NCBI GenBank assembly: GCA_012839805.1
Contig: DUMU01000015.1
Span: 1-61,486 of the forward strand
Source of the DNA: Bacillota bacterium
Lineage (GTDB): Bacteria > Bacillota > Limnochordia > Limnochordales > DUMU01
Length of the DNA: 61,486 bases
Reading direction: 5' to 3'
Below the pieces are notes generated by a model. It was not told the DNA's origin and made no database searches. It saw only the letters and a list, made by a program, of their open reading frames with translations. A program made the translations under genes and the position numbers. This document shows positions 1 to 61,486 of this stretch, in pieces (within the stretch, counting starts at the first letter, position 1; every line of letters starts with the position of its first letter).

Positions 1-216
1 CCCCTTTCCTTACAGAAGATGCCTCCCGTAAGCACATCCGGTATTACCTCCCGTTTCCAGGAGCTATCCCGGTCTTCCAGGCAGGTTCCCTACGTGTTAC
101 TCACCCGTCCGCCGCTGAGAGCCTTCCAGCTTGCGCCTTCCAGCTCCCCGCTCGACTTGCATGTATTAGGCACGCCGCCAGCGTTCGTCCTGAGCCAGGA
201 TCAAACCCTCCGAAAA
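1..216 (-). rRNA. 16S ribosomal RNA, 5' end (partial)
   Basis: Read on the minus strand, 216 back to 1 is the conserved 5' end of 16S rRNA: the GTTTGATCCTGGCTCAG box, then GAACGCTGGCGGCGTGCC and the TACATGCAAGTCGA segment. Aligning the TTTGATC box to E. coli position 12 puts the mature 5' end near 216. The rest of the gene and the rrn operon lie beyond the left edge. Any open reading frame here is spurious. Confidence 0.97.
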
Positions 217-474
217 AGACCTCTATAGCCAGGGAGCTTTCGCCCCCCTCACTACCTCAAGCCCTTTCCTTCAGGCCCTAACCTGGCCCCTAACCCAAGG
301 AATCACAGGACCTCGCTTCTGCTTCCACGCACGATTCCGTTTTCAAGGAGCAAGGCGACCTGCGTATGGTAGCAGGTCTAGTCCGTCCGGGCAACCCCTT
401 GCGGGCATTACCCCTACCCTCCTCAGGACGAACCGCCCGCTCGTGGCGATACCGTCCTGCGGAGCGCAAGGGTT
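217..474 (-). other. rrn operon leader, with boxA at 339-353
   Basis: This is the transcribed leader between the rrn promoter and mature 16S. On the minus strand 353-339 reads TTGCTCCTTGAAAAC, close to the Bacillus-type boxA antitermination element. No coding frame is convincing in the stretch between lysS and 16S; it holds only the promoter and the leader. Confidence 0.75.
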
Positions 475-503
475 AGTATAGCACGGAGTCCGGGGCCGTG
501 CAA
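475..503 (-). promoter_or_regulatory. sigma-A promoter of the rrn operon
   Basis: On the minus strand a -35 TTGCAC (503-498) and a -10 TATACT (480-475) are separated by exactly 17 bp, pointing at the 16S gene. Transcription should start near 468. Confidence 0.85.
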
Positions 504-535
504 CCCCAGCCTGGCACCTTTTTTACCCTTCAGCC

Positions 536-2044
536 TCAAGTCTCCGGGCGTAGTTGAGGGAACAAGAGCACGTCCCGGATGGAGGGCGAGTCTGTAAGAA
601 GCATTACCAGGCGGTCGATCCCGATCCCGAGACCTCCTGCCGGCGGCATGCCGTATTCGAGGGCCCGTATGAAGTCCTCGTCCATGCGGTGGGCCTCCTC
701 ATCGCCCTTCCGGCGGGCCTCCTCCTGGGCCTCGAAGCGCTGCCGCTGGTCTACGGGGTCGTTCAATTCCGAAAACCCGTTTCCGATCTCCTGACCAGCC
801 ACGTACGGTTCAAACCGATCGGTGAACCGCGGGTCGTCTCGCATGCGCTTGGCGAGGGGCGAAACTTCTACGGGATACTCGGTAATGAAGACCGGCTGAA
901 CGAGATGGGGCTCCACCAGTGTCTCGAACAGCTCCACCAGGCGGTGCCCGTAACCTTGCTTTTCGGACTTGAGTCCGTGTGCCCCGAAAAGCTCGTCGAG
1001 ACCCTCGTCCGTATTGAGCTGTTCGACAGGCACTCCCGCCACCCGGGCCACGGCCTGCCGCATCGTCATCCGTTCCCACGGAGGAGTCAGTCGTATTTCC
1101 TGTCCCTGGAAAGAGATGACTTCGGTTCCCAGCGTCCTGCGGGCCACGAAGGCCACCATTTCCTCGGTCAGGCGCATCATGCTGGCCGCATCACCGTACG
1201 CCTCGTACACTTCCAGCGAAGTGAATTCCGGGTTATGGCGGGTGTCAATACCTTCATTGCGGAAATTCTTGCCGATCTCGAACACCTTCTCGAACCCACC
1301 CACCAGGAGACGCTTCAGGTACAGTTCGGGTGCAACGCGTAAGAAGAGAGGCATCCCCAAAGCGTTGTGGTAGGTAACGAACGGGCGAGCATTAGCTCCT
1401 CCGGCCAGGGGATGAAGGATCGGGGTTTCCACCTCGAGATAGCCGCGGGCGGTCAGAAAATCGCGAATTGCTTGCAGTATCTGGCTCCTTACTACGAATG
1501 TACGTCTTACGTCCGGGTTCACCAGCAGATCTAAATACCGGTAACGGTAACGGAGTTCCACCTCTCGAAGTCCGGCCCACTTGTCTGGCAAAGGCCGCAA
1601 TGCCTTAGCCAGGAGCCGGAAGTTCTCTACTTCCACCGATACTTCCCCGCGCCGGGTCTTCACCAGCTTACCCTGGGCCATCACGATATCCCCTAGATCC
1701 AGGGTTTGCCACCAGTGGTAGGCCTGCTCCCCTACGCGGTCGACGCCTACGAGCAGCTGTATTCTTCCTGACTCATCCCAAAGGTCGGCAAAGGCAACTT
1801 TACCGTGAAACCGCAGCGCCCGGATCCTGCCGGCTACCCGCACTGCCGATCCTTCACGCGTGTCGAACTCGGCCACGAGCCGCGCCGCCTCGTCGCGCGA
1901 GTAAACCGGGCCGTCGTACGGTTCGATCCCGGCGGCCCGGTACTCATCAACTTTCCTACAGCGTACTCGTACCTGGTCGAGTTCGGATTCGATCCCTGTC
2001 GCCCGAGCCCCCCGTTCTGTCACTCCGCTCCACCCTTCCCTCAT
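536..2044 (-). CDS. lysS: lysyl-tRNA synthetase, class II
   Basis: Charges tRNA-Lys in the cytoplasm. The 502-residue protein has the family layout: an N-terminal OB-fold anticodon-binding domain (about 75-165), then the class II catalytic core with motif 2 (FEKVFEIGKNFRNEG, followed by DTRHNPEFT) and C-terminal motif 3 (GLGIGIDRLVMLLTDSPSIR). Length is normal. The ATG at 2044 overlaps the greA stop as ATGA, so the two are co-transcribed and probably translationally coupled; a GTG a few codons in is an alternative start. The first ~30 residues are poorly conserved in type. Downstream lies the rrn operon, which has its own promoter. Confidence 0.97.
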   Translation of the reverse strand: MREGWSGVTERGARATGIESELDQVRVRCRKVDEYRAAGIEPYDGPVYSRDEAARLVAEFDTREGSAVRVAGRIRALRFHGKVAFADLWDESGRIQLLVGVDRVGEQAYHWWQTLDLGDIVMAQGKLVKTRRGEVSVEVENFRLLAKALRPLPDKWAGLREVELRYRYRYLDLLVNPDVRRTFVVRSQILQAIRDFLTARGYLEVETPILHPLAGGANARPFVTYHNALGMPLFLRVAPELYLKRLLVGGFEKVFEIGKNFRNEGIDTRHNPEFTSLEVYEAYGDAASMMRLTEEMVAFVARRTLGTEVISFQGQEIRLTPPWERMTMRQAVARVAGVPVEQLNTDEGLDELFGAHGLKSEKQGYGHRLVELFETLVEPHLVQPVFITEYPVEVSPLAKRMRDDPRFTDRFEPYVAGQEIGNGFSELNDPVDQRQRFEAQEEARRKGDEEAHRMDEDFIRALEYGMPPAGGLGIGIDRLVMLLTDSPSIRDVLLFPQLRPET

Positions 2045-2511
2045 TCGACCGCCAGGACTTTGTAACGGAGGGTGCCGGCCGGCACTTGAATAGTAACCTC
2101 CTGGCCTGCCCGTTGTCCCACGAGGGCACGCCCTACCGGCGATTCGTTGGAGATACGAAACTGCGCTGGATCGGCTTCCGCCGACCCCACGATGCTATAC
2201 TCCACTTCCTCTCCCGAGTCGAGATCGCGCAGGCGGACCCGGCTGCCCACCGTGATGACGTCGGTTTTGTTGTTACCCGAAACAAGCCGGGCACTACTCA
2301 AGATTTTCTCCAGCTGAAGGATTCTGCCTTCGACGAAGGCCTGTTCGTTCTTGGCGTCGTCATACTCGGAGTTTTCGGATATGTCGCCGAACTCCAGGGC
2401 TTGTTTGATCCGCGCCGCCACTTCGCGACGCCGGACGCGCTTTAGGTACTCGAGTTCTTCTTCCAGCTTCTGCAATCCCTCCGGAGTCAGGAGTACCTCT
2501 TTTTCCGCCAT
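2041..2511 (-). CDS. greA: transcription elongation factor GreA
   Basis: Rescues backtracked RNA polymerase by stimulating RNA cleavage through the secondary channel. At 156 residues it has normal length: an N-terminal antiparallel coiled coil (about 1-75, with the conserved GDISENSEYDDAKNEQ tip containing the acidic pair) and a C-terminal FKBP-like globular domain (about 80-156). The start ATG at 2511 follows AAGGAGAG. First gene of greA-lysS, read from a strong promoter about 200 nt upstream through a structured leader. Confidence 0.97.
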   Translation of the reverse strand: MAEKEVLLTPEGLQKLEEELEYLKRVRRREVAARIKQALEFGDISENSEYDDAKNEQAFVEGRILQLEKILSSARLVSGNNKTDVITVGSRVRLRDLDSGEEVEYSIVGSAEADPAQFRISNESPVGRALVGQRAGQEVTIQVPAGTLRYKVLAVE

Positions 2512-2566
2512 CGGGCTCTCTCCTTGTTGCGCAGGGTTTTAGCGGCGGCGGACAGAGGCATCAGAA

Positions 2567-2648
2567 TAAGCACCACAGGAGGACGACGGGCGGCCCCGGC
2601 ATCCTCCTGCCGCGGCCGCGCCCCTCGCCATCGACCCGATGGTGCTTA
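2567..2648 (-). other. structured 5' leader of greA (nested inverted repeats)
   Basis: Within the ~200-nt leader, an outer 8-bp inverted repeat (2567-2574 with 2641-2648, TAAGCACC/GGTGCTTA) encloses a perfect inner 8-bp repeat (2576-2583 with 2602-2609, CAGGAGGA/TCCTCCTG). The inner stem can hide a Shine-Dalgarno-like GGAGG. No known riboswitch is recognised. Confidence 0.5.
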
Positions 2649-2715
2649 CCAACGTCACCTCGCCGCCGTCTCAACGACTATCCCAACGACGAGATCGACC
2701 CGTAAGTCGCTGAAT

Positions 2716-2745
2716 ATTATAGGTACCCCCGTCACGGGCTGTCAA
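2716..2745 (-). promoter_or_regulatory. sigma-A promoter of greA-lysS
   Basis: Consensus -35 TTGACA (2745-2740) and consensus -10 TATAAT (2721-2716) with 18-bp spacing on the minus strand. The -35 lies inside the last codons of the upstream gene (stop at 2732), so greA is separately promoted. Confidence 0.88.
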
Positions 2746-3958
2746 GGCTTTCCGTTCCCAGGGTTGCCAGCACCCGGCCTGATGGCTCCGGCTGTCCAAC
2801 CGCCTGACCGGCCTGCGGCCCGTCCATCTGACCGGCGGGCAGCCCGGTCACCGCGCCTGCCACCTGCACCGCCACCCTTGCCCCTCGCCGGGCCGCCCGC
2901 GCCCGCTCGGCCACCCGATCCAGCTCCTCATCGGTAAGTGCCCTCTCGAATGAACGCAGGCCGGCCAGGCGAAAGCCGTGCTTACGGGCCAGGTGCGCGA
3001 TCTCCTCGACCTTCTCAACCTCCAGCTCTCGCCCCAGGCTGAAGGCCTCTAGACGGCCTTCCAACGCCAGGATCATGGTCTCCGCCATGCAAGCGTAGGA
3101 CTGCCCCGGCGGAAAGCCGAAGTCCAGCCCGAAATCCACCGCACCGGGTACCTGCACTGCCCCGCCCTCGAACACCAGCACGTCGTCCCGGGCTTCCACC
3201 ACCTGTCGCGAAACGTTGCGCGGGCGCGCCACATCGCATACGATCGCCCCGGGCCGCAAGTCCCGAGGCTCGATCAAAGCATCCAGCGCCGAGGTGACCG
3301 CGATGACCGCACCGGCCTGCCGCAAAGCCTGGGAGACGCTGGTCGTCACCGCCACCTCCCGGCCGGTCTCCGCCTTGATTCTTTCCCGCAGGGCCTCGAG
3401 CTTTTCCCGGCGCCGGGCAGCGAGGACGAGATCGTATCCTTGCCGGGCGAGAATCCTGGCACAGGCACTCCCGATGGAGCCGGTGCCTCCCAGAACGGCT
3501 ATGGGGAGGGAGTGCAGGTCGTAGCCAAGGCGGTCAGCCGCCCACGCCACGCCTTCCAGCGCCGTCGCCACCGTATAACTGTTACCGGTGGTGACCGGGA
3601 TCCGCACCTGCCGGGCCACGGTTACCCCTGCGTCCCCCACCACCGAAGTCATGGCACCGAGACCGACTATCTGGGCCCCGAGGCGCTCCGCCAGCCGAGC
3701 CGCCCCGACGATCTTACTCATCACCCGTCCCTCGGGCAGCTCGAGAAAGAGACGACTGCTCAGAGGGACGGCGACGAACCACCCGGCAGTCTCTGCTCCG
3801 GTAGCCGAACGGACACCCGTGATCTCCGAAGCCACCAGCGGTGGCAGGCCGCTTGCCAGGCGTTCCACCCAAGAGACCGGCAACCAACGGGCGAAGGGGA
3901 ACTTGCGAGCGACATCTTCGGGTTCAATGGGATGAATGATGAACGCAAAGCGGTTCAA
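2732..3958 (-). CDS. acyl-ACP reductase-like / predicted amino-acid dehydrogenase (COG5322-type)
   Basis: Rossmann-fold oxidoreductase resembling cyanobacterial long-chain acyl-ACP reductase (AAR) and the wider 'predicted amino acid dehydrogenase' group. Visible: the AVLGGTGSIGSACARILARQ dinucleotide loop (about residues 155-174), TTGNSYT before it, a basic AARRREKLE stretch after it, and Cys290 in SYACMAETMILALEG, aligned by eye with the catalytic Cys of AAR. The ~60 C-terminal residues are Ala/Gly/Gln-rich and outside the family core. Start is TTG at 3958, preceded by AAGGAGG 7 nt away. Third gene of an operon with the two genes upstream. Family placement is fairly sure; substrate is unknown (fatty aldehyde formation is only one possibility). 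Confidence 0.7.
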   Translation of the reverse strand: MNRFAFIIHPIEPEDVARKFPFARWLPVSWVERLASGLPPLVASEITGVRSATGAETAGWFVAVPLSSRLFLELPEGRVMSKIVGAARLAERLGAQIVGLGAMTSVVGDAGVTVARQVRIPVTTGNSYTVATALEGVAWAADRLGYDLHSLPIAVLGGTGSIGSACARILARQGYDLVLAARRREKLEALRERIKAETGREVAVTTSVSQALRQAGAVIAVTSALDALIEPRDLRPGAIVCDVARPRNVSRQVVEARDDVLVFEGGAVQVPGAVDFGLDFGFPPGQSYACMAETMILALEGRLEAFSLGRELEVEKVEEIAHLARKHGFRLAGLRSFERALTDEELDRVAERARAARRGARVAVQVAGAVTGLPAGQMDGPQAGQAVGQPEPSGRVLATLGTESLDSP

Positions 3959-3970
3959 TGTTCAGCCTCC

Positions 3971-5044
3971 TTAGTTTGCGGTCTCCTTTTTCCGGTCGCT
4001 GGTTGCTGCTACCAGCACCTCGGCCGAAGCCCCGGCCGGCCCGTCTTTCGACGTAGAAGACGACGCCCCCGGCAGTCGTGATACCGCCGCGGTCAACTCC
4101 GCACTGGCTCCGGCGCCGCCGGCTCCGCCCTGCCGGCCCTCTTCTTGCAGGTTCTCGATGCGGGGTTGGAAGCCGATCCCTTCTAGCAGCTCCAAATACT
4201 GATCCCCCGAAAGCTCCCCGCTGCGCTTTCCCGTCAAAGCCAGCAGAAGAGCTTCAATGACATTGGTGCCGAAGGACCGCCCGTTCAGTTCGGGAGTAGT
4301 GGTAATGAGCCAGCCTACGCCGCGCCGGCGCAGCTCCTCTTTGTCTTCCCGGGTGACCGTGTTGGTCAGTACGATCTTCCCGTCCATCCGGACGGGCATA
4401 TACCGGTAGATGTAGAGGAAGTCGCCCGCGACTACCTCGGCCTCGTCGAAGAAGCGGCGAAAGCGGGGCGTGTTGGCGCTCTGGCGCTCCCCCGTCGGGT
4501 ATATCCACTGGAAGGGAAGCCGGGTGATTACCGGTAGCACCAATGCGGCAAGGATTCGCAGCGTGCGCAGGGAGCGTAAAGGAAACGGAATCCCCAACGC
4601 AAACGGCAAGTCACCCAGGCACAGTGGTGAACCGATCTCATGAAAGGCTTCTGCCATCCCGAAACGGTCCACGGCCGAAACGAGCAGCACCGGTCGTCCC
4701 CGCAATCTTACGCGTGGATCGTCGGCAAAAAGCCTTACCACTTTCCTTTCGAGGCTCTGTTTCAACCCGCTGCCATCGGCTACCGGGCTGATCCGGGCCG
4801 CCCGGGCCAGTCGTTCCGCATCCCGGACCGTGTAACGGCGGCCACCCGCATAAAGATACCGGTCGATACCGCCCAGGCCAAAGGCGGCTACTTTCCCATC
4901 GAGCTCACGGATGAGTTCCTCTGCCCGGGCCAGACTCCCATCCGTTCCGATCCGCTGGATCTCAAAGGTCTCGTTACCAATGGTCGTTTCCACCGTGTGG
5001 TTTCGCCGGGAAGAACCGATACTGACGCTGACCACTCGTTTCAT
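3971..5044 (-). CDS. conserved protein of the 'quinate 5-dehydrogenase'-labelled clostridial family
   Basis: A 357-residue protein opening MKRVVSVSIGSS, with GTDG, AAFGLGGIDRYLYAGGRRY, LVSAVDRFGMAEAF and TTTPELNGRSFGTNVIEA blocks. From memory these are hallmarks of a family widespread in clostridia and often auto-labelled quinate/shikimate dehydrogenase; I see no classical glycine-rich nucleotide loop, so that label is unproven. The C-terminal ~60 residues are Gly/Ala/Ser-rich and likely disordered. ATG at 5044 follows a GGGGGAG. It lies 15 bp after the HTH gene and 12 bp before the AAR-like gene, implying one operon and a shared process. Confidence 0.55.
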   Translation of the reverse strand: MKRVVSVSIGSSRRNHTVETTIGNETFEIQRIGTDGSLARAEELIRELDGKVAAFGLGGIDRYLYAGGRRYTVRDAERLARAARISPVADGSGLKQSLERKVVRLFADDPRVRLRGRPVLLVSAVDRFGMAEAFHEIGSPLCLGDLPFALGIPFPLRSLRTLRILAALVLPVITRLPFQWIYPTGERQSANTPRFRRFFDEAEVVAGDFLYIYRYMPVRMDGKIVLTNTVTREDKEELRRRGVGWLITTTPELNGRSFGTNVIEALLLALTGKRSGELSGDQYLELLEGIGFQPRIENLQEEGRQGGAGGAGASAELTAAVSRLPGASSSTSKDGPAGASAEVLVAATSDRKKETAN

Positions 5045-5059
5045 GCCCTGACTCCCCCT

Positions 5060-5719
5060 TCAGAGCTCCTTCTTCTCCACTGTCCCCCGACCGCTTTCTC
5101 CCGGCGCGCTCTCCCTCCGTTCACTCTCGGCCAACCTGTTGTCCCCATCTCCCGTCACCGCGGAGAGGAGTGACCGTAGCCGGTCCGGATCAACCTGGTA
5201 GTCTCGATCCAAAGGCGAACGGCCAAGTTCCCACGGTACCAACCGGTCTCCCAGGAGTGCGCTCGCCATGCGAATCCGCATGTCCGACCCCACGAAGACC
5301 ACCACGTCGAACTCTCGCAGCCTTGCCACGAGGGCCATGATCTCGTTGATGAGCTGAACCCCGTCGCGGCTGCGGGCAAACTCCCACCGTTCGGCGTTGG
5401 TCATGAGCAGTACGAACTCGACCCCGCACGCCCGGGCTACCGCCTCCAGCTCGTCTTTGTTGCCCAGCGGAAAGCCCACCAGTGCCACCCGGCGCCCTTT
5501 GCGCAGTTCACCGAGGGACTCGAGGCGGGAGACGAAGCTGCGATCAAGGCCGAAGCGTTCGGCCGCGTCCTGCTGTGACCATCCTGAGGCCCGCAGCTTC
5601 AGGATCTCGTCGATCCGGGCGACCAGCCGCTCCCGATCGATCAGCTTCTCGCCCACCCGCACCAGGCGTTCCACCGGCTCTCGCCCCTTTCCCAGGATGG
5701 TTTGCACAATAATGTGCAC
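5060..5719 (-). CDS. HTH transcriptional regulator of the downstream two genes
   Basis: Predicted cytoplasmic DNA-binding regulator of about 219 residues. A helix-turn-helix (LRASGWSQQDAAERFGLDRS, then FVSRLESLG) lies near residues 42-72; the rest is an alpha/beta domain (RRVALVGFPLGNKDE, FDVVVFVGSDMRIRMA) that may sense a ligand, and the tail is charged. The open frame reaches 5809, but a sigma-A promoter lies inside that longer frame and its predicted start site coincides with the GTG at 5719, so I place the start there (second choice GTG 5707). That would make a leaderless mRNA without Shine-Dalgarno. Two TGCA-centred inverted repeats flank the promoter, suggesting autoregulation. Confidence 0.65.
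   Translation of the reverse strand: MHIIVQTILGKGREPVERLVRVGEKLIDRERLVARIDEILKLRASGWSQQDAAERFGLDRSFVSRLESLGELRKGRRVALVGFPLGNKDELEAVARACGVEFVLLMTNAERWEFARSRDGVQLINEIMALVARLREFDVVVFVGSDMRIRMASALLGDRLVPWELGRSPLDRDYQVDPDRLRSLLSAVTGDGDNRLAESERRESAPGESGRGTVEKKEL
5703..5718. promoter_or_regulatory. inverted repeat at the regulator start (operator candidate)
   Basis: TGCACA-ATAA-TGTGCA, perfect 6-bp arms, covering the first codons and predicted transcription start of the HTH gene. Shares a GTGCA core with the repeat at 5800-5820. Confidence 0.5.
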
Positions 5720-5725
5720 ACCCCG

Positions 5726-5754
5726 ATCATAGCAGAGCCTCCCGCTGATGGCAA
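5726..5754 (-). promoter_or_regulatory. sigma-A promoter of the HTH/AAR-like operon
   Basis: Minus strand -35 TTGCCA (5754-5749), 17-bp spacer, -10 TATGAT (5731-5726). Predicted start near 5719, coinciding with a GTG codon. Confidence 0.7.
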
Positions 5755-5799
5755 GCGGTAAACTCCCTTTCCGCCTGGCGGAGGCCCGTTCACGGCGGC

Positions 5800-5820
5800 G
5801 ATGGTGCATTCTGCACCATC
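5800..5820. promoter_or_regulatory. perfect 9-bp inverted repeat upstream of the HTH operon promoter
   Basis: GATGGTGCA-TTC-TGCACCATC, a perfect dyad centred about 90 bp upstream of the predicted start, in the gap to dusB. Likely a regulator site, possibly for the adjacent HTH protein. Confidence 0.6.
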
Positions 5821-5846
5821 TAAATCGCTCGCCGGTGGTGCGCGTT

Positions 5847-6914
5847 TTACCATCGAACTCTGGCAGGAGAGGGCATGGCGTCTACTGGTGCTGACTCTAG
5901 ACGGTCGCGGTAATTGAGCAGGAGGTCTTCTACCTCAGCGGCACGCTCCAACCGGTTGATGCGCTCCCGCACCGCCCCCGCTCCCGGCAACCCCTTCAGG
6001 TACCAGGCGAGGGGCCCCCGCAGGGCGGGCAGGGCGCGCTCACCCTCTTCGGCCACGAACATGCGCAGGTGGCGCAGAGCCATTTCGATCCGCTCGCCGG
6101 CGCCAGGGGCCGGCGGTACTTCTTCACCCGTGAGAGCGGCTGCGATCTGGCCGAGGAGCCAGGGGTTTCCCAGGGCGGCCTGACCCACCATGACCGCGTC
6201 GCATCCGGTGACCTCCATCATTCGCCTGGCATCGGCCACGCTGGCTATCCCGCCGTTACCGATCACCGGCACCGGGACGGCAGCCTTGACCGCGGCAATC
6301 ACCCCCAGGTCCACCGGCCCCTGGTGGCGTTGTCCCCGCCAGCGCCCGTGAACCGCGATGGCCGCCGCCCCCGCCGCAGCCGCGGCCCGGGCCACCTGGA
6401 CCGCGTAAGGGTGTTCGGGGTCCCACCCCCGCCGCATCTTCACCGTGACCGGTACGGGGCTAATCGCTTTTACCATGGCCAGCACGATGGCGTAGACGAG
6501 ATCCGGGTGAAGCATCAAGGCACACCCGTCGCCGCCCCCGGCCACCTTGGGCACGGGACAGCCCAGGTTGACGTCGACGATGTCGGCCCCCGCTTGCGCT
6601 ACCCTCACGGCTGCTTCGGCCATCACGTGCGGATTAGATCCGAAAAGCTGGAGAGCCACCGGATGTTCGGCCGGGTGGATCGTGAGGAAGTGCTCGCTTT
6701 TGCGGTTCGACTGGAGCAGGCCCCGGGCCGAAACTAGTTCGCCGTAAACCAGACCTGCGCCCGCCTCCCGGGCCAGGCGTCGGAAGACCGAGCCGGTCGC
6801 GCCGGCCATCGGGGCCAACACAACCCGGTTCGCCACCCGCACGCGCCCCACAAACCAGACCGGGTCGTGGCCGACGAGGTCCCTTCGCTGCCAGCATTCC
6901 GCACGCTCAGGCAT
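5847..6914 (-). CDS. dusB: tRNA-dihydrouridine synthase (DusB-type)
   Basis: FMN enzyme reducing specific uridines of tRNA to dihydrouridine. TIM-barrel domain with the N-terminal LAPMAGATGSVFRRLAREAG, the catalytic-Cys motif DVNLGCPVPKV (about 115-125), KMRRGWD, the AVHGRWRGQ region, NGGI and the phosphate-binding VMVGQAALGNPWL; a helical C-terminal domain follows. The usual basic residue before ALGNPW is Gln here. 355 residues, slightly long through extra ends. ATG at 6914 follows a purine-rich GGGAAGGGAAG. It sits downstream of rpmE with no clear intrinsic terminator between them. Confidence 0.93.
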   Translation of the reverse strand: MPERAECWQRRDLVGHDPVWFVGRVRVANRVVLAPMAGATGSVFRRLAREAGAGLVYGELVSARGLLQSNRKSEHFLTIHPAEHPVALQLFGSNPHVMAEAAVRVAQAGADIVDVNLGCPVPKVAGGGDGCALMLHPDLVYAIVLAMVKAISPVPVTVKMRRGWDPEHPYAVQVARAAAAAGAAAIAVHGRWRGQRHQGPVDLGVIAAVKAAVPVPVIGNGGIASVADARRMMEVTGCDAVMVGQAALGNPWLLGQIAAALTGEEVPPAPGAGERIEMALRHLRMFVAEEGERALPALRGPLAWYLKGLPGAGAVRERINRLERAAEVEDLLLNYRDRLESAPVDAMPSPARVRW

Positions 6915-7041
6915 CAGCTTCCCTTCCCCCCCTTTGCCCTCGCATAAGAAAAGAGCAGGCTGCCCCAGCTGCAGTCTGCCCGATGTGGCCCCCAGAGCCC
7001 TGTCGCGGCCCGGCGTCGGACGCCGTCGCTGCCAGGGCTTA

Positions 7042-7251
7042 TTAATTACCTGCGGCCGCCCACTTCCTCTGAAACCGCTCCACCCGCCCGGTAGTGTCGA
7101 CGATCCGCTGCTTCTCCCCGGTGTAGAATGGATGGCATTGGGAGCAGATCTCGACCCGGATCTCCTTCTTGGTGGATAGGGTCTCGAAACGGTTCCCGCA
7201 AGCGCAGGTCACCGTTGCCTTGAACATCTGCGGATGAATCCCCTGTTTCAT
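7042..7251 (-). CDS. rpmE: 50S ribosomal protein L31 (zinc-binding form)
   Basis: 69-residue L31 starting MKQGIHP, with the zinc ligands CACG and [10 protein letters not shown] that mark the zinc-containing (C+) form, and the conserved [10 protein letters not shown] end. Part of the central protuberance of the 50S subunit. ATG at 7251 is preceded by AAGGGAGGG. It has its own promoter 35 bp upstream. Downstream (7041-6915) there is a GC-rich hairpin (AGCCCTG/CAGGGCT with inner GGCGTC/GACGCC) without a U tail. Confidence 0.96.
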
Positions 7252-7285
7252 CCCTTAAGCCCTCCCTTCCCGCCAAACGTCGCCC

Positions 7286-7314
7286 ATTGTAGCATTCCGG
7301 GAACGATCCCTCAA
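7286..7314 (-). promoter_or_regulatory. sigma-A promoter of rpmE
   Basis: Minus strand -35 TTGAGG (7314-7309), 17-bp spacer, -10 TACAAT (7291-7286). Confidence 0.72.
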
Positions 7315-7352
7315 GATCCAGGCCTCGACCCCAACCCGGAGAGCCTCAAAGC

Positions 7353-8672
7353 TCACGGAAGGTAAGGGAGCGGATCGAGCGCCCGCCCGTCCTTGCGAAT
7401 CTCGAAGTGAAGGTGGGGCCCGGTCGACCGGCCCGTGTCTCCGCTGATGGCGATCACCTCGCCCCGGCTGATCTCATCTCCCACCTCGACAAGAAGTCGC
7501 GAATTATGGGCATAGCGGGTCGTGATCCCGCCGCCGTGATCGACTATCACCAGCAACCCGTATGCCCCGTAGCGGCCGGCAAACTTCACCCTGCCCCCGG
7601 CTGCTGCCCGCACCGGAGCGCCGGTGGGAACGGCAATGTCGATGCCCTCATGAACCGTGCCCCACCGGGGGCCAAAAGCTGAACTGATCGGACCATCCAC
7701 CGGCCAGATAAAAGCCGGCCATCCTCCGCGCGCCGCGGGTTCTCGCAGGGTTGCAGGCCTCTCGTTGCCGGGCCGGCCCGATTCCGCTGCCGCGGCCGGA
7801 GAATCGACCTTCCCCGCCGGGGTATTCGCCGCCGGCTGGCGCCGAGAACGGGTGGGCGATGCCCGGGGCGGCGGAGGCGGAGGAGGCGGCGGAACTGCCC
7901 CCGGCAGGATCAACTCCTGTCCCACTTCCAGCCGGTTGGGATTCACCAGGCCGTTGGCGGCAAGGATTACTGTCGTCGAGACCCGGTACTTGCGCGCGAT
8001 CGCCTCCACGGTTTCGCCGCGGCGAACCGTATGAAGAAGACCCGGTACAGTAAGAATGCGGATCTTCTGACCCAAAAAGAGCCGTCGCGGGTTGGACAAC
8101 CCGTTGATATTCATGAGGGTCTGCACGTCGGTTCCGAAGCGCGCGGCAAGAGTCCACAAGGTGTCGCCTTCACGTATCTCGTACGTAAAGACTCTCGGAC
8201 CTGAAGATGCCGTCTCCTCGACCGGCTTCGCAGGCTGGTGTGAACTGCTTTCTCCCGCCCCGCGATCCACCTTCGGCGGCACAACGGGATCCAAAGCCGC
8301 AAGGATTCCCGAGAGGAACTTTTCTTGGTTAGTTCCGACCGCCGCCTGCCCGGGGGGTGGCACAACCTCAAGGAACCATTCTCGAAGCCGGAAAACTTCG
8401 CCGGTGGAAGCGTCCATTATCCCCGGTCCTTCCACCGGACCGCTATCTCGGACCGGTTCTACTATGGCCGGGAGAACTTCGGCCGGAACTCCCCCATCAT
8501 CGAGGAGCGAAGCGCCATACCCTTGGCCGGATTGCGCGCCGCCGAGGAGAGCCGCCATGGCCGACACCAGCACCACCGGCCCCCACCGGAAAATCGGCCT
8601 GCGCCTGCGTCGTCGCCGCAATCCCTTCCCCCCGTTCCCGGTCGCCGCGCGTCTTGCCACACCCATGCGCAC
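7353..8672 (-). CDS. secreted LysM / M23 peptidoglycan endopeptidase
   Basis: Cell-wall hydrolase acting outside the membrane. An Arg-rich N-terminus precedes a signal/anchor segment (about 30-46). Two LysM modules follow: YEIREGDTLWTLAARFGTD with LGQKIRIL (about 160-206) and HTVRRGETVEAIARKYRVS with VGQELILP (about 212-257). A run of nine prolines and a linker lead to the M23 domain (about 320-435) with zinc-binding HEGIDIAVP and GPHLHFEI motifs and the usual GGGITTRYAH loop, so the enzyme looks active. Start is GTG at 8672, ribosome site weak; the ATG two codons later is possible. Lies downstream of rho in the same direction. Probable role: wall remodelling or sporulation. Confidence 0.9.
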   Translation of the reverse strand: MRMGVARRAATGNGGKGLRRRRRRRPIFRWGPVVLVSAMAALLGGAQSGQGYGASLLDDGGVPAEVLPAIVEPVRDSGPVEGPGIMDASTGEVFRLREWFLEVVPPPGQAAVGTNQEKFLSGILAALDPVVPPKVDRGAGESSSHQPAKPVEETASSGPRVFTYEIREGDTLWTLAARFGTDVQTLMNINGLSNPRRLFLGQKIRILTVPGLLHTVRRGETVEAIARKYRVSTTVILAANGLVNPNRLEVGQELILPGAVPPPPPPPPPRASPTRSRRQPAANTPAGKVDSPAAAAESGRPGNERPATLREPAARGGWPAFIWPVDGPISSAFGPRWGTVHEGIDIAVPTGAPVRAAAGGRVKFAGRYGAYGLLVIVDHGGGITTRYAHNSRLLVEVGDEISRGEVIAISGDTGRSTGPHLHFEIRKDGRALDPLPYLP

Positions 8673-8739
8673 CGGGCTTCTAAGCCGGACACCCCGGCAG
8701 ATACGTCGCTTTTTCTACAGGAGGGAAGGAATTCCTGCT

Positions 8740-10008
8740 TCAAGCCCGGACGTTTTCGGCAAACGTGGAGTTGAGGATAAGGTTCGCGAACTCCTCGTTG
8801 TTGCGGGTGTGCGTCAACCGATCGATGAGCAAATCGGTGGTCTCGGCCGTTCCCAGCGCCCCTAAGGCCTTGCGTAGGATCCAGACCATCTCGAGCTCTT
8901 TCTCCGTGAGCAGCAATTCCTCTTTGCGCGTCCCCGACCGGTAAATGTCGACGGCCGGGAAGATCCGGCGTTCGGCGAGTTTACGGTCGAGGTGGAGCTC
9001 CATGTTGCCCGTTCCCTTGAACTCTTCGTAGATGACGTCGTCCATCCGGCTGCCCGTATCGATGAGTGCGGTGGCCAGGATGGTGAGGCTACCACCTTCT
9101 TCCAACTTGCGGGCGGCACCGAAAAATTGCTTGGGCCGCCTGAGCGCTGCCGGATCGACGCCGCCGGTTAAGGTTCGCCCGGAGGGCGGTACTACCAGGT
9201 TGTGGGCGCGGGCGAGCCGGGTGATGCTGTCCAGGAGAATGGTTACGTCCCGGCCGTGCTCAACCAGGCGCTTGGCCCGTTCCAGTGCGATGTCGGCCAC
9301 CCGGACGTGGTTTTCGGGCGGCAGGTCGAAGGTGGAGCTTATCACCTCGCCCCGTACCGATCGCTGCATGTCGGTCACTTCCTCCGGACGCTCGTCCACG
9401 AGGAGCACCATCAGCTCGATCTCCGGGTGGTTGGTGCTGATAGCGTTGGCGATTTTCTTAAGCAGGGTAGTCTTGCCCGCCTTGGGAGGCGAGACGATCA
9501 GCCCGCGTTGCCCCTTCCCGATGGGAGCCATGATGTCGATCAACCGGGTGGCAATCTCCGAGGGCGTCGTTTCCAGATGAATTCGTTCGGAAGGATAAAC
9601 CGGGGTCAGGTCATCGAAGTTGGGCCGGCGGGCCGCGACGTCCGGGTCTACCATGTTGACGGCCAGGACCCGCAGGAGAGCGTGATATCGCTCGCTCTCC
9701 TTCGGTTTTCGAACCTGGCCCAGGATCAAGTCGCCCGTCCGGAGGTTCAGCCGGCGGATCTGTGAGGGGGACACGTAAACGTCTTCCGTCGAAGGAGTGT
9801 AGTTTTGTAAGCGTAAGAACCCGTAGCCCTCCGGAAGGATTTCGAGAATACCCTGGGTAAATATCAGGCCTTCCTTCTCTGTTTCTGCTTTGAGGATCTC
9901 TAACATCAAATCCTTCTTGCGGAAACGACTCGGCCCGGAAATCCCGAGGCTTCGAGCGAGTTCTTGGAGCTCAGCCGAAGTCTTGGACTCGAGCTCACTG
10001 ATGTACAT
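8740..10008 (-). CDS. rho: transcription termination factor Rho
   Basis: Hexameric RNA helicase ending transcription at C-rich, unstructured RNA. 422 residues: N-terminal Rho_N helical domain ([20 protein letters not shown]), CSD-type RNA-binding domain ([25 protein letters not shown]), then the RecA-like ATPase with Walker [11 protein letters not shown], Walker [14 protein letters not shown], the Q-loop region [18 protein letters not shown] and the R-loop [20 protein letters not shown] at 10008 follows AAAGGTGG. Rho matters here because few genes in the window end in a U-tailed hairpin. Its ~225-nt leader is structured, consistent with autoregulation. Confidence 0.97.
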
Positions 10009-10065
10009 CCACTCTATCCACCTTTCTCTTAGCCAGACTGGAACGGAAGCCGATGGTGGGACAGC

Positions 10066-10102
10066 CTGGCGGACGGCTCCGCCCGGGAGTGGTCCGCCCA
10101 GG
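10066..10102 (-). other. hairpin in the rho leader
   Basis: CCTGGCGGAC (10066-10075) pairs with GTCCGCCCAGG (10092-10102) with one bulged C, forming a strong GC stem about 60 nt before the rho start. No U tract follows. The gap 10009-10410 otherwise holds only the rho promoter and the palindrome at 10297. Confidence 0.5.
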
Positions 10103-10239
10103 AAATGCCGGACGACTGAGCATTATGGCCGGGAAACGAGGATCAGACTGAAGGATAGTCGAACCACCTGGATAGATTATGTCCCGCTCGGGAAAAAAGA
10201 AACCGTCTCTGTACGCGATCGAATCCAGACTCCGTGACC

Positions 10240-10267
10240 ACTATACCATCGTTTTGGCAAGCGTCAA
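10240..10267 (-). promoter_or_regulatory. sigma-A promoter of rho
   Basis: Minus strand -35 TTGACG (10267-10262), 16-bp spacer, -10 TATAGT (10245-10240). Confidence 0.68.
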
Positions 10268-10296
10268 CCCCTGGCGAAGCGGAACGCAGCCTCGAT

Positions 10297-10314
10297 GGTT
10301 CCGGCGCCGGAACC
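10297..10314. other. perfect 18-bp palindrome between rho and the nuclease-family gene
   Basis: GGTTCCGGCGCCGGAACC, self-complementary without a spacer, 97 bp past the stop of the preceding gene and just upstream of the rho -35. No T run on either side, so an ordinary terminator is unlikely; it could be a protein site or an RNA 3' end. Confidence 0.5.
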
Positions 10315-10410
10315 GCGAGCACACCCCCTTTTGGCGTCTAAACGCCCTGCGGCCCGGCGCCGACCAGCGCGAGGGTCATGAGTCCTGGCCAGCTCTTCAT
10401 CTTACCGCCC

Positions 10411-10935
10411 TTAGCGCAGGTGCTTGCGAAAGTCCTCTGGCGTCACACTTTCGAGGAACCGGCGGAACTCCTCGAGTTCCGGATCGGACTGGGGCACCGC
10501 ACGGTTTGCGCCCGTCGCACGAGCCCTCTCCCACCCCTCAGTTGGTACCAACGCCCGGGCCGCCACCTCTTCCGACATGAAGATCGGAGCCTTCGCCCGG
10601 AGGGCCAGGGCAATGGCGTCGCTCGGCCGGGCATCGATGTCGCGTTCGCCGCCGGCGGTCCGCAGATGGATCTGCGCGTAATACGTCTCGTCCTTGAGAT
10701 CGGAGATGACCACCCGCTCTACCCGGGCGTTGAGCTCGTCCAAAATGGCCTTCATCAGATCGTGGGTGATCGGACGCGGTAGCTGGATGCCTTCCATTGC
10801 GATGTTGATGGCGTTCGCCTCCGGCGGACCGACGACTATGGGGACGTAGCTCTTTTCCTCCATATCGGTCATGACCACTACCGGTTGCATCGTCCGCTGA
10901 TCGATCCCGACGAGTTTCACCTTCATTCGCAACAT
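10411..10935 (-). CDS. bifunctional nuclease family protein (DUF151/BFN)
   Basis: COG1259/DUF151 protein of 174 residues. The BFN domain fills about 1-125: MKVKLVGIDQRTMQPVVVM, VPIVVGPPEANAINIAMEG, the helix PITHDLMKAILDEL, and RPSDAIALALRAKAPIFMSE. A charged C-terminal extension (about 130-174) resembles a helical tail. Some plant and thermophile members have DNase/RNase activity; most bacterial ones are uncharacterised. The open frame begins at a GTG (10944), but AAGGGGTG sits 7 nt before the ATG at 10935, which I prefer. Confidence 0.88.
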   Translation of the reverse strand: MLRMKVKLVGIDQRTMQPVVVMTDMEEKSYVPIVVGPPEANAINIAMEGIQLPRPITHDLMKAILDELNARVERVVISDLKDETYYAQIHLRTAGGERDIDARPSDAIALALRAKAPIFMSEEVAARALVPTEGWERARATGANRAVPQSDPELEEFRRFLESVTPEDFRKHLR

Positions 10936-10984
10936 TTTGCTCACCCCTTGCCTTCAGGGGAAATCCGCACCCACTTTCGCTTTG

Positions 10985-10993
10985 ATTATAGCA
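10985..10993 (-). promoter_or_regulatory. extended -10 promoter of the BFN gene
   Basis: Minus strand TGCTATAAT (extended -10, hexamer 10990-10985) about 45 bp before the start codon. No recognisable -35, as expected for an extended -10 promoter. Confidence 0.6.
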
Positions 10994-11001
10994 CACCGCT
11001 G

Positions 11002-12720
<1,719 letters not shown>

Positions 12721-13587
12721 TCATGCACCGCTCTTTTCATCCTCGGGGTTGAGCTCGGGTTCGGGCTTGCCGTCGTCCCCCCGGTCGCCCTCCCGCTCGT
12801 CCTCGGGGCGAGCGGGCCGGCCGCCTGCGACCAGCCCCTCTGGCTCTGAGCCATCCTTGCTCGTGCGCTGCTTCGCGGCCTGAACTACCTCACTGAGGTA
12901 GAGGTTGTAGAGCAGTCCCATCAGCCCGGCCAGCAGCAGGATGAGTCCTGCCGCGAGCAGGGTATTGAGAAAGAGGATGAGCAGAGCCTCGAGGAGCACT
13001 AGCAAAGAAAGTACGGGATTGCCGGCAACGATCAGAGCACTGGTGCGCAGGACCGTCCATACTCTGGGATCATGTTGCCGCACGACCAGGAGCAGATGGA
13101 GAGGGAGCATCAACGCCCAGATGAATCCCAAATAGACCCAGATCCAGGCAAAGAAACGAATCGTGGGGTTGGGAGCCGTCCAAACCACCCAAAGGTCGAG
13201 GAAAAGAATCAGGGTAATGATGAGATCGACCAGGGCGATGGCCGTGGCGGGTCGCAGGTAGGCGCGGGCCTCCCGGAAGAAATCGCCGATTTCCACCGGC
13301 TCACCCTTTTGAAGCCGGAAAGTGAGGGCAAAGACCGCCGCGCCGGCAACGGCGCCGGTGAAAACCGCCACCAGGAAGGCGATGGGCCAGACCCCCAAAA
13401 GCCGGGTAAGAGAAAAAGTGACATAAGCCACGAATAGCGGTGCGGCCACGAAGACGAACCACAGGAAGCTGATCCCTATGGTCAACCCCAAATGGTCGTA
13501 CGCCAACCGGAAAGTGCGTCCGAAGACGCGCCAGGCCCGCACGATCGCGCTTGCCTGCAAGTGTGCATCCCCCTCTACCCGCGTCAC
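12721..13587 (-). CDS. multi-pass membrane protein, possibly DUF624/YesL-like
   Basis: 288 residues, function not recognised. Five or six hydrophobic helices are visible: GISFLWFVFVAAPLFVAYVT, WPIAFLVAVFTGAVAGAAVF, ALVDLIITLILFLDLWVVWT, FAWIWVYLGFIWALMLPLH and a long one near VLSLLVLLEALLILFL with AAGLILLLAGLMGLLY. The tail (about 240-288) is charged and cytoplasmic in type. The pattern recalls the DUF624 family, which often sits with sugar transporters, but here it lies between argS and pyrG. GTG at 13587 directly follows the argS stop (6-bp gap); a later start is possible. Confidence 0.6.
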   Translation of the reverse strand: MTRVEGDAHLQASAIVRAWRVFGRTFRLAYDHLGLTIGISFLWFVFVAAPLFVAYVTFSLTRLLGVWPIAFLVAVFTGAVAGAAVFALTFRLQKGEPVEIGDFFREARAYLRPATAIALVDLIITLILFLDLWVVWTAPNPTIRFFAWIWVYLGFIWALMLPLHLLLVVRQHDPRVWTVLRTSALIVAGNPVLSLLVLLEALLILFLNTLLAAGLILLLAGLMGLLYNLYLSEVVQAAKQRTSKDGSEPEGLVAGGRPARPEDEREGDRGDDGKPEPELNPEDEKSGA

Positions 13588-13592
13588 CCGCT

Positions 13593-15275
13593 TTACATGC
13601 GTTCCGGAGCGCCGACGCCAAGCAACCGCAAACAGTTACGCAGCACCACTTGCGTGGCATGGGAGAGATAGAGACGGGCCGCCTCGAGTCCCGGCTCGGT
13701 ACCAAGGATGCGATGGTGCGCGTAGAAAGAGTGATACAGGGAGGCGACCTCCATGGCGTAGTGAGTCAGCCGGTGGGGCTCTTGCCGTTCCGCCGCCAAC
13801 CGTACTTCATCGGGAAAGGCCGCGAGTTTACGAGCGAGCTCAGTCTCCTCCGGTGCCGTCAGGAGGTCGACGGCGACCTGCGACGCTTTCGGTCTGGTGA
13901 CCCCGGCCGCCTCAGCCTGGCGAAAGAGGCTGGCGATACGGGCGTGGGCGTATTGCACGTAGTAGACCGGGTTCTGCTCGCTCTGCTCCCGGGCGAGATC
14001 CAGATCGAAATCCAGATGGGCACTGGGGCTGCGCATGAGGAAGAAGAAACGGGCCGCATCCTTACCGACTTCAGCAAGAAGTTCATCCAAAGTGATGAAC
14101 TCCCCTGCCCGTTTCGACATGCGAACCGGCTGCCCGCCCCGCAGCAGGGTGACCAGCTGCAGGATTATCACCTGGAAGGTGTCCGGGTCGTACCCCAGCG
14201 CGGCCACCGCCGCCCGCATCCGGCCGATGTAGCCGTGGTGGTCGGGACCCCAGATGTCGATCACCCAGTCATATCCCCGCTCGTACTTGTCTCGATGGTA
14301 GGCAATATCCGCGGCCATGTAGGTGTACTCGCCGTCGGACTTCACTACGACCCGGTCCTTGTCATCTCCCCAGCGGGTGGAGGCGAACCAGGTGGCCCCT
14401 TCGTTTTCGTACAAAGCCCCGTTCTGGCGCAAGAGCTCGAGCGCCTCCTCCACCTTTCCGGCCCGGTGGAGATCCCGCTCCCGGTACCAGCGATCGAAAT
14501 GGACACCGAAGCGGGCGAGCTCTTGCTGCTGTAATTCCACCATGCGGTCTACGCCCTTCTCCTTGAAGAACGCAACCCGCTCGCTCTCCTCCATCTCCAC
14601 CAGTTCAGGATGGGAGCGGAGAAACTCGGCGGCGAGCTCGGTCACGTATTCTCCGGGATACCCCTCCTCCGGGAAGGGCGCCTCTCGGCCGGCCAACTGG
14701 AGGTAGCGGGCATTGAGGGATCGGGCAAAAAGCTCGGCCTGCCGCCCGGCATCGTTCACGTAGTACTCGCGTTCTACCTGGTGCCCGATCGCGGAGAGGA
14801 GATTGGCCAGGCAATCGCCGACGGCGGCGGCCCGAGCATTGACCACCACCATCGGGCCCACCGGGTTGGCACTCACGTATTCCAGCAGCACCCGGCGGGG
14901 CCGCTCCGCCCGCGCGCAGCCGAACCGGTCACCTTCGGCTTCGATCGCCCGGAAGAGCCGGGACAGCCATCCTTCCCGGAAGAAGAAGTTGATGAACCCC
15001 GGGCCCGCCACCTCGATCCGGCCTACCAGCTGCTGGATTTCCGGTTGGCGTTCGAGATACCGGACCAGAGCGGTAGCGATCTGGCGGGGCGGGAGGCCGG
15101 AAGGTCCCGAGCTCACCAGCGCCAGGTTGGTGGCGAGGTCGCCATGGCTTTTCTCCTTGGGGGTCTCCACCACGAAGTCCGGAGGGGGGAAGACCGGCAG
15201 ATCGCCTTTCGCCTGGGCCTGGGCCAGGGCTGCGGAGAGAGCCTGCCGGACCACCTTTCTATCGCTTTCGAGCAT
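13593..15275 (-). CDS. argS: arginyl-tRNA synthetase, with a divergent HIGH motif
   Basis: Class I synthetase charging tRNA-Arg, 560 residues (normal). N-terminal additional domain (about 1-105), Rossmann core, and the DALR anticodon domain at the end (HARIASLFRQAEAAG to LRNCLRLLGVGAPERM). The KMSKS-type loop is present (VRMSKRAGEF). Where most ArgRS have a HVGH-like signature, this one reads SANPVGPMVVVNARAAAVGD, so both signature histidines and the glycine are replaced. Surrounding residues (REYYVNDAG) are intact, and an intact frame argues against decay. ATG at 15275 has GGAGG 7 nt upstream inside the mazG-like gene, which it overlaps by 17 bp. Confidence 0.94.
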   Translation of the reverse strand: MLESDRKVVRQALSAALAQAQAKGDLPVFPPPDFVVETPKEKSHGDLATNLALVSSGPSGLPPRQIATALVRYLERQPEIQQLVGRIEVAGPGFINFFFREGWLSRLFRAIEAEGDRFGCARAERPRRVLLEYVSANPVGPMVVVNARAAAVGDCLANLLSAIGHQVEREYYVNDAGRQAELFARSLNARYLQLAGREAPFPEEGYPGEYVTELAAEFLRSHPELVEMEESERVAFFKEKGVDRMVELQQQELARFGVHFDRWYRERDLHRAGKVEEALELLRQNGALYENEGATWFASTRWGDDKDRVVVKSDGEYTYMAADIAYHRDKYERGYDWVIDIWGPDHHGYIGRMRAAVAALGYDPDTFQVIILQLVTLLRGGQPVRMSKRAGEFITLDELLAEVGKDAARFFFLMRSPSAHLDFDLDLAREQSEQNPVYYVQYAHARIASLFRQAEAAGVTRPKASQVAVDLLTAPEETELARKLAAFPDEVRLAAERQEPHRLTHYAMEVASLYHSFYAHHRILGTEPGLEAARLYLSHATQVVLRNCLRLLGVGAPERM

Positions 15276-15669
15276 CGTCGGACCTCCGTTCGTCCAGTTC
15301 CCGGCGAAAGCGGGAGAGTTCCGTCAGCTCCCGGTCAAGGAACCTTTCTATCTCATGCCGTCCGGCCTTGACCGAGGCATACCGCGCCTCGCATTTTTGG
15401 CGGTTCTGCTCCAAGGCCTCCTCGAGGTCGATACCAAAGGAGTAGGCGAGCTTGACGAGGAAGGTGACCGCGTCTGCCAGTTCTTGCTTCAGCTCGTCCA
15501 GGGAGGCAGGCTCGTCCCGTTTGTACTCGGAAAGCCGCAGCACCGCGCGGGCAACCTCGCCCACCTCCTCTGCCAGGTGGGTACAGGTAGCGGTAGCCGG
15601 TACCAGGTCCCATCCTCGTTCGCGGTCAAAACGTTCAACCCACTCCTGATACTCACGCAGATAGCCCAT
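15259..15669 (-). CDS. MazG-like NTP pyrophosphohydrolase
   Basis: All-alpha NTP-PPase of 136 residues, presumably hydrolysing nucleoside triphosphates to monophosphate and pyrophosphate (housecleaning or a pathway role). The metal-binding signature is HLAEEVGEVARAV followed by ELKQELADAVTFLVKLA, with Glu/Asp clusters on two helices; the C-terminus is highly charged. It lies 3 bp after speB and overlaps argS, so it is translated within the pdaD-to-argS run. Physiological substrate not deducible. Confidence 0.82.
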   Translation of the reverse strand: MGYLREYQEWVERFDRERGWDLVPATATCTHLAEEVGEVARAVLRLSEYKRDEPASLDELKQELADAVTFLVKLAYSFGIDLEEALEQNRQKCEARYASVKAGRHEIERFLDRELTELSRFRRELDERRSDDARKR

Positions 15670-15672
15670 CTT

Positions 15673-16650
15673 TCATCCCCCCCGGGCGGAAGATGAACCT
15701 GGACCTGCACAGTCACGAGCTGCCCCTTCCGGGCGGCGGCCGGTCCGGTGAAGGAGCAAAGCGAGTTCACGGGTGATTTTGGCCCCCACGACCGAGGTAA
15801 CGTCCGCCAGGTCAACGGGGGGTGAGATCTCCACCAGATCTGCGCCGACCAGGAACGGGCGGGACCGCGCCCAGGCGGTCAGGCCGCTTAGCAGTTGCCC
15901 GCTGGTCCATCCGCCGGGTTCGGGGGTCCCGGTGCCAGGGGCGAAAGCCGGGTCGAGCACGTCGATGTCGATGGTGAGGTAGACGGGGACGCCCTGGCGA
16001 GCCAGCCGCTCCCCTACCTCGACCAGCGTTTCCACCCCCGCCCCCGGGTAGAACTCGCCTCGTTGCCGGCCGGCCGCGAACTCCTCCTGGCTACCGGAAC
16101 GAATGCCGATCTGGATGACACGGGAAACGCCCTCCGCCTCCGCCGCCCGCCGCAGGGTGGTGGCATGAGAGTACCGGTCACCGAGGTATTCCTCCCGCCA
16201 ATCCGCATGGGCATCCAGCTGAACGATAACCAGCCCCGGGTACCGTTTCGCCGCCGCGCGGATGGCGCCCACCGAAACCGTGTGTTCGCCGCCCAGCAGA
16301 AGCGGCCGCCCGCCCCAATCCAGCAACCAGGCCACGGCCTGTTCGATCTCGGCCAGAGTGCGGCTGGTGTCGTGGAGGGGCAGGTCCAGATCGCCCAGAT
16401 CCACCAGCCAGTCCGGCGAGAGATGGGAGTCGAGAAGAGGGCTGTACGTTTCCAGGCCGTAGGAAACCGAACGGATCCGCTCCGGGCCAAACCGAGTACC
16501 CGGCCGGAAACTGGTGGTAGCGTCGAAGGGAGCTCCGACAATCACTACCTGCCCGTCCAGCGATGCCCCGTCCGTCCACTCCCGGGCTGCCAGGAAGGGC
16601 GTGACCGGGCGAAGGTTTGGTGGATCCTTCGGTCCCTGCCCGAGGCTCAT
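15673..16650 (-). CDS. speB: agmatinase family ureohydrolase
   Basis: Binuclear manganese ureohydrolase releasing urea from agmatine, or from N1-aminopropylagmatine. Mn ligands are visible: GGEHTVS, LDAHADWREEY and TIDIDVLDPAFAPG. Also characteristic are VIVGAPFDATTSFRPGTRFG near the start and GADLVEISPPVD near the end. 325 residues, with a short Arg/Gly/Ser-rich tail. The ATG at 16650 overlaps the speE stop as ATGA. With pdaD and speE upstream this completes arginine to putrescine/spermidine. Confidence 0.92.
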   Translation of the reverse strand: MSLGQGPKDPPNLRPVTPFLAAREWTDGASLDGQVVIVGAPFDATTSFRPGTRFGPERIRSVSYGLETYSPLLDSHLSPDWLVDLGDLDLPLHDTSRTLAEIEQAVAWLLDWGGRPLLLGGEHTVSVGAIRAAAKRYPGLVIVQLDAHADWREEYLGDRYSHATTLRRAAEAEGVSRVIQIGIRSGSQEEFAAGRQRGEFYPGAGVETLVEVGERLARQGVPVYLTIDIDVLDPAFAPGTGTPEPGGWTSGQLLSGLTAWARSRPFLVGADLVEISPPVDLADVTSVVGAKITRELALLLHRTGRRPEGAARDCAGPGSSSARGG

Positions 16651-17627
16651 ACCAATCCCTCTTCCTTTTCCCGCGCTTTTAGTGCTTCGCTTGCTTGTCG
16701 CACTTCCCGTGCTTCCAGCGCTTCTGATGCTCTTACTTCCTGTATGCTCTCTAATCCGGAGGAAGGTTGAGCAGACGAAGAGCCCGGCTCGAGCAGTTCA
16801 GAAACGAAACGGGGGAGAACGAAGGCCGACCGGTGCAGTTCCGCATGGTAATACTTCGTTGGTCCCGACAAAGGCCGCCGGTGAGGGCACGCCGGATCGG
16901 CATCCGGGGTCTTGGCGCCCAGCGTGAAACTCCACAGTCCGCTGGGGTAGGTGGGAACTGACGCCAGGTAGACTTTGACCACGGGAAAGACCTGCCGCAT
17001 GGCCCGGTAGGCCGAACGTAGCAGCTCGGCTTCGAGAAAGGGAGATTCGGTCTGGGCCACCAGGATGCCCCCATCCCGCAGGGCAGCCGCGACCGAAGCG
17101 TAGAACGGCACTTGGAAGAGCCCGGAGGCCGGTCCCACAGGGTCGGTGGAGTCGACGATGACCACGTCGTAGGCCGCGCGTGCCTCCTGCATGTGTCGAA
17201 TGCCGTCCTCGAACCGGATCTCCACCCGCGGGTCGTCCAGCGCCCCGGCAATGCTGGGTAGGAACTGCCGGGCCACCCGGGTCACCGCCGGGTCGATCTC
17301 AATCAGGGTGACCTTCTCCACCGCCGGGTCCTTCAGGATCTCGCGCACGGCCCCCCCGTCGCCGCCACCCACCACGGCCACTCGCCGGGGAGCCGGATGA
17401 GCTTGCAACGGGACGTGGGTAATCATCTCGTGGTATACGAACTCGTCTGCGGTCGTGGTCTGGATCGCGCCGTCAAGTACCAGTACCCGCCCGTAGGCAA
17501 CGGAGTCGAAGACGGCAAGATCCTGAAACTCGGTCTTCTCCTGGTGCACGGTCCCCCTAAGGCGGAGGCTCAGGCTCACGTCCTGGGTCTGCTCTTCGGT
17601 AAACCAGAGTTCGAGCCGGCGTTCCAC
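16647..17627 (-). CDS. speE: polyamine aminopropyltransferase (spermidine synthase)
   Basis: Transfers aminopropyl from decarboxylated SAM to a polyamine acceptor. Motifs: an N-terminal beta region (QDLAVFDSVAYGRVLVLDG), DEFVYHEMITHVPL, the nucleotide loop AVVGGGDGGAVREILKD, LIEIDPAV, EDGIRHM and the catalytic VDSTDPVGPASGLF. The last ~45 residues are extra and hold a near-duplication, ASEALEARE / ASEALKARE, likely a short helix. GTG start at 17627. No SAM decarboxylase gene (speD) is in the window. The 133-bp upstream gap to pdaD contains a degenerate heptamer repeat. Confidence 0.93.
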   Translation of the reverse strand: MERRLELWFTEEQTQDVSLSLRLRGTVHQEKTEFQDLAVFDSVAYGRVLVLDGAIQTTTADEFVYHEMITHVPLQAHPAPRRVAVVGGGDGGAVREILKDPAVEKVTLIEIDPAVTRVARQFLPSIAGALDDPRVEIRFEDGIRHMQEARAAYDVVIVDSTDPVGPASGLFQVPFYASVAAALRDGGILVAQTESPFLEAELLRSAYRAMRQVFPVVKVYLASVPTYPSGLWSFTLGAKTPDADPACPHRRPLSGPTKYYHAELHRSAFVLPRFVSELLEPGSSSAQPSSGLESIQEVRASEALEAREVRQASEALKAREKEEGLV

Positions 17628-17651
17628 TCCCTGATCAACTCCTCATCCCCC

Positions 17652-17700
17652 GGTCTCTACTGTCTGTCCGCTATCTGCCGTTTGCCATCTGCACCTGCCG
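17652..17700 (-). repeat. degenerate heptamer repeat upstream of speE
   Basis: On the minus strand the units read GCAGATG, GCAAACG, GCAGATA, GCGGACA, GACAGTA, GAGACCG, a 7-bp phase with G (mostly GC) at each unit start. Purine-rich on the sense strand of speE, ending about 25 nt before its start. Compare 33632-33670 and 44509-44549. Confidence 0.45.
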
Positions 17701-17760
17701 CGCCTTCTGCGCCGGGCTGCTCTCGCATCCTGCACCCGGCCCACCTGTGGCTGAACAAAG

Positions 17761-18219
17761 CTAGTACCAGAGCGCGACCGCAGCGAAGGCACAGCCCACT
17801 TTCTCCACCCGGTGCTCGACGCCCTTGACCTTCAGTTCGGTCAGCTCGAGACCCCGGCGGGCGAAGGCGTGACGGACCATGCCGGCCACGATCTCCTCGG
17901 CCTCTTCCTTGGTGCACCTGCCCGAATACTCCATGATCACCCCGTAATCGTCCCCGTGCCGGCCCACCCCCACCGCGGCGGCGATGATCTCCCCGGGAGT
18001 CTCGCTGGTGATCGCCCCGTATGCGGTGGGTACCAGGCTCCCGGGAGGGATCGACAAGGTGTCGACCGCCACCGCGCCCGGCGGGAGTACACTACTGACT
18101 TTGACGAGGTTCAGATTTCCAATGCCCGCCTCCAGCAACGCGTTGTCAAAGGCGTTGAGGCGGTTGGGGCCCTCCGCCCCCCCGGCAACCAGCGTGAACT
18201 TGGTGGGAGTTGGCAGCAT
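17761..18219 (-). CDS. pdaD: pyruvoyl-dependent arginine decarboxylase
   Basis: Converts arginine to agmatine. A 152-residue proenzyme of the archaeal/chlamydial PvlArgDC type. The self-cleavage site is in LVKVSSVLPPGA (about residues 38-49), where the second Ser becomes the pyruvoyl group. TAYGAITSETPGEIIAAAVG and HGDDYGVIMEYSG follow, and an ending KVGCAFAAVALWY is typical. The frame runs far upstream, but AGGAGG 6 nt before the ATG at 18219 and family length fix this start. First gene of the polyamine run. Confidence 0.93.
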   Translation of the reverse strand: MLPTPTKFTLVAGGAEGPNRLNAFDNALLEAGIGNLNLVKVSSVLPPGAVAVDTLSIPPGSLVPTAYGAITSETPGEIIAAAVGVGRHGDDYGVIMEYSGRCTKEEAEEIVAGMVRHAFARRGLELTELKVKGVEHRVEKVGCAFAAVALWY

Positions 18220-18258
18220 CCCTGTCCTCCTACTCTTCCCGGGAAGTTTCGCGATAGA

Positions 18259-18283
18259 CGCCACTCGTCTGAAGATAGTGGCG
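18259..18283 (-). other. stem-loop in the pdaD leader
   Basis: CGCCACT (18259-18265) pairs with AGTGGCG (18277-18283) around an 11-nt loop in the ~85-nt leader between promoter and start codon. No known polyamine-sensing element is recognised. Confidence 0.35.
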
Positions 18284-18309
18284 CACTGCTCCCGGAAACC
18301 GCTTGGCTT

Positions 18310-18338
18310 AGTATAGCAAACCCGGCTGGCAAGTTGAA
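18310..18338 (-). promoter_or_regulatory. promoter of the pdaD-speE-speB operon
   Basis: Minus strand -10 TATACT (18315-18310) with an extended TG, and -35 TTCAAC (18338-18333) at 17 bp. It drives the polyamine genes and probably mazG-like and argS. Confidence 0.62.
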
Positions 18339-18388
18339 CGGAAGAGAGCGCGTGTGCGACGGCAAGCGGCCGGGGGAGAATAGGGTTC

Positions 18389-19465
18389 GTGCGGCAGTGG
18401 ATTTGGCGTCTATCTCCTTTTGTGTTGGTCCCGCTGGCCTGGGGACTGGCCCGGACGGAAGCCAGCGCGGCTTGGGCGTTCGCCGCGGCAGCCCTGGCCC
18501 TTGTAACCCTGGGGGTATGGATCCATGGGGCTACCGAAAGGCTTGCCAACCGCCTGGGGCCGGTGGCCGGCGGGCTGCTCAACGTGGTGGCCGGAAACGG
18601 GACCGAACTCATCATCACCCTCTTTGCCCTGGCTGCCGGGATGGTGGGCGTCGTGAAGGCAACGCTCATCGGATCCATGCTGAGCAACGTGTTACTGGTG
18701 ATGGGACTTGCCATGTTCCTCGGGGGATTACGCCATCCGGTGCAGCGTTTCGACTCTACGCTGGCCGCCACCAATGCGGCCGAACTGGGTCTCGCGGTCC
18801 TTGCCCTGGCCCTTCCTTCCCTTGCGGCAAGGAACGGTTGGGGCGTCGACGGAAGAGAGCCCGTGTGGCTGAGTACCGGCGTGGCGCTGGTTCTGCTCGC
18901 CGTCTACGTGCTGAGCACCGTTTACACACTGAAGCAGGACCGCCGCGGACCGGCCGGCGCCGGGCCGTTTCAGGAAAGGTCGCGCGAGCCCGAACGGGCG
19001 GCGAAGGAGTCGCTCGGACGAGAGATTCTGGTTCTACTGGCGAGTGCCGCGGCGACGGTTCTGATGAGCGACGTTCTTATCCACACCCTGGAACCGGCCA
19101 TCCACTCGCTGCACCTGCCCCGGCGATTGGTCGGCCTGGTGGTCGTTCCGCTCCTGGGCAACGCGGTGGAACATGCTACCGCCATCATCGAAGCCCGGGC
19201 CAACCGGATGACCCTTGCCTACCAGATCGCGGTAGGTTCCAGCACGCAGATCGCCCTCTTCGTCACCCCCCTCCTGGTGCTGGCCGGTTGGGGGGTCAGA
19301 CAGGAGTTCACCCTGGTATTCCATCCTCTTGAACTGCTGGCGGCCGGTCTTGCAGTTTTCATCGCAGTGCTAATCCATCTGGATTCCCGTTCCAACTGGC
19401 TGGAGGGCGTACAGTTGATCGCTGCCTACCTCATCTTCGTCCTCGCTTTCTACTTCACCGGATGA
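18389..19465 (+). CDS. Ca2+/H+ antiporter (CaCA family, CAX type)
   Basis: Integral membrane exchanger of 358 residues moving Ca2+ out against protons. It has the two inverted alpha-repeats of the superfamily: GNGTELIITLFALAAGM in the first half and PLLGNAVEHATAIIEA in the second, each carrying the ion-binding GNxxE motif. About eleven hydrophobic segments span the protein, with a charged linker (QDRRGPAGAGPFQERSREPE) in the middle. GTG start at 18389 behind GGGGGAG. Divergent from pdaD. Confidence 0.93.
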   Translation: MRQWIWRLSPFVLVPLAWGLARTEASAAWAFAAAALALVTLGVWIHGATERLANRLGPVAGGLLNVVAGNGTELIITLFALAAGMVGVVKATLIGSMLSNVLLVMGLAMFLGGLRHPVQRFDSTLAATNAAELGLAVLALALPSLAARNGWGVDGREPVWLSTGVALVLLAVYVLSTVYTLKQDRRGPAGAGPFQERSREPERAAKESLGREILVLLASAAATVLMSDVLIHTLEPAIHSLHLPRRLVGLVVVPLLGNAVEHATAIIEARANRMTLAYQIAVGSSTQIALFVTPLLVLAGWGVRQEFTLVFHPLELLAAGLAVFIAVLIHLDSRSNWLEGVQLIAAYLIFVLAFYFTG

Positions 19466-19542
19466 TAGAATCGAGATGCAACACTGTTCGTAAGAGAAAA
19501 GTTCACCCAGGGTGCCTCTGGCGAACTCGGCGGTGATGTGGC

Positions 19543-21795
19543 TTGGGCCGCGAAGTCAGAACCCTGCCTCTTCCCCTGCTCGTTTCTTTGCTGATCGGCT
19601 TGCTCGGTCCCTGGGCCGTTCCCTTGGTCGTTTCCACGGTTGACGTGCTGGGGGGCATCAGCCCGGCCGCAGCGGCGGAGGGTGCTTCCCCTGGGGCCGC
19701 TTCTCCGGGTGAAGGTACGCAGCCGCCGCCCGGGCAGGTCGGGTTGCCGGCGGAAGACCATGTTCTCGCCTGGCATGGGGTGAGGGTCAGCGCCGAGGTC
19801 GGGTTCGGAGGGCAGTTTCGCCCCGGCCGCTTCACGCCGGTGCGGCTGCGGGTAACCAACGACGGTGCAGGCATCTTTCAAGGAGCGGTGGGGGTTTCCC
19901 TGACCAGGCCGGATCGGACGCCCGGCGTCGAGAAGGAGTCGCGCGAGGAGTATCGCCAGCAGGTGATCCTCGGTAGCCCGGCCCGGGTGGAGTTCTCTTT
20001 CGTGATCCCGCTGCGCAGCAGCTTCGACCAGATGGCCCTGGACCTCTGGGACGCCGCCGGCAGGCTGGTTGCCACGAAACCTGTGCCCCTGCCGCGTGTA
20101 TCCCTGCATCAGCGGCTCTGGCTCATCCTGCGCTACCAGCCCGCTTCGTCTCCCTGGCTCGCGCAGGTGCTCGCGGCGGCCGGCCTCCTCCTGAAGGAGG
20201 GCTCCGTGGTAGCCGCCTACGCCACCGACGCGACCAAGCTGCCGCCGGCGGTAGCCGCGTATGATGGGGTAGACCTGATTCTGCTCGATGACCTCTCCCT
20301 GCGGCAGTTGCTCCCCGCCAGCGCCCAGGCGCTGGCGGCCTGGGTCGAACGGGGTGGGGTGCTGGTCATAACCGCGGCGGCCCAGGAGCGCAACGGGGGA
20401 CAGTGGCCGTGGCCGGCCGACTTCCTGCCCGCGGCCGGGAGGCCGGCGTCGCCGGCGACCGGAGCTCCCGCCTGGCAAGAGGCCCGCCGGGGCCGGGGAT
20501 GGGTGGCCTACTACTCCGGCCGGCTGGACGAAGGAGCACGGGGCGAGCCCTCGTCATCCGGCCGGGACCCGGTCGCCCGCTCCCTCTTATCCCTTTGGCT
20601 TGCTGCTCTCCCCCCTCCCATGCTGGAGAATTCTCCCGGGGAGGCTGCCATTATCGACCTCTTACAGGGCAAGCCGCTCTCCGGTACGGACCGGGTCGTG
20701 CTGGGGGTGGCACTCCTCCTCTACGTCCTCTTTCTGGGCGGGGCCTCCCTGGTGGCCACGGGCGCCACTGGTCCTCGCGCCGGTCTGACCCGGAAGGGGG
20801 CCCGCTGGCAAAGGCTCGCGGCCCGTGCCGTGTTCCCCGGAATATGGGTTACAGCTTTGTTGGCCGCGGGAGTCTTCGCGGCAGGCGAAGGTAAGAGGTT
20901 GGCCGAACCGGTCGCCCCCCTGGTGGAAGTGACGGCCGGAAGGACGGACCGGCTCTGGCAGGACGGTCGAACTTACTGGGTGGCCCCTAATCCGGGACAC
21001 CCGGTGCTCGTGCCACCGTCGCTTACGATAAAGCCACCACCCCCGGGGATGGTGGCCGGAGCGCCCCTCGGGCTGGCCCCCGTACCGGTCTTCGGGAGCG
21101 GAAGGTGGTCCTGGTGCTGGGTCACGCCCCAGTACGCGTTTTGGGACGGTACCAGCAAGGTGGTGGCGGCATCGGTTGTCGGAACCTGGCCGGCGTTTCT
21201 TGAATGGGCATGGACACCCGCAGGCGAGCTCCGAGTGGTAAACCCGGACCGGGAAACGCTGTGGGTCCTGGCACTTGCCGGCGAACAGCAGGCGGGAGAA
21301 CCCCGCCTTCTCAACCCCGGAGAAGAGAGTCGCTGGCAACTACCTCCGGCCGGTCCTTCGTCAGGCGGAAATGAGGGGGTTTCGTTGGGCGCGGCCACCA
21401 GCGAGCTCGCTCCCCGGCTCCTGCATACGATCCTATCCGGCCTGTCCGGAGTACCGGCCCGGCGCCTCCATGGTGGTAGGCCCATGCTCGAGTTCGCCGC
21501 GGAAGCCTGGAGGTCGAGCCATGCCGGTCTGCTACAACTCGGACTCGAAGAGGGAGCCCTGGCCCGGACCGGTGGGCTCGAAGCCAGCCCGCTGGTTCTG
21601 GTGGGAGTAGGGTTGCCGCTACGCTATCCGGCCGGGGGCCCCGGGCTACCGTCCGGTCGCCCCGCCAGGCATGCGGATTCCGGCGAGGCTGCTCCCGGCG
21701 AGCCGGCCTCCGGGCGGGCTGCTTTTATCCCCACCGTCCGCTTCCTGGCGCTATGGGTGGCCAGGGAGGGAGGGAACGCCGATGCGCTTCGCTGA
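19543..21795 (+). CDS. secreted/membrane protein with GATase-like domain, first gene of the MoxR-VWA cluster
   Basis: 750 residues, not assignable to a named enzyme. A signal peptide (LPLPLLVSLLIGLLGPWAVP) is followed by a disordered Ala/Gly/Pro stretch, a beta-sandwich-like domain (RFTPVRLRVTNDGAG), then a class-I-amidotransferase-like fold (YDGVDLILLDDLSLRQLLP, AAWVERGGVLVIT, about 235-275) without a recognisable Cys nucleophile. Two membrane helices (about 385-405 and 430-448) and a beta-rich C-terminal half follow. A related fold recurs inside the triple-VWA protein. TTG start is uncertain. It overlaps the next gene by 14 bp. Confidence 0.55.
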   Translation: MGREVRTLPLPLLVSLLIGLLGPWAVPLVVSTVDVLGGISPAAAAEGASPGAASPGEGTQPPPGQVGLPAEDHVLAWHGVRVSAEVGFGGQFRPGRFTPVRLRVTNDGAGIFQGAVGVSLTRPDRTPGVEKESREEYRQQVILGSPARVEFSFVIPLRSSFDQMALDLWDAAGRLVATKPVPLPRVSLHQRLWLILRYQPASSPWLAQVLAAAGLLLKEGSVVAAYATDATKLPPAVAAYDGVDLILLDDLSLRQLLPASAQALAAWVERGGVLVITAAAQERNGGQWPWPADFLPAAGRPASPATGAPAWQEARRGRGWVAYYSGRLDEGARGEPSSSGRDPVARSLLSLWLAALPPPMLENSPGEAAIIDLLQGKPLSGTDRVVLGVALLLYVLFLGGASLVATGATGPRAGLTRKGARWQRLAARAVFPGIWVTALLAAGVFAAGEGKRLAEPVAPLVEVTAGRTDRLWQDGRTYWVAPNPGHPVLVPPSLTIKPPPPGMVAGAPLGLAPVPVFGSGRWSWCWVTPQYAFWDGTSKVVAASVVGTWPAFLEWAWTPAGELRVVNPDRETLWVLALAGEQQAGEPRLLNPGEESRWQLPPAGPSSGGNEGVSLGAATSELAPRLLHTILSGLSGVPARRLHGGRPMLEFAAEAWRSSHAGLLQLGLEEGALARTGGLEASPLVLVGVGLPLRYPAGGPGLPSGRPARHADSGEAAPGEPASGRAAFIPTVRFLALWVAREGGNADALR

Positions 21796-22672
21796 GCTCG
21801 TGCGTTTCGACTTCACCCGTTCCGTGCGGGCCCCCGCCTTCCGCGCCGTCGCCGCGATCTATCTCTTGGCGAGCTTGCTCGCGCTCATGATCACCTGGCC
21901 GGGCCGGTTGCGGGTGATCGATCTTGCCATTCCCGAAGCCTCCCCCGAGGCTTTCTGGCGTTGGCTCTCGCTTCGTATCCCCTTTGCTTGGTTGCCGCCG
22001 CTCCAGCTATTCATCCTCGGCTTTGCCGCGGTCGTGCTTGCCTCGGCCCCGAACCGGGAAGAGGAGCATGAGACCGGCTTCGACCTGCAAGCCTTTGCCG
22101 TATCGGTACCTGTGCCGGCCCGGTCGTGGCTGGCCGTTCACCTGGTGGCCACCGGCTTGCAGCTGGTAGTACTGGCGGGGCTCGGAATGCCGTTCAACCT
22201 GGTCGCCATGGGCCCCCGGTTGCTTGCCACCAGCACGGCGGTGGGCCAGGCAGCCTCACCCCTCTTCGACCCGGCTGTTGTCGCCTCGGTGCTCGCAGCC
22301 GGCCTCGCGGCCCTGGCTTTCCTGGCGGTAGCGGCTCTGGCCGGCACCCTGGCCGGGGTATACCTGGAGATCCCGTGGCGATGGGGTATTGCGCTCCTCT
22401 TTGCCGGTTCGAGCGGCTTTTTCCTCACCGGTCTCGCCCGGCCGGAGTCGCCCCTCAACCCCTTCAGCGCGGTGTGGGTGACGGTAACGTACACCCTGGC
22501 GTCGGCGGCCCGACCCCTGCTTTCCCCCGCTCTGGGAACGTTTTGGCCCACCGCTCTCTTCTGGCTGACGGTCGCCCTGTTGGGGGGGATGTGGGTGAGC
22601 AAGCAGATCGAGCACCTGCGCGAGAGCCTTTGGCTGGAGGGCCCGGACTCAAGAGAGGAGATGCAGGGCTGA
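21782..22672 (+). CDS. multi-pass membrane protein, ABC-2 permease-like
   Basis: 296 residues with six or seven hydrophobic helices: AFRAVAAIYLLASLLALMI, FAWLPPLQLFILGFAAVVLA, WLAVHLVATGLQLVVLAGLG, the VVASVLAAGLAALAFLAVA pair, WGIALLFAGSSGFFLTGLA and WPTALFWLTVALLGGMWV. The opening FAELVRFDFTRSVRAPAFRA resembles ABC-2-type permeases, but no ATPase gene is near, so the role is open. The ATG at 21782 follows GGAGGGAGGG and lies inside the previous gene, giving translational coupling. Confidence 0.55.
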   Translation: MRFAELVRFDFTRSVRAPAFRAVAAIYLLASLLALMITWPGRLRVIDLAIPEASPEAFWRWLSLRIPFAWLPPLQLFILGFAAVVLASAPNREEEHETGFDLQAFAVSVPVPARSWLAVHLVATGLQLVVLAGLGMPFNLVAMGPRLLATSTAVGQAASPLFDPAVVASVLAAGLAALAFLAVAALAGTLAGVYLEIPWRWGIALLFAGSSGFFLTGLARPESPLNPFSAVWVTVTYTLASAARPLLSPALGTFWPTALFWLTVALLGGMWVSKQIEHLRESLWLEGPDSREEMQG

Positions 22673-22674
22673 TC

Positions 22675-24489
22675 ATGTCCGTCCCGTCCACGGAAGAATG
22701 GCTGCGCCTGGCCGACCGTGCCCCGTTCTTCGCCCGCCTGCTCCGCAGGGCGGGGGCACGGATCCGCGCCCGCTGGCTCGCGTGCGGAGCCCTCGCGGGC
22801 TTCCTCGATGGAATCAGCCTTCTCGCGCTGGCCCTGGCCGGGGGTCGAAGCGGGTTCTGGCCTTCGCCGGCGAAGTTCGGATACCAGGTGCTGGCAGCGC
22901 TCCTGCTCCTCTTCCCCCTGGCCGGTCTTATCCTCGCTTTCTGGCGGGGCCGCCAAAGCGGAGCGTGGAGCCTCGAGAACGTGGCCCTGGCCCTGGACCA
23001 CGCTGAGAAGAAGCCGTTCACCTTCACCAGCGCCGTCCTGGGGCTCAAAGAGAGGGAACTCTCACCCCCGGCCGCCGCCCTGGGCCGCCAGGTAGAGGAG
23101 GATCTGCAGCAGAGCCGGCACCGGCCCCGGCGCGGGCTTGGGTTCGGGTGGGGAGAGGCCAAGCTCCCCGGCCGGCCGGGGCAACGCCGCTACCGTCGCC
23201 TCGGGCCTCCTCTGCTGGGCCATGCTTTGCTTTTGCTCATGGTGGGCACCGCCGGCTCATACTGGCTGGCCACCCACTCCCCCGCCGCTCCGGCCCGGGT
23301 TTTTGCCCCCTCCGGCACACCGGGTGACAGTAGCCTCGAGCGGCTACAAAAAACCTTTCTTGCGCTCAATGCCCTGGCCGACCGTTTGGAAGAAGCAGGA
23401 TCGGCAGACGCCGAAACCGGCCCTGACGCCGAGACCGGGTCTTCGCCCGAGCAGGCGGGAGACGACCGGAGGGAAGCGGGTGGCAACCGGGAGGAAGGAA
23501 GCACTTCACCTGCCGGTTTACCCGCTCGAGATGGCAAGGAATTCCTTGCGGATGCGGCGGCCGACCTGCGCTATGCGGCCGACCTTCTCGCCGGCGGAGG
23601 TGAGCAGGCTCTTCCCTATGTCCGGCAGCTGGTTTTGCGGGCGTTCAACCGGCTGCTCCAGCGGGAGCTTGCTATGGGTTCACCTGCTCCCCGTTCCGGC
23701 AGCGGGGAGGACATGAGCGGGGAGGCCGGCGGCGAAGGACAGGGCCTCGGTATCCCCGGTGCTCAGCGTGCCGGCCGGGCCACCCCGGAGGATGACTCCT
23801 TCCTCCGGGATCTCAGCCGCATTGCTCGTAGCTTAATTGAAGAGACGCAAGGCTTGGATGTAGCCGCCGGTCTGGACCGGTTACCGCCGGCCAGCCAGCT
23901 CGCCCGCACCGGGGCCGGTGGGGACGAGCCGGGAGCAGGAGGGGAAGCTGCAGCTGGAGGCGGGCGTCCGGGGACGGGCTATGGATCGGACGAAGGAAGC
24001 GGCCTCCAGGATGTGAACACCTATGGTGATGGGAAGGCCGGTGGGCGTACGGCTGAAGGAAAGGCCGGGGAGCCGGCCGGAGGCCCGGTTGTAGCTACCG
24101 GCTCCGGTTTAGGCCAGGGCATGAGCGAAGATGCCGGCTCGGATGCGGGGGCCGGCCGAGGCACCCTGGCAAGTGAAGGCTCGGCGGCAATGGCCAGCTC
24201 AGGGACGGGTTCAGGTCGGGGCGAAGGGTCCAGCCCCTACCGCTTGGGGCCGGCACCACCTTCTCCGCTACGTTCCTACTCCCCTTCTGCTCTTTCCTCC
24301 CCCGAGCTGCTCCGCGGCCAGCTGGGCCAGGGCCCGATCTGGGTCGTCCCCACCGGGCGCCTGCCACAGCCGGTCACCGGCGAACCTTACCGGTTGGTCC
24401 CGGAAGAGGCGGCAAGAGAAGCATGGGTAGAACGAGAAAACCTCCCTCTGGATTACCGGGAGTGGGTTCGCCGCTATTTCACTTATTGA
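22675..24489 (+). CDS. membrane-anchored DUF4175-like protein of the MoxR-VWA cluster
   Basis: 604 residues. Two N-terminal hydrophobic segments (about 38-55 and 63-83) and a third near residue 180 (GHALLLLMVGTAGSYWLAT) resemble DUF4175-type proteins that accompany MoxR/DUF58/VWA genes elsewhere. Between them lies an amphipathic basic stretch. The following ~350 residues are dominated by Gly/Ala/Glu/Ser low complexity with helical islands (RLQKTFLALNALADRLEEAG, DLRYAADLLAGGGEQALPYV). The C-terminus (LVPEEAAREAWVERENLPLD, then REWVRRYF) is conserved in type. Function unknown. Starts 3 bp after the previous stop; ribosome site is distant. Confidence 0.6.
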   Translation: MSVPSTEEWLRLADRAPFFARLLRRAGARIRARWLACGALAGFLDGISLLALALAGGRSGFWPSPAKFGYQVLAALLLLFPLAGLILAFWRGRQSGAWSLENVALALDHAEKKPFTFTSAVLGLKERELSPPAAALGRQVEEDLQQSRHRPRRGLGFGWGEAKLPGRPGQRRYRRLGPPLLGHALLLLMVGTAGSYWLATHSPAAPARVFAPSGTPGDSSLERLQKTFLALNALADRLEEAGSADAETGPDAETGSSPEQAGDDRREAGGNREEGSTSPAGLPARDGKEFLADAAADLRYAADLLAGGGEQALPYVRQLVLRAFNRLLQRELAMGSPAPRSGSGEDMSGEAGGEGQGLGIPGAQRAGRATPEDDSFLRDLSRIARSLIEETQGLDVAAGLDRLPPASQLARTGAGGDEPGAGGEAAAGGGRPGTGYGSDEGSGLQDVNTYGDGKAGGRTAEGKAGEPAGGPVVATGSGLGQGMSEDAGSDAGAGRGTLASEGSAAMASSGTGSGRGEGSSPYRLGPAPPSPLRSYSPSALSSPELLRGQLGQGPIWVVPTGRLPQPVTGEPYRLVPEEAAREAWVERENLPLDYREWVRRYFTY

Positions 24490-24505
24490 GGAAGGGGAGT
24501 CCTCC

Positions 24506-25576
24506 GTGGACCAGACTACGACCGCCGCTGCCGCCGAAGTTGGTGAACTGGCGCTCCAATACCGGCTCGCCCAGTTGTCTCTCTCCCGGCTCCGGGATGC
24601 CCTTCACCAGGTCATCGTCGGCCAAGACCAGGTGATCGAGCAGGTTCTGATTGCCCTCCTGGCCGACGGCCATGTCCTGCTGGAAGGCGTGCCCGGAGTG
24701 GGCAAGACCCTGCTCGTGCGTACGCTGGCCCAGGGGCTTGCGTTGAAGTATAGCCGCATCCAGTTCACGCCCGACTTGATGCCCGCCGACATCCTGGGTA
24801 CGGTAGTGCTAGCTCGGGACGAAGCCGGAAACCCCCTCTTGCGCTTCCAGCCCGGCCCCATCTTTGCCCAGATCGTCCTGGCCGACGAGATCAACCGGGC
24901 CACCCCCAAGACCCAGGCCGCGCTCCTCGAAGCCATGCAGGAAAGGCGAGTGACTGCCGGGGGTGAGACCCGGTGGCTGGAGCGCCCCTTCTTCGTCCTC
25001 GCCACCCAAAACCCCCTGGAAATGGAGGGGACCTACCCCCTTCCCGAGGCGCAGCTGGACCGCTTCCTTTTCAAGATCATCGTACCGCCGCCCAACGTGG
25101 AGGAACTGCGAGAGATCGTCTTGCGGACCACCGGAGCAAGCCAGCCGGAGATCGGACCGGTCATGGCCGCCCATGAACTGCTACAACTCCAGACCGTGGT
25201 CCGCCAGGTCCTCCTGGCTCGCCCCCTCCTGGAGGCAGCCCTGAAGCTGGTCGCGGCCACCTCCCCCGCCTCCCCCGACGCTTCCGAGCGGGTCCGCCGC
25301 TTCGTCCGTTACGGAGCAAGCCCCCGGGGGGCCCAGGCCCTGGTTTTAGGGGCTAAGGCGCGAGCCTTCCTCCACCAGCGGGCCCACGTGACGCCCGAGG
25401 ACCTGGAGGCCGTCGCCTTGCCGGCCCTGCGTCACCGTCTCCTGCTGCACCTCGAGGCCGAAGCAGAAGGTGTCACCAGTGATGATCTCCTGGTTGAACT
25501 GCTCCCTTCCGTGATGGCAGCAGTCCGGCACGGCGAAAAAAGGGAGAAGGAAAGATCGCCGGAGGAGAACGCGTAA
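24506..25576 (+). CDS. MoxR-family AAA+ ATPase
   Basis: AAA+ chaperone-like ATPase that, in other systems, remodels VWA proteins. 356 residues: Walker A LEGVPGVGKTLLVRTLA, RIQFTPDLMPADILG, Walker B IVLADEINRATPKTQAALLEAM, sensor 1 FFVLATQNPLEMEGTYPLPE, arginine finger region AQLDRFLF, and the C-terminal lid with sensor 2 near YGASPRGAQALVLGAKARAF. GTG start at 24506 behind GGAAGGGGAG. Its neighbours (DUF58 and VWA proteins) are the standard partners. Confidence 0.95.
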   Translation: MDQTTTAAAAEVGELALQYRLAQLSLSRLRDALHQVIVGQDQVIEQVLIALLADGHVLLEGVPGVGKTLLVRTLAQGLALKYSRIQFTPDLMPADILGTVVLARDEAGNPLLRFQPGPIFAQIVLADEINRATPKTQAALLEAMQERRVTAGGETRWLERPFFVLATQNPLEMEGTYPLPEAQLDRFLFKIIVPPPNVEELREIVLRTTGASQPEIGPVMAAHELLQLQTVVRQVLLARPLLEAALKLVAATSPASPDASERVRRFVRYGASPRGAQALVLGAKARAFLHQRAHVTPEDLEAVALPALRHRLLLHLEAEAEGVTSDDLLVELLPSVMAAVRHGEKREKERSPEENA

Positions 25577-25579
25577 ACC

Positions 25580-26521
25580 ATGCCAGCACCGGTGCCGCTG
25601 CTCGATCCCGAGTTACTTCGCCGGCTGGAGACCCTGCGGCTCGTCACCCGGGAACGCCATGCGGGCCGGCTCGCGGGAATCCGGCCGTCGCGGCGGACGG
25701 GAGCCAGCGTGGAGTTTGCCGACTACCGGGAGTACCAGCCGGGGGACGATCCACGCTATGTAGACTGGAATGTTTACGCCCGTCTCGAGCGGCTCTTCGT
25801 CAAGCTGTCCGTGGCCGAACAGGATCTACCGGTCACCCTGGCCGTGGACGCGAGCCTGTCGATGTCCTTCGGGACTCCCTCCAAGCTCGACCGGGCCAAG
25901 CAGCTGGCAGCCGCCCTCGGCTTCGTGGCGCTGGCCGGCGGCGACCGCCTGCGGCTGTCGATCCTCCCGCCCGCCGCTTTGGGGTCGAACCCGTTTCCCC
26001 TCCTGTCTGCCACCTTGCGGGGCAAAAGCCAGGCGTTCCGGCTCTTCCGCTGGCTTTCGGAACTGAAACCGTCCGGGCGGGCCCGGCTGGGGCGGACCCT
26101 CTCCCACCTGGCCGCGGCGCTGCGGGTGGAGCAGGGCGGTCTTTTCCTGCTCATCTCGGACCTGGCCGACCCGGACGGTCCGGAAGCTTTTCTTCCCGCG
26201 CTTACCTCCCTGGCCGGAGCAGGCCAGGAAGTAGTGCTGCTGCATCTCCTATCACCAGAAGAGACCGATCCCGGCCTCGCCGGTGACTTCCTGCTCCTAG
26301 ACGGTGAGGAGGAGGGGGCTACTCTCGCCCTCGAGGTGAACCGGCGGACGCGGGAGCTCTACCGCCAGGAACTCCTTGCCTGGTTGGAAACGATCCGCCG
26401 GGGGGCGGCCGCGACCGGGGCCGATCACCTGGTGGTCGAGACGGATCGGCCCTGGGAAGAGGTAGTCTTCGACGAGATGGTACGTATCGGGCGGGTGGGC
26501 AGCCATGCCCACCGGCGCTGA
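25580..26521 (+). CDS. DUF58 domain protein
   Basis: 313 residues. The DUF58 signature (GASVEFADYREYQPGDDPRY, then VDWNVYARLERLFVK) occupies residues ~45-80. A VWA-like domain follows, with DASLSMSFG at the MIDAS position and LLISDLADPDG later. No membrane segment, so it is cytoplasmic and likely the MoxR client or adaptor. Starts 3 bp after moxR and ends 12 bp before the triple-VWA gene. Confidence 0.92.
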   Translation: MPAPVPLLDPELLRRLETLRLVTRERHAGRLAGIRPSRRTGASVEFADYREYQPGDDPRYVDWNVYARLERLFVKLSVAEQDLPVTLAVDASLSMSFGTPSKLDRAKQLAAALGFVALAGGDRLRLSILPPAALGSNPFPLLSATLRGKSQAFRLFRWLSELKPSGRARLGRTLSHLAAALRVEQGGLFLLISDLADPDGPEAFLPALTSLAGAGQEVVLLHLLSPEETDPGLAGDFLLLDGEEEGATLALEVNRRTRELYRQELLAWLETIRRGAAATGADHLVVETDRPWEEVVFDEMVRIGRVGSHAHRR

Positions 26522-26533
26522 GGAGGCCCGGCC

Positions 26534-29500
26534 ATGTGGCGCTGGGGGCCGCTTACGCTGCTCCAGCCGGCCGGCCTGACGGCCCTGCTTCTCCTTCCGG
26601 CCATCGTGCTGCTTCATTGGTTGCATCGCGAGCGCCAGGACCGGCGCGTTCCCAGCCTTTACCTCTGGCGGCGCCTTAGCCGCCGGGTGAGACGCCGGAG
26701 CTTCTGGCAGCAACTGCTCTCATCCGGGGTCTTCTGGCTGCAGGCCCTGGCCGCCCTTACCTTCGCCCTGATCCTTGCCCGCCCCGTCTGGACCGGGACT
26801 GGCCCCCCACCGGCGGAATGGGTCGTGATTGTCGATCGTTCCGCAAGCCTTAAGGCCAGTGCCGCCCCGTTTCTGCCGGCCGCCCCCACCCCCGCCCCGG
26901 CCGTCACCCCCGGCGGCCATCCGGCCGGAGGTCCCCTGGCCGGAGGGCCCTCGGCCAGCGGTCCACCGGCCGGGGTCGTGCCGGCCCGACCCTCTTCCCA
27001 GGCCGCGGGCAACCCGCAGCCCGCCGCCGGTGAACACGGATCGGCGAAGGACGGGTTCACCCGGGGTGAACTGCTTTTGGACCGTCTCGACCGGTTGGCC
27101 CGTGCGGCCCCACCCGGTGTCCGCTGGACGGTTATCGGAGCCGGTCCCGTTCCGCGGCTTCTCGCCCGGGACGTCGATCCCCACTCGCCGAGGTGGGCGG
27201 ACCTGCGCAGCGACCTGGGGCCCACGGCGGGGATCGCGAACTGGGAGGCGACCGGGCGGCTGGTGCAAGCGGTGATGACGGAAAGGACCGAGGAGGTCTT
27301 GCTGGCTACCGATGGCGGGATCCCTCCTGCCGTCCTGGCGGCCCATCTGCCGCAGGTCACCCGAATAGTCGATCTGGCAGGAGACCGGACCGCCGCCACC
27401 ACCCTCGCCCAGGAAGCCCCCATCGCCAATCTGGGTCTGGTTGACCTGCGCCTGCAACCGGTGGGAGACTCCCTCTCCCGCTTCGAAGTCCTGGCCGTGG
27501 TCAAGAACGGCGGCGAGGTTGAGCTCCCCTACACCCTCAGCTGGTCCACGGGGAACCGGCGGCTCGCCACCGATACCGGAAGGCTTCGGGCCGGGGAAGA
27601 GAGGCGAATCGTTCGCCGGCTCGCCCTGCTACCCGGTACTGAACTCGCCTTACATCTCACCACCCCCGGACCCGACCAGCTGGCCGAGGACGATACGGCC
27701 TTCGCGGTGGCCTTGCCGCTGCGTAGCGTCCGGGTCCTGGTTGCCTCGCCGGGAAATCCCGCTCTGGTTCGTGCTCTCTCCCTTACCCCCCGGGTGGCAG
27801 TAGAAGAGATCGCCCGGCCGGAGGAACTGGCGAGGATGGGGCCCCAGGATCTTGCCCGCTATGATCTTCTCCTCTTCGATCGCCTCCCGCCTCCGGCCTG
27901 GCCCCCCCGCCCTCTCGTCACCATCGGCCTCTCTCCCCGGGAGGTGTGGCCGGTCCTTACCCCGCTGGAGCAGGCCGCAGTTCGTCGCCTCGAGGGGACC
28001 GGGACAGAGTCCAACACCACCACCGTAGAGTGGGACGACCGGCATCCCCTCTCCCGTTACGTACCCTGGTCCGAGATCCGGGTGGAGGCCGCGGCCGCCT
28101 GGCCGGTGTTACCGGGCGCCTTGCCGCTTTGGCAATCCCGGGAGGGCGCCCTGATGCAGGTGGGAGCAGGTCTTCCACCCCGGGTCTTCGTGGCCTTCCC
28201 GCTCCAGCAATCCGACTGGCTATCGCGAGTCTCCTTCCCGATCTGGGTCAAGAACCTGGTCGACTGGACACTTCCGTGGGCCGACCGGCCCATCGGGCCG
28301 GTGCTACGCCCGGGCGATCCTTTACCGGAATGGCTCCTGGGCGTGGCCGGGGAAGCGGGGCGAGTAGTGTCCCCGCCGGCGGGGACCGCTTTGAGTACAG
28401 GAGAGGAGACGGGGCGGAACTCGTCCTCAGGCTCCAGCGCCGGCGGTTCTTCTTGGGAGATAGTCTTGCCGGACGGCCGCGCCCGGCGGCTAGGACCAGA
28501 AGAAGGGCTCCGGAACTACCGGGTCCCTGAAGATGCTCCGCCCGGGCCTTACTGGCTGCGCCGCCAGGGTGAACTGGTGGCCGGCTGGTCGGTCTCGCTC
28601 CTGGCTGCCGAGGAGACGAGCCTCGTGCCTCAGCCCGCTTTGACTCCCTCCCCCGCCCCCCGCACCGCCGGCCCGGGCACCAGGTCGCCCCTGGCCACCG
28701 CCGGCCCGCTGACTCCGGGAAAACCCTGGCTGCGGTTGCTCCTCGTTTTCTTGCTGGCCGTCCTTCTTCTCGAGCTCGGTTTGATGCTCCGGGAAGGCCG
28801 GCCGCTCCCCCGGCTCCTTGCGAACCGCCGGCCCTCCCCGGCCCGGAGGAGACAACCGGCGGACTCCCCACCCGGGCGGAGGACGCCGCCCCCGGGATCG
28901 TCCCGGCACGAGCGGCGCCTGGCCATCGCTCTCCGCCTGGTAGCTCTGCTCCTGCTCGTGGTTGCCCTGGCCGGCCCTCATCTGCCCGTCGGAACGCCCC
29001 TTTCGGCCCGCATCTACCTCGCCGACCTTTCCGACAGCATCGACCCGGCGGCCCGCGAACGGGTTCAGGCCTGGCTGCAACAGGAGCTCGGGCGCCGTGA
29101 TCGTAACCACCTGGCCGCGGTGGTGGCCTTTGGCTCCGAAGCGGTAGTCGACCGTCCCTTGCTGGCCGGGGAGGATCTCCCCTGGCCCGGTTTCACCTCC
29201 CGGCCGGAAGGGGGAGCGACGGACATAGGCAGCGCCTTGGCCCTGGGCGCAGCCCTGGCCAAACCGGAGGCACCTAGCCGGCTGGTGCTCATTTCCGACG
29301 GCGGGGAAACCACCGGCTCGGCGCTTTTGGCCGCGGAACGGGTCCGGCAACTGGGCATACCCATCGACGTCCTGCCCCTGCCTGGTGCTCTGGGGGACGA
29401 GACCGGGGTGGCCGCCCTCGACGTCGCCCCCCGGGTGCACCGGGGTGAGACCGTCCTGGCCACCTTGCTCCTTTACCATTCGGGTTTACCGGATCACGTC

Positions 29501-31699
29501 CCGCTCACCCTGCAGCTGGACGGTGGCCTCTTGTGGTCGGGGGAGATAGCAGTTCAACCGGGGAAGAATGCCCTACGATTCCCGGTCACCTTCCCGGCGG
29601 CGGGATTGGCCCGCCTGGAAGCGGTCATCTCACCCCGTCACGACGGGCTGCGGGAGAATAACCGGGCCCAAGCGCTCGTCTTCGTGACCGGAAGCCCACG
29701 GGTGCTGCTGGCAAGCCGCGAGCCAACCCTGGCGACCGCGCTGGAGCAGGGCGGCCTTCAGGTGGAGGTTCGTTCCCCCCTCACCCTTCCCGCCCGTATC
29801 GGTGACTATGCCCCTTATTCCGCTCTCATCCTGGATGACGTGCCGGCTTATCTGCTGAACAACCCGCAGCTTATGGCCATTCGCCTCTTCGTGGAACGGC
29901 TGGGCGGAGGCCTTCTGGTCCTCGGCGGCCCCAATAGCTTCGGTCCGGGCGGGTACTTCGGGACTCCCCTGGATGAGGTGCTGCCGGTCTACTCAGAGGC
30001 GCCGGAACGGGTTTACGCTCCCAGCCTCACCATGCTCCTCGTGCTCGATCAATCGGGAAGCATGGGCGATCTGGCCGGCGGCCAGACCAAACTGCAGCTG
30101 GCCCAGGAGGCGGCCCTGAGAGCGGTCTCACTCCTCTCCCCCGGCGACCTGGTGGGCGTAATCGCCTTTGAGAGTTCTCCGGTCTGGGTAGTTCCTTTGC
30201 AGCGGGCCGAAAACCAGGCGATCATCAGGACCCAGATCGGGCGCCTGCAAGCCGGCGGCGGAACTACCATTGCCCCCGCCCTCGAGGAGGCCATCCGGGC
30301 CCTGGAGGGGCTGGATAGCGCGGTCAAGCACGTCATTCTCCTGACCGACGGGCGCGGTGAGAGTAGTGATTTCTCGGCTCAGATCCGCCGCCTGCGCCAG
30401 CTAGGAGCCACCGTTTCCACCGTGGCCGTGGGCAAGGATGCCGACCGGGAGCTCCTGGCCCGCCTGGCCGAACAGGGCGAAGGCCGCTACTACTTTGCCG
30501 AAGATCCCCAGCAGGTTCCCAGTATCTTTGCCGCCGAAACCGCCACGGTGGCCCAGGACCTGAGGGTGAACCGCCGCTTCCGTCCCCGGGAAGTCCGGCC
30601 GGCTTCCTTCATCCGTGCTCTTGTACCCTCGGGCGAGCTCCCCCTGCTGGATGGATTTACCATCACCACGGCCAAGCCGGGAGCAATCGTCCATTACGTG
30701 GTCCCGCCGGAAGATTACCCCCTTTTGGCCTCCGGCCGCTTCGGACTGGGCCAGACTCTCGTCTTTACCTCCTCCCCCGCCGGTGACTGGGGAAAGTCAT
30801 GGAGGGAGTGGCCGCTCCTTACTCCCCTTCTCTTGCAGCTGGTTCGAAGCGTGCTGCCCGAACCGCCGGGAACCGGCCTCAACGCCCGCCTGGAACTCTT
30901 GGGCGATCGTGCCGAACTGGCTCTCGAAGCTCTCAATCCGGACGGAACCTACCGTCACTATCTTGAACCCCGCGCCACGTTGCTGTTCCCGGACGGCAAC
31001 GTTTTACAGGCAACGATGAACGAGATCGAACCCGGCCTCTACCGGGCGAGCTTCCCCGCCGGGCAGCCGGGGGAGTATGTCGCCACCGTTCAAGCCGGGG
31101 AAAGCCGGGTGCTCGCGGCCGCCAGCCTCCCTTACTCCGCCGAATACCGCGAAGCGGGAGCAAACCTGGCGCTTCTTTTTGAACTTTCCGCTCTGACCGG
31201 AGGACATATGCTAAGCTTCTCCGATTCGGCCTGGGACCTCCCGACCGGGCGCACGCCGGCGGGTCTACCGCTTGCTCCCTACCTGGTGTTGCTCGGCGCC
31301 CTGGTCTTCCTGGCCGATCTGGCCGCCCGTTACCTGACGGCAGCTGCCCGGGCCCGGCTGGGGCGCGCCGCCAGGGTCGTGCTGGATCGTATGGATAAGC
31401 TCCCTCTCCTCAGGAGTTTGGCCGCCGCCGGGCGGCGGGCCGGCCGGTACCTCGGGCGACGCCCAAAGCCGGCGACGGCGGCCGCGCCCGTGCCCCCGGC
31501 TGAAACTCTGCCCCCCGAGCCCACCCCGGCGGAGGACTTCGTTACCGTGGTACAAGAACGGCTCCGCCAACGCCTGGCTGAACTGCAGCGCCACCCGGTA
31601 AGCCGGTGGCAGGCAGGGCGTCCTGCCGGGGAGGATGGCACCGGCTACCGTGCCGCCCGCCTTTACCTGGCGCGGCGTCGCCGGCGCAAGCAGTCTTAG
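26534..31699 (+). CDS. giant triple-VWA membrane protein (BatA-like fusion)
   Basis: 1721 residues in one uninterrupted frame. N-terminal BatA-like membrane anchor (LLLLPAIVLLHWLHRER, about 15-30, and a second helix near 70-90), VWA-1 with MIDAS DRSAS at 101-105, then a beta region. A middle helix (LLLVFLLAVLLLELGLML, about 732-752), a basic linker, and a second anchor helix (796-817) precede VWA-2 with DLSDS at 831-835. A GATase-like segment (SALILDDVPAYLLNN, LGGGLLVLGGPNS) leads to VWA-3 with a complete MIDAS: DQSGSM (1172-1177), GGGTTIAPALEEA and LLTDGRGESS. A last helix near 1580-1602 and a basic tail end it. It looks like two usually separate proteins fused. ATG follows TGAGGAGG. Presumed role: metal-dependent adhesion/assembly in an envelope complex handled by MoxR. 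Confidence 0.85.
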   Translation: MWRWGPLTLLQPAGLTALLLLPAIVLLHWLHRERQDRRVPSLYLWRRLSRRVRRRSFWQQLLSSGVFWLQALAALTFALILARPVWTGTGPPPAEWVVIVDRSASLKASAAPFLPAAPTPAPAVTPGGHPAGGPLAGGPSASGPPAGVVPARPSSQAAGNPQPAAGEHGSAKDGFTRGELLLDRLDRLARAAPPGVRWTVIGAGPVPRLLARDVDPHSPRWADLRSDLGPTAGIANWEATGRLVQAVMTERTEEVLLATDGGIPPAVLAAHLPQVTRIVDLAGDRTAATTLAQEAPIANLGLVDLRLQPVGDSLSRFEVLAVVKNGGEVELPYTLSWSTGNRRLATDTGRLRAGEERRIVRRLALLPGTELALHLTTPGPDQLAEDDTAFAVALPLRSVRVLVASPGNPALVRALSLTPRVAVEEIARPEELARMGPQDLARYDLLLFDRLPPPAWPPRPLVTIGLSPREVWPVLTPLEQAAVRRLEGTGTESNTTTVEWDDRHPLSRYVPWSEIRVEAAAAWPVLPGALPLWQSREGALMQVGAGLPPRVFVAFPLQQSDWLSRVSFPIWVKNLVDWTLPWADRPIGPVLRPGDPLPEWLLGVAGEAGRVVSPPAGTALSTGEETGRNSSSGSSAGGSSWEIVLPDGRARRLGPEEGLRNYRVPEDAPPGPYWLRRQGELVAGWSVSLLAAEETSLVPQPALTPSPAPRTAGPGTRSPLATAGPLTPGKPWLRLLLVFLLAVLLLELGLMLREGRPLPRLLANRRPSPARRRQPADSPPGRRTPPPGSSRHERRLAIALRLVALLLLVVALAGPHLPVGTPLSARIYLADLSDSIDPAARERVQAWLQQELGRRDRNHLAAVVAFGSEAVVDRPLLAGEDLPWPGFTSRPEGGATDIGSALALGAALAKPEAPSRLVLISDGGETTGSALLAAERVRQLGIPIDVLPLPGALGDETGVAALDVAPRVHRGETVLATLLLYHSGLPDHVPLTLQLDGGLLWSGEIAVQPGKNALRFPVTFPAAGLARLEAVISPRHDGLRENNRAQALVFVTGSPRVLLASREPTLATALEQGGLQVEVRSPLTLPARIGDYAPYSALILDDVPAYLLNNPQLMAIRLFVERLGGGLLVLGGPNSFGPGGYFGTPLDEVLPVYSEAPERVYAPSLTMLLVLDQSGSMGDLAGGQTKLQLAQEAALRAVSLLSPGDLVGVIAFESSPVWVVPLQRAENQAIIRTQIGRLQAGGGTTIAPALEEAIRALEGLDSAVKHVILLTDGRGESSDFSAQIRRLRQLGATVSTVAVGKDADRELLARLAEQGEGRYYFAEDPQQVPSIFAAETATVAQDLRVNRRFRPREVRPASFIRALVPSGELPLLDGFTITTAKPGAIVHYVVPPEDYPLLASGRFGLGQTLVFTSSPAGDWGKSWREWPLLTPLLLQLVRSVLPEPPGTGLNARLELLGDRAELALEALNPDGTYRHYLEPRATLLFPDGNVLQATMNEIEPGLYRASFPAGQPGEYVATVQAGESRVLAAASLPYSAEYREAGANLALLFELSALTGGHMLSFSDSAWDLPTGRTPAGLPLAPYLVLLGALVFLADLAARYLTAAARARLGRAARVVLDRMDKLPLLRSLAAAGRRAGRYLGRRPKPATAAAPVPPAETLPPEPTPAEDFVTVVQERLRQRLAELQRHPVSRWQAGRPAGEDGTGYRAARLYLARRRRRKQS

Positions 31700-31784
31700 A
31701 CACGCGTGGGGTTGATGACGACAGGACGAAGGTGCTGCGAGATGCGAGGTTGAACAAAGACATGCGGATGAACAAACCACCAAG

Positions 31785-33044
31785 GTGAAAGGGGGAAGCG
31801 GCGACCATCCCGCCCGCCCGCCGGGCATGGCCCTGTACTTGAGCACGCCCGGGGCGCAGCTTGTTACGCCGCGCTGGCAGATGTGGTTTCACTCCGCACC
31901 GGTCGTCTTTCTTCTGGTATTGCTGGCCGTTGTCGTCTGCTCTGGCTCCGCCTCCGCCGGTCCACCCGGTGCAACGGTGGTGCTCTCGGGGCGCTCGGGC
32001 TTCGAGGGCTCGCTGGCCCGGGGAGTACGGTGGTCGGAGGGCGGGTCATCGCCCGGATGGGAGCTGGACCACGAAGGCTTGGCTCGGGGCGAAGGCCAAT
32101 TGACTACGGCCGTGATCGAGCTTCCCCTGCCCGTAGTGGAGGTGGTGGCCTCCTGGAATGCCTTCACTCCCCCGGGGGCAAAGCTGCGAATCGAGCTTCG
32201 CGCCTCGGCCCGGGAGGATCTATGGACGCCCTGGTTCTCCATGGCCGTCTGGCCCAACGGCCAAGGAACTCCGGGGTTACGCAAGCATCTTTCGGGCCGG
32301 GTCAATGAGGACACCCTGGTCCTGACGGAACCCGCCCGCCGCTTCCAGCTGCGGGTAACCCTGTACCCCAACGAAAACGGCCACTCGCCGCGGCTGCGGC
32401 TCCTCGCCCTCGCCGGATCGACTCCGTTGCGCCAGCCACCGCCCGAACAACTCGCTACGGTCGCCTTCACGGATGGGGAGACTTCGCGGCCGCCCGCGTG
32501 GGGAAAGAGCCTCCCGGTGCCCTTCCGTTCCCAGCGTTGGGAGGATCCTTCGATTTCCGGCCGCATTTGCGGCCCGACCTCCCTGGCCATGATCCTCGAG
32601 TATTACGGGCAGTCGCTACCCACCGAGCGTGTGGCCGCGCTGGCTTACGACCGGCTAAACGGGATCTACGGCAACTGGCCCTTCCTGGCCGCCGTGGCCG
32701 CCGAGGCCGGACTGGAAAGCTACGTTACCCGGTTCACCGACTGGAGCGGAATCGAGGCGGAGATCCTCGCCGGCCATCCGGCCATCTTGTCGGTCCGGTT
32801 TGGGCCCGGTGAGTTGCCGGGGGCACCTATCTCCGCCAGCTCCGGACACCTCCTGGTCGTCGCCGGCTTCACGGAGACGGGAGACGTTCTGGTCAACGAT
32901 CCGGCCGCCTGGACGGAGGAAACGGGGCGAATCGTCTACGACCGCCGGGCCCTGCTCTCCGCCTGGGCCAACGGGGTGGCCATCCTCGTCCATGGACCTT
33001 CTCCGGCGGACCGCTCCGCCACCGGCCTCCCTGACACTCCATGA
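31785..33044 (+). CDS. secreted C39-like cysteine peptidase
   Basis: 419 residues. A hydrophobic signal/anchor (VVFLLVLLAVVVCSGSASA, about 40-60) precedes a beta-sandwich-like domain (about 65-230) and a papain-like C39_2 domain (about 240-405): catalytic Cys in GRICGPTSLAMILEYYG, His in SSGHLLVVAGFTETG, and Asp/Asn in LVNDPAAW. The start is uncertain: GTG 31785 has a fair ribosome site, ATG codons at 31827 and further in are alternatives. It follows the triple-VWA gene by 85 bp on the same strand and may belong to the cluster. Substrate unknown. Confidence 0.8.
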   Translation: MKGGSGDHPARPPGMALYLSTPGAQLVTPRWQMWFHSAPVVFLLVLLAVVVCSGSASAGPPGATVVLSGRSGFEGSLARGVRWSEGGSSPGWELDHEGLARGEGQLTTAVIELPLPVVEVVASWNAFTPPGAKLRIELRASAREDLWTPWFSMAVWPNGQGTPGLRKHLSGRVNEDTLVLTEPARRFQLRVTLYPNENGHSPRLRLLALAGSTPLRQPPPEQLATVAFTDGETSRPPAWGKSLPVPFRSQRWEDPSISGRICGPTSLAMILEYYGQSLPTERVAALAYDRLNGIYGNWPFLAAVAAEAGLESYVTRFTDWSGIEAEILAGHPAILSVRFGPGELPGAPISASSGHLLVVAGFTETGDVLVNDPAAWTEETGRIVYDRRALLSAWANGVAILVHGPSPADRSATGLPDTP

Positions 33045-33194
33045 CGCTCCCCGGCGCCTCCCTGACGCGGCCTGAACTCCTGGCCGTCATGCGGGATAAT
33101 AAGCAACCTGGCACGGGTGGCGGCATAGAATGGAATGACCCTTCAGCTACTCACGGCCCCGGTCCCGGGGCGCCCGCTGCCGAGGTGAGATGGG

Positions 33195-33551
33195 ATGGAG
33201 GCAGAGCTTGCGAACCGCCGGCTTCAACTCATCGTGGAGCATTCGTGGGTGGTGGAGACTTTACACCAGCTGAAAACGGGCAGCATGTACCATTTGGCGT
33301 ATGCCACCACCCACATCGACCCGGCAGTACTCGACGACCTCCGCAGCGGGCTCCTGGCTCCCGGAACTCGCGCCGAGGTAGCTCTACTGCAGGGCTCGAC
33401 CCTGCACCCGGTGGCAGCCGTAGAGTTGACCCAGATCAATGACTACCTGAGTTACGTACGTTTCGACTTCCGCTTGATCCACGTAAACGACGACATTCCC
33501 CTGCCTCCGGAGCGCTTCCGCCTTCTTTGCCGGTACGTACCCGGTTCATGA
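33195..33551 (+). CDS. hypothetical protein, small soluble
   Basis: 118 residues, not recognised. Opens MEAELANRRLQLIVEHSWVV with no signal or membrane segment; a mixed alpha/beta pattern, with conserved-looking aromatic stretches (MYHLAYATTHID, NDYLSYVRFDFRLIHVND). ATG at 33195 has AGGTGAGATGGG upstream and codon use matches neighbours, so it is probably a real gene. It stands alone, 150 bp after the C39 gene. Confidence 0.6.
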   Translation: MEAELANRRLQLIVEHSWVVETLHQLKTGSMYHLAYATTHIDPAVLDDLRSGLLAPGTRAEVALLQGSTLHPVAAVELTQINDYLSYVRFDFRLIHVNDDIPLPPERFRLLCRYVPGS

Positions 33552-33631
33552 AGAGCCGGCTTGAACTCTCCTTAGCTGCCCCGCCGGGCCGCGCGGCACC
33601 ATATCCGTGCCGGTGAAGGGGCAGATAGGCA

Positions 33632-33670
33632 GGTAGTAGGATACAGGACAGTAGGATAGTAGGACTGAAG
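33632..33670 (+). repeat. short purine-rich tandem repeat upstream of the FabL-like gene
   Basis: Units of 7-8 bp: TAGTAGG, ATACAGG, ACAGTAGG, ATAGTAGG, ACTGAAGG. Purine-rich on the sense strand of the next gene, ending about 50 bp before its start. Same style as 17652-17700 and 44509-44549. Confidence 0.5.
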
Positions 33671-33722
33671 GCTCCCTTACCGAATACTAAGGATGGTTCA
33701 CGCATCACAAGGAGGAGTCATC

Positions 33723-34571
33723 GTGCCTACGGAAACGCCATCACCGGCACCCGTCCCGGCATCTGTCCCCGGCTTCGACCTCGGAAACGATCTGCCTCGC
33801 CTCCAGGGCTGGGCTCTGATTCTCGGCGCATCCAGCGGCTTCGGCCGGGCCACCGCGCTCGCCCTCGCGGCCGCCGGGATGAACATTGCCGGCGTCCACC
33901 TGGACCGGCGCGCCACCCTGGCCCAGGCCGAGGAAACCAGGGCCGCGATACAAGCGGCGGGCCGGGAAGCGCTCTTTTTCAACTTGAATGCTGCCGCGGC
34001 CGAAACCCGGGCGCAGGTGACGGCCGCGCTGCGGGAGCGCGGCGCCAAGATCCGGGTTCTCTTGCATTCGCTCGCGTTCGGGAGTCTCAAGCCCTTCATC
34101 GCCGAGCGGCCCGAGGATGCCCTCACCCAGCCACAGCTGGAGATGACCCTGGACGTGATGGCCAATTCCCTCGTGTACTGGGTGCAGGACCTCGTGAGGG
34201 CGGATCTCTTCGCACCATCGGCCCGGGTTTTCGCCATGACCAGCGCCGGCTCCGCCCGGTCCTGGTTCTCATATGGAGCGGTATCAGCCGCCAAGGCGGC
34301 CCTGGAATCTTATTGCCGGCAGCTCGCCCTCGAACTTGCTCCCCGCGGGATCACCGTCAATGCGCTGCGCGCCGGCGTCACCGACACCCCCGCCCTGCGC
34401 AAGATTCCGGGGCATGAAGAGATGCTGGAAGAAGCGCGGCGGCGCAACCCGAGCGGTCGGCTCACTCAACCCGAGGATGTCGCCCGGGCGATCGTAGCGC
34501 TCACTTCGTCAGGTACCGGCTGGATCACCGGGAACGTAATCAATGTGGACGGCGGTGAGTTCATTGCCTGA
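33723..34571 (+). CDS. FabL-like enoyl-ACP reductase / SDR oxidoreductase
   Basis: 282-residue short-chain dehydrogenase. N-terminal nucleotide loop LILGASSGFGRATALALAAA, an AFGSLKPF region where the NNAG block would be, and the catalytic YGAVSAAKAALESYCRQLAL, in which Tyr and Lys are separated by six residues (Y-x6-K). That spacing marks FabI/FabL enoyl reductases rather than classical SDRs (Y-x3-K), and the C-terminus (TPALRKIPGHEEMLEEARR, INVDGGEF) resembles B. subtilis FabL. Likely last step of fatty acid elongation. Start is GTG at 33723, placed by AAGGAGGAG 7 nt upstream; a Pro/Ala-rich ~25-residue leader precedes the core. Confidence 0.78.
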   Translation: MPTETPSPAPVPASVPGFDLGNDLPRLQGWALILGASSGFGRATALALAAAGMNIAGVHLDRRATLAQAEETRAAIQAAGREALFFNLNAAAAETRAQVTAALRERGAKIRVLLHSLAFGSLKPFIAERPEDALTQPQLEMTLDVMANSLVYWVQDLVRADLFAPSARVFAMTSAGSARSWFSYGAVSAAKAALESYCRQLALELAPRGITVNALRAGVTDTPALRKIPGHEEMLEEARRRNPSGRLTQPEDVARAIVALTSSGTGWITGNVINVDGGEFIA

Positions 34572-35178
34572 GGGCGATCTTAAGCCGGACCGCAAGCCCG
34601 GGCCGTGGTCTGAGCCCGGGCTTGTGCCCGGACCAGAGCCTGGGTTTATGCCACGACCTGGGCCTGAGCCTGAGCGCCGCTTTCGCCTGACGGCACGGCT
34701 CGTCATCGTCGACCGCCTGCCGCAGCCCGGGCGCCTTCTTCTCGTAAGCGCGCATGGTATACAGGCGTGGGTAACCCCCGGCGGGACGGTCGATCCAGGC
34801 GAAGAACCGAAAGCGACGGCCAAGCGGGAGGGAGAGGAAGAAGCGGGCATCGCGGTCAGGATCGAACGGCTGCTCTTCGTATCGATCCTGGTACCGGATG
34901 ACGTATGTGAGCTTTATTTCCTTGCCACTCCGCCAACGGGGGTCAGGGTGAACGCGGGCCCCTCTCGCGGGTCGTGCTGGTCGTGGGCGGACCCCGACGG
35001 CCCTTTGCGGACCGCCCGCTGGTTTACGCGCGAAGAGCTGGCCGCGGAGCCCCTTCCCGTCTACCCCAGCGTGCTTCGTACCCAATTATGGGAAGCGCTG
35101 AACAAATACCAGGGATCAGGTCCTACCTGGCCTGATCCCTATCTGGGCATCATTCGCCGCGGATCACCTTGGAGATAA
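34543..35178 (+). CDS. Nudix hydrolase
   Basis: Hydrolyses a nucleoside diphosphate linked to another moiety; substrate unknown. The full Nudix box is present: GTVDPGEEPKATAKREGEEE followed by AGI (G-x5-E-x7-RE-x2-EE-x-G), around residues 78-100. The first ~45 residues are a Pro/Gly/Glu-rich repeat (PGPEPGFMPRPGPEPE) with no fold. The frame overlaps the FabL-like gene by 29 bp; the true start may be later (GTG 34555, TTG 34564 or ATG 34648). Confidence 0.82.
   Translation: MWTAVSSLPEGDLKPDRKPGPWSEPGLVPGPEPGFMPRPGPEPERRFRLTARLVIVDRLPQPGRLLLVSAHGIQAWVTPGGTVDPGEEPKATAKREGEEEAGIAVRIERLLFVSILVPDDVCELYFLATPPTGVRVNAGPSRGSCWSWADPDGPLRTARWFTREELAAEPLPVYPSVLRTQLWEALNKYQGSGPTWPDPYLGIIRRGSPWR
35112..35139. 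other. perfect 9-bp inverted repeat at the end of the Nudix gene
   Basis: GGGATCAGG (35112-35120) and CCTGATCCC (35131-35139) inside the last codons of the Nudix gene, facing convergent sufB. No T tract follows, so at best a weak terminator. Confidence 0.35.
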
Positions 35179-35259
35179 CGGAGAGCTTCCGGGGTCCCGG
35201 ACTCGGCCCCCGCGGCGTTCCCCGGCCGCCCACCCGGCTATCTACCCGCCCGGCCACCT

Positions 35260-36663
<1,404 letters not shown>

Positions 36664-36741
36664 GGGACTGCCTCCTAACAGTACAGCCCGCGGTAACCCG
36701 CTGATCGCATTGTACATGAATTCCGAGTAAAATGGTAGGGG

Positions 36742-37164
36742 TTAAACCTGCTCACGGCGGCGCGCCTTTTCCTTCCACTCCCGCTTCCATTCCAAGAGCG
36801 CGTAGATATCGCGGTAGGCCTGGTCCCAATCGCCCCGGAAGGGAACTCCCCGGTCATCCAGGTACACGTCGGCGGCGGGTTTCCCACCGCGCCCGTTCCC
36901 GGCTCCGGTCGCCGGCTCGGAGTCCTCGTTGATCCCGTCAAAAGGAATCCCGTGCTCGTACAGGTAGGCCGCGATCTCGTCCCGCTCGGTACGAGTGGTG
37001 TAGACGATGATCCGCCATCCCTCCGCCTTCAGCCGGCGGAGGGTCTCCGCCGCCCCGGGGATAGGGGGATCGAAGACCCCCCGGCCACGGTAGTGAGTGT
37101 ACTGGGTTATGGTTCCATCGAAGTCGACGCAAAGCGTACGGGTTCTCGCTCTTTCCATGGGCAT
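36742..37164 (-). CDS. HAD-like phosphatase, small
   Basis: 140 residues, HAD superfamily core without a large cap: motif I LCVDFDGTITQ (nucleophile Asp), motif II YTTRTERDEI, and a later KPAADVYLDDRGVPFRGDW block holding the acidic metal ligands. Resembles small bacterial hydrolases of the BT0820 type. A Gly/Asn-rich insert (EPATGAGNGRGG) splits it. The ATG at 37164 has GGGGGAGAGG upstream. Substrate unknown. Confidence 0.7.
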   Translation of the reverse strand: MPMERARTRTLCVDFDGTITQYTHYRGRGVFDPPIPGAAETLRRLKAEGWRIIVYTTRTERDEIAAYLYEHGIPFDGINEDSEPATGAGNGRGGKPAADVYLDDRGVPFRGDWDQAYRDIYALLEWKREWKEKARRREQV

Positions 37165-37266
37165 AAACCCTCTCCCCCTGACCTCTCCCCCGACTCTGGA
37201 GCCAAGTCAAACACGCTCCGCTCCGGCATGCTTCCTGCCTGCATTGCAGCTGCATTAAAGACGTGA

Positions 37267-37330
37267 AAGGGTGGCGCCCCCCGGAGCACCCGGTTGAACT
37301 CCGGAGTGCCCATGCGGGACCGCCACCCTT
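37267..37330 (-). other. long nested hairpin upstream of the HAD gene
   Basis: A perfect 10-bp outer stem (37267-37276 AAGGGTGGCG with 37321-37330 CGCCACCCTT) encloses an imperfect inner stem (37283-37293 with 37300-37310). On the minus strand it follows the Gfo/Idh gene by 80 nt and is trailed only by CTTTCACGTCTTT, a poor U tract. Probably an mRNA end or processing structure. A 68-codon frame (37313-37107) behind an AAGGGTGG also starts here, but its codon use is unconvincing. Confidence 0.45.
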
Positions 37331-37410
37331 AGTATCCGTCCCACTCCGCTCTGCGTCCCCCGCCGGTCCGCCAGGCTAGTAACCGCGGTTAGCGGTCGGC
37401 GGCGGGTGCC

Positions 37411-38499
37411 TCAACGAACGCCGGCCCGGGCCGGAACGGCCCGCAGCCCCTTGGCTTCCGGCGGCAAAAGGGGTTCGGTTAGAGGCAGGAAGACGCGCTC
37501 ACCCTTACGGGCCGACTGGTACATGGCGAGAACCAGCTCCATCGCCTTCTTGCCCTCATGACCGTCGATGAACGGCCGGCGTCCTTCCAGAACCGACCGG
37601 TAGAAGTCGTTGATCTGGACGGCATGGCTCTGGCCCCAATATCCCGGTCCGAGGGCGGGCTGGTCGGGATCGGCGACCGGCTCCACGGTCCGGGTCACGT
37701 TAGCCACTTTGATGTAGGCTACGTCTTTGAGAACCCGGACCCATCCCTTCGTGCCCACTACTTCCACGAAAACGTCCGCGTTGTAAGGATAGTAGCAGTT
37801 CGCGTAAAGGCTCGCGAGCGCCCCGCTCCGGAAGCGGATGGTCGCCTCTGCCATGTCATCCACGTTGATTAGCTCGTGATTGCGCGTATCGTAGGTCGCT
37901 ACGACCGACTCGGCCGGCCCCATAAGCCATTGGATCAGGTCGATGGTGTGGATAGCCTGGTCGATGAGGACCCCACCGCCCTCCTTGTCCCACGTCCCCT
38001 TCCAGTCGCTCTGGCTGTAGTACTCGTCCGAGCGATCCCAGGTCAGGAAGGCGCGAGCACCCCGAACCGTACCTATCTCTCCGGACTCGACCGCCTGCTT
38101 GGCTGCCTGAGAGGCGGGGTTATACCGGTTCTGGAAGATCACTCCCAGCATGACCCCATTCTCCTCGGCAGCTGCAATCATCGCGTCCGCATCGGCCACG
38201 CTGATCGCCATGGGCTTCTCCGTCAGGATATGCTTGCGGGCCGAAGCGGCGGCGATGGCCTGCGGAGCGTGCAGATAGTGGGGCGTGCAGATCTCCACCG
38301 CGTCGATATCCGGCCTCGTGACTACCTTTTCCCAATCCGTCGCCGCCTCGCAACCGTACTGGGCGGCGAACGCCTCCGCCCGCTCCCGGCGAATGTCGAC
38401 CGCCACGGCCAGCGTCGCCACGGGTGAACGGGCCAGCGCCGCCGCATGTGCCCGAGCGACTCGCCCACAGCCGATCAGGGCCACCCTCATCTTGTCCAC
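37411..38499 (-). CDS. Gfo/Idh/MocA family oxidoreductase
   Basis: NAD(P)-dependent sugar or inositol-type dehydrogenase, 362 residues. N-terminal Rossmann fold with VALIGCGRVARAHAAALARS, then CTPHYLHAPQAIAA and the catalytic-site EKPMAISVADADAM; the C-terminal alpha/beta domain carries GGGVLIDQAIHTIDLIQWLM, with the conserved Asp and His. The substrate cannot be read from sequence. GTG start at 38499 behind GAGGGAAAGG (ATG three codons later also possible). Single gene with its own promoter. Confidence 0.93.
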   Translation of the reverse strand: MDKMRVALIGCGRVARAHAAALARSPVATLAVAVDIRRERAEAFAAQYGCEAATDWEKVVTRPDIDAVEICTPHYLHAPQAIAAASARKHILTEKPMAISVADADAMIAAAEENGVMLGVIFQNRYNPASQAAKQAVESGEIGTVRGARAFLTWDRSDEYYSQSDWKGTWDKEGGGVLIDQAIHTIDLIQWLMGPAESVVATYDTRNHELINVDDMAEATIRFRSGALASLYANCYYPYNADVFVEVVGTKGWVRVLKDVAYIKVANVTRTVEPVADPDQPALGPGYWGQSHAVQINDFYRSVLEGRRPFIDGHEGKKAMELVLAMYQSARKGERVFLPLTEPLLPPEAKGLRAVPARAGVR

Positions 38500-38560
38500 T
38501 TTCGACCGACCTTTCCCTCACAAGTGATACCCATGCCTGTACTCCGGGCTCTGTCGCGCG

Positions 38561-38589
38561 AGTATAGCCCAGTCTTCTCCGCCAGGCAA
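38561..38589 (-). promoter_or_regulatory. sigma-A promoter of the Gfo/Idh gene
   Basis: Minus strand -35 TTGCCT (38589-38584), 17-bp spacer, -10 TATACT (38566-38561). Confidence 0.75.
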
Positions 38590-38600
38590 CAGTTAGAGCC

Positions 38601-39809
38601 TTACGCGCCAAACTTTTGCAGGCGTAGCCCGTGGGCCAACATGAGCGGCAGGATATCGACGGCACGGATATGCCCGAGAGCCCCGCGCGCGCAGTCGCTC
38701 TCCCCGAATTTTTCGACCCAGGCGTTGCGCCGAGCGTACCGGGATACTAGAAGCAAAGGCACCGGGTGCCAGCTATGGGCCCTGAGCAGCGCCGGCGTCG
38801 AGTGGTCTCCCGTCACCACCAAAACGTCCGGGCCGAGGGCTTCGATGCGGGGTATCAAGGCATCGACCTCTTCGATGACCTGCACTTTCCGCTCGAAAGC
38901 GCCATCCTCCCCCGCACTATCGGTGGGCTTTATATGAACGAAGAAGAAGTCATACTCCCCCCAGGCGGCCTCGAGCCGGGCTATCTCTTCGGCGGGCGAA
39001 TGTCCCGGGTCGAGTACCTGCATCCCCACCAAGCGCGCGAGCCCCCGGTACATGGGATAGACGGCGATCACTGCGCTCTTGAGCCCGTATTTCTCTTCGA
39101 ACGTCGCAAGCTTCGGTAACCGGTCGAAGCCCCGCAGCAAGATGGTATTGGCCGGTTTCTCGCTGGCCAGTATCTCGTTGGCCTGCCGGATGAACTCGTT
39201 GAAGAGCTCGGCCGTACGCCTTGCCGCCGGGTCGTCACGACGCGCCCTCACCGGCAAAGGAGCAAGACCCGTCTTCTGAGGGTCGGTATCGGTGAGTTCA
39301 GCCCCGAGTCCCTCGCCGCGGAAGACGACCACGGCTCGGTACTGCATCTCCGGCCGGATGATGATCTCGATCCCCGGTAGCTTGATCGCCTCCAACTTGC
39401 GGCAAAGCCGCGCCCCCTCCTCCGTCGGTATCCGCCCGGCCCTCCGGTCGGTGATCACTCCGCCCTCCAGAGTGGCAAAGTTCACCCGGGCAGCCACGTC
39501 TTGCGGCTCCAATTCGATCCCGACCCCCAGCGCCGAGAGAACACCCCTGCCCACCTCGTTCGCGAGGGGGTCGTAACCAAACAGCCCCAAGTGCCCCGGC
39601 CCGCTCCCCGGCGTAATCCCGGGGGCAACCGGAGTGTGCAACCCTACTGAACCGTGCTTTGCCAGCCGATCCAGGTTGGGCGTACGGGCACTTTCCAGCT
39701 CCGTCTTGCCCGTCTCCGGATGGGGCAGTCCCCCCAGGCCGTCCATTACCAGCAAAACCAGTTTGCTCTCGCCCTTGGTGACCAATTGCTCGAAAACCTT
39801 GGCCTCCAT
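38601..39809 (-). CDS. apgM: 2,3-bisphosphoglycerate-independent phosphoglycerate mutase, archaeal type
   Basis: Interconverts 3- and 2-phosphoglycerate in glycolysis. 402 residues, alkaline-phosphatase superfamily: LVLLVMDGLGGLPHPETGK with the first metal Asp, TPNLDRLAKHG, the phosphoserine region PGSGPGHLGLFGYDP, FVHIKPTDSAGEDG, and the late metal motif VVTGDHSTP with HSWHPVPLLL. This is the ApgM branch common in archaea and thermophilic bacteria, not GpmI. The frame extends upstream; I take the ATG at 39809 (GGGGAG upstream, spacing long) because it matches family length. Confidence 0.93.
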   Translation of the reverse strand: MEAKVFEQLVTKGESKLVLLVMDGLGGLPHPETGKTELESARTPNLDRLAKHGSVGLHTPVAPGITPGSGPGHLGLFGYDPLANEVGRGVLSALGVGIELEPQDVAARVNFATLEGGVITDRRAGRIPTEEGARLCRKLEAIKLPGIEIIIRPEMQYRAVVVFRGEGLGAELTDTDPQKTGLAPLPVRARRDDPAARRTAELFNEFIRQANEILASEKPANTILLRGFDRLPKLATFEEKYGLKSAVIAVYPMYRGLARLVGMQVLDPGHSPAEEIARLEAAWGEYDFFFVHIKPTDSAGEDGAFERKVQVIEEVDALIPRIEALGPDVLVVTGDHSTPALLRAHSWHPVPLLLVSRYARRNAWVEKFGESDCARGALGHIRAVDILPLMLAHGLRLQKFGA

Positions 39810-39846
39810 GATCGACAGATCACTCCCCGTTTCGAGGTCGCGCCTT

Positions 39847-39855
39847 AATATAACA
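39847..39855 (-). promoter_or_regulatory. extended -10 promoter of apgM
   Basis: Minus strand TGTTATATT (hexamer 39852-39847), about 40 bp before the apgM ATG; no clear -35. The rest of the gap to 40083 shows no other feature. Confidence 0.45.
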
Positions 39856-40083
39856 GAAGCGACGGCGGGATGATAGAGCTTCCATTTCACTCCCACCGCC
39901 GCACTTCCTGCCACGTCGCCGGCCTGAGCACACAAGCTCCAAAATCCGGCCTCACCAGCACCCCGCCCTTACCGGACGCCCAGCCCCGGCGGCCAAGCAC
40001 CCCCGCCCGCCGGGCAGCGCCCCCCGCAGGCCTTGCCTTGGAGGCGCTGGCGCTTGAAGAAGGGATCGAGGGATCGGCCGGCG

Positions 40084-40227
40084 TTATTTGGCCCGTACGA
40101 AGAGCCGGGTGACCAGGCGGCTTATGCGATCGGGACGCGGCTCCCGCTTGCCGTAGAGCGAGGCGCCGCAATGACGGCAGTAGATGGCGCCCACGTTACG
40201 CGTGCCACAGTCCTTGCAGACCACCAT
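40084..40227 (-). CDS. 47-residue zinc-ribbon protein
   Basis: A short gene easily missed. It encodes MVVCKDCGTRNVGAIYCRHC followed by GASLYGKREPRPDRISRLVT and a basic end. Two CxxC pairs (CKDC and CRHC, 13 residues apart) form a zinc ribbon; the basic tail suggests nucleic acid or partner binding. ATG at 40227 follows AAGGGGG with good spacing, and the stop is TAA. It lies upstream of apgM on the same strand. Function unknown. Confidence 0.75.
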   Translation of the reverse strand: MVVCKDCGTRNVGAIYCRHCGASLYGKREPRPDRISRLVTRLFVRAK

Positions 40228-40359
40228 GGATGGTTCCCCCTTGGGACTTGCCCCTAGTGCCGGGATGATCTGCGTCCCGGCGGGCTTAGAACTGTCCCAA
40301 TGTGAATCTACCCCGGCGGGGCCTGGATTGCAAGGGGGAAAGACACGGGTTTACCGAAC

Positions 40360-40377
40360 TTTAACACGCTTGTTAAA
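40360..40377. promoter_or_regulatory. inverted repeat, operator candidate
   Basis: TTTAACA-CGCT-TGTTAAA, perfect 7-bp arms, AT-rich in a GC-rich setting, between the zinc-ribbon gene and the RseB-like gene. Resembles a TetR/GntR-type site. No convincing -10/-35 pair could be placed around it. Confidence 0.5.
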
Positions 40378-40414
40378 CTGGACGCTTGCCACCCGCCGGG
40401 ACAAAGCTCGTCCC

Positions 40415-41719
40415 TCACCTTCCTTTTGACCCCGGTGTTACCAGAGCCTGGGTAAGAGGACGGAGACTGGCCACGATCTGCTGGAACACTGCGTCGGAAA
40501 GCGGGCCGACCCCGGTGATCCGAAAACCGTTTCGCTCCACCTGAAGGGCTTGACCGGCCCCCCAAATGGACCAGAGCGGCCAAACGATCCCACCCGGCTC
40601 CGGCAAACCCACGGGAACCCGAGGCGAGGCCCACCCGGGGGCCACCACCGGCGATCCGGAACCGGGCCAGTGAAGCAAACTCCCGGGCGGCGACGGGCTC
40701 AGCTCGCGCGACGCCATCCGCTCCTCGTAGATGGAGACCAGCCCTTTCGGCGTCACCAGGCGGAGTACGACGACCTTCGATGAGCCCGCCGAGACGGTCT
40801 CCGCGGCAATCCAACGCAGGGTTGGGGGCAAGTCCCAGGGAACTAAGGCTTCGCCCGAACCCAGCTCCCGCAAGAGTCGCTCTCCCAAAACCACCTGCCG
40901 CCATTGCCCGAGCGAGCTTAGCACCTGCCCGTGACCCCAGGTCGCAGGAGTACTCAGGTCGGGAACTCCTCTCGGCGGCAGACTAACCCCGCTCCTCACC
41001 ACCAGCACCACCAGGGCTCCGTCACGGTCGTACTGCAGCACCTTCCAGGTGAAGTAATTCACCTCATCGATCCAAAACTCGAATCTCGCGTCATTCCGCC
41101 CGGGTGCGACCACGACCGCCACCGGACGGTCGCCCAAGGAGGCCGGTCTGACGACCACTCCCGCCCCCTCCCCCGCCGCCGACACCGCCTCGCTCAGCAG
41201 AAGATAAGGTACTGGCGCCCCGCCCACCTCCAGGAGTCGCAGGCGGAGCGGGAGGCTTGCTGCCTCCAGACTAAATACAAAACGCGACCCCTCCACCCAG
41301 GCGCTCGCGCCGCCGGGAGTTTCCACCACCGTCAGCTTCAGTTCTCCGTCTTGCTCGGCGCGATAGAGAGGAGGCAGCTGCCATACCGTCCGGGTGGTTA
41401 CCACCGAACGGCCGGTGAGGAACTGGACTACCGATTCTGAGTAGCTGACGGGCAGGTTCACCTCCGCCCCCAGCGCCTGGGCGAGTAACCAGGACCCCTG
41501 TTTCGGCCCCGGATCTACCGGCGACCCGGGCGGGGGAGCGTTGGTGCGGGCTCTCCCGTCGACGGCGCCGGCGGTGGCGGCAAGTACGGTACCGGGTCCC
41601 AAGCACAAGGACAGAAGAAAAAAGCGACTGGCCGAAGCCGCCAGGACCAGAAGATAAAGAGAGGCTATCACACCGGGAGGCAGCAGTGAAAGGCGCCGAG
41701 CCCGAAGGCCGGGCCCCAT
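40415..41719 (-). CDS. RseB/MucB-like secreted sigma-factor regulator
   Basis: 434 residues. A signal peptide or anchor (VIASLYLLVLAASASRFFLL) is followed by an exported beta-rich domain. ARFEFWIDEVNYFTWKVLQY recalls the 'LWID...' strand of outer-membrane lipoprotein carrier/RseB folds, and the C-terminal IVWPLWSIWGAGQALQVERN region resembles the second RseB domain. Identification rests mainly on position: third gene after an ECF sigma factor and its zinc anti-sigma. The frame opens at 41731, but AAGGGTGG 8 nt before the ATG at 41719 favours that start. It would sense envelope state and modulate the anti-sigma factor. Confidence 0.55.
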   Translation of the reverse strand: MGPGLRARRLSLLPPGVIASLYLLVLAASASRFFLLSLCLGPGTVLAATAGAVDGRARTNAPPPGSPVDPGPKQGSWLLAQALGAEVNLPVSYSESVVQFLTGRSVVTTRTVWQLPPLYRAEQDGELKLTVVETPGGASAWVEGSRFVFSLEAASLPLRLRLLEVGGAPVPYLLLSEAVSAAGEGAGVVVRPASLGDRPVAVVVAPGRNDARFEFWIDEVNYFTWKVLQYDRDGALVVLVVRSGVSLPPRGVPDLSTPATWGHGQVLSSLGQWRQVVLGERLLRELGSGEALVPWDLPPTLRWIAAETVSAGSSKVVVLRLVTPKGLVSIYEERMASRELSPSPPGSLLHWPGSGSPVVAPGWASPRVPVGLPEPGGIVWPLWSIWGAGQALQVERNGFRITGVGPLSDAVFQQIVASLRPLTQALVTPGSKGR

Positions 41720-41733
41720 TTTGACCACCACCC

Positions 41734-42873
41734 TTACGGAGAAGCCGAACCGGTGGAAGGACCGGCTCGGGAACCGGCTATCGAACCGGCAGGCGTCGCG
41801 ATGGCAGCCGGGGCCGCCGCCAGGTCAAGGCGGCGCACCGTCGCCTCGGCCGGACTCCGGTCCGGGTCGGCTCCCAGCGTCACGGCAAAGCGCTGGTGCT
41901 CAACGTAGTAATCCGGAATCCATCCCGAAGCCACCGTGGCCGTACGCACCACCGAGCCGAGCGGTGCAGGAAGGGCGGTTTCCGATCCGCCGCCGGCCGT
42001 CTCCGGAGGCACCGAGGACTCGAGAGACGAAACAATAACCTGCGGGGCAGTGCTTTCGCTCGGCTGCCCCACCGGGGATGCCCCTGCGGCGCCAGAGCCG
42101 CCGGTCAAGCCGGCCGGCTTGGCCGGAGATCCCGGATCCGTTGGCCGGGCCGATCCGTCACCCGTCGCCGCCGCGTGGGGCGCCTTCACCCCATTCCCTC
42201 TGGCATTCGCACTCGCCGCCCGGCCTTCCACCCCAACTGCCGCCCGCTTCTCCTCTACCGCCTCGCCCGGTACGGCCGCCCAAGCCACCAAAGAAGTACC
42301 CGGATTGGCCGCCTCCCTCGCCGCCGGGGCCCCGGTCCCCGCACTCGTGACCACCGTCGCCACCGCCGTCCCGGAGGCCTCTTCTCTGCCGCTTACCTCT
42401 TCTCTGCTGCTTGCCACCGTCAAACCGGAGGAGCTCGAGTTGGCCGGCTCCGGCGCCGGTGCCGGCCCTCCCGCCGAGGGTGCTCCCGGCAATCGATAAG
42501 CGACGACTATCATCAGGATGGCAGCGGTGAAGGCGGCCACCGCTCCCCGAAAAGCCCAGTCTTGACCCCGGATTCGACCTGCTCGCTCCCGGCTCCGCCG
42601 GCCCCAGGCCCACCTCGCCTCCTCCCGGGAAACCTCCGCCCGTATTCGCTTTAACACCCGTTGGGCCTCCGCACGTCGAGCCAGGCGAAGCGCGGCGTCG
42701 CTATCACCAAGACCGTTTACGGCAGACCGCACTCGCTCGAGACTGGCCGCCTCGGCCGCGCAGCGGGGGCATCGCTCCACATGCCGCTCGACTGCCCAGC
42801 TCCGAGCCAGGGGGAGTTCACCGTCGATCCAGGCGGATAGCTCGACCGGACGAATACAGCCCCTCATGATCAC
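41734..42873 (-). CDS. zinc-containing anti-sigma factor
   Basis: 379 residues, single-pass membrane protein. The N-terminal cytoplasmic ZAS domain carries LSAWIDGELP and RHVERCPRCAAE (HxxxCxxC), which binds the sigma factor; one membrane helix follows (FRGAVAAFTAAILMIVVAY, about 130-150), then a ~200-residue Ser/Thr/Ala/Pro/Gly-rich outer segment and a folded end (VASGWIPDYYVEHQRFAVTL). Start GTG 42873 overlaps the sigma stop as GTGA (ATG 42867 and 42882 are alternatives), so translation is coupled. Confidence 0.85.
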   Translation of the reverse strand: MIMRGCIRPVELSAWIDGELPLARSWAVERHVERCPRCAAEAASLERVRSAVNGLGDSDAALRLARRAEAQRVLKRIRAEVSREEARWAWGRRSRERAGRIRGQDWAFRGAVAAFTAAILMIVVAYRLPGAPSAGGPAPAPEPANSSSSGLTVASSREEVSGREEASGTAVATVVTSAGTGAPAAREAANPGTSLVAWAAVPGEAVEEKRAAVGVEGRAASANARGNGVKAPHAAATGDGSARPTDPGSPAKPAGLTGGSGAAGASPVGQPSESTAPQVIVSSLESSVPPETAGGGSETALPAPLGSVVRTATVASGWIPDYYVEHQRFAVTLGADPDRSPAEATVRRLDLAAAPAAIATPAGSIAGSRAGPSTGSASP

Positions 42874-43568
42874 CTGATCCATTCCTTCGCCGGCAGGCTC
42901 TTTTCCAGGACCTGCCGTATGGTCGCCCGGGCATAGAAAAGCCGGGATTTCACAGTCCCCACGGGACAGTGCATGATGGTGGCGATCTCCTCGTAGCGGA
43001 AGCCGAACAAATCGTGCAGGAGTACCGTGGCGCGATGTACCTCGGAAAGGTTTCCGAGCGCCCGTTCCAAGAGGTCCCGCAATTCCCGCTGGTGAACTGC
43101 CTCCTCCGGCACGCCCCGCGGATCCCGTTCCCGTACTCCCAGCGAATCGAGCCCGACCCCATCCATGTTCCCTGCCCCGGTCCCCTCTGCCTCCTCGCCG
43201 GCCGGAAGCGGGGGAACGAGGACCTCCGGCCGCGCCCGGCGGCGGCGGACCCAATCCCGGGTGGCGTTGGTGGCGATACGGAAAATCCAGGTATCCAGGC
43301 TGCTGTCACCCCGGAAAGCAGGCAGGGCGCGCCACGCCCGCAGGAAAGTCTCCTGGAGCAGATCCTCGGCCATCTCGGGCCCGGCCAGTCGCGTCAAGTA
43401 CGGCATGAGCCGGGGCTGATAGAGAAGGACCAGTTCCTCGAAGGCGGAACGGTCACCCGCCTGGCAGCGGCGCACGAGCAACGTATCAGGAGCGAGAGCC
43501 CCGTCGCCCGCCTCCTCGGGTTTCCTCGCTATTGCCGTCGATGTCGCCGTTCGCCGCCACCAGTGCAT
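42870..43568 (-). CDS. ECF-type RNA polymerase sigma factor
   Basis: 232 residues. Region 2 (AFEELVLLYQPRLMPYLTRL, AEDLLQETFLRAWRALPAF, DTWIFRIATNATRDWVRRR) and region 4 (LLHDLFGFRYEEIATIMHCP, VGTVKSRLFYARATIRQ) are complete; the linker is about 45 residues longer than minimal. ATG at 43568 behind GGAGGG. Upstream is an ECF-style promoter, so it likely activates its own operon with the anti-sigma and RseB-like genes. Confidence 0.93.
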   Translation of the reverse strand: MHWWRRTATSTAIARKPEEAGDGALAPDTLLVRRCQAGDRSAFEELVLLYQPRLMPYLTRLAGPEMAEDLLQETFLRAWRALPAFRGDSSLDTWIFRIATNATRDWVRRRRARPEVLVPPLPAGEEAEGTGAGNMDGVGLDSLGVRERDPRGVPEEAVHQRELRDLLERALGNLSEVHRATVLLHDLFGFRYEEIATIMHCPVGTVKSRLFYARATIRQVLEKSLPAKEWIR

Positions 43569-43591
43569 GCCGTTCCCTCCTAGGCAGATAG

Positions 43592-43617
43592 GACGCTAAG
43601 GCCGCGCAGGAAGTTCA
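43592..43617 (-). promoter_or_regulatory. ECF-type (autoregulatory) promoter of the sigma operon
   Basis: Minus strand TGAACT (43617-43612), 16-bp spacer, CGTC (43595-43592) then CTAT. This matches the TGAAC-N16-CGTC form of ECF sigma promoters and not sigma-A. Confidence 0.62.
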
Positions 43618-43629
43618 CCACCTGGCCGG

Positions 43630-44082
43630 TTAGCTCCTGCCGATCTCGGGAGTGGCTACCTCCCGTGGCAGTAACGTAATGCGATAGGCAACCTCCACCT
43701 GGGGCCGGAGCGAAGCCGAAACCGAACAGTATTTCTCCTGCGACAGTTCCACGGTATCCCGGATCGCCTTCTCGTGCGCCTCTAGGTTTTCACCCCGGAA
43801 TATGTACTCAATCTCGATCCGGGTGAACTTCTTGGGATGCTCAGCTTGACGTTCCGCCCGGATCGCCATGCGGAAATCGTCCACCTGTATGCGGCGCTTG
43901 CGGAGAATGCTCACCACGTCCATCCCCGTACAGCCCCCCAGGGCCACCAGCAACAGCTCCATCGGTCGCGGCCCGGCCCCGAAACCCCCGGTCTCGGGCG
44001 CCCCGTCCATCACTACGAAATGATTGGACGGCCCCCGGCCCAAAAAAGTCATCCCTTCTACATGCTGAACGGTGATCTCCAT
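43630..44082 (-). CDS. OsmC family peroxidase-like protein
   Basis: 150 residues. OsmC fold with the two redox cysteines in VALGGCTGMDVVSILRKRR and SQEKYCSVSASL, and PMELLLVALGGC before the first. Members reduce organic hydroperoxides in the cytoplasm; this one belongs to the YhfA-like branch by its GFGAGPRPMELLLVAL run. The frame opens at a TTG (44109), but AAGGAGG lies inside it, so the ATG at 44082 is preferred. Confidence 0.88.
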   Translation of the reverse strand: MEITVQHVEGMTFLGRGPSNHFVVMDGAPETGGFGAGPRPMELLLVALGGCTGMDVVSILRKRRIQVDDFRMAIRAERQAEHPKKFTRIEIEYIFRGENLEAHEKAIRDTVELSQEKYCSVSASLRPQVEVAYRITLLPREVATPEIGRS

Positions 44083-44231
44083 CCCGCCTTCTGCCTCCTT
44101 GTCGGTCAAGCCCGTCCTGCCCTAGCGCCCCAACGCCCGCGCCGCTCTTCCGGGCCGGATGGGGTGGGCCGTGCGGGGTACGCAGGATCAGGATACCACA
44201 GAATGAGAAAGCCTTCGCAGGAGAAAACCCC

Positions 44232-44259
44232 TTGCGGCCGGTTCCGCGGCGGGTAGAAT
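44232..44259 (+). promoter_or_regulatory. sigma-A promoter of the symporter operon
   Basis: -35 TTGCGG (44232-44237), 16-bp spacer, -10 TAGAAT (44254-44259), plus strand. Confidence 0.6.
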
Positions 44260-44263
44260 GTGG

Positions 44264-44285
44264 TTGTCAGCTGTCTTGTCAGCTG
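44264..44285 (+). repeat. direct repeat at the symporter transcription start
   Basis: TTGTCAGCTG occurs at 44264-44273 and again at 44276-44285; the second extends to the palindrome GTCAGCTGAC. It covers the predicted start site and may be an operator. Confidence 0.45.
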
Positions 44286-44317
44286 ACGAGAAGGGTACAT
44301 CGAGGGGGAAAGAGGCA

Positions 44318-44515
44318 GTGGTAGGTTCGGAAAAATGGTGGTCTTTACTATTAGGCCTTTTGGTCCTCGCGGCCTACATCGTGCCTTACAAGTGGCTCGG
44401 CCAGGTCCGGGCCTGGTACGGGGCAGGTTTTTTCTGGGCACTCTTCGCCCTGGTTGTGATCCTGTTGCTGGTGCGTTTCACCACCGGGTGGAAGGAACCG
44501 CCCAAGGGAGTCTGA
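44318..44515 (+). CDS. small two-helix membrane protein, symporter partner
   Basis: 65 residues starting VVGSEKWWSLLLGLL, with two hydrophobic helices (SLLLGLLVLAAYIVPYKWL and FWALFALVVILLLVRFTTG). Small proteins of this kind often precede sodium:solute symporters and are thought to be accessory subunits. The frame opens at 44258, before the predicted transcription start; GTG 44318 behind GGGGGAAAGAGG is preferred. Its stop codon lies inside the first heptamer repeat. Confidence 0.65.
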   Translation: MVGSEKWWSLLLGLLVLAAYIVPYKWLGQVRAWYGAGFFWALFALVVILLLVRFTTGWKEPPKGV

Positions 44516-44549
44516 AGTCTGAGGAAGTCTGAAGTCTGAGGAAGTCTGA
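44509..44549 (+). repeat. tandem AGTCTGA heptamers upstream of the symporter
   Basis: Five exact copies of AGTCTGA at 44509, 44516, 44526, 44533 and 44543, arranged as two doublets and a single separated by GGA. The array runs from the preceding stop codon to just before the symporter ribosome site. Confidence 0.85.
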
Positions 44550-44566
44550 AGAAGGGAGCGTTCATC

Positions 44567-46078
44567 GTGCAGCCCTGGCATGTCTATCTGGCTTTTGGAC
44601 TTTACGTGGCGGCAGCCTCATGCGTCGCCCTCCTGGCCCGCCGCGGGCTGGGTCGCGGGGTAGAAGAATACTTTCTGGCCAACCGTACGCTGGGCGGGAT
44701 GGTCTCGGCCCTGAGTTACAGCGCGACCACCTACAGCGCGTTCATGATGGTAGGTCTTGCCGGGCTCACCTACAAAGGAGGAGTGGGCGCCCTCGGGTTC
44801 GAGTTGATCTATCTCTCCGGTCTGATGCTGGTAGCCTTCTTTGGACCCAGGTTCTGGCTGGCAGGCCGGCGTTTTCACATCGTCTCCCCCACCGAACTCC
44901 TGGCCGTTCGTTATGATAGCCGGGCTTTGGGGGCGGTGGCGGCCCTGGCGGCCGCCGTCTTCCTGATCCCCTACTCGGCGGTACAGCTCATGGGGATCGG
45001 TTACCTGCTCGAGACCCTGACCGGCGGTGCCCTGCCCTTCCTCGCCGCCATCGGGCTGGCCGCCGCCGTGGCCCTGGCCTGGGCCTGGATGGGGGGCCTG
45101 CGGAGCGTCGCCTGGACCGACGCCCTGCAAGCGTTGCTCATGATGGTGGCGGCGCTCCTGGTGGTCGGCTACGCCGTTGCCGAACTAGGAGGGCCGGGGA
45201 CGTTCACCCGCAGACTGGCGGCGGAGTGGCCCGAGTGGCTCGCGGTGCCCGGCGGGAACGGTTACTTCCGCTTTTCCACTTTCCTGGGACTGAGCCTGCC
45301 CTGGTTTTTCTTCAGCCTTTCCAACCCGCAGGTAGCCCAGCGGATGTTCGCTCCCCGTTCACTCGGGAGCCTCCGGCGGATGCTCCTCGGTTTCCTCGCT
45401 TTCGGCTTCGTTTACACTCTGGTCTCGGTTACCTGGGGCTTCGTGGCCCGGCTTCGCTTCCCGGATCTGGCCAACCCCGACCTCGCCACCCCGACGCTTC
45501 TCGGCTCCGGCTTCATACCGCCTTTCCTCGCCCTTTTGGCCATGCTCGGCATTACGGCCGCGGCCATCTCCACCATCGATTCGGTGCTGCTGACCCTGGC
45601 CTCCATGATCGCCCGGGACGTGTACCGCGGCTGCCGTCCCCGCGTTTCGGAAGCCGGTGAACTCAGCGTCGGAAAGGCGGTCATCCCGCTCCTCACCCTG
45701 GTCGCGCTTCTCTTCGCCCGGCTGAAGCTAAATCTGATCGCCCTGCTCTCGGTCGCCTCCTCCGCCGGGCTCCTGGTTCTGGTCCCCGCTATCGTGGGCG
45801 CGTTTTTCTGGAAGCGGGGTACGGCAGCCGGGGCGCTCTCCAGCATCGTCCTGGGCGGCGCGGTCGTCGTGATCCTGCAGTTCTGGAAACCGACCTACTT
45901 GGGGCTTTGGCCGGGAGTCTGGGGCCTTATCGTCAGCACGGCAGCCTTCATCGTGGTTAGCCTGGCAACGAAAACTCCCGAAGAACGAGCCCGGGAGTTC
46001 ACGGACGAACTGCGGAACGAGCTCCTGGCGCACGGCGTCGGCCGGGTGGGAATCTTCCGATCACCCCATCCGGCCTGA
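44567..46078 (+). CDS. sodium:solute symporter (SSS family)
   Basis: 503 residues with about thirteen hydrophobic helices. SSS features: VEEYFLANRTLGGMVSALSY near the first helices with the Ser-rich SYSATTYSAFMMVG, then WAWMGGLRSVAWTDALQALL (the family GGxxxxxxTDxxQ signature) and AAAISTIDSVLLTLASMIARD later. Substrate not predictable. GTG at 44567 behind AAGGGAG. Confidence 0.93.
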   Translation: MQPWHVYLAFGLYVAAASCVALLARRGLGRGVEEYFLANRTLGGMVSALSYSATTYSAFMMVGLAGLTYKGGVGALGFELIYLSGLMLVAFFGPRFWLAGRRFHIVSPTELLAVRYDSRALGAVAALAAAVFLIPYSAVQLMGIGYLLETLTGGALPFLAAIGLAAAVALAWAWMGGLRSVAWTDALQALLMMVAALLVVGYAVAELGGPGTFTRRLAAEWPEWLAVPGGNGYFRFSTFLGLSLPWFFFSLSNPQVAQRMFAPRSLGSLRRMLLGFLAFGFVYTLVSVTWGFVARLRFPDLANPDLATPTLLGSGFIPPFLALLAMLGITAAAISTIDSVLLTLASMIARDVYRGCRPRVSEAGELSVGKAVIPLLTLVALLFARLKLNLIALLSVASSAGLLVLVPAIVGAFFWKRGTAAGALSSIVLGGAVVVILQFWKPTYLGLWPGVWGLIVSTAAFIVVSLATKTPEERAREFTDELRNELLAHGVGRVGIFRSPHPA

Positions 46079-46092
46079 CCCGCGGTAGCCAC

Positions 46093-46125
46093 GGGCAGGA
46101 CGCCGGTCCAGACCGCGTCCTGCCC
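46093..46125. terminator. strong hairpin between convergent genes
   Basis: GGGCAGGACG (46093-46102) pairs perfectly with CGTCCTGCCC (46116-46125), with an inner CGGT/ACCG. It lies between the symporter and the convergent BadF gene and could end both transcripts, although no U tract follows on either strand. Confidence 0.5.
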
Positions 46126-46192
46126 GGTCACCGTACTCCAGTAGCCTCTGCAAACCGGAACGGGCGGTGGTTGTAGATCGACGCCAAGCCGG

Positions 46193-47275
46193 TTACGAGT
46201 GACCGGCCGCAGCGGGATTCTGTGCTTGCCTCCGCTCCAAAACCCGGGGCAGGGTCACCTCTAGCTGGTCGAGTACTTGCTCGCCGGGCTCGATGCCGGC
46301 CGCCCGGAGGGCCAGGAGGAGAGCGCCCCCCACCGGATGGAGCCGGGGGGCGACGACACGGGCCTCGTTCCCCAGAGCCTGTTCGATCCGGGCCCGGAAC
46401 GACGAAAGAAGGGGGTCGCCCGAGTTGAAAAGGCCTCCCACGTAGGAGATGAGAACGGGCTTTTCCTCCCAGGTTAGCTTGCGAGCGACGGTAACGGCGA
46501 GGTCGGCCAGGTGCTGACCGGCCGTGGCCAGGAGGTCGAGGGCGACCCGGTCCCCCCGGGCGGCCGCCCGTCCTACGGCGGCGGCGAGTCCGGCGTATTG
46601 CGGCCGCCCGGCGGCACTGTAGATCCAGCCGTGGAGTTCGGAAAGGTCGCGCTTTCCAACCACGGCCGGCAGTTCTTCGACCAGGAGAGTGGCCGGTCCC
46701 CGCCCGTCCTGGGCGCGCGTGGCGGCGGAAAGAGCCTGGAAGGCAACCCAGTAGCCCGACCCTTCATCCCCCATGAGGTGGCCCCAACCCCCGGTGGCCG
46801 CCTCTTCCCCGGCGTGGTTTCGGGCGTAAGCCACGGAGCCCGTCCCGCCTATGACCACGATCCCGGGGCGGCCGGCCAAGGCGGCCATCCAGGCGGTGAA
46901 AGAGTCGTGATATACGAATACTCCGCGGCTGGCCCGGATTTCGCTGCGGATGATACTTGCCATCGCGTCGTTACCGCCGCTCATCCCGTAGGCGGCGGCC
47001 ACCAGGAAGTCTTCAAGCATGCCCCCTTCCCGCCGGCCCCGGCTCGCGTCCCGCCAGGCTCCTTCCAGGGCCTCCCGTACCGCCCGGCGACAGCGTTCGG
47101 GGCCCCCGGGTTCGGTGATGTGGTTGGCAGGGCCCGAAAACCCCGCTCCCAAGCAGCGCCCGCGGAGGTCGGCCAGCACCGTGACCGTCTTGGTCTGGCC
47201 TCCGTCGGTACCGGCTACCAAGCGGTAGTCACTGCCTGGGCTTCCTTGCTCTTGTTCTCTGTACTCTTCGTGCAT
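46193..47275 (-). CDS. BadF/BadG/BcrA/BcrD-type ATPase, N-acetylglucosamine kinase-like
   Basis: 360 residues, ASKHA fold. Phosphate-1 loop VAGTDGGQTKTVTVLAD, phosphate-2 region IVVIGGTGSVAYARN, GGWGHLMGDEGSGYWVAFQA and the adenosine motif ISYVGGLFNSGDPL. This layout matches GlcNAc kinases (cytoplasmic, ATP + amino sugar). The ATG at 47275 is preferred over a longer frame (GGGGGGTAGAAGCGGG precedes it). May act in amino-sugar or wall recycling. Confidence 0.85.
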   Translation of the reverse strand: MHEEYREQEQGSPGSDYRLVAGTDGGQTKTVTVLADLRGRCLGAGFSGPANHITEPGGPERCRRAVREALEGAWRDASRGRREGGMLEDFLVAAAYGMSGGNDAMASIIRSEIRASRGVFVYHDSFTAWMAALAGRPGIVVIGGTGSVAYARNHAGEEAATGGWGHLMGDEGSGYWVAFQALSAATRAQDGRGPATLLVEELPAVVGKRDLSELHGWIYSAAGRPQYAGLAAAVGRAAARGDRVALDLLATAGQHLADLAVTVARKLTWEEKPVLISYVGGLFNSGDPLLSSFRARIEQALGNEARVVAPRLHPVGGALLLALRAAGIEPGEQVLDQLEVTLPRVLERRQAQNPAAAGHS

Positions 47276-47363
47276 CCCGCTTCTACCCCCCGAGCGCGTC
47301 GCAGGTGTCACTGGTTCCAACGGTACAGACAGCGGCCACCGGCAGCTAGCACAGTACCGAGCC

Positions 47364-48002
47364 TCAATCCTGCCCTACGACCGGGTCAAGGCGATGAGCG
47401 TGCCCGGCCTCCCGCCGGCCATGTTCGTCATCGGAGGTGCGTGCATAGGCATGGCCGCTGTTGGGCCCCCCCACCGTGGAGTATTCAGGAACCTCCGGCG
47501 AGCGCTGTAATTCGCTGCGCAGGTCTTCCAGGAAATACCTGGGAGAATCGGAAGCATTGAGAAGCTCGAAAGAGATCATCGAGCGAATGGATACACAGTG
47601 TACTTCTTTGCCTCGTGAACGCAAGAACTCGAAAGCCCGTTCGAAGTCCCCGTCTCCGCTCATAAGAATGGCGACATCGTACTGGTTCATGGTAGCCAAC
47701 ATATCTACCACGATGTCGACGTCCAAATTGGCTTTGTACAACGTCAAGCCAGTTTCTTGATCCAGTATGCTCTTGAGCGGCCGTCTTCGGACTATATAAC
47801 CCATATAAGTTAGCGCCCGGAGGAATGATTCTTGTGCGTATTCACCTTCGTTCTCGGCTGCATAATAGAAACCGTTATATAGCTCTTTGTCTTTCGAAAA
47901 GAAAGTTAGCACTTTGGCCCAGTCTATACGCCAGCCCAAAGCGCGCTGTGCATAGAACATATTCGACCCGTCAATAAAGATGGCTACACGCTTTGTATTC
48001 AT
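47364..48002 (-). CDS. NYN-domain (LabA/DUF88) protein
   Basis: 212 residues, PIN-like NYN fold. RVAIFIDGSNMFYAQRALGW with the first acidic residue, KANLDVDIVVDMLATMNQYD, then ILMSGDGDFERAFEFLRSRG; these carry the conserved Asp set of predicted RNases. The C-terminal ~35 residues (after YSTVGGPNSGHAY) are His/Arg/Asp-rich. The core is visibly richer in A+T than its neighbours, suggesting horizontal acquisition. ATG 48002 gives the family start; a GTG four codons earlier is possible. RNA target unknown. Confidence 0.85.
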   Translation of the reverse strand: MNTKRVAIFIDGSNMFYAQRALGWRIDWAKVLTFFSKDKELYNGFYYAAENEGEYAQESFLRALTYMGYIVRRRPLKSILDQETGLTLYKANLDVDIVVDMLATMNQYDVAILMSGDGDFERAFEFLRSRGKEVHCVSIRSMISFELLNASDSPRYFLEDLRSELQRSPEVPEYSTVGGPNSGHAYARTSDDEHGRREAGHAHRLDPVVGQD

Positions 48003-48447
48003 CGATCGTACCACACCCTTCGAAAGCCTCTTCATATCGATCGTTTTCCGTTCGGACACTTTTCTTGCTCACTTGCTGGTCCATTCGTTTACCGTTCAAT
48101 TGTCTTGCTGTCAAGGTGCTCTTGAGAACCCCCGTCCTTTCTGAACCGATCACCTGCTCCCCCCCTTAGACGTCCCACCCTGGCCGCCCGTTCGACGCGG
48201 CTTTCCGCTGCTCGGGCTTTTGACGACGACCGGCACCGGAGGGCTAACGGAGACCCTGCGCATCAAGACGGCCCCCTTCGTCGCCAGCCCCCCGGTGAGT
48301 CACGATGGTAAGTCACGCACTATCATAGCGCAACCCGTTTCCCCTGTCGCCAGGCAGGGATACCGTTTCCCGCCGAGAAAACAAGGTAAGGAGCAAGACC
48401 CGATGGGGTAGGCCGCCGCTTACTCCATCGTCACGGAAGGGATCGCG
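48003..48447. other. intergenic region upstream of NYN and nuclease genes
   Basis: 445 bp between divergent genes. The half next to the NYN gene shares its AT-rich character and includes a TTGACA (48115-48110) without a good -10. A direct repeat AGTCACG occurs at 48298-48304 and 48311-48317. A 60-codon minus frame at 47971-48153 is judged non-coding. No RNA gene is recognised. Confidence 0.4.
48322..48350 (-). promoter_or_regulatory. possible promoter for the NYN gene
   Basis: Minus strand -35 GCGACA (48350-48345), 17-bp spacer, -10 TATGAT (48327-48322). Implies a ~310-nt leader. Confidence 0.4.
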
Positions 48448-49287
48448 TTGGAGAAGTTCAGCCCTAGCCGCTTGAAGACCTATGAGACCTGTCCCCGCAA
48501 GTACCGGTTCATCTACGTGGATAATCTCGCGCCCGAGTACGAAAAACCCCGACCCGAGCTTTTCCTGGGTAACCAGATCCATGCCGCTTTGCGCCGGTTC
48601 TTCGAACTCGAGCCCGCGGCCCGCACGCTGGATACCCTGCACCAGCTCTTTCGGCGCGTCTGGGCCAGCGATGGAAAGCGGGCCGAGACCTTCCCTGACG
48701 TTACGGTGGAACGGGAGTTCGGGATCAAAGGGCTCGAATTGCTCCGATTCTTCCACGCCCATCACGATCTTTCCGCCAGGCCTCTGCGGCTCGAAGAGTG
48801 GGTGGAGTGCCCGTTGGACGACGAGGCAAGCCTCCTCGGTAAGATCGACCGGATCGATGAGGACACGGATGGAAATTTGCATCTTATTGACTACAAGACC
48901 GGCAAGCCTCCCACCAGCCCGGGTTACCTGCGCAGCGATCTTCAGCTCCCCGCCTACTGGCTGATGGCTGAAAATACCTTCGGCCGGCCCGTCGGGAGGG
49001 TCAGCTACCTCTACCTCCAAAGTCCCAATCCCTACACGGTGACGTTCACCCGGGAGGAGCTGGAACGCTTTCGACGTTACCTGCTGGATCTGGTGCGCAG
49101 GATTCGCACGGACGAGCAGTTCCTACCCATCTCCAACCCCTTGTGTCGGTTCTGTGACTATCAGAGTCTCTGTCCGCTGGAACTAAGGCAGGTTGCGCCA
49201 GGGGAAGGGAACGGGGCGGGCAGCTGGCTGGTGCCGGATAACGACGACGAGGCCATCATGCGGGCCGTTCGGGATCTGCCGTTCTAG
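48448..49287 (+). CDS. PD-(D/E)XK nuclease, Cas4/RecB-like with Fe-S cysteines
   Basis: 279 residues. Opens MEKFSPSRLKTYETCPRKYR, typical of AddB/Cas4-type nucleases, with the first cluster Cys. The nuclease core is LLGKIDRIDEDTDGNLHLID then YKTGK (Asp...Asp-x-Lys) near residues 130-155, and a QLPAYWLMAE helix with the conserved Gln-x-x-x-Tyr. Three further Cys (LCRFCDYQSLC) near 235 would complete a 4Fe-4S cluster. Start is TTG behind GGAAGG. No CRISPR array, cas genes or addA/B lie nearby, so it is a stand-alone member. Confidence 0.87.
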   Translation: MEKFSPSRLKTYETCPRKYRFIYVDNLAPEYEKPRPELFLGNQIHAALRRFFELEPAARTLDTLHQLFRRVWASDGKRAETFPDVTVEREFGIKGLELLRFFHAHHDLSARPLRLEEWVECPLDDEASLLGKIDRIDEDTDGNLHLIDYKTGKPPTSPGYLRSDLQLPAYWLMAENTFGRPVGRVSYLYLQSPNPYTVTFTREELERFRRYLLDLVRRIRTDEQFLPISNPLCRFCDYQSLCPLELRQVAPGEGNGAGSWLVPDNDDEAIMRAVRDLPF

Positions 49288-49321
49288 CAGAGATCGCCTC
49301 GTCAACCTGTTCCACGCCGGA

Positions 49322-49351
49322 TTGACACCAAGTCCCCGCGGATGGTAGAAT
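49322..49351 (+). promoter_or_regulatory. sigma-A promoter of the riboswitch-controlled operon
   Basis: -35 TTGACA (49322-49327), 18-bp spacer, -10 TAGAAT (49346-49351), about 50 nt upstream of the riboswitch. Confidence 0.78.
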
Positions 49352-49407
49352 CACGCCAGTTGGTCACTTCTGCCCGGATGGCAGAAGCACGACCAGGGCC
49401 AATCCAC

Positions 49408-49566
49408 TCGTAGCGCTTAATCTCACCGGATCGGACTCGCCCGGAGACCGATCCGGTGGGAACGGGGGACCCAATCTCACGGGGGCGAATCGTGCCCGTA
49501 GGCACGAGGGGTCATCGTTCCGGCCCAAGCCCGTCAGCTAACCTCGTCAGCGTGGGAATGGGGGTG
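49408..49566 (+). ncRNA. c-di-AMP riboswitch (ydaO/yuaA type)
   Basis: The conserved blocks of the class appear in order: CGCTTAATCTC (49414-49424), a variable hairpin (ACCGGATCGG...CCGATCCGGT), ACGGGGGACCCAA, GGGGGCGAATC, a second hairpin (CGTGCC/GGCACG), AGGGGTCA, the CCCGTCAGCTAACCTCG core (49530-49546) and a closing AGCGT. CGTTCC (49516-49521) can pair with GGAATG to close the last helix. Such riboswitches bind two c-di-AMP and usually shut expression off. It precedes an opine-dehydrogenase-like gene. Confidence 0.93.
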
Positions 49567-49571
49567 GATTG

Positions 49572-49596
49572 ACCAGAGCACCCCCGGTGCTCTGGT
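49572..49596 (+). other. perfect 11-bp hairpin after the riboswitch
   Basis: ACCAGAGCACC and GGTGCTCTGGT around a CCC loop. No U tract, so a structural or processing element between the aptamer and the terminator. Confidence 0.6.
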
Positions 49597-49704
49597 AGCT
49601 CAGACCGTATGTCCAGGGCTGAGATTCTCCCCCTCGATTGGCCAGCCTGAGATCCGTTCGCGCCGCGGCAGAGCGGGCAGGAATAAGCCCCGCCGGCCAC
49701 TTAG

Positions 49705-49738
49705 CCCGTCGTGTTTCCGGTTGCACGGCGGGTTTTCC
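49705..49738 (+). terminator. intrinsic terminator of the riboswitch expression platform
   Basis: CCCGTCGTG (49705-49713) pairs with CACGGCGGG (49724-49732) (one G-U) and is followed by TTTTCC, about 80 nt before the start codon. One of the few U-tailed hairpins in the window and the natural OFF element for the aptamer upstream. Confidence 0.72.
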
Positions 49739-49818
49739 TGGGTCATGTTCCTCCCCTCTGCCCGTCTCTGCCGGCTACCCCAACGCGTTCTGTATCACCC
49801 CCGAGGAGGTGAGAACCC

Positions 49819-50979
49819 ATGGTCCGTTACAGATCCCAGGCCATCGCCGTGCTGGGAGCAGGGCATGGGGGGCAGGCCCTCGCCGCAGATCTGGCCTTGT
49901 CGGGACATCCCGTGCGTCTTTGGAACCGCACCCCGGCCCGCCTGGAAGCGATCATGACGGCCGGGGGCATACGACTTACCGGGCCTCGGCGCAGCGGCTT
50001 CGCTCGTCTCGCGCTGGTAACCACCGACCTCAGCCAGGCCATCCGCGGCGTCCGGCTGATCCTGGTGGCCACCCCGGCTACGGCTCACGCGAGCTTGGCC
50101 CGGCAACTCGCGCCCTCGCTGGTTGACGGGCAGATCATCGTCCTTTGCCCGGGCCGAACCCTGGGCGCACTCGAGACGATCCGAGTCCTGCGCGCCGCGG
50201 GTTTGAAGGCCGACGTCACCGTGGCTGAATGCTCTACCTTCCTGTTTGCCAGCCGGACGGTGGCCCCGGGGCAATCCGTCATCCATTCTGTCAAAAAGCA
50301 GGTGGCGGTCGCCGCCCTACCCGTGGAGCGTACCCCGCTGGTTGTCGAGCTCCTGCGCCGCCTCTACCCATGTTTTCATCCTGCCGCCGACACGCTGGAA
50401 ACGGGGATGGGCAACATCGGCATGCTGTTTCACCCCGCCCCCGTCCTCTGCAATCTAGCCCGGGTGGAAAGCGGAGTGGTCTTTGACCATTACACGGAAG
50501 GGATTTCGCCCGCGGTGGCCCGGCTCCTCGAGGCGCTGGATGCCGAAAGGTTGGCCGTCGCCCGCCGCCTGCGCCTGAAGCTTCCTTCGGCTCGGGAATG
50601 GCTGGCCCGTACCTACGGCGCCGCCGGTGAGAATCTGCACGAAGCGTTGCAGCATCATCCTGGGTACAAGGATATACGCGCCCCGCAAAGCCTCGACACC
50701 CGTTACCTCTGGGAGGATGTTCCGTGCGGGCTGGTCCCCCTGGTCTCACTGGGCAAGGAGTACGGGGTGCCCACCCCGGTGGCGGAGAGCCTGGTACGGC
50801 TCGCCAGCGCCATTACGGGAGTAGACTTTTACGCTCACGGGAGGACGCTGACCCGCATGGGCCTGAGTGGTCTGACGGTGGATCAACTGCGGGCAGTTGC
50901 CCGAAACGGTGAGCTACCTCAAAAGCACCTCCCCTACGTTGCAGGGCTCCCACTACCGCTCTCGGAGGCGGTTCAGTAG
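49819..50979 (+). CDS. NAD/NADP octopine/nopaline dehydrogenase family protein
   Basis: 386 residues. N-terminal Rossmann domain: IAVLGAGHGGQALAADLALS, VRLWNRTPARLEAI and ILVATPATAH. The C-terminal octopine-DH domain holds ETGMGNIGMLFHPAPVLCNL, the HHPGYKDIRAP stretch and SLDTRYLWEDVPCGLVPLVS with the conserved His/Asp region. Opine dehydrogenases reductively couple an amino acid to a 2-oxo acid; the natural pair is unknown. ATG behind GAGGAGG. Control by c-di-AMP suggests a role tied to osmotic or wall homeostasis. Confidence 0.88.
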   Translation: MVRYRSQAIAVLGAGHGGQALAADLALSGHPVRLWNRTPARLEAIMTAGGIRLTGPRRSGFARLALVTTDLSQAIRGVRLILVATPATAHASLARQLAPSLVDGQIIVLCPGRTLGALETIRVLRAAGLKADVTVAECSTFLFASRTVAPGQSVIHSVKKQVAVAALPVERTPLVVELLRRLYPCFHPAADTLETGMGNIGMLFHPAPVLCNLARVESGVVFDHYTEGISPAVARLLEALDAERLAVARRLRLKLPSAREWLARTYGAAGENLHEALQHHPGYKDIRAPQSLDTRYLWEDVPCGLVPLVSLGKEYGVPTPVAESLVRLASAITGVDFYAHGRTLTRMGLSGLTVDQLRAVARNGELPQKHLPYVAGLPLPLSEAVQ

Positions 50980-51058
50980 GAAGGTAGGCCGGCGCCGTTC
51001 GCCGGAAGTTGGCCAGCAGGTAAGCACGCACGCCGGCCACCGGTATGCTGACCACCGG

Positions 51059-51115
51059 GAAGCCGGCCGCGGCGGAGCCAGCCGGTTGGCACGCCGTATC
51101 CGCGGCTGGCTTCCT
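51059..51115 (+). promoter_or_regulatory. alternative stem-loops upstream of the B12-binding gene
   Basis: 51059-51073 and 51101-51115 form a 15-bp stem with a single G-U pair. The same right arm (51104-51112, CGGCTGGCT) can instead pair with 51077-51085 (AGCCAGCCG). The two pairings exclude each other and end 6 nt before the ribosome site GGAAGGG. It could be an attenuator or a translational switch; it does not match the cobalamin riboswitch. Confidence 0.55.
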
Positions 51116-51134
51116 GTTAAGGAAGGGATGTGCT

Positions 51135-52922
51135 ATGGGACGAACTCAACCGCCTCGTGCCCCTCGGCGGCGGGTACTGGTCGCGGCGGCCATTGGTGAC
51201 TGTGCCCACGTGGCGGGACTCCACGGGATGATCCGGATCGCCCGCCAGGCAGGATGGGAGTGCCACATGCTGGGGCCGGCCGTAACGGTCGAACGAGTGA
51301 TAAAAGCAGTTCAGGAAGTGAACCCGGAGCTGGTGGCGCTGAGCTACCGTCTGAGTCCTCAAGCCGGGAAGGAAGTGCTAGCTGATTTCTGGCAGCAGGC
51401 CCAGGCGGCGCGGATCACCGAAGGGAGGCGCTTTGCTTTCGGCGGGACGCCGCCGGTGGCCCGCGAGGCGTGCAAGCTCGGTTTCTTCGAAGCCATCTTC
51501 GACGGGAGCGAGACCCCGCGACAGGTGTACGATTACCTGGCCGCACGTACCAGCGGGGCGGCAGCGCTCTCCTATCCGTCCACCCTGGCGGAACGGATCG
51601 AGGCCGCCCGGCCCTGGCCCATCTTCCGCCACCATTTCGGGCAACCCTCGTATGAGGCCACGCTGGCCGGAGTGGCGGAACTCGCCGAGAGCGGAGTTCT
51701 CGACGTCATCTCGCTGGGCATCGACCAGAACACCCAAGAGCATTTCTTCCATCCGGAGGCGAAAGACCCCCGGCAACGGGGCGCAGGTGGGGTGCCGGTC
51801 GATACCCCCGAGCAGTTCCGGGCTCTTTACGAAGCATCCCGGCGGGGCAACTACCCGCTCATGCGCTGCTACAGCGGTACTCGTGACCTGATTCGCATGC
51901 AAGCGATGCTCCTCGAGACGATCAACCTGGCCTGGGCCGCCATTCCCCTCACCTGGTACAGCGTGCTGGATGGGCGAAGCCAGCGAGGCCTGAGGCAGAC
52001 GATCGTCGAAGCCCAGGAAGTGATGAGGTGGCTTAGTGAACGGAAGGTTCCGGTGGAAATGAATGAGTCACACCACTGGAGCCTGCGGGATGCCCACGAT
52101 GTGGTGGCGGTGGTCATGGCTTTCCTCGCCGCCTACAACGCCAAGCAAGCCGGGGTCAGAGATTACGTGGCCCAGTACATGTTCAATACTCCGCCTCTGA
52201 CGAGCTTCCGCATGGACCTGGCGAAAATGCTGGCCAAGGTGGCGCTTATCGAGTCATTGGAGGAAGAAGGGCGTTTTCGGGTCTTCCGGGAGACCCGCAC
52301 GGGACTCAGAAGTCTGCCGCTGGACATGGACGAGGGCAAGGGACACCTCGGGGCATCGGTTTTTCTGCAGATGGCGCTCCATCCGGACATCGTCCACGTG
52401 GTCGCCTATTGCGAGGCCGACCACGCGGCCACCGTCCCCGAGATCGTAGAAAGCGTCAAGATGGCCCGGGGCGCGATCGCTGACGCTCTGGGCGGTATGC
52501 CCGACCTGGCCGCCGACCCGGTGGTGATGGCCCGTCGGGACCATTTGCTGAAGGAAGCCCGAGTACTCCTCTCCGGGATCGCAGCTTTGGCCGACACCGG
52601 CACCGCTGACGAACCCGATTCCAACGATTCCAAAGATCCTTTCACCGACCCGGACGTATTGACTCGCGCGATCTCGCTGGGGCTCATCGATGCGCCGCAC
52701 CTCGCCGGCAATCCCGCCCCCGAGGCCTGCGGCCGGGTGGTCACCAACGTGGTCGATGGGGCGTATGAAGCCATCGATCCCGCCACCGGCCGCGTCCTCT
52801 CCGAAGAGGAGCGGATCACCCGTATCCTGCGAGAACGGGATCCCGCCTCCTACCGGCGCTTCCGCGGGGGTGAGGCCGAAGCCTGGGTCGAGCGACTTTG
52901 GCCGGCAGCGCTCGTACCCTGA
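51135..52922 (+). CDS. cobalamin-binding-domain protein, B12-dependent mutase-like
   Basis: 595 residues. The N-terminus is a B12-binding domain: AAAIGDCAHVAGLHGMIRIA with the DxxHxxG His ligand, then the Rossmann-like part (VERVIKAVQEVNPELVALSY) to about residue 110. A large C-terminal region follows, with a barrel-like alternation (DVISLGIDQNTQEHF, YPLMRCYSGTRDLIRMQAML, WAAIPLTWYSVLDGRSQRGL, VEMNESHHWSLRDAHDVVAV) that faintly recalls the glutamate/methylaspartate mutase large subunit. No gene for a separate small subunit is adjacent. It follows the opine-dehydrogenase-like gene by 155 bp. Confidence 0.65.
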   Translation: MGRTQPPRAPRRRVLVAAAIGDCAHVAGLHGMIRIARQAGWECHMLGPAVTVERVIKAVQEVNPELVALSYRLSPQAGKEVLADFWQQAQAARITEGRRFAFGGTPPVAREACKLGFFEAIFDGSETPRQVYDYLAARTSGAAALSYPSTLAERIEAARPWPIFRHHFGQPSYEATLAGVAELAESGVLDVISLGIDQNTQEHFFHPEAKDPRQRGAGGVPVDTPEQFRALYEASRRGNYPLMRCYSGTRDLIRMQAMLLETINLAWAAIPLTWYSVLDGRSQRGLRQTIVEAQEVMRWLSERKVPVEMNESHHWSLRDAHDVVAVVMAFLAAYNAKQAGVRDYVAQYMFNTPPLTSFRMDLAKMLAKVALIESLEEEGRFRVFRETRTGLRSLPLDMDEGKGHLGASVFLQMALHPDIVHVVAYCEADHAATVPEIVESVKMARGAIADALGGMPDLAADPVVMARRDHLLKEARVLLSGIAALADTGTADEPDSNDSKDPFTDPDVLTRAISLGLIDAPHLAGNPAPEACGRVVTNVVDGAYEAIDPATGRVLSEEERITRILRERDPASYRRFRGGEAEAWVERLWPAALVP

Positions 52923-52971
52923 TTGGTTAATACACCGGGTACGGTGGCACGCCGGCTGCCGGTTGGAGGAC

Positions 52972-54099
52972 TCATCCCAGGCTCTTTTCCAGTGCCCGGT
53001 AGTGATCGGCGGTGAGGTTGACCGTGGAAAAGAGGGTGACCCCCTCAAAACCAAGTTCGCGGACCAGTTCTACCTGGCGGACGATTTCGGCCGGGGAGAC
53101 CCAGACGGCGAGCCCGGGGTAGACCGCTCTCTCCCTTCCGGCCGCGCGGCCGGCTAACCGGGCGCGCAAAGCCGAAAGGACGGCACGGAGTTCATCCAGG
53201 TTGGTGCGGTACGCCATGGGCAACACGTAGTCCAAAACGCCCTCCGCCAACCACCTGCCCCACTCCTGGCAAGCGTTACGGTATGAAAGCTCGGGGTCGG
53301 GCACCACCGCCGCCGACAGTTGGATCCCGGGCCGCAGAGCTCGCAGGCGGCGAGCCACCCCGGTTACGAAGCCCGTAACGTTGGCCGCCCGCCAGGCGGT
53401 CCAGGCCGCCCGTCCCGCCTCGCTCCCCAGGTCTGGCCCGCCGGTGCCGGGCCGTTTCTCGCCGGTAACGGTTTCCTCCCGCCCTTCGTTTTCTTTTCGA
53501 AACTGCGCCAGCGAAGCCGGATGGAATCCAAAGGATCCCGCCTCCTCCTCGTTGTACCGGATGTAGTCCAGGTGGATCCCGTCCACCGGCCAGCGGGTAG
53601 CGAGCTCTACCAGAACCGCCGCCAGGTATTCCCGTACGGCGGGCAGCACCGGGCAAAGCCAGGCCGTACCGTATCTCCAATTGGAGAAGGGCTGCCCGTC
53701 CTGGTCCAGTTCGGCCCACTCCGGGTGACGATCGAGGACAGGCCCGTAAGCATGCCAGTACCCGGCACAGAAGACCCACACCCACGGATGGAGCTGGAGA
53801 TTACGTTCCCGGGCGAGCTGCAGCAACTCGTCTACCAGGTCGTGAGTGGCCGCCGCCTGAACGTTCGCCCCGTCGCTGCCCAGCAGAACTCGCCGGGAAC
53901 GGAACTCACCGTGTTCGGGGGCGACGCCGCTTGCGTAGGCGGCGCCGCCCCGGAAGTAGAGTTCGGGATAAACGTGAGTCGTGCCGATGGCGGCCAGCTG
54001 GTCGAAGATACGTTGGAGATGCCCTGGCTTTCGTTGCAGAAGGTCTTCGCGATTGAGCCACACGCCAACGTGAGTAAACTTCTTTTCTCCTGCCACCAT
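52972..54099 (-). CDS. GHL10-family putative glycoside hydrolase, cytoplasmic (paralog 1)
   Basis: 375 residues, glycosyl-hydrolase-like 10 (DUF4015/YngK-type) TIM barrel with no signal peptide. Landmarks shared with the two paralogs to the right: ELYFRGGAAYASGVAP, HPWVWVFCAGYWHAYGPVLD, RHPEWAEL, GTAWLCPVLPAVREYL, the active-site-type VDGIHLDYIRYNEEEAGSFG (Asp173 and Asp178) and SAAVVPDPELSYRNACQEWG. ATG behind AAAGGGG. It directly follows the sugar-binding-protein gene (69-bp gap), so the two form one operon. Substrate unknown. Confidence 0.82.
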   Translation of the reverse strand: MVAGEKKFTHVGVWLNREDLLQRKPGHLQRIFDQLAAIGTTHVYPELYFRGGAAYASGVAPEHGEFRSRRVLLGSDGANVQAAATHDLVDELLQLARERNLQLHPWVWVFCAGYWHAYGPVLDRHPEWAELDQDGQPFSNWRYGTAWLCPVLPAVREYLAAVLVELATRWPVDGIHLDYIRYNEEEAGSFGFHPASLAQFRKENEGREETVTGEKRPGTGGPDLGSEAGRAAWTAWRAANVTGFVTGVARRLRALRPGIQLSAAVVPDPELSYRNACQEWGRWLAEGVLDYVLPMAYRTNLDELRAVLSALRARLAGRAAGRERAVYPGLAVWVSPAEIVRQVELVRELGFEGVTLFSTVNLTADHYRALEKSLG

Positions 54100-54168
54100 C
54101 GGCCGCCCCTTTCCATCCCGGTTGCCGTTCCCGCCACGACCGCCGTTGCCGCGGCGGCTACCATCCCG

Positions 54169-55485
54169 TTACCGTTTCAATAGCGGCTGGATCTGTTCCT
54201 TGACCCGCCGCATGGCCGCTTCCGGCGTTTGCTGGCCGCTGAAGACGCCCTGCAATTCTGTCCAGATCGCGCTCATGTACTGGGTCGTGATGGTAAGGTT
54301 CGGGAAGGTACGCATGTTGGGACTATGAAGATACCAGACGAACTCCTTCATCCCCGGAGCCGTACCCGTCCAGAGCCGGGAGTCCGTGAGGACGGTGCGC
54401 AGGTGCGGCAGCGATCCCTTGCCGGCACAGATGCGTACCGTCTGCTCGGCAGATTCCAGATACTCGAGGAACTTCCATGCTTCCCGGGGATGCTTGGTGT
54501 TGGCAGCTATGAAGAGCATTCCCGGCTCGATCAATGAACTGTACTTCAGATCCGGCCGGTCATCCGGGTACGGGAGAGGAGCGATGCGATAACGCAGCCC
54601 GGGAGCGAGCTGGGAGAGCATCAAAGGCAGCCACTCCCCGTCCGCGGTGGCGGCCAGCCGTCCGGTAACGAAGGGGTCCTCACTCGTCCAGTATCCACCC
54701 CACGACTCCTGGAAAGCGCGTACCGCCGCGAAACCGAAGGTCTGATAAGGAAAGAGCATGAATTTGATCCCAAGGATATTGCGGGGATCGTCAGGGGTTA
54801 CCTCGCGTTTGACCGGATCATAGTAACGCCCCCCGAAGACGAGCTCCCACAGCCCGATGGAAAGCCATGGATACTCGGGGAAGAACCCCAAGCGGCGGAT
54901 TTTACCGTCAGCGCTCTTGTCAAACACCCGCCGCTGCATCTCCTGGAACTGGCCGGCGGTTTCCGGAATGGGAATGCCCTTTTCGTCGAGGATATCAGTA
55001 TTGTAGAACATCATCTTGATATCCACCGTCATGGGCAGGCCATACTGGACTCCTTCGATCCGGCCGAGTTCCAACGCAGCCGGGATGAAGTCTCCGGGCT
55101 TCAAAGCGCTCTTGGGATCGGCAAGGAAATCGTCCAGGGGCAAAGCGACCTTCTTCTCCACCAGCCCGGGAACATGGCACCAGGCGACATACCCGATGTC
55201 GAGCCCGGAACCACCGGCGATCACCACCAGTTGCTTCTCCAGATTAGTGTTGGGAATCAGCTTCACGTGGATGCCCTTTTGACTCCGGTTGAACTCGTCT
55301 ACCACCATCTGCAGCAGCTCGGCATCTTTGCCCGTCCACTGGTGGTAGAAGTTGAGCTCTTCCGGGGCCGCCGCCGAAGCCAGCCCTCCCGCCAGTGCGA
55401 AGACGAGAACGAGCACAACGGAGAAACCGCCCACCACTGCCATGAACCGCCTCCCGACCGACTGCTCACGCCGTTGCCACCTCAT
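54169..55485 (-). CDS. ABC transporter substrate-binding protein, family 1 (sugar type)
   Basis: 438 residues. A Sec signal peptide (VLVLVFALAGGLASAAAP) without a lipobox Cys, then the two-lobed SBP_bac_1 fold: ELNFYHQWTGKDAELLQMVV, YGLPMTVDIKMMFYNTDIL, WELVFGGRYYD, GRLAATADGEWLPLMLSQ and HPREAWKFLEYLESAEQTV. ATG behind AAGGAGG. No permease or ATPase gene adjoins it, so it must use a transporter encoded elsewhere or act as a free receptor. Divergent from the HTH-GHL10 gene; a perfect palindrome lies between. Confidence 0.92.
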   Translation of the reverse strand: MRWQRREQSVGRRFMAVVGGFSVVLVLVFALAGGLASAAAPEELNFYHQWTGKDAELLQMVVDEFNRSQKGIHVKLIPNTNLEKQLVVIAGGSGLDIGYVAWCHVPGLVEKKVALPLDDFLADPKSALKPGDFIPAALELGRIEGVQYGLPMTVDIKMMFYNTDILDEKGIPIPETAGQFQEMQRRVFDKSADGKIRRLGFFPEYPWLSIGLWELVFGGRYYDPVKREVTPDDPRNILGIKFMLFPYQTFGFAAVRAFQESWGGYWTSEDPFVTGRLAATADGEWLPLMLSQLAPGLRYRIAPLPYPDDRPDLKYSSLIEPGMLFIAANTKHPREAWKFLEYLESAEQTVRICAGKGSLPHLRTVLTDSRLWTGTAPGMKEFVWYLHSPNMRTFPNLTITTQYMSAIWTELQGVFSGQQTPEAAMRRVKEQIQPLLKR

Positions 55486-55518
55486 GTCAAATCCCTCCTT
55501 GTCCCGCAGCTGCGGGTT

Positions 55519-55543
55519 TGTAGTGTAGGACTTCTACACTACA
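55519..55543. promoter_or_regulatory. perfect 10-bp inverted repeat between SBP and HTH-GHL10 genes
   Basis: TGTAGTGTAG-GACTT-CTACACTACA, 34 bp upstream of the SBP start and about 75 bp before the HTH-GHL10 start. The arms also contain TACACT, close to a -10 hexamer on either strand. The obvious binding site for the adjacent HTH protein, controlling both genes. Confidence 0.75.
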
Positions 55544-55619
55544 GAAGGAAATCCTGCCGCCCGCGGTGAAAATTTTTTTGCAGGAGCAGAGTCTGCACGG
55601 GGCAGGTGAGCGGACGGTA

Positions 55620-57908
55620 ATGAAGTATCCAGACGACCATACTCTCGTGGCGAATCCCGAATCGGCCCCGGCCGAGCTCAGGTTCGCCCACTGGCTGCGG
55701 CAGGCTCGCCTCGAGCGGGGACTGAGCCTGCGACGCCTCGCGGCCGACGTCGGGCTCCACTTCGCCTACCTGAGCCAGCTGGAGCGCGGGGTTACCACCC
55801 CCTCCGAACCGGTCATCCGCCACCTGGCCGAGTACTTCCACCATCCCGCCCCCGACGAGTTGGTACTGGCAGCGGGGCGGGTGCCAGAACGGGTTCGACT
55901 CGCCCTCACCGAACGAGCCCTCGCCCAGCCGGCCTCCCTCGTCCCGGCGGCCAGCGCGCCGGCGACTCGTGACCAGGTGCTCGGGCAATGGAGGTTTGCG
56001 GCCCGCTTGGCCGCCAACGGAGGAGATAACGTACTTGCCCTGTCGCCTCCGCAGCTACCCCTGCCCGGTGCCCCGCCCCTGCCGCCCGCCTCCCCGGAAT
56101 GGCTGATCGTCCCGGAAGCACAGCTCGCCACCAGCGGCCTCGGAGCAGCGCTGGGTACACGGCCGGAGGCCGCCCTCGACGGGGACCTGGATACCTTCTA
56201 CTGGACCGAAAGGCCACCCCGGGCCGGCGACTTCCTCCTGATCGACCTCGGACACGATTATCCGGTGAACGGTGTTCAGCTTTTCATGGGAAGTTTCAGC
56301 GGTGAGTACATGCGGCCGGCCGATTACTTGTATACGGGAGTGGTTCAGCTGGCGGGGGACCAGCAAGACTGGCAGACCGTGGGCCGGCTGAACGGTCTTC
56401 CCGAGCTCTCCCTCTCCTTCCCTGCTCGACCCGCCCGCTACGTGCGAATCCTGGTCACCGCCGACCAGATCTACTGGGCACAAATCCGGGAAGTTCGCCT
56501 GCTGTGCCCGCCCGGTGCGAGCCCGCGCCGCCCCGCCTGGTTTTTCATTCGCCGGGCCGAGCAAGCGGTAGCCAGAGCCGAAGACCGGCTGGCCCGGGCG
56601 GCTACCACCGGGGCAATCGACGTCGAGGCGGTTCGGACTGAGCTCGCCAGCGCCCGGCTGTCCCTCGACCGGGCCAGGGAGGCATACCGCCGCAACCCCG
56701 CCGACGATAGCCAGATCCAGGCGGCCGCCACCCGAGCTACCACCCTGGCCGCCCGCGCCGCCGCCCATACCGTAGAAAGCCGGGAGGAAGAGATACGCGC
56801 GATCTGGATCGACCGCCCCGCGCTCCTCACCGGGCCTGCCGAACTCCGCCACCAGCTGGACCGCCTGCACGCCCTGGGTTTCAACCTGGCTTTTGCCGAG
56901 GTCTTCAGCCGGGGCGCGGCGGCCTACCCGAGCCGGGTCGCCCCGCCGGATGAGAGCGTGCGCCAGGTCTGGCGTGACGAAGACCCGCTTCTCTTCCTGC
57001 TACGAGAAGGTGCAAAACGCGGCATAGAGGTAATGCCATGGCTGTGGGTCCTCTGCGCAGGTTACGATTTCGACGAAGGCCCGCTCCTTCGCCGTCACCC
57101 CAAGTGGGCCGAACGTACGGCCACCGGGGCCATCATCGCCCCGACGCCCCAGGGTACCGCCTGGTTGAACCCGGCCTTGCCGGAAGTTCACCAATTCTTT
57201 GTCGATCTGGTAGGTGAACTGTTGGCAAACTACCCCCTCACCGGGCTGCACCTCGACTACTTGCGCTACCACGAAGAAAGCCTGGCGGCCTTTGGATACG
57301 CCCCGGCCAGCCAAGCCGCGTTCGCACGGGCGCGCTCCCGGGGGCGGGGCGCAGAAAAACCGGATTTCAACGCCTGGCGGGCCAACAACGTAACGGATTT
57401 GCTGCGCACCATCGAGCGGGTGGTTCACCGGCGAGGGAAAGAACTTTGGGCTGCCGTGTGGCCGGATCCGCAATTCGCCCGCGCCGAGATGCATCAGGCC
57501 TGGCCGGAGTGGGCGAGCGGCAGCCGAAGACGGCCCCTCGTCGACTACCTGGTAACGACCAACTACACCCCTTCGCTGGAGGCGTTCCGGCGGCAAGCGC
57601 GGGCGGCAGAAGAAGTGTTCGCCGCCGACGCGCCGGCCGGTCGTACCCGGGCCGGTCTCCTGCACGGTATCGCGAGCTGGCTGCTTACGCCCGAAGAGCT
57701 GGTCGACCAGATCACTGCCGCTCGCGAAAGCCGCCGTGCCGTGGGCCTGTGCCTGTACTCCGCCAGCACGCTGGCGGAGAAGGCCCAAAGCGCCCTGGCC
57801 GAGGGCCCGTTCCGTAACCGGGCACGGCCGCTGCGCCCGGGCGCCCCCTTCCCCAACCCGGCCACCCGGCGACGGCCGGCGGAGCCCGGCAAGCAGAGCC
57901 GGCAGTAG
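55620..57908 (+). CDS. XRE-HTH / discoidin-like / GHL10 fusion, putative sugar-sensing regulator (paralog 2)
   Basis: 762 residues, no signal peptide or membrane helix. An XRE-type helix-turn-helix (residues ~21-80: LRQARLERGLSLRRLAADVG, YLSQLERGVTTPSEPVIRHL), an F5/8C (discoidin) beta-sandwich (~158-297: ALDGDLDTFYW, DFLLIDLGHDYPVNGVQLFM), a helical linker, and a GHL10 barrel (~391-720). Where the paralogs read VDGIHLDY or VDGLHLDY, this copy reads LTGLHLDYLRYHEES: the first Asp is Thr541, while Asp546 remains. I infer that the barrel binds sugar but hydrolyses poorly and switches the HTH. The frame opens at a GTG (55566); ATG 55620 behind AGGTGAG is preferred. Divergent from the SBP gene across a perfect palindrome. 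Confidence 0.8.
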   Translation: MKYPDDHTLVANPESAPAELRFAHWLRQARLERGLSLRRLAADVGLHFAYLSQLERGVTTPSEPVIRHLAEYFHHPAPDELVLAAGRVPERVRLALTERALAQPASLVPAASAPATRDQVLGQWRFAARLAANGGDNVLALSPPQLPLPGAPPLPPASPEWLIVPEAQLATSGLGAALGTRPEAALDGDLDTFYWTERPPRAGDFLLIDLGHDYPVNGVQLFMGSFSGEYMRPADYLYTGVVQLAGDQQDWQTVGRLNGLPELSLSFPARPARYVRILVTADQIYWAQIREVRLLCPPGASPRRPAWFFIRRAEQAVARAEDRLARAATTGAIDVEAVRTELASARLSLDRAREAYRRNPADDSQIQAAATRATTLAARAAAHTVESREEEIRAIWIDRPALLTGPAELRHQLDRLHALGFNLAFAEVFSRGAAAYPSRVAPPDESVRQVWRDEDPLLFLLREGAKRGIEVMPWLWVLCAGYDFDEGPLLRRHPKWAERTATGAIIAPTPQGTAWLNPALPEVHQFFVDLVGELLANYPLTGLHLDYLRYHEESLAAFGYAPASQAAFARARSRGRGAEKPDFNAWRANNVTDLLRTIERVVHRRGKELWAAVWPDPQFARAEMHQAWPEWASGSRRRPLVDYLVTTNYTPSLEAFRRQARAAEEVFAADAPAGRTRAGLLHGIASWLLTPEELVDQITAARESRRAVGLCLYSASTLAEKAQSALAEGPFRNRARPLRPGAPFPNPATRRRPAEPGKQSRQ

Positions 57909-57950
57909 CCGTAGCGGCTTTTCGAAGGAAAGGAAGGGAGACAGGAAACG

Positions 57951-60302
57951 ATGATGACGGAATCAGTCCTATCCGGTAGCCCTCCGCGTCTACCCATCCG
58001 GTCATCCCCTTCAGCACGTTCATTACTGTCAGCGGGGTCAACGGGGTCAAAACGGCCAACGCGGCCATGGGGAGGCTTGCCGGGCGGGCGGCTGCTTATG
58101 GCCCTCCTGACCGCGCTGAGCGTGCCGGGAGTGCTCGAGCTAGTCCCGCCGGGCGGTGGCGTGACCGCAACCGTGTCCGCGGCCGCGGCGGCCAATTCGC
58201 AACCGGAATGGGTGATCATTCCCGACCTCAAGATCACTACCAGCAATTGGGGTGAAGCTCAGGGGATGGAGCTCGCCCGGGCCATCGACGGCGACCTCGC
58301 CACCTTCTACTGGTCGGGGAGAGAAGTACGGGCTGGCGACTGGCTCGAGCTTGATCTGGGGGCTGAGTATGAGTTGAGCGGGGTTCGTTTCCTCATGGCT
58401 ACCACCTCTGCCCCCCCGGCGGGAAGCGCATCGACTAGCTCCGATACGGCGACCGGTTCGGTGAACACGGTTCGTCCCTATGATTACGTTTACTCCGGCC
58501 AGATCCTGGTTCGCCCCGCGGCCGGCGCCTGGAGGACCGTGGGCGAGCTGGACGGGCGGGCCGAAGTGGAGATCCTTTTTCCCACCCAGCCCGTGCGTTA
58601 TCTGCGGCTGCGGGTGACCCGGGACCAGGTCTACTGGGTGCAGATCCGCGAGATCCAGCTCCTCGCCCCACCGGAAAAGGTGGCGGGTGATCGTGCGTAT
58701 CGCCCCGCGTGGCTCAAGATCCGTGCCGCCGAAGAGGCCTACACTGAAGCAGTCGAGGCTCTCGACGCCGCCCTAGCCCGCTGGGACGACGTCGATACCG
58801 GGGCAGTAGAAGGGCTCCACGCCCGGATCAGAGCCCTGCTCGAGCGCGCCCGGGCCGCCTACGACCGTGGCGCCGATGACGAGGTGGTGCAGCAGGCCAC
58901 CGAGGCCCTCGACCTCTCCCGGGCCGCCGCCGCTCTCGTCATCGAATCCCGTCCTGCCGAGGTACGGGCAGTATGGGTCGACCGTCCCGCCCTTATCGAA
59001 GGGCCCGATTCGGTGCGCGCCCTCCTGGACCGCCTGGCCAAACTCGGGGTCAACCTCATCTTCCCCGAGATGGTCTGGCGGGGTGCGGCGGCCTTCCCGA
59101 GCGAGACCGCACCGCGTGACCCGGGCTACTGGCGCTGGGGCGACATCGACCCTCTCGCTTTCATTACCGCCGAGGCCCACGCCCGGGGCATCCAGGTAGC
59201 GCCCTGGGTCTGGGTCTTCGCCGCCGGCTACTACCACGAGTTCGGCCCGGTACTCGAAGAGCACCCGGAGTGGGCGGAACTCTCCCGGGACGGTTCACCC
59301 TTCTCGCCGACCGAGTGGGGCACCGCCTGGTTAAATGCGAGTCTACCCGAGGTGCGGGCTTACCTCATTCGCCTTCTCGTCGAGATCGTCACCCGGTACG
59401 ACGTGGACGGGCTGCACCTCGACTACATACGGTTCAATGAGGAAAGTCACATTCCGTTCGGATACTCGCCGGCGACCCTCGAACGCTTCCGGGCGGAGAC
59501 CGGCCTGGACGCCCGCTCCCTCACCCCGGGCACGCCGGCCGCCGCCCGCTGGGATAGCTGGCGGGAAGCGCTGGTAACCAGCTTCCTCGAGGAGGCGGTT
59601 CAGCAGCTGCGGCAGGTTCGGCCCGGCCTGCATATCTCGGCGGCGGTGGTCCCCGACCCGGAGGCCGCCCGGCGGGAGACCCACCAGAACTGGCCTCTCT
59701 GGTTGCGGCAGGGTCTCGTCGACTTCGTCGCCGCGATGAATTACACCCCGTTCCCCGGTGAGTTCTGGTCCCGCACCCGCCTCGCTCAGCAGGCCGCGGC
59801 AACACCGGCCCGGATCTTGCCCGGCCTTGGCATCTGGCTCGTCACGCCCGAGCGGATGCTCTCCGAAATCGCCTCCGCTCGTGAACTGCTTTCTCCCGGG
59901 GTGGTTCTCTTCGCCGCCAGCACTCTGCAGGGCGAGTTCTACGATCGCCTGCTGGCGGGCCCCTTCCGTCAAGGAGCCTCCTCCCCGCTCTCCGACCCCG
60001 AAGGAGCCTGGCTACGGCAGTGCACTGCGTTCGTGCAGAAGTGGACCCAGCCCCGGGCCATCCAGGTCTTGCCCGCGCCCCTCGCCGCGGGGGTGGGCCG
60101 GCTCGCCCAATTGCTCCCTTCACTCCCCGGCCAGCCGCCGGGCCGGGCTGAGGATCGCGACCCGGTCACGGCCTGCCAGGAGTTGCTGAGCGAAGCCGAA
60201 CGCCAGATCGCGGGCGGGCAGCTCCAAGACTCCAGCCAGGCTGCCGTGGAGAGGCTCGCGAACGACGCCCGTTACCTTATGATCTTGGCGGAACTCCTGT
60301 AG
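57951..60302 (+). CDS. exported discoidin-GHL10 putative glycoside hydrolase (paralog 3)
   Basis: 783 residues. A long N-terminus with a membrane segment (LLMALLTALSVPGVLEL, about 48-65) targets it outside. An F5/8C-like domain follows (~85-245: AIDGDLATFYWSGREVRAGD, LELDLGAEYELSGVRFLMAT), then a helical spacer and the GHL10 barrel (~340-680) with WRGAAAFPSETAPRD, VAPWVWVFAAGYYHEFGPVL and VDGLHLDYIRFNEESHIPFG (Asp486, Asp491 both kept). Same domain order as paralog 2 without the HTH, which it follows by 42 bp. Probably the active extracellular enzyme of the locus; its substrate is unknown. Confidence 0.83.
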   Translation: MMTESVLSGSPPRLPIRSSPSARSLLSAGSTGSKRPTRPWGGLPGGRLLMALLTALSVPGVLELVPPGGGVTATVSAAAAANSQPEWVIIPDLKITTSNWGEAQGMELARAIDGDLATFYWSGREVRAGDWLELDLGAEYELSGVRFLMATTSAPPAGSASTSSDTATGSVNTVRPYDYVYSGQILVRPAAGAWRTVGELDGRAEVEILFPTQPVRYLRLRVTRDQVYWVQIREIQLLAPPEKVAGDRAYRPAWLKIRAAEEAYTEAVEALDAALARWDDVDTGAVEGLHARIRALLERARAAYDRGADDEVVQQATEALDLSRAAAALVIESRPAEVRAVWVDRPALIEGPDSVRALLDRLAKLGVNLIFPEMVWRGAAAFPSETAPRDPGYWRWGDIDPLAFITAEAHARGIQVAPWVWVFAAGYYHEFGPVLEEHPEWAELSRDGSPFSPTEWGTAWLNASLPEVRAYLIRLLVEIVTRYDVDGLHLDYIRFNEESHIPFGYSPATLERFRAETGLDARSLTPGTPAAARWDSWREALVTSFLEEAVQQLRQVRPGLHISAAVVPDPEAARRETHQNWPLWLRQGLVDFVAAMNYTPFPGEFWSRTRLAQQAAATPARILPGLGIWLVTPERMLSEIASARELLSPGVVLFAASTLQGEFYDRLLAGPFRQGASSPLSDPEGAWLRQCTAFVQKWTQPRAIQVLPAPLAAGVGRLAQLLPSLPGQPPGRAEDRDPVTACQELLSEAERQIAGGQLQDSSQAAVERLANDARYLMILAELL

Positions 60303-61017
60303 ATTCCACGGGAGAGGCTTCTCGTCGGCAGCAACCTGCCTTCCTCTGCGCCCGCATGGCGGTGGGGGAGTTGGGGCGGGCGCGGGACGGGTGTTGGCAC
60401 GGGATCATCGAAAAGCGTAGTCTCGTTGGTGCGAGGTTCGTCTTAGGGTGGGAACGTGAATAACACCTACAGGGCTGAGTCCAGGTTCGTCCCCTCCCCT
60501 TCTCCTATTGCTGTTCCCGCCCCGGGAACCGCAATGGTCGCCCACGACTCATAGCCCAGTTAGGGCAACGGGTCTGTTCGTTTGGGAGCAATGCCTCCAG
60601 GGTTCTTTGGCCCCCGAGGGCGGCGGGTGCCAACGGCGAGACTGGATCTTGCCCCGACACCACTCAGCCCCCTCCTTTCGCTGCTGGACTTGACGATAGG
60701 CTGCTCCATGCGACGCGCTTGCTCGTAGCGGTCGCTTTCTCTCTAAGTGAGGCCCCACAGCCCCGAGAGATGGCCTAAGGGAGAACAAGGTACACCATCT
60801 GCGCTGAATTGCCGCATCTTTCGAGAGTAGCTCCCCCCATCGAATTCTTTTCTTGATGCAGAAGGAGAACCAACGTCGATGTCGAATAAGGCGAATGGTA
60901 CACTGTTCCGTTTCAGCAGCTTATTCGTGTTCCCGTTATGTTTATCGTCGATCCCAGCACAGCTACGTAAGTCGCTAGCGTCGTTTGAGCAGGTATTCAC
61001 GCCAGGCGGAGGTTCCA
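60303..61017. other. intergenic region, mostly featureless, locally AT-richer
   Basis: 715 bp without a convincing large gene. 60790-61010 is clearly less GC-rich than the surroundings and contains a possible 56-codon frame (see next entry). Minus-strand frames at 60549-60788 and 60743-61171 do not resemble known proteins. No tRNA, IS end or promoter pair could be supported; it may be a decayed insertion. Confidence 0.4.
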
Positions 61018-61049
61018 ATGGCCATAGTGACACCATTAAGAAGCACTGA
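60879..61049 (+). CDS. possible small membrane-type protein (56 residues)
   Basis: ATG at 60879 preceded by AAGGAG; the product starts MSNKANGTLFRFSSLFVFPL and has one hydrophobic stretch, then a polar end. It overlaps the secretin-like start by 32 bp. AT-richer than neighbours; codon use is not decisive. Listed as a candidate only. Confidence 0.25.
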   Translation: MSNKANGTLFRFSSLFVFPLCLSSIPAQLRKSLASFEQVFTPGGGSNGHSDTIKKH

Positions 61050-61486
61050 GCCGGCCAGCCTTTATCCTGAGGGTTCCCGGCGCATCCTTGATGGACAGGC
61101 TTCAGGGGCTTCGCGCCGTGTGCGCGCCGCGATGGCATCGCCACTGAGCCCCTGGTCCCTACCGGTCGCACGCGCTGGCGGGCGTGCTGGTGCCGGATGG
61201 ACCGCCTTCCAGAGGGGGGCTGGATGGTGCAGGCGCCGGTTGGCCAGAGCGTTCACCTTGTCCACCACCCTGCTCTTTCTCTTCGGCCTGAGCTTCGGCT
61301 TGGTAGCCGGTACAGCGGGCACAGAAGGCGCCGGTCTGGGAGTTCTCAGTGAACCCGGTTCGGCCGGTTTGCTTGATCCGGGATTGGTTGATCCGGGAGC
61401 AGATTTCCCCCGGGTGTCCCTTGAAGCCAGTTCACAGGACGTGCGGGTGGTCTTGCAGCAGCTGGCTGCCACCGCCGGCATCAATA
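61018..61486 (+). CDS. secretin-like / STN-domain secreted protein, N-terminal part (partial)
   Basis: An open frame that runs off the right edge (156 codons seen). ATG at 61018 has GGAGG 5 nt upstream. About 85 basic residues precede a hydrophobic signal segment (STTLLFLFGLSFGLVAGTAG), then a Gly/Pro linker and VSLEASSQDVRVVLQQLAAT, AGIN, which matches the STN/secretin short domain (beta strand, then 'DVRxVLxxLAxxAGxN'). This suggests a PilQ/GspD-type secretin or a related exported protein. The very long pre-signal region means the true start could be the ATG at 61132 or later. Confidence 0.6.
   Translation, partial: MAIVTPLRSTEPASLYPEGSRRILDGQASGASRRVRAAMASPLSPWSLPVARAGGRAGAGWTAFQRGAGWCRRRLARAFTLSTTLLFLFGLSFGLVAGTAGTEGAGLGVLSEPGSAGLLDPGLVDPGADFPRVSLEASSQDVRVVLQQLAATAGIN

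Follow-up and report, generated by a model that had tools for sequence, protein, structure and literature searches.

BzdR consists of an XRE-type helix-turn-helix (HTH) of approximately 90 residues, a linker and an effector domain derived from shikimate kinase that has no detectable kinase activity. It is a one-component repressor until benzoyl-CoA, an intermediate of its pathway, binds (PMC3602430). In Clostridium thermocellum, the transmembrane anti-sigma factor RsgI6 uses a GH10 domain as an external polysaccharide sensor. This domain shares 57% identity with the xylanase Xyn10D but shows very little catalytic activity of its own, and the Xyn10D promoter was among the tested SigI6 targets (PMC4711584). 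The GHL10 family includes Cwp19, a secreted cell-wall hydrolase for which Asp196 was proposed as a catalytic residue (PMC5765458).

The window, i.e. the whole stretch of 61,486 nucleotides that was analysed, is contig C49 of a 2.78 Mb genome (G000) of the family Limnochordaceae. It encodes a 762-aa protein (55620..57908, + strand; ATG at 55620, stop at 57908) in which an XRE HTH, a linker, an F5/8C domain, a three-helix bundle and a GHL10 barrel form a single continuous chain, as supported by ORF calls, Pfam, AlphaFold2 and orthologues. An alternative in-frame GTG at 55566 would yield 780 aa. The protein belongs to the XRE family by two Pfam matches above the curated cut-offs, HTH_3 (residues 26–73, E 6.9e-10, 39.3 bits vs. 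a cut-off of 23) and HTH_31 (residues 22–75, E 1.3e-9, 38.7 bits vs. 27). Further matches were obtained for F5_F8_type_C (residues 181–292, E 7.8e-9, 36.2 bits vs. 28.2) and GHL10 (PF02638; residues 391–685, E 3.7e-29, 102.3 bits vs. 27.9). By these cut-offs the two domains are assigned to F5/8C (CBM32-like) and GHL10, with sugar binding and glycan cleavage as their respective putative functions.

An AlphaFold2 model of the whole chain (29-row alignment, mean pLDDT 81) recovered helices at residues 18–102, a beta-sandwich at 160–297, a helical bundle at 306–383 and a TIM barrel at 388–732. On the + strand, these are the HTH region (55671..55925, Pfam core at residues 22–75), the F5/8C domain (56097..56510), the three-helix bundle (56535..56768) and the GHL10 barrel (56781..57815); the linker (residues 103–159; 55926..56096) was poorly predicted. 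Foldseek matches included CBM32 structures, as expected for the beta-sandwich, and the barrel matched Cwp19 (PDB 5OQ2) with a Z of 35.6 and an rmsd of 2.4 Å over 310 residues. No signal peptide was found in the regulator, and the three regulators analysed here had no hydrophobic segment (highest 19-residue Kyte–Doolittle mean approximately 1.0–1.3), whereas this value peaked at 1.7–2.6 close to the N-terminus in secreted paralogues. The structure prediction, the profile matches and the hydropathy thus bear out the sequence-only reading, which had described an XRE HTH in the first ~80 residues, an F5/8C-like domain and a full GHL10 barrel in one polypeptide without signal peptide or membrane helix.

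The layout resembles that of BzdR in its XRE HTH, its linker and its enzyme-derived C-terminal effector domain. The effector, however, is F5/8C plus a glycosidase-like GHL10 barrel instead of a kinase-like domain, the sensor appears to be a copy of a neighbouring, presumably regulated enzyme, and the operator sequence is a different one. Among NCBIfam models, the HTH scored best against PRK08154.1 (anaerobic benzoate catabolism regulator; E 7.4e-5), but this match covered the HTH only and reached 22 bits against a cut-off of 204 for this BzdR family. With RsgI6 the protein shares the predicted use of a glycoside hydrolase-type domain as a sensor. In contrast to RsgI6, which senses outside the cell, it appears soluble and cytoplasmic, carries its own DNA-binding domain, and has neither an RsgI Pfam match nor a hydrophobic segment. 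Cwp19 differs in having no DNA-binding domain. By analogy, the window regulator would work like BzdR and RsgI6 while belonging to neither family. The earlier designation as a likely new class is too strong, since XRE heads on enzyme-derived effectors (BzdR) and a glycoside hydrolase sensor (RsgI6) are both known.

Full-length orthologues were present in G001 (same genus; 74% overall identity) and G002 (another genus of the same family; 53–55%). The HTH region was 83% identical to that of the G001 orthologue. Both the fusion and the gene order were identical in all three Limnochordaceae genomes examined (G000, G001 and G002). Between the G000 and G001 regulators, dN/dS pairs were 0.11/0.93 for the HTH, 0.17/1.95 for the linker, 0.08/1.36 for F5/8C, 0.37/1.23 for the helices and 0.15/1.03 for the barrel, which indicates purifying selection on every segment, linker included. 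A reading in which a sequencing error joined two genes, or in which translation begins after the HTH, has next to no chance of being right. An assembly or frameshift artefact was ruled out by the same fusion in two other genomes and by selection at the codon level across all segments, and a separate internal start by the constrained linker and by the spacing of Met codons, the next one after the start coming no earlier than residue 223.

In other families of the order (11 genomes), the only matches to the HTH were weak, general XRE ones. In a profile search of 398 Bacillota genomes, close relatives were confined to Limnochordaceae and to two genomes of a single further genus, and a scan of an 84,980-species collection returned only the same Limnochordales genomes and a weak Nocardia HTH; both surveys started from this HTH and would miss an unrelated HTH fused to GHL10. 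A scan of 22 other GHL10 proteins found no HTH in any of them, and the N-termini of an additional 16 from Bacillota were mostly secreted-like, as judged by eye. So far, the fusion is limited to three Limnochordaceae genomes, and these HTH-based surveys, of the kind proposed earlier, found no wider spread of the architecture.

Upstream of the regulator, a divergent gene encodes an extracellular sugar-binding protein of an ABC importer (54169..55485, − strand; SBP_bac_1 E 4.3e-21, synteny), with a stand-alone cytosolic GHL10 protein (52972..54099, − strand; Pfam) downstream of it. The gene following the regulator encodes a secreted F5/8C-GHL10 protein (57951..60302, + strand; Pfam, tree), a sister paralogue of the regulator's sensor part. 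In G000, G001 and G002, the sugar-binding protein and cytosolic GHL10 genes lie on one side and the regulator and secreted F5/8C-GHL10 genes on the opposite side. GHL10 proteins are expanded in Limnochordaceae, with 14, 14 and 9 matches in G000, G001 and G002, respectively, vs. 0–5 per genome elsewhere in the order.

A perfect inverted repeat, TGTAGTGTAG-GACTT-CTACACTACA (55519..55543), lies between the divergent binding-protein and regulator genes and is conserved across the three genomes with the general form TGTAGTGTAG-N5-CTACACTACA. At up to three mismatches, the palindrome occurred once each in G000, G001 and G002, always at the regulator locus, and was absent from the order's 11 remaining genomes. 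Unique and conserved by phylogenetic footprinting, it is a candidate binding site for the regulator's HTH. A relaxed form, GTAGNGTA-N2..9-TACNCTAC, gave six sites in five genomes, all six at HTH-family genes or cognate solute-binding-protein genes, while a reversed-pattern control gave none. One of these sites (G000:C1:2643-2661) precedes a binding-protein gene that is unlinked from its regulator. The G001 orthologue of this gene is divergent from an XRE HTH gene of the ADP-ribosylglycohydrolase type; in G000 the pair is on different contigs. Since no regulator gene is linked there, the site is a candidate target independent of autoregulation.

Seven HTH-family genes were found: the three HTH-F5/8C-GHL10 genes and four HTH-ADP-ribosylglycohydrolase genes in G000, G001, G014 and G312. 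By locus, in no matching order, these four are L054 4811-6511 (L054 being from G001), L055 5270-7324, L095 196-1845 and L096 238-1890. Within G000, the HTH region had just one close relative, and this protein and its G001 counterpart combine the HTH with an ADP-ribosylglycohydrolase domain (PF03747; E 5e-46 and 6e-50). G014 and G312, the two genomes outside Limnochordaceae, come from a distant family of the phylum; their proteins matched the HTH profile with E 4e-33 and 4e-32, and the same architecture was read by eye. The HTH region was 43–54% identical to those of the HTH-ADP-ribosylglycohydrolase proteins and the G002 orthologue. The NDD and D-x-D metal-site-like motifs of the enzyme domain were retained, by eye. 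These genes mostly adjoin sugar ABC genes, and downstream of one G014/G312 regulator lie genes for a glyoxalase-like protein, a solute-binding protein and two permease-like proteins, according to translations read by eye.

The proteins thus share the HTH module with the window regulator and have the half-site TACACTACA upstream, but carry PF03747 as the sensor instead. This 9-mer was found exactly, within 300 bp upstream, in all seven HTH-family genes; none of 2000 shuffles produced an exact 9-mer common to the four divergent HTH-family upstream regions. The operator of the G001 HTH-ADP-ribosylglycohydrolase gene has an N6 spacer vs. N5, and in G014 and G312 the full palindrome was absent and only the half-site present. 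As TACACTACA occurs at all seven genes despite their different sensor domains, the HTH head and its DNA site seem to travel together while the sensor differs. Binding of the palindrome by a different regulator is unlikely, since it is found at both classes of HTH-family gene. A search of a literature library found no description of HTH-glycosidase or HTH-ADP-ribosylglycohydrolase regulators, and the combination of glycosidase-like and ADP-ribosylglycohydrolase sensors on one common head appears to be new. The unique conserved operator, the synteny and the paralogues with a common HTH and operator half-site lend good support to a one-component DNA-binding regulator that would sense through a glycosidase-like domain.

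We hypothesize that the protein is an autoregulated cytoplasmic one-component repressor that senses through a duplicate of the very enzyme under its control, a reading that we consider likely. Its computed basis is one conserved polypeptide, an operator tied to the HTH family, a sister enzyme and synteny. An XRE HTH dimer would bind TGTAGTGTAG-N5-CTACACTACA in the divergent promoter and repress the solute-binding protein and the cytosolic GHL10 hydrolase on one side, and its own gene and the secreted F5/8C-GHL10 hydrolase on the other. An oligosaccharide released by the secreted enzyme would be imported and bound by the F5/8C-GHL10 sensor, presumably as a glycan ligand. Binding would loosen the HTH from the DNA and induce the locus. 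The duplicated F5/8C-GHL10 part would have lost or weakened its catalysis. The sequence-only reading of a one-component sugar regulator with a glycosidase-like sensor is thereby strengthened by the operator, by the paralogues and by a conserved neighbourhood of sugar-uptake and GHL10 genes, with sugar binding remaining a putative property.

Repression is most likely judging from the position of the operator: the distance from its end to the start codon of the binding-protein gene is 33 nt in the window and, as read off the sequences, approximately 38 and 57 nt in the relatives, so that it would cover the promoter. Conversely, the ligand-bound regulator could recruit RNA polymerase from the palindrome as an activator. 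In its favour, a sigma-70 promoter scan of the intergenic region recognised nothing clear, and a second conserved element, GGCAGGATTTCCT (55546..55558, − strand), lies next to the operator, on its far side as seen from the solute-binding-protein gene. An element resembling GGnAGGAnnnnCCt directly adjoins the operator in all five solute-binding-protein promoters (window, L048, L053, L126 and L123), even where the regulator gene is not adjacent. It may represent a −35 region recognised by an unusual sigma factor or an additional binding site, and it could belong to an activator. Activation by the regulator itself is nonetheless unlikely, as an operator 33–57 nt from the start codons would overlap the likely core promoter.

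The ancestry of the sensor also speaks for the main reading. A tree built from 35 GHL10 domains placed the three regulators as sister to the three adjacent secreted proteins (support 99/98), with a stem branch of 0.58 changes per site vs. 0.15 for the secreted proteins. The G002 regulator has retained a C-terminal extension that resembles the secreted enzymes. Given the sister position and this extension, the simplest history would be that the sensor arose by duplication of the enzyme next door, with the signal peptide exchanged for the HTH, and has evolved faster since.

Of the residues that are invariant in the 32 remaining GHL10 domains from the order, the regulators kept D455, P494, W496, D546, R549, Q626, W628, W631 and Y649, except that the Gly of the DG motif was changed in one orthologue. 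All three regulators differed at the otherwise conserved positions A464G, M647T, W583F and D541 (to T/A/A). Loss of D541 was dropped as proof of lost catalysis because three of the 32 other domains also have no Asp541. The catalytic residues of Cwp19 failed as a test of activity: Asp196 corresponds to Tyr547 of the regulator, is Tyr or Phe in all compared Limnochordales GHL10 proteins and is not conserved in the whole GHL10 subgroup; Arg132 falls near Cys479.

These residues bear on whether the protein is a bifunctional trigger enzyme, with GHL10 still acting as a cytosolic hydrolase on the imported oligosaccharide and the HTH repressing its own locus when substrate is scarce. The retained invariant residues and the purifying selection on the barrel (dN well below dS) would fit, but the changes specific to all three regulators, their longer stem branch, the fact that the divergent operon has a cytosolic GHL10 gene of its own and a shift of constraint from the barrel to F5/8C make this rather doubtful. 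The same retained barrel residues and the strong purifying selection on F5/8C and barrel weigh against a constitutive autoregulator whose HTH works ligand-free, with F5/8C-GHL10 as a passive vestige of gene fusion. That the HTH is modular and found with two unrelated C-terminal domains would suit such a protein, which we regard as highly improbable.

Within the repressor reading, the constraint shift points to a specific part of the sensor. Between G000 and G001, F5/8C and barrel were 86 and 76% identical in the regulators vs. 79 and 81% in the secreted enzymes, F5/8C being the most identical part of the regulator pair. A second genome comparison gave 70 and 57% for the regulators vs. 60 and 68% for the secreted enzymes. 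The interaction between F5/8C and barrel had z-scores of −2.2 and −3.1 in these two comparisons, which are not independent, having one genome in common. When set against the secreted enzymes, the regulators show constraint shifted from the barrel to F5/8C, which suggests that F5/8C matters for sensing and may be the main sensing module. The GHL10 barrel had earlier been named as the ligand-sensing domain, whereas conservation points at least as much to F5/8C. We give an even chance to a modular family in which the XRE head and operator half-site are kept and the sensor is swapped for whichever hydrolase domain fits the locus, ADP-ribosylglycohydrolase in one branch and F5/8C-GHL10 in another, the GHL10 sensor being a duplicate of the regulated enzyme with its carbohydrate-binding module as the main sensor.

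The locus would represent a still legible duplication of an enzyme into the sensor of a switch that probably controls the sister copy, and it allows the head, the operator, the target genes and the parent enzyme each to be identified. For BzdR, the evolution from enzyme to sensor has reportedly been reconstructed by engineering. Here, an operator predicted to single-base precision and an adjacent parent enzyme make this evolution testable on natural pairs. The regulator's ligand should be a substrate or product of the pathway, offering a handle on the substrates of the largely uncharacterised GHL10 proteins, and the common head with swappable sensors could become a biosensor chassis.

Elsewhere in the window, an open reading frame of 1721 codons spans 26534-31699, and a 625-aa ORF with weak corrinoid-protein/aminomutase-like matches (51045-52922) adjoins a dehydrogenase-like gene (49819-50979). 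In G001 (contig C6, L054 about 9059-12652), long ORFs contained the regularly repeated peptides FQSHTGSIGT and SIPHWFDWN, which look like a translated CRISPR array.
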